From assembly GCA_946479615.1 (NCBI GenBank), contig CAMLGR010000042.1:1-29073 (forward strand): a stretch of DNA of 29,073 bases, given 5' to 3'. The notes below the pieces were generated by a model, which was not told the origin of the DNA, searched no databases, and was given only the letters and a program-made list of their open reading frames with translations. This document shows, piece after piece, positions 1-29,073 of the stretch. This DNA comes from an uncultured Bacteroidota bacterium (GTDB lineage: Bacteria; Bacteroidota; Bacteroidia; Chitinophagales; Chitinophagaceae). A program made the translations under genes and the position numbers. Position 1 is the stretch's first letter. Each line of letters opens with the position of its first letter.

Positions 1-64
1 TCCACCTTCCTTAATTATACCGTAGCTGTGACAATGAATAGTAAGAATAATGTCCAACGGTATA

Positions 65-349
65 TTATAAGAACTGCAAATCAAGCAACCCACATTTCCT
101 TGTCTCATGGTAATCCCGTGCACTGCTATAAACATACTCCCAGGGGTTATAAACAATGCCGGCTTCAACAGGGTTATTATGTATATAATTCATTTTCTGA
201 GCAATGAATGCCGAACTGTATAATTCGACAGGGTGATTATCCTGTCTCCAGAACTGGTTTTCCGTATTCCTGAGATTCTGTTGACCATGTTTTCTGAAAA
301 CAGGCAGCTTCCAGTCTTTACGGCTTTCTTTGGGGTTCGGGACTGATGG
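65..349 (-). pseudogene. C-terminal remnant of REP-associated tyrosine (Y1) transposase
   Basis: The minus strand reads open from an in-frame stop at 350-352 to a TAA at 65-67. It encodes about 90 residues that include FWRQDNHPVELYSSAFIAQK, NYIHNNPVEAGIVYNPWEY and VYSSARDY. The W-x-x-DNHP-x-E-L, K-x-NYIH-NPV-x-AG and Y-SSA-DY spacing is typical of the C-terminal half of Y1-type transposases (RAYT/TnpA-REP), which process single-stranded REP hairpins. The N-terminal half with the HUH motif and catalytic Tyr is missing, replaced by the hairpin at 344-370 and unrelated sequence, so this is a dead fragment. A perfect hairpin at its 5' edge fits a REP-like substrate. I am confident of the family and of the truncation, less so of how it was lost. 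Confidence 0.8.
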
Positions 350-370
350 TTAGACAAAGTCTAACCATCA
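344..370. repeat. Perfect 12-bp hairpin, REP-like, beside the transposase remnant
   Basis: The arms TGATGGTTAGAC (344-355) and GTCTAACCATCA (359-370) are exact reverse complements around an AAA loop. The element lies at the broken 5' edge of the transposase fragment. REP-associated transposases act on short hairpins of this kind, so a REP origin is inferred. A simple terminator is less likely because no T-tract follows on either strand. Confidence 0.6.
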
Positions 371-418
371 CGTTCACTACTGTTGTATATTTATGATGAA
401 AGGGAAGATTACGGGCAA
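371..418 (+). pseudogene. Coding remnant, copy 1 (LLLYIYD-EREDY)
   Basis: This stretch reads RSLLLYIYDEREDYGQ in frame with no start codon of its own. It pairs with a diverged copy starting at 1271 that reads RLLLLYIYDRKEDYEQ. By eye about four fifths of the bases match over 48 positions, and most residues are preserved. The pattern suggests two decayed copies of the C-terminal end of one short protein gene. The hydrophobic strand followed by YD and charged residues is reminiscent of RelE/ParE-type toxin C-termini, but that assignment is weak. Confidence 0.3.
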
Positions 419-495
419 CGGGGGCACTCGGGAATCATGATAAGCAGTATGGTTTCTTTCACATATCCTGACCCGGAATGCTTTTGTAGCAGAAA

Positions 496-655
496 AGACA
501 CAAGCCCGCAAGCGGGCCACGAAGAACACAAGAAGGGTATTAAAGCCGGGATTTCATTGTGGGCGGCGCACCCGCCTAATGTCCATTGTGCTCCCGGGCT
601 AATTCAGGAATTGTTCCACCGGGAATCGCAGAGATAAAGAGGACCGCAGAGAATT
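496..655. repeat. Structured dispersed repeat, copy A
   Basis: About 155 bases match the sequence at 2455-2609 nearly base for base, apart from a short insertion around 531-540 and scattered substitutions. Copy A contains a hairpin GCCCGC-aa-GCGGGC (504-517) and a second stem GGCGG...CCGCC (562-576). Its right outer arm TGCTCCCGGGC (588-598) would pair perfectly with the left outer arm found only in copy B, so copy A looks 5'-degraded. It ends in a purine-rich tail with GAGATAAAGAGGACCGCAGA. The long open frame crossing it is judged fortuitous, because the two copies differ by a frame-breaking insertion and keep secondary structure rather than protein. Confidence 0.7.
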
Positions 656-697
656 TAAAGAATTTCATAGCACTGGAATTGACTATATCGATTATAT

Positions 698-1087
698 ATG
701 TTTGCATTTTTTGATTTTTTATATTACTCAGCTTACCAGGTATATAGAAAGTTCAATACTGATGGACTGGAATTTGCAGCAACCCTCGCTGTTTCAGCAG
801 TGCAGAGTTTTAATATTTATTCTATAATTATCATTTATAGTACAGTAACGAAAAAGGAATTTTTTTCTAAACTACTTGCTCTTAGTATATTCGGAATATT
901 GGTGACTATTAATTATATACGGTATATTCAAATCAACAAATTTAGCATTGAATCTATTAAAATTAGATGGGAGGCAAAAACAATCAATTATCAGAGAAAT
1001 AGCCAGCTAGGGCAGCAGCTTTATTTAATTTTCAGCATCTTGATACTCCTTAGCCTGGTATTATACTTTGGAATTAAAAAAATGTAA
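698..1087 (+). CDS. Small hydrophobic membrane protein, unknown function
   Basis: This 129-residue protein has hydrophobic segments around residues 27-50 (LAATLAVSAVQSFNIYSIIIIY region), 58-75 and 105-125, separated by a basic stretch with Arg and Lys near 80-104. An integral inner-membrane protein with three, possibly four, membrane helices is the direct reading. I do not recognise a named family. It is AT-rich compared with the housekeeping genes in this window, stands alone, and follows the dispersed repeat copy A. The only in-frame ATG near the start is at 698. It could be a mobile accessory gene. It resembles the next membrane gene (1399) only in composition. Confidence 0.6.
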   Translation: MFAFFDFLYYSAYQVYRKFNTDGLEFAATLAVSAVQSFNIYSIIIIYSTVTKKEFFSKLLALSIFGILVTINYIRYIQINKFSIESIKIRWEAKTINYQRNSQLGQQLYLIFSILILLSLVLYFGIKKM

Positions 1088-1398
1088 TAATCAATTCTAC
1101 CCTGTTTTTTGCAGTCTTCCAAAACGATCATGCCTACAATACCCGAAAGAGGTTCAATTGTTAAATCAATTGCTCCTTGAATATGAAGGAGACAGAAAAT
1201 AGATTGGTCTCCTATTGTCTCGTGACTATCGTGCTTCCTGGTTGTCATTAATCTTCCTAAATAATCGTATCGTTTACTACTATTGTATATTTATGATCGG
1301 AAGGAAGACTATGAGCAACATCGCTCCTGTATTTCGTTAGAATAAAGTATATAAATCATTTTGATCAATAATCTGAAATAAAGCTGACTAGAAAAATT
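1088..1398. other. Intergenic, decayed sequence
   Basis: This gap of about 310 bases contains no convincing complete gene. Its only recognisable part is the coding remnant at 1271-1345. A minus-strand open frame overlaps the 3' end of the upstream gene and has no recognisable motif. No strong TTTG/TAnnTTTG promoter pair is visible ahead of the gene at 1399. Confidence 0.5.
1271..1345 (+). pseudogene. Coding remnant, copy 2 (LLLYIYD-RKEDY), with stop
   Basis: This diverged copy of the remnant at 371 reads RLLLLYIYDRKEDYEQHRSC and ends ISLE with a TAA at 1343-1345. The copies start exactly 900 bases apart. There is no start codon upstream in frame before stops. Each copy lies shortly upstream of an orphan membrane-protein gene. 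Family unknown; a toxin C-terminus is a weak possibility. Confidence 0.3.
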
Positions 1399-2076
1399 AT
1401 GAATACTCATATTGTCTACAGAAAGAAATTGTTTTTTGAAGCAATTATTTACGTATTAGTTTGCTTATGCCTTGGATTAGTTGCTACGTATTTATTAAAA
1501 TCAAGGGTCGTCAGCATAATACTTTTGATTCTAATGATATTCCCAATCTTTTTTTTACGGGTGTTATTGAAATTGTATACAAAAAAAGCAATAATTGAAT
1601 TCTATCTGGACCGGTTCATTATAAAAATATTTAATAGAAGCAAAAGTGACTTCGAACGCGAAATCAATTTGAGAGATATTATATCTTATAGTATTCAATT
1701 TCCGGCAGAGAATATTAGTGATATTAAGTTTAAGTTTAAAAATGGAATGTCTCAATATTATAGCTTTACTTCAAAAAAGGATGATAAGGATATAGAAAGT
1801 GAAGAGCTTATTAACTCATTCCATTTGCTAATAAGAAATTATAATCAACAGATCCTAGGACACAATGAGATCATTTTTTTACCTTCTTTTTATGCATCTA
1901 AAAAAGGGTTAGCTATAATAATTTTATTGTCAATATTCTTGATTCTTGCTATAATACTGGTTTCTTTATTAAAAGGGGTATCTTCTTTACCCTTTACATT
2001 TATCTTCACCATTTTAATAATCCTTCAATTAGTAATAAAAAGAAATAAAGAATTGAATTATTATAGAAAACATTAG
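1399..2076 (+). CDS. Membrane protein with central soluble domain, unknown function
   Basis: This 225-residue protein is built as two membrane helices (about residues 12-34 and 39-59), a soluble middle of roughly 110 residues, and two more helices (about 170-192 and 195-213) with a short basic tail. The middle contains AIIEFYLDRFIIKIFNRS, then INLRDIISYSIQFPAENISD and IKFKFKNGMSQYYSF. That run of short strands resembles PH-like domains found in paired-helix bacterial membrane proteins, but this is inference. Codon use is AT-rich like the gene at 698. No partner gene is nearby, and start ATG 1399 is followed by a typical basic plus hydrophobic N-terminus. Confidence 0.6.
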   Translation: MNTHIVYRKKLFFEAIIYVLVCLCLGLVATYLLKSRVVSIILLILMIFPIFFLRVLLKLYTKKAIIEFYLDRFIIKIFNRSKSDFEREINLRDIISYSIQFPAENISDIKFKFKNGMSQYYSFTSKKDDKDIESEELINSFHLLIRNYNQQILGHNEIIFLPSFYASKKGLAIIILLSIFLILAIILVSLLKGVSSLPFTFIFTILIILQLVIKRNKELNYYRKH

Positions 2077-2444
2077 TGAGCGCGTGATATGTTAGACTTA
2101 TGCCTAATCATCAGACTGTATTCCTTATCTTTTCTGTATCTCTGCTCTATCTTTTCTTCGAATTTTCCCTTATGTTTTGTCTATGTTTTCTATATCGGTT
2201 GTAGCTGCTGTATATAAGCAGTATTTAAACAGATTTTGAGTGTTCTGTATCCAGCCTCTTTTTCGGACTTCCTCATTTTATCAAATAGAGCTTACGCATG
2301 AAAAAAGCTATTTCACGAATGACTTCTTCGCTCCCCGCGTAATATTGTTGCAAAACCGGGGCTGCCGCTGCTATATTGCACTTGTTGACCGGTTATGCAG
2401 GGCACACCTGGAACCATGAGAAACGGCTAGATTCCTTCACTCAT
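2077..2444. other. Intergenic, no supported gene
   Basis: This stretch is pyrimidine-rich on the plus strand between 2110 and 2180. No promoter, RNA gene or repeat was recognised. A minus-strand open frame of about 40 codons (2273-2394), ending REIAFFMRKLYLIK, has no start codon near its 5' end and is treated as a possible gene relic only. Confidence 0.5.
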
Positions 2445-2609
2445 GCCCGGGAGCATAAAGGACACAAGCCCGCAAGCGGGCCACGAAGAACACATAAAGC
2501 CGGGATTTCATTGTGGGCGGCGTAGCCGCCTGGTGTCCATCGTGCTCCTGGGCTAGTTCAGGAATTGTTTCACTGAGGATCACAGGGATAAAGAGGACCG
2601 CTGAGAATA
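2445..2609. repeat. Structured dispersed repeat, copy B (fuller copy)
   Basis: This is the second copy of the repeat at 496-655. Outer arms GCCCGGGAGCA (2445-2455) and TGCTCCTGGGC (2543-2553) pair with one G-U, continued by GGACAC (2460-2465) against GTGTCC (2533-2538). Inside lie hairpins GCCCGC-aa-GCGGGC (2468-2481) and GGCGGC-gta-GCCGCC (2516-2530). The whole can fold as a branched cruciform or RNA. A purine-rich tail with GATAAAGAGGACCGCTGAGA follows outside the outer stem. It appears to be a non-coding mobile or structural repeat of this genome. Confidence 0.7.
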
Positions 2610-2647
2610 GGTGCAGTTGCCTTTAAGCCAGGCCAACCTCGCACCTC

Positions 2648-2708
2648 GGTAGGGTTTTGTTCGGAGATAAAGCGCTCGGAACGCTTTATCTCCGAACGAA
2701 ACCCTACC
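2648..2708. repeat. 27-bp-arm near-perfect palindrome
   Basis: The left arm 2648-2674 begins GGTAGGGTTTTGTTCGG. The right arm 2682-2708 is its reverse complement with one T/C change that would be a G-U pair in RNA. The loop is CTCGGAA. It lies about 285 bases ahead of the large lipoprotein gene, with no T-tract, so it is more likely a repeat element than a simple terminator. It directly follows dispersed repeat copy B and may be part of the same composite element. Confidence 0.75.
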
Positions 2709-2922
2709 CAATCCCGACCGAATCCTGAAGCAGGGGCGCAACAGCGGTTATCTTCACATAAATAACTGTGATTTTTCACATTTTTGACAGGCGAGGATAA
2801 CATAACTTTCATGGAATATCGGCATGCGGCAAAACAAGGTAATAGAATTCCGGCTGCCCGGTTTTCCATGTTCCACCCAATAACCTGGTTCAAACATGAA
2901 AAATCAGGCAGCAATTTTACTA

Positions 2923-2930
2923 TAACTTTG
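2923..2930 (+). promoter_or_regulatory. Candidate -7 element TAACTTTG for the VCBS lipoprotein gene
   Basis: TAACTTTG fits the Bacteroidota TAnnTTTG -7 consensus exactly and lies 63 bases before the chosen ATG at 2994. No clear TTTG is present about 20 bases upstream, so the -33 half is weak. The position argues against the longer reading frame that begins upstream of it. Confidence 0.4.
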
Positions 2931-2993
2931 GAAAAGCCATTGTATAACGACCTTCTTGTTTTACAGGCAGCCCCTAACCATTTTATACCTGAG

Positions 2994-5900
2994 ATGAAAT
3001 ACCTGCTGTTCTGCTTACTGTGTGCTTGCGCCCTGCTGGTAGGCTCCTGCAAAAAGGAAACAAATAAAGACGGACTTCTTTTCGAAAAGATGGATAATAC
3101 CGGCATCGACTTCAACAATGAAGTAAGCGATAGCCGCACCGAGAACAGCTTCCTGTTCCGGAATTTTTATAATGGCGGCGGCGTTGCCCTGGGAGATGTC
3201 AATAATGATGGCTATCCCGACCTGTTCCTGACATCCAATATGGGCGCGAATAAACTCTACCTGAATAAAGGAAATTTTCAATTCGAAGATATCTCTCAGA
3301 AAGCCGGCATCTTACCCGATGATAAATGGAACACCGGCGTTGTATTCACCGATATCAATGCAGATGGCTGGCTCGATATCTATGTTTGTACCTCCGGTCA
3401 TATGGGAACAGGCACCCGTAAGAATAAACTGTATATCAATAATCACAACCTCACCTTCACCGAATCGGCTGCGCAGTACGGGTTGGATATATCTGCCTAC
3501 AGCACCCAGGTTTCATTCTTCGACTATGATATGGATGGTGATCTTGATTGCTTTATGATCAATAATTGCCCCATCCCCATCAACCGGCTCAATTATGCCA
3601 ACAGGAGAAATATGGCCGACAGCTCCTGGCCGGTCAATGACCTGCTCAAAGGCGGCGGGGATCATTTATACAGGAACGATGAAGGACATTTTTCAGAAGT
3701 TACCCTGGAAGCAGGCATACATGGTGGTCTTATCAGTTTTGGTCTTGGTGTTTCTGTTGGGGATATCAACAATGATGGTTACCCCGATGTATATGTTTCC
3801 AACGATTCCTACGAAAGGGATTATCTCTATATCAATCAAAAGAACGGAACATTTAAAGATGAACTGGAAGATTGGATGCAGCATACCAGTTTCTCCTCGA
3901 TGGGCGCCGATATAGGTGATATCAATAACGATGGCTATTCCGATATCTTCACCACCGATATGCTGGCCATGAACGACTACCGGTTAAAAACAACCGGCTC
4001 CTTCGATAACATCAGCCTGTTCAACAGCAAACTCAAATCGGGATTCTATTACCAGTATACCAAGAATTGCCTGCAGCTCAACAACAGGAACGGAAAGTTT
4101 ATCGATATGGCCCGCTATAGCGGCATGGCAGCCACCGACTGGAGCTGGGGCGCACTCCTGTTCGATATGGACAATGATGGCTGGAACGATGTACTGGTTT
4201 GCAATGGCGTTAACCGCGATGTGACCAATCTCGATTTCATGGATTTCTTTGCCAATGATGTAGTCAAGAAAATGGTGATGACGGGTAAGAATGATGAGAT
4301 CGATAAACTATTGAAAGAAATTCCGCAAACCGCCTTACCGGATAAAGCCTACCGGAATAATAAAGATCTTTCCTTTACCGATATTGGTGATAAATGGGGG
4401 CTGGGCGAACCCGGTTTCTCCAATGGCGCTGCCTATGCCGATCTCGACAATGATGGGGATCTTGATCTCGTCATCAACAATGAAAATCAACAGGCATCTG
4501 TCTATAAAAACAATTCACGCCAGCTCAATAAAAATAATTATCTCTCGGTCGTATTGAAAGAGCCCGGTAAAAATCCGTTTGCGATCGGCAGTAAAGTGCA
4601 GGTGTTTACCGGCGATGAAATACTCACACGCGAACAGGTGCCCAGCCGTGGATTTCAATCCTGCGTGGATTATAAACTGGTTTTCGGATTGGGTCAGCAT
4701 ACAACCATCGATTCCATGATCATTACCTGGCCCGACAGAACGATATCGCATATCAGTTCGCCGGCAATCAACCAGGTGCATATGATCAGCAAAACAGGAC
4801 AGGAACCGGTAAAAAAAGATGAGCATACTAATCAACGAGCTGCTTATTTCACCAAAATCGAATCTTCCTTTGATAAACACAATGAAGATGACTATATAGA
4901 TTTTTATACGGAACGCGGTGTACCGCGACTGCTTTCGCGTGAAGGCCCTGGTACCGCCTGCGCCGATATCAATGGCGATGGATTAGCTGATATCTATATC
5001 GGAGGCACACCAGGTTATCCCGGGCAGTTATACATTCAATCGGCGAATGGTTCATTTAGTAAGAAAGAGGACAAAGCATTACTTGCCTTTCCAAATGTTG
5101 AAGATGCCGCCGCCTTATTTTTCGATTGCGATCATGATAATGATATGGACCTGCTGGTGTGCCCGGGTGGTAATAATCATCCGGCCAAAAATCCTGAACT
5201 GCAATTGCGTTTATTTAAGAATGACGGGAAAGGAAATTTCATATACGATGCGGAAGCATTTCCCGGAACAGGCATGGATATTTCCGTAGCTATCCCCAAT
5301 GATTTTAATAAAGATGGATTTACCGACCTCTTTATCGGTGGCAGGAATTATCCCGGCGAATATGGCAAAGACCCGCAGAGCTTTTTATTTGTCAATGATG
5401 GCAATGGACACTTTACAGATATAGCTGCCTCAAAAAATCCTGTTATCGCGAATATCGGTATGGTCACCGGTGCTGTATGGGCCGACATGACGGGTGATGG
5501 TGACAAGGAACTGGTCATTGCCGGTGAATGGATGGCCCCGAGAATATTTTCATTTCAAAAAGATCATTTTGAAGAGATCAAAACAAATATCAGCCACCTG
5601 TTTGGCTGGTGGCAGACCATAGCCGCCGCCGATATCAATGGCGATGGCAGGGAAGACCTGGTACTCGGAAATATCGGTGAAAACTTTTACCTGCGGCCCG
5701 ATTCGGCTAACCCGGTAAAACTTTGGCTGAATGATTATGACAACAACAGCAGCATCAATAAAATCATAAGTTATACGGTGAATGGAAAAGACATGCCCGT
5801 ATTCCTGAAACGCGATCTCGAAGAACAATTACCCATTATTAAAAGAAGCAACCTGAAACATGAACAGTATGCAAAGAAATCTGTACAGGAACTTTTTCCC

Positions 5901-6314
5901 AAAGAGTTAATGGATGCGTCTGTGGTGAAAGAATTTACTTATCCCTCTTCCTGTATCGCTATCAATAATGGCAATGGAAACTTCACGATACAAAAATTGC
6001 CTGTCATGTGCCAGTTGTCCTGCATCAATGCTATCAGGGTATTGGATGTAAACAAAGATGGCCGGCCCGACCTGGTCACCGGTGGAAATCAATTTGGCTT
6101 TTTACCACAGTTCGAAAAGCTGGATGGATCTTTTGGCGATATATTGCTGAACGACGGGAAAGGAAAATTGACCCGTGTAGATCCGCCGGAAACAGGGCTC
6201 ATGTTACACGGTGAATTGCGGGGGATCGATCAGTTCAGCGACAGGAATAAAAACAACTATTTCCTTTTCCTTCAAAATAATGACTACCCGGTCCTCTACC
6301 GGTTGAATAAATGA
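2994..6314 (+). CDS. Large VCBS/FG-GAP repeat lipoprotein with internal ASPIC/UnbV domain (CRTAC1-like)
   Basis: The 1106-residue product starts with a lipoprotein signal peptide, MKYLLFCLLCACALLVGSC, lipid-anchored Cys 19. That supports ATG 2994 over an upstream in-frame start that would bury the signal. Seven calcium-binding-type blades precede an ASPIC/UnbV domain (about 513-599), for example DVNNDGYPD, DINADGWLD and DLDNDGDLD. Six more follow, including DINGDGLAD, DFNKDGFTD and DVNKDGRPD, so 13 D-x-D/N-x-DG-type loops imply two beta-propellers. A cell-surface or periplasmic binding or scaffold role is inferred; no enzymatic motif is visible. It is the first gene of a nine-gene same-strand envelope cluster and is followed by a 26-bp inverted repeat, so it may be its own transcript. 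Family assignment is firm; ligand unknown. Confidence 0.9.
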   Translation: MKYLLFCLLCACALLVGSCKKETNKDGLLFEKMDNTGIDFNNEVSDSRTENSFLFRNFYNGGGVALGDVNNDGYPDLFLTSNMGANKLYLNKGNFQFEDISQKAGILPDDKWNTGVVFTDINADGWLDIYVCTSGHMGTGTRKNKLYINNHNLTFTESAAQYGLDISAYSTQVSFFDYDMDGDLDCFMINNCPIPINRLNYANRRNMADSSWPVNDLLKGGGDHLYRNDEGHFSEVTLEAGIHGGLISFGLGVSVGDINNDGYPDVYVSNDSYERDYLYINQKNGTFKDELEDWMQHTSFSSMGADIGDINNDGYSDIFTTDMLAMNDYRLKTTGSFDNISLFNSKLKSGFYYQYTKNCLQLNNRNGKFIDMARYSGMAATDWSWGALLFDMDNDGWNDVLVCNGVNRDVTNLDFMDFFANDVVKKMVMTGKNDEIDKLLKEIPQTALPDKAYRNNKDLSFTDIGDKWGLGEPGFSNGAAYADLDNDGDLDLVINNENQQASVYKNNSRQLNKNNYLSVVLKEPGKNPFAIGSKVQVFTGDEILTREQVPSRGFQSCVDYKLVFGLGQHTTIDSMIITWPDRTISHISSPAINQVHMISKTGQEPVKKDEHTNQRAAYFTKIESSFDKHNEDDYIDFYTERGVPRLLSREGPGTACADINGDGLADIYIGGTPGYPGQLYIQSANGSFSKKEDKALLAFPNVEDAAALFFDCDHDNDMDLLVCPGGNNHPAKNPELQLRLFKNDGKGNFIYDAEAFPGTGMDISVAIPNDFNKDGFTDLFIGGRNYPGEYGKDPQSFLFVNDGNGHFTDIAASKNPVIANIGMVTGAVWADMTGDGDKELVIAGEWMAPRIFSFQKDHFEEIKTNISHLFGWWQTIAAADINGDGREDLVLGNIGENFYLRPDSANPVKLWLNDYDNNSSINKIISYTVNGKDMPVFLKRDLEEQLPIIKRSNLKHEQYAKKSVQELFPKELMDASVVKEFTYPSSCIAINNGNGNFTIQKLPVMCQLSCINAIRVLDVNKDGRPDLVTGGNQFGFLPQFEKLDGSFGDILLNDGKGKLTRVDPPETGLMLHGELRGIDQFSDRNKNNYFLFLQNNDYPVLYRLNK

Positions 6315-6323
6315 AAAATACAT

Positions 6324-6429
6324 CTCCTCGGTTCTCTTTCTCTCTGTGGAACGATCCTTCCATACAGGCGACCTTGCTTATCCGAAAAATATTCCACGGA
6401 GGACCACAGAGAGAAAGAGAACCGAGGAG
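6324..6429. terminator. 26-bp perfect inverted repeat after the VCBS gene
   Basis: Arms 6324-6349 (CTCCTCGGTTCTCTTTCTCT...) and 6404-6429 are perfect reverse complements, separated by 54 bases. It starts nine bases after the stop codon. No T-tract follows, so a role in transcript ending is inferred from position only. The right arm CCACAGAGAGAAAGAG resembles the purine-rich tails of the dispersed repeats at 496 and 2445, suggesting a related mobile origin. Confidence 0.55.
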
Positions 6430-6566
6430 GAAGGTCTTCATGCCTGCGCAAATTGGAAAAGGTTGATTATCAAAATACTACCCAACCAGTGAGGAGGTGT
6501 CACCTGGTAAGATACTTTTTGCCGGCAATACAGAAATACTTATTTTGTGTATGCCTGACGCTTATT

Positions 6567-7121
6567 GTGAAAAAAATTGCAGCCATATTCTTTCTGTCTA
6601 TACTTTCCTTTAACTGGTTAGGTTATCGTATTGTATTCGATTGGCTCGAAACAAAACACAGCCGGCAACTCGAAGCGAGGATCGATTTCGATAATTACAA
6701 CGAAGAAGATCTTATTTCCATCAAAACTGCTATCTCACTTCCTTACTATAATAACTCAACTACATTTGAGCGCGTGAATGGAGAGATCGAGATCAATGGT
6801 GTGCAGTATAAATATGTGAAGAGAAGATTCTTCAGTGATTCGGTAGAGGTGCTTTGCATTCCAAACATTACCGCCACACAGATCCAGGCAGCGAAAGATA
6901 ATTTTTACCGCCAGGCCAACGACCTGCAAACAAATGAGCAGGGGAAAAAAGCGCCGGGCACTACACCTGCATTTAAAAACTTGCTTAGCGAATATTGCGA
7001 ACAACTGACTGATTGGGACCTTGTTCTTTTCCAGTCCACGCAATTATATAACCCGTACTCTTCGGTTATTATACAGTCCTTCAAAGCAGATACTCCTGCT
7101 CAGCCACCGGATAGGGCTTGA
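6567..7121 (+). CDS. Conserved exported or membrane-anchored small protein, unknown function
   Basis: I start this gene at GTG 6567, giving 184 residues that begin MKKIAAIFFLSILSFNWLGY, a signal peptide or single anchor helix. An upstream in-frame ATG at 6453 would add 38 residues unlike a signal sequence, and it lies just after the inverted repeat. The rest is soluble: RQLEARIDFDNYNEEDLISI, then FERVNGEIEINGVQYKYVKR, then VEVLCIPNITATQIQAAKD. This arrangement matches a conserved Bacteroidota family I have no name for. The C-terminal third is variable and proline-containing. It sits between the large VCBS lipoprotein and the haloperoxidase-like operon, so an envelope function with them is plausible but unproven. 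Confidence 0.6.
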   Translation: MKKIAAIFFLSILSFNWLGYRIVFDWLETKHSRQLEARIDFDNYNEEDLISIKTAISLPYYNNSTTFERVNGEIEINGVQYKYVKRRFFSDSVEVLCIPNITATQIQAAKDNFYRQANDLQTNEQGKKAPGTTPAFKNLLSEYCEQLTDWDLVLFQSTQLYNPYSSVIIQSFKADTPAQPPDRA

Positions 7122-7229
7122 TCCTCTTTTCAGCAATTACATTTTTTGATCGGCTTTTTTTACCGGCACCAGCATTGACAGGCGGCCATTGGCCGGCATC
7201 CTGCTTTGTGCCATAATATATATTTACCA

Positions 7230-8561
7230 ATGAAACGTTGCGCCTTCTTTTGTATCCTCTTAGTAGTATTCGCATCCTGTAATAAGAAGAAGAATGATTA
7301 TAAGGAAATATTACACGATCCGATGCTGTATTGTACTACTGTGCATGAATTGAACCAGGTGGTGATGGGAAATAACTTTTCTCCCATTATTGCCTCGCGG
7401 AATTATTTGTACGCCAGTGTTGCAGGATATGAAGCAATGGCCGCCGGAAATCCTGATAAATATTATTCCCTGGCCGGTCAATTGAATGGTTTGAAAACCG
7501 TTCCGAAACCTGATGCATCCAAACCCATCGACTATGAACTGGCTTCGCTCCTTTCTTTTTGCAAACTGGGTGAAGCGGTGACATTCCCTGCCGGCAGTAT
7601 GTCTTATTATGTAGACAGCCTGAAAAAACTGGCAACGGACCATGGCATGCCAACTGATGAGTTAAAAAATACCATTGCTTATTCGGATAGTCTTTCTGCA
7701 GCGATCATGGCATGGAGTAAGGGTGATATGTATGCACAAACACGGAGTTATCCAAAATACAATGTAAGAAGCGAAATAGAGGGTCGCTGGGTGCCAACGC
7801 CCCCGGCTTACTCGGAAGCGATGGAACCAAACTGGCGCGTCATCCGCCCGGCCGCAATGGATAGCGCTAACCAGTTTGTTCCCCCGCCGCCGCCGCCATT
7901 CGCGATCAGGGATAAAAAAAGCAAATACTATTACGAAGTAATGCTGATCAAAAATGCCGGCGATTCACTGACCGATGAACAAAAACATATTGCTAATTTC
8001 TGGGATGACAACCCCTTCAAATTAAATGTATCGGGTCACGTAATGTTTGGTACAAAAAAGTTTTCACCCCCCGGTCACTGGATGAGCATCGTTGGTATTG
8101 CCGCACAAAAAGCCAAGTCCGATTTTATTACGACCACTTTTGCCTATGCGATTACGGCTATTGCACAATTCGATGCATTCATTCAATGCTGGGATGAAAA
8201 ATTCAGGTCCAACTATGCACGTCCTGAAACGATCATCAACCGCTATATCGATCCTGAATGGAGACCCTTGTTACAAACCCCGCCTTTCCCGGAATATACC
8301 TGCGGACATTCAACAGCATCAGCAGCGAATGCAGAAGTGCTGACCAGTGTATTCGGCGACAATTTTGCCTACAAAGATTCCTCTGAATTGGAATTTGGTA
8401 TCAAAAGCCGTTCGTTTACCTCTTTCCGCAATGCAGCCGTGGAAAATAACTGGGCGCGTTTTTATGGCGGTATCCATTTTCATAATTCCTGCGTGACTGC
8501 CAGGGAGTACGGTACAAAAGTTGGCGATTATATAGCTCAGAAGCTGAAGTTTAAAAAATAG
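7230..8561 (+). CDS. PAP2/vanadium-haloperoxidase-like lipoprotein with altered active site
   Basis: The product has 443 residues with a lipoprotein signal MKRCAFFCILLVVFASC (Cys 17), which fixes the start at 7230. The C-terminal third follows the PAP2/vanadium-haloperoxidase layout. K324-x6-R331-P332 is intact, but the PSGH motif reads TCGH (Cys 358, His 360). The SRx5HxxxD motif reads ARFYGGIHFHNS, with Arg 410 and His 416 kept but Ser changed to Ala 409 and the terminal Asp changed to Ser 420. Retained Lys, both Arg and both His suggest oxyanion binding may survive. Activity could be phosphatase, peroxidase or lost. A Pro-rich loop (PPPPPP) lies near residue 215. It begins a tight four-gene unit with two barrels and a second paralog. 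Confidence 0.82.
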   Translation: MKRCAFFCILLVVFASCNKKKNDYKEILHDPMLYCTTVHELNQVVMGNNFSPIIASRNYLYASVAGYEAMAAGNPDKYYSLAGQLNGLKTVPKPDASKPIDYELASLLSFCKLGEAVTFPAGSMSYYVDSLKKLATDHGMPTDELKNTIAYSDSLSAAIMAWSKGDMYAQTRSYPKYNVRSEIEGRWVPTPPAYSEAMEPNWRVIRPAAMDSANQFVPPPPPPFAIRDKKSKYYYEVMLIKNAGDSLTDEQKHIANFWDDNPFKLNVSGHVMFGTKKFSPPGHWMSIVGIAAQKAKSDFITTTFAYAITAIAQFDAFIQCWDEKFRSNYARPETIINRYIDPEWRPLLQTPPFPEYTCGHSTASAANAEVLTSVFGDNFAYKDSSELEFGIKSRSFTSFRNAAVENNWARFYGGIHFHNSCVTAREYGTKVGDYIAQKLKFKK

Positions 8562-8593
8562 CTTATCAAAAAACAAACCTCAAATCAATTGTA

Positions 8594-9661
8594 ATGAAAC
8601 AGTTCTACATATTATTGTTGGCGATAGCTGCCCTGTCTGTGCAAAAGACGATTGCACAGGGTTGTGTGGCTATCAAAGGCACAGCAGGTGTCTGCAGCCG
8701 CCCGGCCGATGCAAAAGGCTGGGAACTCAATCTCAATAACCGGTATTTCAGATCCTATAAACATTTCGTAGGAACAGAAGAACAAAAACAAAGGGAAAAA
8801 GAAGGCAGTAACGTGATCAATCATTCCTATGAACTCGATATCACTGCCACACGCACGATCAATTCAAGATGGTCGGTGGCGGTTACATTGCCGATCATGT
8901 CATTTGCCCGCTCTTCTTTATATGAGCATGATGGACAGACACGTCACAGTACGCATTCATTCGGAATTGGTGATGCCCGTTTTTCTGCGTATCGCTGGAT
9001 GTTTGATCCTGCCACTTCTCATAAAGGAAACATACAGCTCGGCGCCGGTATCAAATTGCCAACGGGTGCGTATGATTACCAGGATTATTTTTATAAAAAA
9101 GCCGATTCCAGTGTGCTGGGCCCGGTTGATCAATCCATTCAACCCGGTGATGGTGGCACCGGTATCACCTTTGAAGTAAATGCTTTTTACAACTTCGTTC
9201 CTGAATTTGGCGTATATGGAAGTTTCTTCTATTTATCCAATCCCCGCGAAGTGAACGGGACCTCTACTTCCCGTGGTGGTGCTGTATCTGCAACGAATAA
9301 AAAATACAATACGGATGTAATGAGCGTACCCGACCTGTTCATGACAAGGGCTGGTGTAAGCTATATGATCAATAAATTTTCTTTAGCGGCTGGTGTACGG
9401 GTGGAAGGACTTCCTTCGAAAGATATCATTGGGGGCAGCCGTGGTTTCAGAAGACCTGGTTATATCATTTCAGGTGAACCCTCTGTTACATTCATTGCGA
9501 AGAAAACCAGTTTCAACCTGGCGGTTCCTTTTGCATTAAAAAGAAACCGTACACAAAGTGATTCTGACAAGCGCCGTTCGGCTGATACCGGTACGCATAT
9601 ACAGGGCGACGCTGCTTTTGCCGATTACCTTATCAGTGCGGGTATGACGATCCGCCTGTAA
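8594..9661 (+). CDS. Outer-membrane beta-barrel protein, transporter-like (MetA-pathway type)
   Basis: The 355-residue product begins with a Sec signal ending at SVQKTIAQ (about residue 21). Repeated alternating strands follow, including WSVAVTLPIMSFARSS, FGIGDARFSAYRWMF and NIQLGAGIKLPTGAYDY. The 'LPTG' turn after an amphipathic strand and the closing strand LISAGMTIRL are typical of the barrel family annotated as transporter or Phenol_MetA_deg-like. Two Cys near the mature N-terminus (GCVAIKGTAGVC) could form a disulfide. The gene follows the first haloperoxidase-like gene by 32 bases and precedes a second barrel by 46, so co-transcription is likely. It may form a pore or support lipoprotein display; the substrate cannot be read from sequence. 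Confidence 0.75.
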   Translation: MKQFYILLLAIAALSVQKTIAQGCVAIKGTAGVCSRPADAKGWELNLNNRYFRSYKHFVGTEEQKQREKEGSNVINHSYELDITATRTINSRWSVAVTLPIMSFARSSLYEHDGQTRHSTHSFGIGDARFSAYRWMFDPATSHKGNIQLGAGIKLPTGAYDYQDYFYKKADSSVLGPVDQSIQPGDGGTGITFEVNAFYNFVPEFGVYGSFFYLSNPREVNGTSTSRGGAVSATNKKYNTDVMSVPDLFMTRAGVSYMINKFSLAAGVRVEGLPSKDIIGGSRGFRRPGYIISGEPSVTFIAKKTSFNLAVPFALKRNRTQSDSDKRRSADTGTHIQGDAAFADYLISAGMTIRL

Positions 9662-9707
9662 GTTGAATAAACGATGACGATTGAACTCCAAAACAAACTC
9701 TTGAACA

Positions 9708-10667
9708 ATGAAAAATTTTAAAACCCTGGTGGCAGCCGCCGCGATAGGTGTCTGTGTGGTGGCAGTACCTGTTGCAGCATCGGCACAGACCGATATCGAT
9801 GCCATCATGATGGAAAAAAATGCTCTTTGTGTCGGCCCGATGTACAGTTACAGTAGCTGGAAAAACTATTGGGAAGGCACATTGAAACGGGACAACCTGA
9901 ACCTGGGCCGGGTATCCACACAGATGTACAGCTTCATGGGCGCTTACGGACTGACCCGTAAGATCAATCTTTTGTTCGGTGCGCCGTATGTAACGACCAA
10001 AGCCTCTGCCGGCACCATGCATGGCATGAAAGGCATCCAGGATCTCAGCTTATTTATCAAATGGAAAGGATTGGAAAAAAGAATGGGCGATGGCCGCTTA
10101 TCTGTTATTGGTATCGGCGGTTTGTCATTCCCGTTGACAAATTATGTTCCTGATTACCTGCCGCTATCGCTTGGCCTGCATAGTACTACTTTGTCTGCAA
10201 GGGCCATGATTGATTATGTACAACGGAATTTATTTGTGACAGGCTCTGCTACTTATGTATACAGAAGAAATATAGAGATCGATCGCAGTTCCTATTATAC
10301 CACTGAAACACACCTGACCAATGAAGTGGAAATGCCGGATGGCGCCAATTTCAATTTCAGGGCAGGCTATCGCAGCGAGCGATGGATTGCAGAAGCGGTG
10401 GTCAATAACTGGACAACCTTAGGCGGTTTTGATATTACCCGGAACAATATGCCGTTTCCCAGCAACAGGATGAATGCAACAACGGCAGGAGTGAATATCA
10501 AATATGTACTGCCTTCTATCCCGCAACTTTCCATCGTTGCCGGTGGCAGTACTACACTCGCCGGCAGGAATATGGGACAGGCGAATACGGTGTATGGTTC
10601 CTTCTTCTATGTATTTGACCTGGGTAAGAAAGATCATTCATCTGGTAAATCTTCAAAAACGAATTGA
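9708..10667 (+). CDS. Second outer-membrane beta-barrel protein
   Basis: The 319-residue product begins with a signal peptide MKNFKTLVAAAAIGVCVVAV, cleaved after ASAQ near residue 27. Barrel-like strands follow: MYSFMGAYGLTRKINLLFGA, GRLSVIGIGGLSFPLTNY, NLFVTGSATYVYRR and ANFNFRAGYRSERWIAEAVV. A short hydrophilic tail rich in Ser and Lys ends it. Length and layout fit the transporter-like barrel group, but it is not a close copy of the upstream barrel. Its stop at 10665-10667 is followed after one base by the ATG of the second haloperoxidase-like gene, evidence of translational coupling. Confidence 0.72.
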   Translation: MKNFKTLVAAAAIGVCVVAVPVAASAQTDIDAIMMEKNALCVGPMYSYSSWKNYWEGTLKRDNLNLGRVSTQMYSFMGAYGLTRKINLLFGAPYVTTKASAGTMHGMKGIQDLSLFIKWKGLEKRMGDGRLSVIGIGGLSFPLTNYVPDYLPLSLGLHSTTLSARAMIDYVQRNLFVTGSATYVYRRNIEIDRSSYYTTETHLTNEVEMPDGANFNFRAGYRSERWIAEAVVNNWTTLGGFDITRNNMPFPSNRMNATTAGVNIKYVLPSIPQLSIVAGGSTTLAGRNMGQANTVYGSFFYVFDLGKKDHSSGKSSKTN

Positions 10668-10668
10668 T

Positions 10669-12219
10669 ATGAAAAAGCTGTTTTCTTTATCTATACTTTT
10701 CCTGGCAGCCGTTGCAGTGATTGTTATTGCGTGTAATAAAGACGTCGAGGGCAGAACAGATAACTCACCTGCTCTTCATCCTGCCAATATCGATATCAAT
10801 GCCGGTACCTGGAAACCGGTATTGCTGACATCCGCGACTGAATTCCCGGTGGCTGCTCCTGCCGCTACCACTACACCTGATTATATCGCGCAGGTGAATG
10901 AAATAAAAACATGGCAGGCCGATCTCACCACTGAAGAAAAGAGTATTGTAAAATACTGGAGCGCCGGTGCGGTACTTCGCTGGAATGAGATCATGCGTGA
11001 CCTGGTGGCAAAGCATAACCTGCCTCCTTACCAGAATGCGGATGGCACTTATCCTGCTCCCAATGCGAATAATCCATTGGCCTACCCGCAGTTTCCTTTT
11101 GCCAATCCTCCTTATGCGAGCAGGGCCTATGCCTATGTAAGCGCTGCACAGTATGATGCTCTTGTAGCGGCCTGGTATTATAAGAAATTATATAACCGCG
11201 CTGCACCTTATACAGTAGACGCAACGGTAAATGCATTGATCCCTAAATCCGACCTGCCATCTTACCCCTCGGAAGATGCAGTAGTAGAAGGTGTATCTGT
11301 TGAACTGCTGAAACTATTATTCCCGGGCGACCAGGACTATATTCAGCAAAAAGCGGAAGAGCATAAACGCGCCCGCATCATTGCAGGAGCCAATGTGCGC
11401 AGCGATATAGAAGCCGGTGAAGCATTGGGCAAGGCAGTGGCACAGAAATTTGTTACCCGTGCACGTGGCGACAGGGCCGGTACGGCCGGTGGCAACCAGG
11501 CTATCTGGACACAATTTGAAACAGACTGTATTGCGCGCGGCGAAACTCCGTGGTATAGCCTGGAACTACCCAAGCGACCGCCGATGCTGCCTTTATACGG
11601 AAAAGTAAAAGCATTCTTATTCGATTCATTAACGGCTATATCACTTCGTCCGCCACCACCACCGCCGGTGAATAGCCCTAAAATGAGAGACGAAACAAAA
11701 GAGATCTATGAGTATGTAAACAATCCTACAAGAGAGAGAACGCGTATCGTTCATTTCTGGGCCGATGGTGTAGGAACCTATACACCTGCCGGTCACTGGG
11801 ACGCTATTGCAGCAGAAGACTTTATTCCGAAGAACTTCAGCGAAGTAAGATGGGCCAGGAATTTTGCCCTGATCAATATGGCGCTGATGGATGCAGGTAT
11901 CGTATGCTGGGATACAAAGTTCTTTTACTTTAATCCAAGACCCACACAACTCGATGCAAAAATTAAAACATTAACAGGGATACCGAATTTCCCTGCCTAT
12001 ATCTCTGGCCACTCCACATTCAGTGCCGCTGCGGCTACGATCATGGGACATATCATTCCTGAACGTGCTGCTGCGTATACAGCGATGGCAAACGAAGCAT
12101 CCATGTCGAGAATGTATGGAGGTATTCATTACCGGAGCGATTGCCAGGTGGGACTGGACGTAGGAAAGAATATTGGCAACTATGCCGTTCAGAGAGCTAT
12201 AACAGACGGAGCTGAATAA
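10669..12219 (+). CDS. PAP2/vanadium-dependent haloperoxidase-like lipoprotein, complete active-site signature
   Basis: I start at ATG 10669, one base after the previous stop, because this gives a lipoprotein signal MKKLFSLSILFLAAVAVIVI-A-C (Cys 22) and 516 residues. All PAP2/vanadium-haloperoxidase elements are present: K417-x6-R424-P425 (KFFYFNPRP), S446-G447-H448 (ISGH), and S480-R481-x5-H487-x3-D491 (SRMYGGIHYRSD). The N-terminal 180 residues form a variable cap region, and a Pro-rich loop (PPPPPP) precedes the catalytic half as in the upstream paralog. Family members bind vanadate and oxidise halide with peroxide, or bind phosphate and act as phosphatases; the sequence alone does not decide. 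It is likely anchored at the outer membrane. Confidence 0.87.
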   Translation: MKKLFSLSILFLAAVAVIVIACNKDVEGRTDNSPALHPANIDINAGTWKPVLLTSATEFPVAAPAATTTPDYIAQVNEIKTWQADLTTEEKSIVKYWSAGAVLRWNEIMRDLVAKHNLPPYQNADGTYPAPNANNPLAYPQFPFANPPYASRAYAYVSAAQYDALVAAWYYKKLYNRAAPYTVDATVNALIPKSDLPSYPSEDAVVEGVSVELLKLLFPGDQDYIQQKAEEHKRARIIAGANVRSDIEAGEALGKAVAQKFVTRARGDRAGTAGGNQAIWTQFETDCIARGETPWYSLELPKRPPMLPLYGKVKAFLFDSLTAISLRPPPPPPVNSPKMRDETKEIYEYVNNPTRERTRIVHFWADGVGTYTPAGHWDAIAAEDFIPKNFSEVRWARNFALINMALMDAGIVCWDTKFFYFNPRPTQLDAKIKTLTGIPNFPAYISGHSTFSAAAATIMGHIIPERAAAYTAMANEASMSRMYGGIHYRSDCQVGLDVGKNIGNYAVQRAITDGAE

Positions 12220-12409
12220 TTTTTTTAGTAACATAAGCATACGGCGTTGTAATTCTTTACGATGCCCTTTTTTTCAAATCCGCCCTGCACACTATCCGCT
12301 ACCACGGGGTATAAAAAAGAATTTGTGAATACAGGGTCACGAACCATAGCGTTCATGGTCTTTTGTTCATGTCTTATTATTCTATATCATCTTTTTACAT
12401 TTAACTGAA

Positions 12410-14635
12410 ATGGACTTCAAGTATATAACAAAAGGAATACTGGTTACTGCATTGCTCGGCGTTACTACCAATGTTATTGCGCAACGTGTAAAACAGGAAC
12501 ATATCAATGATTCATTACCGGTGAGAACGCTTGACAATCTTATCGTGGATGCCAAACTTAAAAAAGCCAACAGCGCCTATATGGCCGATGTGGTGGGTGC
12601 CAGCATCTATGCCGGTAAAAGAACCAATACCGTGCAGGTATGGCCCGGCGCTATGGGATTACCGCTTAATTTAGGACGCACTGTGCTGGCAAAGATCCCG
12701 GGCCTCACAATGTGGGAAATGGATGGCGCCGGTACACAATTGAATATCGGTTCCCGCGGCACAGACCCGCATCGTTCTATTGAAATGAATATGCGACAGA
12801 ATGGGTACAATACCAATTCCGATATGTTTGGTTATCCTGAAAATCACTACTCTGTTCCCCTGCAGGCAGTCGAAGAAATTCAACTGGTGCGGGGCTCATC
12901 TTCTTTACAATTCGGACCCCAGTTTGGCGGCATGATGAATTACCGGATCAAGACAGGCGATAGCACCAGGCCTTTCTCGATTGAAAGCGAGCAAACAGCA
13001 GGAGGAAGCAACTTCTTTAATTCATTCAATGCGGTAGGTGGTACCAAAGGCAGGTTCGAATACTATGCTTTTTACGATTACCGTCATGGCGATGGCTGGA
13101 GGGATAATGCCAATTTCAATTATCATTCCTTTTATATTCATACCGGTTACCACATAAGCCGGAAAATTTATATGGCCGCAGAATTTTCCCGTATGGATTA
13201 TGTACAACAGATCGCAGGCGGGTTAACAGATGCACAGTTCCGTGCAGATGCAAGGCAATCTGTCCGTGCCAGGAACTTCTTCCAACCTGTCATCAATATC
13301 CCGGCACTCACATTCGATTATAATATCTCCGCTACCACCCGGCTGGAACTAAAAGCCAATGGTATCATCGGTGAACGGAATAGTGTGCAATTCATCAATG
13401 CAGCCAATATTAAAGATACGATCAATACGGCATTGGGAACGTATAACCCAAGACAGGTAGACAGGGATTATTACAATGGATTTACAGCGGAAGCAAGATT
13501 GCTGCATTTATACCGGATTGGTAAAGTAAACAGCATTATCTCCGGTGGTCTGCGTTATTATACGGAACGCACCAAACGCAAACAAAAAGGGGTGGGAAGT
13601 ACCGGAAGTGATTTTGATCTGGGACTGGCAAATGCATACGGAATAGATCTGCGGCTTAATTCCAATAACTATGCTGTTTTTGCGGAAAATATCTTCCAGG
13701 TGACACCCCGGCTTTCGATCACACCCGGTTTCCGGTATGAAGTGATCAGGACGGATCTCACCGGTGTTATTAATAATGCTACTGCTCCTGTTGCGTACAA
13801 AGGCAACAGGAATTTTCCTTTGTTTGGTACAGGTATTCAGTATGAGTTGAACTCTTTCTCTCAACTCTATGGAAATATATCACAGGCATATCGTCCTTAC
13901 CTCTATGCCAATGTAACCCCGGCAGACAGGCTGGATAAGATCGATCCTTCCCTAAAGGACAGTAAAGGATATAATATCGACCTGGGTTACCGTGGTCATC
14001 TTTCCGATATATTGCAATTCGATATCAATGCCTTTTACCTGTACTATGGCAACAAGATCGGTTTGATCGCGCAAACGCCATCGGGTGGTGGTAATGCTTA
14101 CCTGTACACGACCAATATCGGCAACTCTGTAGCGAAAGGGGTGGAAGTATTTGCAGAACTGTCTTTATTAAAATTGGGTGGCAACAGTAATCCGGGCAGC
14201 GATTGGAAACTATTCAATTCATTGGCCTACGATAATGCAAAATATACCAGTGCTGCCCTGAACAATGGCGGCTCTCTGAAACAGATCGATGGTAATTATG
14301 TAGAGAATGCACCGGTATGGACAGAGAAAGCCGGTATGGATTTCAGGTATAAAACATTTTCTACCGGCATCCAGTTTTCTTATACCAGCAAAAGTTATAA
14401 TGATGCCTTGAATACTGTTTCCAGTGCTAATGGTGTTACCGGTATGATACCGGCTTATCAGGTATGGGATTGGAACTTCAAATGGCAACTGAGCAGGCAA
14501 TATTTTGTATCTGCTGCTGTGAACAATGTAACGGATGAGAAATATTTCAATCGCCGGATCACTTTCTACCCGGGGCCGGGCATATTACCGGCTGACGGGC
14601 GGACCTTTTATATTTCGTTTGGATTTAAAATGTAA
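12410..14635 (+). CDS. TonB-dependent receptor, FecA/iron-citrate-like
   Basis: The 741-residue protein has a signal peptide ending near VIAQ (residue 25), then directly a plug domain, with no CarboxypepD-regulatory or SusC-type N-terminal domain and no N-terminal signalling domain. Plug motifs include QVWPGAMGLPLNLGRTVLAK, IPGLTMWEMDG, QLNIGSRGTDPHRS and EEIQLVRGSSSLQFGPQFGG. The large barrel closes with FYISFGFKM, ending in an aromatic-rich strand suited to outer-membrane insertion. This plug sequence matches receptors labelled Fe(3+)-dicitrate-type in Bacteroidota, but no sigma/anti-sigma pair or siderophore gene is adjacent. It lies 190 bases after the haloperoxidase-like unit. Import of a small chelate or product related to the enzymes is possible but not shown. 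Confidence 0.87.
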   Translation: MDFKYITKGILVTALLGVTTNVIAQRVKQEHINDSLPVRTLDNLIVDAKLKKANSAYMADVVGASIYAGKRTNTVQVWPGAMGLPLNLGRTVLAKIPGLTMWEMDGAGTQLNIGSRGTDPHRSIEMNMRQNGYNTNSDMFGYPENHYSVPLQAVEEIQLVRGSSSLQFGPQFGGMMNYRIKTGDSTRPFSIESEQTAGGSNFFNSFNAVGGTKGRFEYYAFYDYRHGDGWRDNANFNYHSFYIHTGYHISRKIYMAAEFSRMDYVQQIAGGLTDAQFRADARQSVRARNFFQPVINIPALTFDYNISATTRLELKANGIIGERNSVQFINAANIKDTINTALGTYNPRQVDRDYYNGFTAEARLLHLYRIGKVNSIISGGLRYYTERTKRKQKGVGSTGSDFDLGLANAYGIDLRLNSNNYAVFAENIFQVTPRLSITPGFRYEVIRTDLTGVINNATAPVAYKGNRNFPLFGTGIQYELNSFSQLYGNISQAYRPYLYANVTPADRLDKIDPSLKDSKGYNIDLGYRGHLSDILQFDINAFYLYYGNKIGLIAQTPSGGGNAYLYTTNIGNSVAKGVEVFAELSLLKLGGNSNPGSDWKLFNSLAYDNAKYTSAALNNGGSLKQIDGNYVENAPVWTEKAGMDFRYKTFSTGIQFSYTSKSYNDALNTVSSANGVTGMIPAYQVWDWNFKWQLSRQYFVSAAVNNVTDEKYFNRRITFYPGPGILPADGRTFYISFGFKM

Positions 14636-14642
14636 AAACATC

Positions 14643-14675
14643 CCGGGCAATGGGTAATCATTGATCCCTGCCCGG
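14643..14675 (+). other. Intercistronic stem-loop between receptor and VCBS/TPR lipoprotein
   Basis: CCGGGCA (14643-14649) pairs with TGCCCGG (14669-14675), and an inner GGG/CCC adds three pairs after a two-base bulge. It starts eight bases after the receptor stop. No T-tract follows, so it could be an RNA-stability or partial-termination structure that lowers expression of the downstream genes rather than a full terminator. Confidence 0.5.
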
Positions 14676-14705
14676 ATTAATAACCGTTTGCAAAATAACA
14701 TACTG

Positions 14706-16940
14706 ATGAACACTATCCTGGTACGAATCACAACCATTTCCCTGGCGGTATTTTTATTGATTTCCTGTAACAATAAAAATTCGAAGAACCAGGAAATGCT
14801 CAGCCTGCTGGCCAAAGTTGCCAAAAGCGAGTTCAAATCAGCCAATGTGTTTTGCCCGGAGGCCAAACTGACTTATTTTGATTCTTCGGTTACTGCTTCC
14901 CATAATCCCGAAGACCGGTCTCTTGCACAATATTATATGGGGAATGCTTATCTCGAACTGGGAAACGAAAAGAAATCGATCGAAACATTTGAAGCGCTTT
15001 TAAAAAGAAATACTGAAACAAACATCAATGACCTGGAAGAACGGGTAGTCATAATGAAAGCGCTGGCGATGGCTCACTTACGGGAAGGGGAAAGAACCAA
15101 TTGTATTTATAATCACAGCAATGAATCCTGTATTCTCCCGATCTCCAGCCGCGGTGTGCATATCGATAAAACAAGTTCTGAAAAAGCGATTGAATTATAC
15201 AAGACATTGATGAAATGCAATCCCGACGACCTGGAATCAAGATGGCTGCTCAATATAGCCTATATGACTACAGGCACTTACCCGCAGGCAGTTCCCCCGG
15301 AATGGTTGATAAAAGGATTGGATACAGACACGTCTTCTCTTGTAAAGCCTTTCGTGGATGTAGCCGTAAGCATCGGGCTGAACATGAAAAATATGGCAGG
15401 AGGAAGTGTCATCGATGATTTTAATAATGATGGTAATCTTGATTTGGTAACAAGCAGTTGGGATCTGGGCGAAGGAATGCATTACTGCAGGAACAATGGT
15501 AATGGTACGTTTACGGAAGCGTCCAGGTCTTCCCAGTTAACAGAATTTACAGGCGGGCTTAACATACAGCAAACCGATTATAACAATGATGGGTTTAAAG
15601 ACATTTTTGTTTTGCGTGGCGCCTGGAAAGGGACCTATGGGCAGGAGCCAAACTCTTTATTGAAAAATAACGGCGATGGCACTTTTACCGATGTGACCAT
15701 GGAAAGCGGTCTTCTTTCATTTCATCCTACACAGGCAGCTACCTGGGCCGACTTTAACAACGATGGATGGCTGGATGTTTTTATCGGCAATGAAACGTCT
15801 ATGGAGAAAGAAATTCATACCTCTGAATTATACATGAACAATAAGAACGGAACTTTTACAGAAGTAGCTGCCAAAGCAGGTTGTAATATCGTTGCTTTTG
15901 TAAAAGGGGTGACATCGGGCGATTATGATAACGATGGTCTTCCTGATATTTTTGTATCCACCTTAAATGGAAGGAAAATATTACTGAAAAATCAAGGCGT
16001 TGTAAATGGTGTTGTTCAATTTAAAGATGTGGCACAGGAGGCTGGTATCGCTGCTAATACGGCGCGTACCTTTCCTACCTGGTTCTGGGATTATGATAAT
16101 GATGGCTGGCTGGATATTCTTGTTTGCGGGTATGAATTCAAGCGGTCGCTGGCATGGTATGCGGCTGCCGAAGCATTAAATATCGGTACGGGTAATTCGG
16201 GGAAAGTATTTCTTTATAGAAATAAACACGATGGTACGTTCGAAGATGTGACCGTAGAAGCAGGGTTGAATAAGATCGCTTTCGCCATGGGCTCCAATTT
16301 CGGTGATATCGATAACGATGGTTATCTCGATATGTACCTCGGTACCGGCAACCCGCAATACCAATCGCTGGTCCCCAATAAAATGTTTAAGAATGTAGAC
16401 GGAAAACGATTTGTCGATGTAACGGCAAGTGCCAGGGTTGGCAGTCTTCAGAAAGGACATGGTGTTTCTTTTGCTGATATGGATAATGATGGCGACGAGG
16501 ATATTTATATTGAAATGGGCGGTGCTTATACAGGAGATGCTTATCAAAACTCCCTGTATGTAAATCCGGGTCAGAATACGAATCACTGGATCAATGTTTC
16601 TCTTGAAGGAACTGTTTGTAACAGGGCCGCTATCGGTGCAAGAATAAAAGTCACCTTCCAGGAAAATGGAGTAACAAGATCTGTATACAGGGATGTAAAC
16701 TCCGGCGGCAGTTTTGGTTCCAATCCTTTACTACAGCATATTGGTATAGGTAAGGCAACAACGATACAGAGCATTGAAATCAAATGGCCCGGTAATGCAG
16801 TGCCACAGGTATTCAAAAACATTGCCCCTGACTGGAACATATCGATCAGGGAAGGAAATAACACTTACGCTAAAAAGCAATTACCCAAAGTCGACCTGAT
16901 GGCTCATTTATCGAATGCGATCGGGTGCTCACCGGAATAG
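14706..16940 (+). CDS. TPR plus VCBS/FG-GAP plus ASPIC/UnbV lipoprotein (CRTAC1 family)
   Basis: ATG 14706 gives 744 residues with lipoprotein signal MNTILVRITTISLAVFLLIS and Cys 21; an in-frame ATG 45 bases earlier would add non-signal residues. Residues about 70-200 look like TPR-type helices (YYMGNAYLELGNEKKSIETF; then EKAIELYKTLMKCNPDD). Seven D-x-D/N-x-DG propeller loops follow, from DFNNDGNLD to DMDNDGDED. An ASPIC/UnbV domain (about 624-705) closes it, with WINVSLEG and IQSIEIKWPG. It resembles the gene at 2994 but has a single propeller and an added helical N-terminus. It precedes the DUF3179 gene by 34 bases. A surface adaptor or assembly role is inferred. Confidence 0.88.
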   Translation: MNTILVRITTISLAVFLLISCNNKNSKNQEMLSLLAKVAKSEFKSANVFCPEAKLTYFDSSVTASHNPEDRSLAQYYMGNAYLELGNEKKSIETFEALLKRNTETNINDLEERVVIMKALAMAHLREGERTNCIYNHSNESCILPISSRGVHIDKTSSEKAIELYKTLMKCNPDDLESRWLLNIAYMTTGTYPQAVPPEWLIKGLDTDTSSLVKPFVDVAVSIGLNMKNMAGGSVIDDFNNDGNLDLVTSSWDLGEGMHYCRNNGNGTFTEASRSSQLTEFTGGLNIQQTDYNNDGFKDIFVLRGAWKGTYGQEPNSLLKNNGDGTFTDVTMESGLLSFHPTQAATWADFNNDGWLDVFIGNETSMEKEIHTSELYMNNKNGTFTEVAAKAGCNIVAFVKGVTSGDYDNDGLPDIFVSTLNGRKILLKNQGVVNGVVQFKDVAQEAGIAANTARTFPTWFWDYDNDGWLDILVCGYEFKRSLAWYAAAEALNIGTGNSGKVFLYRNKHDGTFEDVTVEAGLNKIAFAMGSNFGDIDNDGYLDMYLGTGNPQYQSLVPNKMFKNVDGKRFVDVTASARVGSLQKGHGVSFADMDNDGDEDIYIEMGGAYTGDAYQNSLYVNPGQNTNHWINVSLEGTVCNRAAIGARIKVTFQENGVTRSVYRDVNSGGSFGSNPLLQHIGIGKATTIQSIEIKWPGNAVPQVFKNIAPDWNISIREGNNTYAKKQLPKVDLMAHLSNAIGCSPE

Positions 16941-16974
16941 ATCGTCAGGTATATAACCTGTAAAAATAAGTCAC

Positions 16975-18117
16975 ATGAAAAAGATCTTCTGGCTTGGTCT
17001 GATTGGCCTTCTTTTATTTGAAGCTGCCAATGTTTATTTTATTATGCCGATGCCCGGCAGTCAGCAGATGAACAGCATTGACCTGGCTTATTTCTTATAT
17101 CGCTGGCGATGGTTATTCCGTGCCTTGTTCGGCATACTGATATTGGCCGGGCTATTCAGGGCGCATTGGAAAAGAAAAGGAAAATGGGCCGTTGGTATCT
17201 TTTTGATTATAGTGGCGGCAGCTATATACATGATCAACTTCCAAATGGCCGCCGATCATATGTTTTACCAGCCGGAGAGCGTATCATTGGTAACTGCACA
17301 GGAGAACAAGGTAGATTCAGGAAGACTTGTACTTGGAGTGGTATATAACGGGCAGGCCAAAGCATACCCGGTACAATTCTTAGGGTATCATCACCAGGTG
17401 CAGGACACGATAGGCGGCAAACCGGTGATCGTTACGTATTGTACGGTATGCAGAACGGGAAGAGTGTTTGAACCGGTAGTAAATGGTAAACCTGAAAAAT
17501 TCAGGTTGGTAGGTATGGATCATTTCAATGCCATGTTTGAAGATGCTGCTACAAAAAGCTGGTGGAGACAGGTAACGGGGGAAGCGATTGCCGGGAAACT
17601 GAAAGGGCAGACACTGCCTGAAATTTTCAGTACGCAAACAACTTTGGTGGAATGGTTGCAATTACATCCCGGTACGCTGATCATGCAGGCAGATCCTGCG
17701 TTTATTGATTCCTACAGCAAGACCACAAAATATGAAAGCGGGTTAAGCAGGGATGCGCTTACCGGCACTGATAGCCTGTCATGGAAAAGGAAATCATGGG
17801 TGATCGGGGTGAAGGCTGGTACGGGCAGGAAAGCATACGACTGGAATAAATTAATGGAGGAACATATCATCCAGGATAAAATTGCAGGCACACCGGTGGC
17901 GATAGTATTAGCGGCTGACAACAAAAGTTTCTTTGCATTTGAAAGACCGGTGGATGCGGCGCAGTTTTCTTTATATAACGACACTATACGGTACAACGAT
18001 CATCTTTTCCGGGTTGATGGAAAAGGTATTGATACAACCTACTCATTAAAGCCATTGCCGGCTTACCAGGAATTCTGGCACAGTTGGGAGACATTCAACC
18101 CGGGTACGCTGCGATAA
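16975..18117 (+). CDS. DUF3179 domain protein, membrane-anchored
   Basis: This 380-residue protein has three N-terminal hydrophobic segments (about residues 4-25, 45-62 and 71-90). A periplasmic-side DUF3179 domain runs from about 100 to the end. The family hallmark is visible: AYPVQFLGYHHQVQDTIGG, then VTYCTVCRTGRVFEP with Cys 156 and Cys 159, and later RKSWVIGVKAGTGRKAYDW. The paired Cys could be redox-active or bind metal. Biochemical function of DUF3179 is not known to me. It closes the same-strand envelope cluster, 34 bases after the TPR/VCBS lipoprotein, so it is probably co-transcribed with it. Confidence 0.85.
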   Translation: MKKIFWLGLIGLLLFEAANVYFIMPMPGSQQMNSIDLAYFLYRWRWLFRALFGILILAGLFRAHWKRKGKWAVGIFLIIVAAAIYMINFQMAADHMFYQPESVSLVTAQENKVDSGRLVLGVVYNGQAKAYPVQFLGYHHQVQDTIGGKPVIVTYCTVCRTGRVFEPVVNGKPEKFRLVGMDHFNAMFEDAATKSWWRQVTGEAIAGKLKGQTLPEIFSTQTTLVEWLQLHPGTLIMQADPAFIDSYSKTTKYESGLSRDALTGTDSLSWKRKSWVIGVKAGTGRKAYDWNKLMEEHIIQDKIAGTPVAIVLAADNKSFFAFERPVDAAQFSLYNDTIRYNDHLFRVDGKGIDTTYSLKPLPAYQEFWHSWETFNPGTLR

Positions 18118-18490
18118 CAAATTACCATACACAGGCATCAGGGAACAGGGAATTTCAACTGATGAAACATATCATTTCGTTACCGGGGATTTCTTATTCA
18201 ACATACTAATCGGGTTATCCAATAGATACTATGTAAGGAGAAACACATAAAAACCGGGAAAACCAATCTGGAACCGATTACACAGTAAAGTATACGGGTA
18301 GAAAATCTATATTGCAGATGTGTTGGATTATATACGAGTTACGAGGGTAGAAACTTCTTGTCTTTATGCTGCGCTAACCCAGGACCTGGAGACAGGTATG
18401 AGCAGTCATTAAAAAGCACACTTTTTATTGCGTATGCATCCGGTTGACCGGCCAGTACCGGGGAAGCGATCGGTAAACCTTTTCATAAGA
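18118..18490. other. Intergenic before trehalase, little recognised
   Basis: About 370 bases separate the envelope cluster from the trehalase. A short hairpin TAAAAAG-caca-CTTTTTA sits at 18410-18427. No exact TTTG/TAnnTTTG promoter pair was found and no dispersed repeat was recognised. An in-frame ATG at 18428 lies just after the hairpin, but the residues before 18491 look unlike a trehalase N-terminus. Confidence 0.45.
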
Positions 18491-19990
18491 ATGGATCATC
18501 AAAAAATATTCAGCCAGCATCCTTTATTCGAGGATGTTCAACTTGAAAAAATATTTCCTGACGGAAAAACATTTGTGGATTGCATTCCGATCGATTCGCC
18601 GGAATTGATCAATCAGAAATATCTTTCTGTAAAAGGGCAGCCGGGTTTCAGCCTGCGGGCATTTGTCATGGAAAACTTTCAACTACCTGTTATTTATAAT
18701 ACACCTTATACGACAAATACCAGGCAATCTATTGAGCAGCATATTGAAGAATTGTGGGATGTGCTCACGCGCAAGCCTGGTGATGAAAAAGGATCGCTGA
18801 TCCCATTGCCGTATCCTTATATCGTTCCGGGTGGAAGATTTGGTGAGATCTATTATTGGGACAGTTATTTTATCATGCTGGGATTAAAGGCATCGGGTAA
18901 GGAAATGATGCTGGAAAGTATGATCAACAATCTTTCTTATCTCATTGATACGATCGGTTATATTCCCAATGCAAACCGTAATTATTATTGCGGCCGTTCG
19001 CAACCGCCATTCTATTCGTTAATGATAAAACTATTGATGGATATAAAAGGAAGGGAAATTCTTCCGCAATACCTGCCCTGCCTGGAAAAAGAATACCGGT
19101 ACTGGATGAAGGATGCAGATCGATTGGATGATAATACTACCTCCTTGCGGCGCGTGGTAAAAATGCCTGGTGGCGAAATACTCAATCGTTATTGGGATGA
19201 AAATGATACCCCGAGGCCGGAGGCTTACTGCTGGGATACCGGGCTTGCAAAAGCTGCAGGTATTGAACCTTCGGTTACTTACCGGCATTTAAGGGCGGCC
19301 GCGGAATCGGGATGGGACTTCAGCAGTCGTTGGTGTAGATCCAATTCATTGTCTGGTATTCATACTACTGATATTATACCGGTCGATCTGAACTGTTTGC
19401 TCTGGTATCTTGAAACATTGATCAGCAAAGCGTATGAATTAAACAGGGAGAAAGAAAAGGCGCGGCAGTATAAATCATTAAAGGAGCAGCGGGAAAAAGC
19501 GATTCAATTATATTGCTGGAGTACGGACAGGCAGTTTTATTTTGATTATTCGATCAGCGAACGGAAGCATACGAATCATTTTACAATAGCGGCAGCTTTT
19601 CCTTTATTCTTTGGTATTGCGCAGAATACACAGGCAAGAAGTGTGGCGGTAACATTGCGGGAGCGGTTTTTGTATCCCGGGGGGATGGCGACTACATTGC
19701 GTACGACCGGTCAGCAATGGGATGCGCCGAATGGCTGGGCGCCTTTGCAATGGATCACGATCATTGGGTTGGAGAATTATGGATATCATGAGCTGGCGAG
19801 ATCTGTTGCGCACCGGTGGATCAAATTGAATATGGATGTATTCAACCGAACAGGTAAGCTGATGGAAAAATATAATGTAGTGGATACTTTACTGGAGGCG
19901 GGTGGTGGTGAATACCCCGGTCAGGATGGTTTCGGCTGGACCAACGGGGTACTGGCGGCCCTGATTAAAAAATATGGCACCCCTATGTGA
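18491..19990 (+). CDS. treF: Trehalase (glycoside hydrolase family 37), cytoplasmic type
   Basis: The enzyme hydrolyses alpha,alpha-trehalose to two glucoses. Both trehalase signatures are clear: PGGRFGEIYYWDSY (about residues 113-126) and QQWDAPNGWAPLQW (about 408-421). Also visible are ESGWDFSSRW, which holds the expected catalytic Asp, the DLN segment, and the C-terminal glycine-rich GGGEYPGQDGFGWTNG. I chose ATG 18491 (MDHQKIFSQHPLFEDVQLEK, 499 residues). There is no signal peptide, so the product is probably cytoplasmic, like TreF rather than TreA. The gene stands alone and converges on the HD-domain gene, with a shared inverted-repeat terminator starting four bases after its stop. Confidence 0.93.
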   Translation: MDHQKIFSQHPLFEDVQLEKIFPDGKTFVDCIPIDSPELINQKYLSVKGQPGFSLRAFVMENFQLPVIYNTPYTTNTRQSIEQHIEELWDVLTRKPGDEKGSLIPLPYPYIVPGGRFGEIYYWDSYFIMLGLKASGKEMMLESMINNLSYLIDTIGYIPNANRNYYCGRSQPPFYSLMIKLLMDIKGREILPQYLPCLEKEYRYWMKDADRLDDNTTSLRRVVKMPGGEILNRYWDENDTPRPEAYCWDTGLAKAAGIEPSVTYRHLRAAAESGWDFSSRWCRSNSLSGIHTTDIIPVDLNCLLWYLETLISKAYELNREKEKARQYKSLKEQREKAIQLYCWSTDRQFYFDYSISERKHTNHFTIAAAFPLFFGIAQNTQARSVAVTLRERFLYPGGMATTLRTTGQQWDAPNGWAPLQWITIIGLENYGYHELARSVAHRWIKLNMDVFNRTGKLMEKYNVVDTLLEAGGGEYPGQDGFGWTNGVLAALIKKYGTPM

Positions 19991-19993
19991 AAC

Positions 19994-20094
19994 CTATGTG
20001 TCCTATGTGCCTATGTGGTGAACCTACGCCATGCTGAGAATGAACTATAACTGACCTGCGTAATTTTTACCACATAGGCACATAGGACACATAG
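19994..20094. terminator. 26-bp perfect inverted repeat between convergent genes
   Basis: Arm 19994-20019 (CTATGTGTCCTATGTGCC...) and arm 20069-20094 are perfect reverse complements 49 bases apart. Each arm is itself made of repeated CCTATGTG words. It occupies nearly the whole gap between trehalase (plus) and the HD-domain gene (minus), so a bidirectional terminator role is likely. There is no strong T-tract. Confidence 0.6.
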
Positions 20095-20100
20095 TTGTGT

Positions 20101-20700
20101 TTATACATCTTGCTGGTGATCGATAATAAATTGTATGATCTCTTCCACCGGTGTATCGATCCGGGAAAAAGCATCGGCAATATCATCGCGGCTCACATTG
20201 GCTGCAAAGCTTTTTTCCTTCAATCTTTTCTTTACTCCTTTTACTTCCATACCGGCATATCCTTCGGGTCGCATAAGACTGTAAGCATGGATCAGGCCAC
20301 TGAGCTCATCAAATACATAGATCATCTTGTCCATGGAACTGACAGGCTCTACACCAAAATATTTCGGTCCGTGGGAAGCGATGCAATGAATAATATCGGG
20401 ATCGACCTGGCGGCGCTCCAGTTCTTCAATGATAATGCGGCAATGATCGTCGGGATATTTTTCCCAATCGGCATCATGCAATAAACCGGCGAGCTCCCAT
20501 TTCAGCGCCGTCCTTTCATCCGCCTTTTCTTTTTCAATGGCCCATGCTTTCATGACGGCCGCTACCTGCTTCATGTGAACGCGCAATTTTTCATTGGGCA
20601 CCCATTCATTTAATAGTTGGTTTGCTTCTTCCAGGGTCAATACATTACCGGTATTAGCGGGATCGCCAAAGCTGGAACGGCCAAGTTGATGAATACTCAC
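20101..20700 (-). CDS. HD-domain protein (HDIG-type putative hydrolase)
   Basis: The 199-residue protein has an HD-type metal-binding core. RVHMKQVAAVMKAWA supplies the first His, WELAGLLHDADWEKYPDDH the His-Asp pair (about residues 75-76), and IIHCIASHGPKYFG a further His. YVFDELSGLIHAYSLMRPEG follows, with the late Asp. This order fits HD/HDIG phosphohydrolases that act on small molecules; no specific substrate can be assigned. There is no signal peptide, so it is cytosolic. It is transcribed away from rplM and towards trehalase. Its upstream gap is about 370 bases, shared with the rplM promoter, and contains a GC-rich patch around 20800-20822 with no recognisable feature. Confidence 0.8.
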   Translation of the reverse strand: MSIHQLGRSSFGDPANTGNVLTLEEANQLLNEWVPNEKLRVHMKQVAAVMKAWAIEKEKADERTALKWELAGLLHDADWEKYPDDHCRIIIEELERRQVDPDIIHCIASHGPKYFGVEPVSSMDKMIYVFDELSGLIHAYSLMRPEGYAGMEVKGVKKRLKEKSFAANVSRDDIADAFSRIDTPVEEIIQFIIDHQQDV

Positions 20701-20931
20701 GGTTGAAAATTTTGAGTTGTAAAGAAGCGGGAATTAATTGAATTGACAAAGGATTATGGTCAAAGGTGAATAGTGAATGGTCAATGAATGAAAACTGCCG
20801 CTGCACCGCCGCGCCCGCCGCGTGAAACCAGGTTCATGAAGTAGATATCATCCTATGAAAAAAGCAAGATAAAATTATTATTGTAAATCAACATCTTACA
20901 AAGGTGCGATTCAAAAATAGCCTTCTCATTT

Positions 20932-20964
20932 TTTGGAAATCAACCCTGATCATCCCTATCTTTG
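20932..20964 (+). promoter_or_regulatory. Promoter of the rplM-rpsI-rpsB block
   Basis: TTTG at 20932-20935 and TATCTTTG at 20957-20964 are separated by 21 bases, matching the Bacteroidota primary-sigma consensus (TTTG, TAnnTTTG). Transcription would begin near 20970, leaving a leader of about 100 bases before the rplM ATG. The leader could host autoregulation by ribosomal proteins, but I see no family I can name. Confidence 0.8.
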
Positions 20965-21069
20965 CACCCCTTTTGAGGGAGCAGGTTGAGGGATAGCTTG
21001 GCCTGTTTATTATATCACTGCTGCAGACAAGGGTTTAATGCCCCGTTGAAAACAGCTAAAAGTTTAAAA

Positions 21070-21513
21070 ATGAGCAAATTACATTTCACTACCAAACATG
21101 CGAACGAGGCTACCGTACAACGTACCTGGTATGTTGTTGATGGTACTAATCAAACCGTTGGGCGTATGTGTGCTAAGATTGCAGCGGTATTACGCGGCAA
21201 GAACAAAGCATACTACACTCCTCACGTTGACACCGGCGATTATATCGTGGTGATCAATTGCGAAAAAGTTCTTTTAACGGGTAAAAAGATCGATCAGAAA
21301 ATCTATGACACCTACAGTGGTTATCCCGGCGGACGTAAAGAAGAAACTGCTTCCAACCTGCAAAAACGCCGCCCTGAAGTGGTGATCGAAAGAGCAGTAA
21401 AGGGCATGCTTCCTAAAAACCGTCTTGGCCGCAAGATGTACAAGAAATTATTCGTGTACGCCGGCGCCGAGCATCCGCATGCTGCGCAACAACCTAAAGA
21501 ATTAAAATTCTAA
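21070..21513 (+). CDS. rplM: 50S ribosomal protein uL13
   Basis: ATG 21070 gives 147 residues, normal for uL13; the frame is open 84 bases further up, but that part has no uL13 similarity and lies in the leader. Diagnostic segments are [49 protein letters not shown] and [20 protein letters not shown]. It assembles early in the large subunit. It is first in the block with rpsI (46 bases later), as in most bacteria. Expression is presumably driven by the strong promoter at 20932-20964. Confidence 0.97.
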
Positions 21514-21567
21514 ATTATTAATGCTAAAGGTTTAATGCCGATAGCTCAAAGCTCAAATAATGGAAAA
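21511..21567 (+). repeat. Leader-type direct repeat, copy 1 (before rpsI)
   Basis: This spacer matches 21991-22046 almost base for base, running from TAAATTATTAATGCTAAAGG through GCCGATAGCTCAAAGCTCAA into the rpsI start. It overlaps the rplM stop codon. The same kind of sequence, less well kept, precedes rplM (GGGTTTAATGCCCC, then ACAGCTAAAAG). It may be a translational control element or a duplicated intergenic word. Confidence 0.7.
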
Positions 21568-21949
21568 GCAAAAAAATGGTGTTGGTCGTCGTAAAGAAGC
21601 TGTGACACGCGTATTCCTTTCCAAAGGAGAGGGCAAGATCACCGTTAACGACAAAGACTACAAAGTATATTTCCCCCTGGTATACCTGCAAAACCAGGTA
21701 GAGCGTCCGCTGAAAACAGTGGATGTAGCAACCAAATTTGATGTACAGATCAATGCAGCCGGTGGTGGTGTTAAAGGCCAGGCTGAAGCAGCGATGCTCG
21801 GTATCGCCCGTGTATTGCTTGAGATCAACCCGGAGTTTCGTCCTGCACTGAAAGCAGCCGGCTTACTGAAACGTGACCCGCGTTCTGTTGAACGTAAGAA
21901 ATTCGGTCATAAGAAAGCCCGTCGCAGCTACCAGTTCAGCAAACGTTAA
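21560..21949 (+). CDS. rpsI: 30S ribosomal protein uS9
   Basis: The 129-residue protein is full length. It begins with VGRRKEAVTRVFLSKGEG, contains INAAGGGVKGQAEAAMLGIA and LLKRDPRSVERKKFGHKKAR, and ends SYQFSKR. The C-terminal Ser-Lys-Arg tail is the conserved tail that contacts P-site tRNA. It lies 46 bases after rplM and 90 before rpsB, and is probably co-transcribed with both. The ATG at 21560 follows an A-rich stretch, not a Shine-Dalgarno site, as usual in this phylum. Confidence 0.97.
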   Translation: MEKQKNGVGRRKEAVTRVFLSKGEGKITVNDKDYKVYFPLVYLQNQVERPLKTVDVATKFDVQINAAGGGVKGQAEAAMLGIARVLLEINPEFRPALKAAGLLKRDPRSVERKKFGHKKARRSYQFSKR

Positions 21950-21990
21950 CCTGGTTGGTATTATGCTGCCCATAGCAGTATCATAGAATT

Positions 21991-22046
21991 TAAATTATAA
22001 ATGCTAAAGGCTGATGCCGATAGCTAAAAGCTCAAATAAATGGAAA
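21991..22046 (+). repeat. Leader-type direct repeat, copy 2 (before rpsB)
   Basis: This is the second copy of the 21511-21567 spacer: TAAATTATAAATGCTAAAGG, then GATGCCGATAGCTAAAAGCT, ending in the rpsB start. Both copies end at the start codon with the following GGAAAA shared, so they stand in the same position relative to translation start. Confidence 0.7.
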
Positions 22047-22960
22047 ATAACACTTCATTACAACAGCAACTTCTCGATGCAGGTGTGCATTTCGGTCACC
22101 TGAAAAAGAAGTGGAACCCCAAGATGTTACCTTACATCTTTGCTGAGAAGAAAGGTATTCACATCATCGACCTGAATAAAACAGTGGAATGCCTGCAGGA
22201 AACTGCCGCTGCAATGAAACAAATCGCGCGCAGCGGAAAAAAGATCCTGTTTGTTGGTACAAAGAAGCAGGCGAAAGATATCGTTAACGAATGCGCGAAA
22301 AGAGTAAACATGCCATTTGTTACCGAGCGTTGGCTGGGTGGTATGCTCACCAATTTCAATACTGTTCGCAAGAGCGTAAAGAAAATGCAGAGCATTGAAA
22401 AAATGCTGGGCGATGGTTCTTTCGACAGCATTACCAAAAAAGAAAGATTGACATTAAGCCGTGACCGTGATAAAATGGAGAAAGTATTAGGCGGTATCGC
22501 TCAACTGGGCCGTGTACCTGCTGCTTTGTTCATCGTGGATATCGGTCATGAGCATATTGCACTGGCAGAAGCAAAAAAACTGAACATTACCACCTTCGGT
22601 GTTGTTGATACTAACTGCGACCCGAATAAAGTGGATTTCGCTATTCCTGCCAACGATGATGCTACCAAATCGATCGCGATCATCGCTAATTACCTGACCG
22701 CTGCTATTGCAGAAGGTCTTGCTGAAAGACAAGCTGCGAAAGATGATGATGTGGAAGATGCAGGTAATGATGATAATGAAAAGAAAGCGGCCCGTCTCGA
22801 AGCTGAAGCAAATGCAGAAGGCGGACGTGGACGTAGCGGACGTGGACGTGGCGGTAACAGCAGCGGCGGAAACGCTGGTGGTGGTGCAGGCGGCGGTGGT
22901 CAAAGACGCCGTACAACCGGTGGCGGCGGACAACGTGGTGGCGGCGGTGGAAGAAGATAA
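22040..22960 (+). CDS. rpsB: 30S ribosomal protein uS2 with acidic and Gly/Arg-rich C-terminal extension
   Basis: The first 232 residues are ordinary uS2: LLDAGVHFGHLKKKWNPKML, KILFVGTKKQAKDIV, ERWLGGMLTNFNTVRKS, PAALFIVDIGHEHIA and TNCDPNKVDFAIPANDDATK. A tail of about 74 residues follows, first acidic (DDDVEDAGNDDNEKK, 235-249). From 261 to the end it is almost pure Gly, Arg and Ser, with RGRSGRGRGG and GGGGQRGGGGGRR, resembling RGG-box RNA-binding tails. Bacteroidota uS2 often has C-terminal extensions, but the RGG composition stands out. The gene is followed by a stem-loop and tsf, the usual order. Confidence 0.96.
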   Translation: MENNTSLQQQLLDAGVHFGHLKKKWNPKMLPYIFAEKKGIHIIDLNKTVECLQETAAAMKQIARSGKKILFVGTKKQAKDIVNECAKRVNMPFVTERWLGGMLTNFNTVRKSVKKMQSIEKMLGDGSFDSITKKERLTLSRDRDKMEKVLGGIAQLGRVPAALFIVDIGHEHIALAEAKKLNITTFGVVDTNCDPNKVDFAIPANDDATKSIAIIANYLTAAIAEGLAERQAAKDDDVEDAGNDDNEKKAARLEAEANAEGGRGRSGRGRGGNSSGGNAGGGAGGGGQRRRTTGGGGQRGGGGGRR

Positions 22961-23004
22961 TTATAACAAGGGTTGATTTAATAGTAAGGTAACCCGGGTT
23001 ATAA
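22961..23004 (+). other. Stem-loop between rpsB and tsf
   Basis: TTATAACAAGGGTT (22961-22974) pairs with AACCCGGGTTATAA (22991-23004) except for two central positions, with a 16-base loop. It starts directly after the rpsB stop. No T-tract follows, so it may be a processing or attenuation site setting the rpsB to tsf ratio rather than a terminator. The direct repeat ATTTTCAAATTTTCAAAT follows before tsf. Confidence 0.45.
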
Positions 23005-23061
23005 TGCAAAAAGGACCATCATCTGCCAATTTGCATATTTTCAAATTTTCAAATTAATCGT

Positions 23062-23898
23062 ATGAGTACAGTAACTATAAGCGCACAGGACATCAATAAG
23101 CTCCGCCAGGCAACTGGTGCAGGTATGATGGACTGCCGCAAAGCATTGACAGAAACAAATGGTGATTTTGAAGCAGCGATCGACTGGTTGCGCAAGCAAG
23201 GCCAGAAGGTAGCCGCTAAAAGAAGTGACCGTGAAGCAAAAGAAGGTGTCGTAATCGCTCAAACAACCCCTGATAATAAAACAGGTATCGTTATTTGTGT
23301 AAGTTGCGAAACTGATTTCGTGAGTAAGAATGCCGATTTCGTAGCATTTGGACAAAGCATTGCTGATGCAGCTATTGCCAACAATGTAAAGAGCCTGGAA
23401 GAGTTGAATAACGTGAGCGTGAAAGGTGCAAAAGTATCTGACCTGGTAAACGATAAATTAGCTTCTATCGGTGAAAAGATCGGAATCACCAAGTTCGAAA
23501 GGATCGACGCTCCTTTTGTAGCTTCTTATATTCACGGCGCTTACCGTATCGGTGTATTGGTAGGACTGGATAAAGAAGCGGCTACTGTTGGTAAGGACCT
23601 TGCCATGCAGATTGCAGCGTTAAACCCGGTAGCGGTAGATGCAGCCAGCGTACCTGCTGATGTGATCGCCCGTGAAAAGGATATCATTGTTGAACTGATG
23701 AAACAGGATCCGAAAATGGCTGGTAAAACCGATGACATGCTGGCTAAGATCGCTGAAGGTAAAATGGGCGCTTTCTTTAAAGAGCAGACATTGACCGCAC
23801 AGGCTTTTGTAAAAGACAATGGTAAAAGCGTAGCCGATTACCTGAAAGAATCAGGCAATGTGAAGATCATTTCTTTTAAAAGGGTAGCTTTAGGATAA
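23062..23898 (+). CDS. tsf: Elongation factor Ts
   Basis: The 278-residue protein is the nucleotide exchange factor for EF-Tu. It carries the N-terminal UBA-like module with LRQATGAGMMDCRKAL (about 14-29) and the core motif CVSCETDFVSKNADFVAF (about 80-97). Later come YIHGAYRIGVLVGLDKEA and the C-terminal KEQTLTAQAFVKDNGKSVAD. Length and domain order are normal. It follows rpsB by 101 bases and ends at a clear intrinsic terminator (23921-23949). The start at 23062 gives a short acceptable N-terminus (MSTVTISAQDINK). Confidence 0.97.
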   Translation: MSTVTISAQDINKLRQATGAGMMDCRKALTETNGDFEAAIDWLRKQGQKVAAKRSDREAKEGVVIAQTTPDNKTGIVICVSCETDFVSKNADFVAFGQSIADAAIANNVKSLEELNNVSVKGAKVSDLVNDKLASIGEKIGITKFERIDAPFVASYIHGAYRIGVLVGLDKEAATVGKDLAMQIAALNPVAVDAASVPADVIAREKDIIVELMKQDPKMAGKTDDMLAKIAEGKMGAFFKEQTLTAQAFVKDNGKSVADYLKESGNVKIISFKRVALG

Positions 23899-23920
23899 TC
23901 AATAATTGATTTTATATACC

Positions 23921-23949
23921 AGGCGTCCCCTTCAAGGGACGCCTTTTTA
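23921..23949 (+). terminator. Intrinsic terminator after tsf
   Basis: AGGCGTCCC (23921-23929) pairs with GGGACGCCT (23936-23944) around a six-base loop and is followed by TTTTATTTAT. It closes the ribosomal protein block and lies just ahead of the methyltransferase gene. Confidence 0.9.
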
Positions 23950-23959
23950 TTTATATAGC

Positions 23960-24790
23960 ATGGAAAATTTCGACGACTATTTCAACGCCAATAAGGATCT
24001 CTGGAACCAGCGTACGGTTATTCATAAAGATTCTTCTTTTTATGATGTGGCGGGCTTCAGGGCAGGTAAAGAAGTGCTCACACCGATCGAATTAGCAGAA
24101 GTCGGAGATGTAACCGGTAAAAAAATGTTGCACCTGCAATGTCATTTCGGACTTGATAGTTTGAACTGGGCGAGGTTGGGTGCTGATGTTACTGGTATCG
24201 ATCTTTCCGATGAAGCGATCAAAGAAGCAAAAAAGCTGAATGAAGAACTGCAACTCAATGCGAAATTTATCTGCGCCAATGTCTACGACCTGTATCCTTC
24301 CGGTAAGGAATCATTGCCTGGTGGATTAGAGCCAAAAAGTTTTGATATCATTTTCACTTCCTTTGGCGTGATCGGGTGGTTGCCTGATCTTGATAAATGG
24401 GCAGCCATCATTGCACATTATTTAAAACCGGGTGGTATTTTTTATCTAGCGGAATTTCATCCTGTGATCTGGATGTTCGATGATGATTTCACCCATATCA
24501 AATATGCGTACAACAATACGGGATTAATAGTGACGGAAAGCCAGGGTACCTATACCGATAAAAATGCACCGATCAAAGCCAGAGAATATAACTGGAACCA
24601 TAGTATCAGTGAGGTATTGAATGCGCTGATCAGTCATGGGCTGGCGCCGGAATTTTTCAATGAACACATGTATTCGCCTTATCCCTGCTTCCATCCTGTT
24701 ACCGAAACATCCCCGGGTCAATGGCAGATCAAGGGAATGGAAGGGAAGCTGCCGATGGTCTATAGTTTGAGAACAGTCTTCAGTGGGTAG
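23960..24790 (+). CDS. Class I SAM-dependent methyltransferase
   Basis: ATG 23960 gives 276 residues; an earlier in-frame ATG would begin within the tsf terminator region. The Rossmann core shows motif I as LHLQCHFGLDSLNWARLG (about 54-71), then ADVTGIDLSDEAIKEAKK with the acidic residue expected to bind the SAM ribose. FDIIFTSFGVIGWLPDLDKW serves as motif IV, and YLKPGGIFYLAEFHPV as the post-motif. The Gly-poor 'QCHFG' version is typical of a small-molecule methyltransferase subgroup. The C-terminal EYNWNHSISEVLNALISHGL is also group-typical. Substrate is unknown. It starts within 20 bases of a terminator, so it needs its own promoter, which I could not place. Confidence 0.87.
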   Translation: MENFDDYFNANKDLWNQRTVIHKDSSFYDVAGFRAGKEVLTPIELAEVGDVTGKKMLHLQCHFGLDSLNWARLGADVTGIDLSDEAIKEAKKLNEELQLNAKFICANVYDLYPSGKESLPGGLEPKSFDIIFTSFGVIGWLPDLDKWAAIIAHYLKPGGIFYLAEFHPVIWMFDDDFTHIKYAYNNTGLIVTESQGTYTDKNAPIKAREYNWNHSISEVLNALISHGLAPEFFNEHMYSPYPCFHPVTETSPGQWQIKGMEGKLPMVYSLRTVFSG

Positions 24791-24840
24791 TGAGAACTGC
24801 GCACTGCACATTGCCCACTTCCTAACTGCACCGATTCCCT

Positions 24841-24848
24841 TATCTTCG
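24841..24848 (+). promoter_or_regulatory. Candidate -7 element for pyrH (TATCTTCG)
   Basis: TATCTTCG differs from TAnnTTTG at one position and lies 20 bases before the pyrH ATG at 24868, implying a very short leader. No TTTG at ideal distance was found. Confidence 0.4.
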
Positions 24849-24867
24849 CAGCGCAAAATGTAAAGTG

Positions 24868-25581
24868 ATGCTGCCCAAGTACAAACGTATTCTCCTTAAA
24901 CTTTCCGGTGAATCCCTGATGGGGAACAAGAGTTTTGGCCTCGATTCAGATGTGATCGGCCAGTATGCGCGTGATATTAAAAGCATTACCGATCTGGGTG
25001 TGCAGGTAGCCATCGTCATTGGTGGTGGAAATATCTACCGCGGAATGAACGAAGCCGAGACTGGCATCGAAAGAGCTCATGGTGATTATATGGGAATGCT
25101 GGCGACCGTGATCAATGGGATGGCTTTACAGGCCGGGCTGGAAAGAGTAGGTGTGTATACCAGGTTGCAGAGCGCCATTAAAATGGAGCAGATCGCGGAA
25201 CCTTACATTCGCCGCCGCGCCATCCGCCACGTTGAAAAAGGCCGTGTGGTCATCTTCGGGGCAGGCACAGGTAATCCTTATTTTACTACCGATACAGCTG
25301 GCTCACTCCGTGCAATAGAGATCAGTGCTGATGTGATATTAAAGGGAACGCGCGTGGATGGTATCTATACAGCCGACCCTGAAAAGGACCCTACGGCTAC
25401 CAAGTTCAGTGTGATCACCTTCCAGGAATGCCTGACCAAAAACCTGCGGGTAATGGATATGACCGCCTTCACTCTCTGCATGGAGAATAACCTGCCTATC
25501 ATTGTCTTCGATATGAATAAAGAAGGAAACCTGCGCCGGGTAGTGACCGGGGAAAAGGTAGGAACGCTGGTAAGAGGGTGA
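24868..25581 (+). CDS. pyrH: UMP kinase
   Basis: UMP kinase phosphorylates UMP to UDP in pyrimidine nucleotide synthesis. ATG 24868 gives 237 residues starting [19 protein letters not shown]; a GTG one codon earlier is less likely. Amino-acid-kinase motifs are KLSGESL (about 10-16), [52 protein letters not shown], and [20 protein letters not shown]. Length is normal and nothing is broken. Many bacteria place pyrH between tsf and frr. Here a methyltransferase lies between tsf and pyrH, and no frr follows. A hairpin follows the stop. Confidence 0.96.
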
Positions 25582-25601
25582 TTTGGAAATATGATGATGT
25601 A

Positions 25602-25625
25602 AAAATGTAATGATTATTACATTTT
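25602..25625 (+). terminator. Hairpin after pyrH
   Basis: AAAATGTAAT (25602-25611) and ATTACATTTT (25616-25625) pair perfectly around GATT. It starts 21 bases past the pyrH stop and ends in four T residues. It is AT-rich and therefore weak, but well placed. Confidence 0.55.
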
Positions 25626-25849
25626 CGGGTTGTCTGTATTTCCCCGTTAAAGGTTCATTTACTTCATTTCCACATCTCCGGATTGCCTCATTATTCCATT
25701 GATTATAGGACTTTTACGATTTTGAGATAAAGCTATAATTTTACGGAAATAGCTATTATCTTGTGTGCTCCCTCTCTTGTGAAAAACAATTAATCCATTT
25801 CCGGTTAATTTTTTTTAGTTTCAGTTACCTATAATTATAAAGCTAGAGC

Positions 25850-26926
25850 ATGTTTATGGCCGCCAGCCTTTTGTTGTCCATACCTGAAGTCATTCTATTG
25901 TTGTTCGGGGCGATAATACTAGGCATCACCATCCACTTTTTTATTACCAGTCGCCGCAGTCTCAATGCCTCCGCAAGGGATATGCAAAAGCCTTCTTTTG
26001 CCAAAGACGAATGGAAGCTGCGTTACCTCAATGATATGGAGTTACGCGATAAGGAAGTAGCCAAATTAAAGGAAGAGATCAATGGATTAAAAGATAAATT
26101 GAATGATGCAGAAGAAAATGTAAATATCTATTCGATCGAGGCGGAAGAAATGCGGATCAAAAGTAACCAGCTCGAAGCAAAACTGAAACAGCAACAACAG
26201 CAACAGCAAGCTCCGCAGGTAGTCTATAAAGAAGTAGCAGCTCCCGTTTCGCATTCCTATACCGATAGCGCCGATTATATTGAACAGCTCAAACTGGCGC
26301 AAAGCAGCCTGGTAGAGCAGAACCAGAAGATCAATCAACTGCTTGGCAATATCGACATGATCAAAGAGCAGGAAGAAAAGCAACGCGAGATCCTTCGCGA
26401 TAATGCCGAACTGTCCGAGCAGCTCAATCATATGCGGGCCGAGATGTCCGAAAAAGAAAAAGAGATCACCAACATCAAACAAAAAGAACATCTTACCAAG
26501 GAAATGACTTCCATGCTGGATAGCGCTTACAGCGAATTCAATGTGCTGCAAAGCAAAATTCAGAAGCTGGAAACGCAATTGACCTCTTCACGTATGCTCA
26601 ACCTCGAATACGAGGATCTCAAGGAAGAACACGCGAAAATGGTCCGCGAATTTGATGAACATAAAGAAAAAGTAGCGGGATTGGGAACGGAGAACCAGCA
26701 ATTGCATGTGCAACTGATGGAAATGGGAGATAAACTGACAGAAGCGAATTTCCAGCGGCAGCAACTACAGAAACGTGTTGCTTATCTCGAAGAGCTCAAT
26801 AACGATCTGCAGGTAGTATCGGATGCCAATAAAAAACTCGAGAGCCAGCTGCGCCGTATCGGCGAACTCGAAAGCATGCTCAATGTAGTGGCAGAAGAAA
26901 GAGATCAGCTGATGAATAAGAAATAA
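25850..26926 (+). CDS. Membrane-anchored coiled-coil protein, unknown function
   Basis: The 358-residue protein has one N-terminal helix (about residues 10-32, IPEVILLLFGAIILGITIHF), then a long charged region with heptad-like Leu spacing from about 60 to the end. Coiled-coil segments include EVAKLKEEINGLKDKLNDAE, ILRDNAELSEQLNHMRAEMS and QLQKRVAYLEELNNDLQVVS. A poly-Gln run (QQQQQQQ, near 113-121) with a Pro/Val-rich linker splits the two coiled parts. An inner-membrane-tethered, cytoplasmic or periplasmic rod is the natural reading. I do not recognise a named family. The 268-base gap upstream carries the pyrH hairpin and no clear promoter. Confidence 0.7.
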   Translation: MFMAASLLLSIPEVILLLFGAIILGITIHFFITSRRSLNASARDMQKPSFAKDEWKLRYLNDMELRDKEVAKLKEEINGLKDKLNDAEENVNIYSIEAEEMRIKSNQLEAKLKQQQQQQQAPQVVYKEVAAPVSHSYTDSADYIEQLKLAQSSLVEQNQKINQLLGNIDMIKEQEEKQREILRDNAELSEQLNHMRAEMSEKEKEITNIKQKEHLTKEMTSMLDSAYSEFNVLQSKIQKLETQLTSSRMLNLEYEDLKEEHAKMVREFDEHKEKVAGLGTENQQLHVQLMEMGDKLTEANFQRQQLQKRVAYLEELNNDLQVVSDANKKLESQLRRIGELESMLNVVAEERDQLMNKK

Positions 26927-26934
26927 TAAATGAG

Positions 26935-26980
26935 AAATAAGGAATGAGGAAGTGGTTGCACACTTTCTCATTCCTTATTT
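26935..26980. terminator. 20-bp hairpin before pdxH
   Basis: AAATAAGGAATGAGGAAGTG (26935-26954) pairs with 26961-26980 with one G-U, around GTTGCA, followed by TTTTG. It starts nine bases after the coiled-coil gene stop. The same words recur in the hairpin at 27696-27759 on the other side of pdxH. Confidence 0.7.
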
Positions 26981-27010
26981 TTTGTTCCTTATTTCTTATT
27001 TCCTTCACCC

Positions 27011-27018
27011 TAACTTTG
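27011..27018 (+). promoter_or_regulatory. Candidate -7 element TAACTTTG for pdxH
   Basis: TAACTTTG matches the TAnnTTTG consensus and lies 18 bases before the pdxH ATG, directly downstream of a terminator hairpin. A TTTG at 26981-26984 is 26 bases upstream, longer than the usual spacing, so the -33 part is uncertain. Its placement supports the short PdxH start. Confidence 0.5.
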
Positions 27019-27036
27019 CGATCTAAACCCTCCTTC

Positions 27037-27681
27037 ATGTCTCACGATATCGCAGGTATCAGGAAAAATTATTCCCAGAAAAGTTTATCGGAAAAAGATG
27101 CTGATCCGGATGCTATCCGCCAGTTTGATAAATGGTGGCAGGAAGCCGTGGCTTCTGCTATCGATGAAGTAAATGCCATGACACTGGCGACAGCTTCGGC
27201 TGATGGACTGCCTTCTGCCAGGATCGTGCTATTGAAAGGCTTTTCTGAAAAAGGATTCGAGTTCTATACCAACTATAATAGTTATAAGGGAAAGCAACTC
27301 GAAGAGAATCCCAAAGCCTGTCTTGTTTTTTTCTGGAAAGAACTGGAACGCCAGGTGCGTATTACCGGGTTGATTCAAAAGCTGACAGAGAAGGAAAGTG
27401 ATACTTATTTTCATTCACGCCCGGCCGGTAGTCAGCTCGGAGCGGTAGCTTCTCCGCAAAGTTCTATTATTGAAAGCCGGGAATGGCTTGAAAAAAGATA
27501 TGCCGATCTTGAAAAACAGGTGGGAGGAAAAGAAATTCAACGACCTGCACACTGGGGCGGGTACATTGTGCAACCGGTATTGATAGAATTCTGGCAGGGA
27601 AGACCTTCGCGCCTGCATGATCGCCTGGAATATTCGTTGCAGGAAAACGGTGGGTGGAGGATTGAGAGGTTGGCTCCGTGA
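27037..27681 (+). CDS. pdxH: Pyridoxamine 5'-phosphate oxidase
   Basis: PdxH is an FMN enzyme that oxidises pyridoxine or pyridoxamine phosphate to pyridoxal phosphate. ATG 27037 gives 214 residues starting MSHDIAGIRKNYSQKSLSEK; the longer frame upstream runs through the hairpin and promoter and is unlikely. FMN-binding and core motifs are NAMTLATASADGLPSARIVL, LKGFSEKGFEFYTNYNSYKG, ACLVFFWKELERQVRITG and SPQSSIIESREWLEKRY. The C-terminal signature LIEFWQGRPSRLHDRLEY is complete. Length is normal. The gene is framed by two related hairpins (26935-26980 and 27696-27759), which isolate it transcriptionally. Confidence 0.96.
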   Translation: MSHDIAGIRKNYSQKSLSEKDADPDAIRQFDKWWQEAVASAIDEVNAMTLATASADGLPSARIVLLKGFSEKGFEFYTNYNSYKGKQLEENPKACLVFFWKELERQVRITGLIQKLTEKESDTYFHSRPAGSQLGAVASPQSSIIESREWLEKRYADLEKQVGGKEIQRPAHWGGYIVQPVLIEFWQGRPSRLHDRLEYSLQENGGWRIERLAP

Positions 27682-27695
27682 AAATGTGAAATAAG

Positions 27696-27759
27696 AAATA
27701 ATAAATAAGGAATGAGAAAGTGAGAGCATACTCACTTTCTCATTCCTTATTTATTATTT
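27696..27759. terminator. 29-bp perfect hairpin between convergent pdxH and bTHX genes
   Basis: Arms 27696-27724 and 27731-27759 are perfect reverse complements around AGCATA. Each arm contains AATAAGGAATGAGAAAGTG, shared with the hairpin at 26935-26980. The T-rich right arm and A-rich left arm serve both strands, so a bidirectional terminator is likely. Confidence 0.8.
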
Positions 27760-27777
27760 TTCATTTCTTATTACAGC

Positions 27778-27888
27778 TTACGCTTTCTTCTTAGCTGTTT
27801 TCTTTACCACTTTCTTAGCTGGTCTTGCTTTGCCAAAAGAACCTTTGAAACGTTTGCCTTTTGCTGTTTTTTTATCTCCTCTGCCCAT
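27778..27888 (-). CDS. 30S ribosomal protein bTHX
   Basis: This 36-residue gene reads MGRGDKKTAKGKRFKGSFGK, then ARPAKKVVKKTAKKKA, and ends with TAA. The MGRGDKKT...GKRFKGS start is the hallmark of the small bTHX protein that sits in the head of the 30S subunit in Bacteroidota and Thermus. The second half is an added Lys/Ala-rich tail. It lies in the gap between pdxH and the HU gene, converges with pdxH on the 27696-27759 hairpin, and follows the HU terminator, so it needs its own promoter. None is clear upstream. I am sure of the family. Confidence 0.92.
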   Translation of the reverse strand: MGRGDKKTAKGKRFKGSFGKARPAKKVVKKTAKKKA

Positions 27889-27929
27889 AATAATGTGAGT
27901 TTATAAGGTGAAAATACGAAGATTAACTA

Positions 27930-27963
27930 AAAAGCTCCTATACAGTTACGCACCGGAGCTTTT
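27930..27963 (-). terminator. Intrinsic terminator of the HU gene
   Basis: On the minus strand AAAAGCTCC pairs with GGAGCTTTT (arms 27955-27963 and 27930-27938) around a 16-base loop, ending in a T-run. It is 32 bases past the HU stop. Confidence 0.75.
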
Positions 27964-27995
27964 CAGGTTTTAATAGACATCCGGTAACGATCCAA

Positions 27996-28265
27996 TTACA
28001 TTTTTGCGGAAAGCTCTTTACCTGCCTTGAAGCGGGCAACCTTTCTTGCTTTGATCTTGATCACTTCACCAGTCTGGGGGTTGCGGCCATTACGGGCAGC
28101 TCTTTTAGAAACGGAGAAAGTACCAAAGCCAACAAGTGTAACTTTACCGCCGCCTTTCAATGTCTTTGTTACAGCTTCAACAAAAGAATCCAGCGTTGCA
28201 TTTGCCTGTGTCTTAGTAATGCCGGCATCATCGGCGATCTTAGCGATTAATTCAGCTTTGTTCAT
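27996..28265 (-). CDS. HU family DNA-binding protein
   Basis: This 89-residue histone-like protein bends and packages DNA as a dimer. It shows the HU order: an N-terminal helix pair ([20 protein letters not shown]), then [20 protein letters not shown]. The arm [20 protein letters not shown] has the Pro that intercalates DNA, and the end is [10 protein letters not shown]. Length is exactly typical. It has its own promoter (28298-28327, minus) and terminator, so it is a single-gene unit. The symbol hup is possible, but paralog identity cannot be decided from one window. Confidence 0.96.
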
Positions 28266-28297
28266 AATCTTATTTTTAATGTTTTGCTAACAGGGGG

Positions 28298-28327
28298 CAA
28301 ATTTATATGCTTTTTAATAGCTACAAA
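28298..28327 (-). promoter_or_regulatory. Promoter of the HU gene
   Basis: On the minus strand TTTG (28324-28327) and TAAATTTG (28298-28305) are 18 bases apart, a good Bacteroidota -33/-7 pair. Transcription would start near 28290, about 25 bases before the ATG. The rest of the gap up to 28557 holds an 8-bp stem AATGAAAC/GTTTCATT (about 28436-28466) of unclear meaning. Confidence 0.7.
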
Positions 28328-28557
28328 AAATATTTCTTCGTTATTCATTTTTCGAAATCGGCCCGAAACCGCGCCCGGTAAGGATTTTGCAGGATTTACT
28401 GTGTTTGTGAAAATACACGATCCTAAAATAAATGCAATGAAACCCTTGCTGGTACAGTGTTTCATTGAACAGGGCTGAAATTCAGGCGGGACAAGGGTTT
28501 GATGCCTGTAGAACTGAAGTTGAAATGACAAAGGTCATCAATATTGTTTTTGCACAC

Positions 28558-28863
28558 TCAATTCACAACCTTCATCATGGTGCTGAAAGAAATAAATTTA
28601 TTTCCCCACTTATCGATCATTTTTTTTCTCAATGATTCCGAAAAACCGGTGATATAGTTATTATAATGTGACAGGTCAGCAGCATGATACTGCACCGCAT
28701 AGGTAATTCCTTCCTCATCGTCTGCTTCAGCGAGATGTAGAATAACAGCTTTCGTGAAACAGCCGGTTGCTATTATTGCAGGGATATATTCTTCTTTCAA
28801 CCATTGCAACCATGACAATGCCACACTATGTTCGATCTTGGTTGTTACGTTGTAGATGATCAT
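28558..28863 (-). CDS. DUF4286 family protein
   Basis: This 101-residue protein fits the DUF4286 family, which is common in Bacteroidota and has an alpha/beta ferredoxin-like size. Visible features are MIIYNVTTKIEHSVALSWLQ, WLKEEYIPAIIATGCFTKAV, GITYAVQYHAADLSHYNNYI, and the close GNKFISFSTMMKVV. No signal peptide or catalytic motif is present, and the function is unknown to me. It lies on the same strand as and downstream of exonuclease III, but a 24-bp-arm inverted repeat separates them, so they may not be co-transcribed. Confidence 0.85.
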   Translation of the reverse strand: MIIYNVTTKIEHSVALSWLQWLKEEYIPAIIATGCFTKAVILHLAEADDEEGITYAVQYHAADLSHYNNYITGFSESLRKKMIDKWGNKFISFSTMMKVVN

Positions 28864-28874
28864 TTTTCGATAAC

Positions 28875-28957
28875 AATTATGAGTTAAGAATTATGAATTG
28901 AGAAGTATGAATTAAGTGTACATACAGGCACTCATTCATAATTCTTAACTCATAATT
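28875..28957. terminator. 24-bp perfect inverted repeat between xth and the DUF4286 gene
   Basis: AATTATGAGTTAAGAATTAT plus GAAT (28875-28898) is the exact reverse complement of 28934-28957, with 35 bases between. It begins four bases past the exonuclease III stop on the minus strand. TTATGAATT-type words recur inside the loop. A terminator role is inferred from position; a repeat element is equally possible. Confidence 0.6.
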
Positions 28958-28960
28958 AAC

Positions 28961-29073
28961 CTAAGGCTTGATTTCCAGGTACACAGGACAATGATCGCTT
29001 TGTTTTACATCGGGATAAATTTCTGCATCTTTCAGGTTCTTCTTCAATGCATCGGTTACATTGATATAATCGA
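28961..29073 (-). CDS. xth: Exodeoxyribonuclease III, C-terminal end (partial)
   Basis: Only the last 36 codons are in the window; the gene continues beyond base 29073. They read DYINVTDALKKNLKDAEIYP, then DVKQSDHCPVYLEIKP, ending in TAG. The SDHCPV motif holds the catalytic His and its partner Asp of the exonuclease/endonuclease/phosphatase fold, and the DAEIYP-x(5)-SDHCPV ending is typical of bacterial exonuclease III, a base-excision repair AP endonuclease. Completeness upstream cannot be judged. Confidence 0.87.
   Translation of the reverse strand, partial: DYINVTDALKKNLKDAEIYPDVKQSDHCPVYLEIKP

Follow-up and report, generated by a model that had tools for sequence, protein, structure and literature searches.

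The vanadium-dependent haloperoxidase (VHPO) of Zobellia galactanivorans (PDB 4cit, 4usz) is named an iodoperoxidase in PMC5064120. The same paper reports that Arenibacter C-21 has five or more homologues of the Zobellia enzyme and takes up iodine in a manner that needs glucose, oxygen and calcium, for which a mechanism combining glucose oxidase and haloperoxidase was proposed (PMC5064120). Among outer-membrane channels, the COG4313 family includes the proposed trichlorophenol channel TcpY and the sphingosine channel SphA, according to the available part of PMC4493636. In E. coli, the DUF417 protein RclC is required for hypothiocyanite resistance, as stated in the accessible portion of PMC12096828. 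The sections of PMC9312934 at hand tabulate DUF3179 as a selenoprotein family with UxxC/T, those of PMC9230427 merely name it, and haloperoxidase, PAP2 and DUF3179 were not found in the available part of PMC8115612. Here we describe a nine-gene locus in a 29,073-nucleotide stretch of DNA (the window) from an uncultured Chitinophagaceae bacterium. Arenibacter C-21 is similar in belonging to the Bacteroidota, in having several homologues of the Zobellia enzyme and in needing calcium, but it is marine, and PMC5064120 mentions neither a gene cluster nor any channels or propellers.

All nine genes (g1–g9) lie on the plus strand (Table 1), with start codons refined at our choice (GTG for g2) and intergenic gaps of 252 bp between g1 and g2, followed by 108, 32, 46, 1, 190, 70, and 34 bp. 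The N-termini, examined by eye, display lipoboxes in g1, g3, g6, and g8 and hydrophobic helices in g2 and g9; in g4, g5, and g7 the signal peptide stops just ahead of a Gln. The nine consecutive plus-strand envelope genes described in an earlier note on this DNA are confirmed and, as stated there, do not include a gene for a cytosolic enzyme, a regulator, or an ATPase. The family search recovered FG-GAP/ASPIC in g1 and g8; PAP2 in g6, where it passes the cut-off, and in g3, where 21.3 bits fall short of the required 27.2; the barrel and plug of a TonB receptor in g7; and DUF3179 in g9 (PF11376, 180.7 bits against a cut-off of 27). No Pfam match was obtained for g2, g4, or g5 at E 0.01. Bacteroidota promoters follow the consensus TTG-N17-20-TAnnTTTG; none was found in positions 2000-20500, where 0.45 were expected from plus-strand mononucleotide shuffles, and transcription units could not be placed. 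There was no Rfam match at the gathering score and no tRNA. A role in anti-phage defense was rejected, as none of the nine proteins had a PADLOC match.

Table 1. Features of the locus, with positions in the window.
Feature	Positions	Strand	Description	Supporting match or detail
g1	2994..6314	+	1106-aa VCBS/FG-GAP + ASPIC/UnbV lipoprotein	FG-GAP_3 E 7e-80, UnbV_ASPIC E 6.8e-18
Inverted repeat	6324..6429	.	Perfect 26-nt inverted repeat in the g1-g2 gap	Arms 6324-6349, 6404-6429
g2	6567..7121	+	Small protein: single N-terminal helix, sheet of four strands, disordered tail with terminal PP; heads the core operon	
g3	7230..8561	+	Vanadium-haloperoxidase homologue, lipoprotein, pocket TCGH not TSGH	4cit E 2.2e-115
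g4	8594..9661	+	Probable outer-membrane barrel, large family	
g5	9708..10667	+	Outer-membrane barrel, COG4313 channel fold	
g6	10669..12219	+	VHPO/PAP2 lipoprotein; K, R, SGH, R, H, D retained	PAP2 E 9.4e-16
g7	12410..14635	+	FecA-type TonB-dependent receptor	TonB barrel E 3.7e-30, Plug E 9.8e-6
g8	14706..16940	+	TPR + VCBS/FG-GAP + ASPIC lipoprotein	FG-GAP_3 E 2.8e-45, UnbV_ASPIC E 2.2e-12
g9	16975..18117	+	DUF3179 membrane protein with CTVC (CxxC)	PF11376 E 5.5e-53
Trehalase	18434..19990	+	GH37 trehalase, neighbor outside the core count	Trehalase E 2e-137; near the core in some relatives too

The core of the locus is the block g2-g3-g4-g5-g6(-g7), which is found again in other genomes far in excess of chance, and the nine genes are not one indivisible unit. 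A class-level census of 149 genomes contained any g4 match in 10; hence, co-occurrence was counted at the family level, using 116 genomes from a single family of Chitinophagaceae type, with genes regarded as linked when on the same strand within 12 kb. Both g5 and g6 were present in 40 of the 116 genomes and were adjacent in all 40, and g6 was linked to g3 in 32, to g4 in 25, and to g7 in 18 of these. The gene-neighborhood comparison called for in the earlier note thus upholds the core but not the two downstream genes: 10 genomes have g8, and in just 1 of them is it linked to g6, and for g9 the figure is 3 of 29. A g2 gene lay near g6 in 38/38 distinct loci that span 10 kb or more (70 loci included 10 repeats of the same place, leaving 60 distinct, 38 of them this long). 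Eight weak g4 rows (E>1e-10), four weak g5 rows, a second fragment in genome G213, one fragment in G189, and one row (G212:C2) were left out before these counts. The top 56 VHPO rows entered the census and 69 lower-identity rows, hereafter the diverged VHPOs, entered the adjacency count described below, with 5 shared. For g7, 35 of 62 rows were used, including a low-scoring row (G178:C115) added since it adjoins g6; none of the 27 rows left out lies within 12 kb of g6, so the count of 18/40 is unchanged.

The g3 protein is, by its sequence, a ZgVIPO1-type VHPO homologue. Residues 8-448 align to residues 8-448 of the 4cit chain, spanning nearly its whole length, and the motifs WDEKFRSNYARP, CGH, and ARFYGGIH supply Lys, Arg, Arg, and both His, which we take to be the oxyanion residues of VHPOs. 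The Ser of SGH, presumably a pocket residue, is absent in g3 (TCGH), and g3 is therefore termed a VHPO homologue rather than a VHPO. Proteins with this Cys pocket form one group of 24 rows (support 100/99), and a Ser-type orthologue of g3 scores alike against 4cit (E 4.9e-114). The Zobellia enzyme thus shares Lys, Arg, Gly-His, the second Arg, and the second His with g3, as well as a Trp three residues before the Lys, but differs in the pocket Ser, and the gene block of g3 includes two barrels and a second VHPO/PAP2 protein. That Trp could not be used to read halide specificity (available part of PMC11871015), since the iodoperoxidase 4cit and chlorinating enzymes both have it. Four residues after the second His, g3 has Ser, not Asp, and 4cit has Ala; at E<=1, g3 has four matches in the PDB, none of which is an acid phosphatase. 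The g6 protein (516 aa) retains KX6RP, SGH, and SRX5HX3D, that is, the phosphatase motif including its Asp. Its PDB matches are 4cit (E 7.3e-18) and next acid phosphatases (7f17, E 3.7e-10), and it scores 27.3 bits against a cut-off of 27 with VCPO_2nd, with no stretch passing alone.

The g5 protein adopts the barrel fold of 4rl8 at 14% identity and looks like a hydrophobic-molecule channel rather than a general pore. The g5 protein in the window has no PF13557 match at E 0.01 and is therefore classed as a fold-level relative only; PF13557 is carried by 32 (our count) among the 120 g5 homologue matches listed, and by 1 among the 120 listed for g4. The fold is shared with the COG4313 channels 4rl8, TcpY, and SphA, from which g5 differs in adjoining a VHPO/PAP2 gene in 40/40 genomes. 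The g4 family is large (8000 candidates were scored and 6432 reached E<=0.001), and g4 gave no tblastn match in 72,556 plasmid records. The g7 receptor matched siderophore and FecA models under their cut-offs. In an alignment of 25 g2 sequences the PP is invariant; the g2 model has a mean pLDDT of 76.7, with a tail below 50, and found no PDB match at E<=0.001 and no convincing Pfam family.

Calcium-type loops are abundant in both propeller proteins, with 12 DxDxDG-type loops in g1 (0.05 expected in shuffles) and 7 in g8 (0.006 expected). Proteins of the g1 type are frequent neighbors of diverged VHPOs elsewhere, whereas operon VHPOs usually lack them. At least 46 of the 69 diverged copies have a g1-type VCBS/ASPIC gene no more than 2.5 kb away, a lower bound (at most 6 candidates were scored per genome and 150 rows were used), against a rough expectation of ~0.005 per copy derived from the mean listed count and a 4.5 Mb genome. 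Control families gave 0/62 (TonB receptors), 1/30, 0/44, 0/40 (g6), and 1/16 among the matches listed. The company that g1-type proteins keep elsewhere speaks for the inclusion of g1 in the cluster, as first noted, but none of the 40 g6 genes has such a neighbor within 2.5 kb among the matches listed.

Additional genes accompany the core in relatives. Of the 38 distinct loci that contain g5 and g6 and span 10 kb or more, 19 have a DoxX/DUF417-type gene no more than 8 kb from g6, and 4 have an AhpD-like gene there; 16 of the 19 are Mucilaginibacter- or Flavobacterium-type loci counted many times and hence represent few independent events. Proteins of the f47 family match DUF417 in 7/7 cases and the RclC model in 6/7, weakly: a Flavobacterium protein scores 33.9 bits against an equivalog cut-off of 275, short of identifying an Rcl defense. 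A DUF417 protein, encoded downstream of g4 or g6 in 6/8 Flavobacterium-type loci, is shared with E. coli rclABC, but the ten window proteins scanned contain no DUF417, DoxX, or AhpD.

The surface proteins encoded by the core may oxidize something outside the cell. We favor, at close to an even chance, a modular cell-envelope locus for halide-peroxide oxidation coupled to the uptake of hydrophobic products. In such a locus, the lipoproteins g3 and g6 would sit at the outer membrane and convert hydrogen peroxide and halide to hypohalous species, which would oxidize or halogenate hydrophobic or phenolic material. The g4 and g5 barrels would provide outer-membrane passage for the hydrophobic products and g7 would take up larger ones, while the calcium-loop propellers g1 and g8 might bind substrate or tether enzymes. 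Self-damage would be limited by redox or membrane proteins, g9 here and AhpD-like, DUF417, and DoxX proteins in some relatives. Conservation of the gene block, VHPO-VCBS/ASPIC adjacency, the COG4313 fold of g5 with its kinship to TcpY, and the 4cit scores of g3 and its Ser-type orthologue all argue for halide oxidation, as do the DoxX/DUF417-type and AhpD-like neighbors in relatives, the part played by RclC in E. coli, and iodine uptake in Arenibacter C-21. The low RclC score, the absence of DUF417, DoxX, and AhpD from the ten window proteins scanned, and the few independent events behind the DoxX/DUF417 count weaken this case. The missing pocket Ser of g3 and the Asp-containing phosphatase motif of g6 argue against it, as do, among the matches listed, the 18/69 diverged VHPOs with neither a VCBS/ASPIC nor a g4/g5 neighbor and the mere 6/41 operon VHPOs within 12 kb of a VCBS/ASPIC gene. 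A broader proposal, which we regard as possible but doubtful, is a Bacteroidota envelope machine in which two lipoprotein haloperoxidases acting as a pair, of which one would belong to a Cys-pocket subclass whose oxyanion chemistry is altered, would feed halo-oxidized hydrophobic molecules inward through dedicated channels, with VCBS/ASPIC propellers as partners and DUF417, AhpD, and DUF3179 proteins as protection; no description of such a machine was found in the open-access literature searched. If true, ASPIC/UnbV-VCBS proteins, DUF3179, and the g4/g5 barrels would gain a shared functional context. The examined genomes hold up to several haloperoxidase-like genes each, for which the gene block and the VHPO-VCBS/ASPIC pairing offer a testable context, one that serves equally the Ser-to-Cys pocket subclass and the g2, DUF3179, and ASPIC/UnbV families.

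The main rival, which we judge unlikely, holds that g3 and g6 are PAP2-type phosphatases that dephosphorylate lipid phosphates or other organic phosphates on the cell surface, with the hydrophobic remainder (e.g., sphingoid bases) entering through COG4313-type channel(s) and a larger product through g7. Pfam assigns both proteins mainly to PAP2, the motifs and acid phosphatase match of g6 fit this activity, and SphA is a sphingosine channel (PMC4493636, in part). The PDB matches of g3 and its Ser in place of Asp speak against it, as do the length of g6 with its score just over the VCPO_2nd cut-off and the redox-type partners added in some relatives. Of the oxidative or phosphate-handling pathway suggested earlier, the oxidative half accordingly fits g3 better, and g6 keeps the phosphate half alive. 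It is less probable still that the operon serves as an accessory to a locus for alpha-glucan utilization, its VHPO-like lipoproteins acting on or binding sugars and the oxidative theme being misleading. Genes for GH65 (13/38) and trehalase (10/38) do lie within 8 kb of g6 in the distinct loci of at least 10 kb, a finding that the halide-oxidation model leaves unexplained, and LacI, MFS, GH13-like, and fructokinase-like genes (named from sequence) recur; the GH65 copy of locus L001 satisfies the kojibiose hydrolase model NF053734. No match to this GH65 or to the trehalase, however, is present in the loci of Mucilaginibacter, Flavobacterium, and Spirosoma.

Compatible with any of these readings, and in our estimate somewhat unlikely, is that g1, g8, and g9 are chance neighbors of a functional unit consisting of g2-g7 only. 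The rare linkage of g8 and g9 to g6, the inverted repeat between g1 and g2, and the lack of VCBS/ASPIC genes beside g6 among the matches listed would be expected in that case; the frequent VHPO-VCBS pairing elsewhere would not. A polysaccharide utilization locus was not indicated in the window, as no SusC/SusD model matched the ten proteins scanned. Two further observations speak against chance neighbors: in the L190 and L191 loci, g8 is accompanied by AhpD, SusC/SusD, VCBS, or VHPO genes, and one relative (G240) has a longer locus in which g2-g3-g5-g6-g7 ... g2-g8-g9 follow in the same order. This longer locus also encodes an MFS transporter, four AhpD-like proteins, and a SusC (TIGR04056) followed by a SusD-like protein recognized by eye.

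Gene calls, together with N-termini read by eye, bore out the earlier note's description of nine consecutive plus-strand genes with export signals or membrane helices. They encode a VCBS/FG-GAP+ASPIC lipoprotein (g1), a small PP-tail protein (g2), a vanadium haloperoxidase (VHPO) homologue (g3), a probable barrel (g4; nearest among the matches listed, a Chitinophagaceae MAG protein, 85% identical), a COG4313-fold barrel (g5), a VHPO/PAP2 lipoprotein (g6), a FecA-type TonB receptor (g7), a TPR+VCBS+ASPIC lipoprotein (g8), and a DUF3179 membrane protein (g9). All families at the locus are already known, g2 excepted. The g4 match makes a Chitinophagaceae-like host likely. The note had treated the nine as one locus; in the neighbourhood comparison this stood for g2–g6, the conserved unit, to which g7 is often added, and failed for g8 and g9.

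A genome scan with g4 turned up 111 relatives, from which 79 loci were retained; 58 of these carry g2-like genes (plus 8 divergent Flavobacterium-type ones), 39 g5, 36 g6, and 40 g3, two of these last (L077 and L079) being short fragments that resemble g6. In most Mucilaginibacter loci the order is g2-g5-g6-DoxX-g4, the Flavobacterium type is g2-g4(-g5-g6) with a DUF417 gene after the block in 6/8, and Spirosoma L078 has g2-g4-g5-g6, its g2 having been spotted by eye and then aligned. Because these loci were picked by g4, we added a census of 116 genomes from one family. Both g5 and g6 occur in 40 genomes and are adjacent in 40/40 (gaps of 5–176 bp); linked to g6 on the same strand within 12 kb are g3 (32/40), g4 (25/40), and g7 (18/40, gaps of 57–1896 bp), while g9 is present in 29 genomes and g6-linked in 3, and g8 is present in 10 and linked in 1. 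In all of 38 distinct loci of at least 10 kb having g5 and g6, g2 is found no more than 8 kb from g6. In Spirosoma telluris (L079), g7 sits between g4 and g5, and the g7 and g6 reading frames are broken, through decay or sequencing error. In many Mucilaginibacter loci (L021–L076), g4 is followed by a string of genes resembling those for RidA, D-threonine aldolase, dipeptidase, and MGH1 (names read from sequence).

We favour, at slightly less than even odds, a locus for surface halide-peroxide oxidation coupled to hydrophobic uptake. Judged by its sequence, g3 is homologous to haloperoxidases but differs in the pocket: it aligns end to end with the solved Zobellia enzyme (4cit, E 2.2e-115) and retains the Lys, the Arg, the Gly-His pair, and the second Arg and His, with the SGH serine replaced by Cys. 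Four residues past the second His, the alignments place Ser in g3, Ala in 4cit, and Asp in acid phosphatase 7f17. Both Cys-type and Ser-type g3 proteins fill the same slot of the block; a 51-row tree, built from 12 diverged copies plus 39 g3 proteins of the window and the g4 loci, puts all 24 Cys rows in a single group (support 100/99) and the 14 Ser rows in another (97/79), with one row untypable by residue pattern and two diverged rows flagged as long branches. The main rival, a PAP2 phosphatase with lipid channels, stays alive because of g6, which matches both 4cit (E 7.3e-18, weaker than g3) and, next, acid phosphatases (E 3.7e-10), and retains Lys, Arg, SGH, Arg, His, and the Asp. Its VCPO_2nd score is 0.3 bits above the cut-off, and no single stretch passes by itself. 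On this evidence g6 could have either activity.

Returning to the oxidation reading, DoxX/DUF417-type, AhpD-like, and DUF3179 proteins are possible protective partners. Of the 38 distinct loci, 19 have DoxX/DUF417-type genes and 4 have AhpD-like genes within 8 kb of g6. The 19 come almost entirely from Mucilaginibacter or Flavobacterium and thus represent few independent events; L186 and the short locus L145 contribute Chitinophagaceae-family cases. As the partner counts showed repeats and clustering, we lowered our confidence in the oxidation reading from an even chance to just below it. Seven DUF417-type proteins near the core (5 Flavobacterium, 1 Flavobacteriaceae MAG, 1 Chitinophagales MAG) all match DUF417, and 6/7 weakly match the RclC model; RclC is a DUF417 protein required for hypothiocyanite resistance (PMC12096828). 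A table in another paper puts DUF3179 among selenoprotein families with UxxC/T (PMC9312934), and g9 has a single CTVC, read from sequence. Iodine uptake by Arenibacter C-21 requires glucose, oxygen, and calcium (PMC5064120); by analogy, glucose for making peroxide might come from the trehalase and the GH65 enzyme, and the need for calcium might lie with the propellers. Calcium-type loops number 12 in g1 and 7 in g8.

Of twenty regions fetched, nine centre on g8 matches and twelve on diverged VHPO copies, with one region belonging to both sets. A VCBS/ASPIC gene adjoins the VHPO, or is separated from it by one small reading frame, in 11 of the twelve; the exception, L197, reads g2-x-VHPO-DoxX-g7. 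SusC- or SusD-like genes (25–37% identical to the probes) occur somewhere in 9/12. Among the matches listed, at least 46/69 diverged VHPO rows lie within 2.5 kb of a VCBS/ASPIC gene, 5 adjoin g4 or g5, and 18 are near neither; controls against the listed VCBS/ASPIC genes gave 0/62 for g7-like receptors, 1/30 for g9, 0/44 for g4, 0/40 for g6, and 1/16 for g8. Only 6/41 operon VHPOs lie within 12 kb of a listed VCBS/ASPIC gene, so most copies of the block have no listed g1-type gene next to them. The window, where g1 immediately precedes the block, is an uncommon combination. Among the matches listed in open-access haloperoxidase-related literature, we found no description of the block or of the VHPO-VCBS pairing.

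A longer relative, G240, is ordered g2-g3-g5-g6-g7-AhpD-MFS-AhpD-AhpD-SusC-SusD-AhpD-g2-g8-g9-LacI-MFS-trehalase (SusD by eye); g4 finds nothing in this genome at E≤0.001. The window resembles a shortened version of such a locus, with g7 and g8 drawn together, if the direction of change is read correctly. Of the four AhpD-like proteins in G240, the one that was scanned scores above the cut-off of TIGR01926 (peroxidase-related enzyme), which a copy in L019 misses by 0.6 bits. The G240 MFS protein has a sub-cut-off likeness to aromatic-acid symporters. A g2-like gene can stand ahead of g8 as well, so g2 may serve as a common first gene for several cassettes; among the nine fetched g8 regions, L188, L189, and L192 repeat this arrangement, with g2 immediately before g8.

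Coordinates of features in the window and in relatives
Feature	Location	Remark
48-nt repeat	488-535; 2452-2499	92%; adjoins the 114-nt copies
114-nt element	541-654; 2495-2608	88% identity
Low-GC genes	698-1087; 1399-2076	bracketed by both repeats; GC 0.30 in 1001-2000
Near-perfect palindrome	2648-2708	30 nt, 93% complementary; upstream of g1
g1–g9	2994-18117	plus strand
Flank after the locus	20101-27681	presumably housekeeping
Ribosomal-protein-like genes	20986-22960	presumed
Elongation-factor-like gene	23062-23898	presumed
Uridylate-kinase-like gene	24865-25581	presumed
g7 between g4 and g5	L079:9139-16500	Spirosoma telluris
g2-like gene upstream of g8	L184:1483-4422; L185:1-2300	

Ribosomal families of the window's flank recur in L001, L011, and L059, and one of them in L014.
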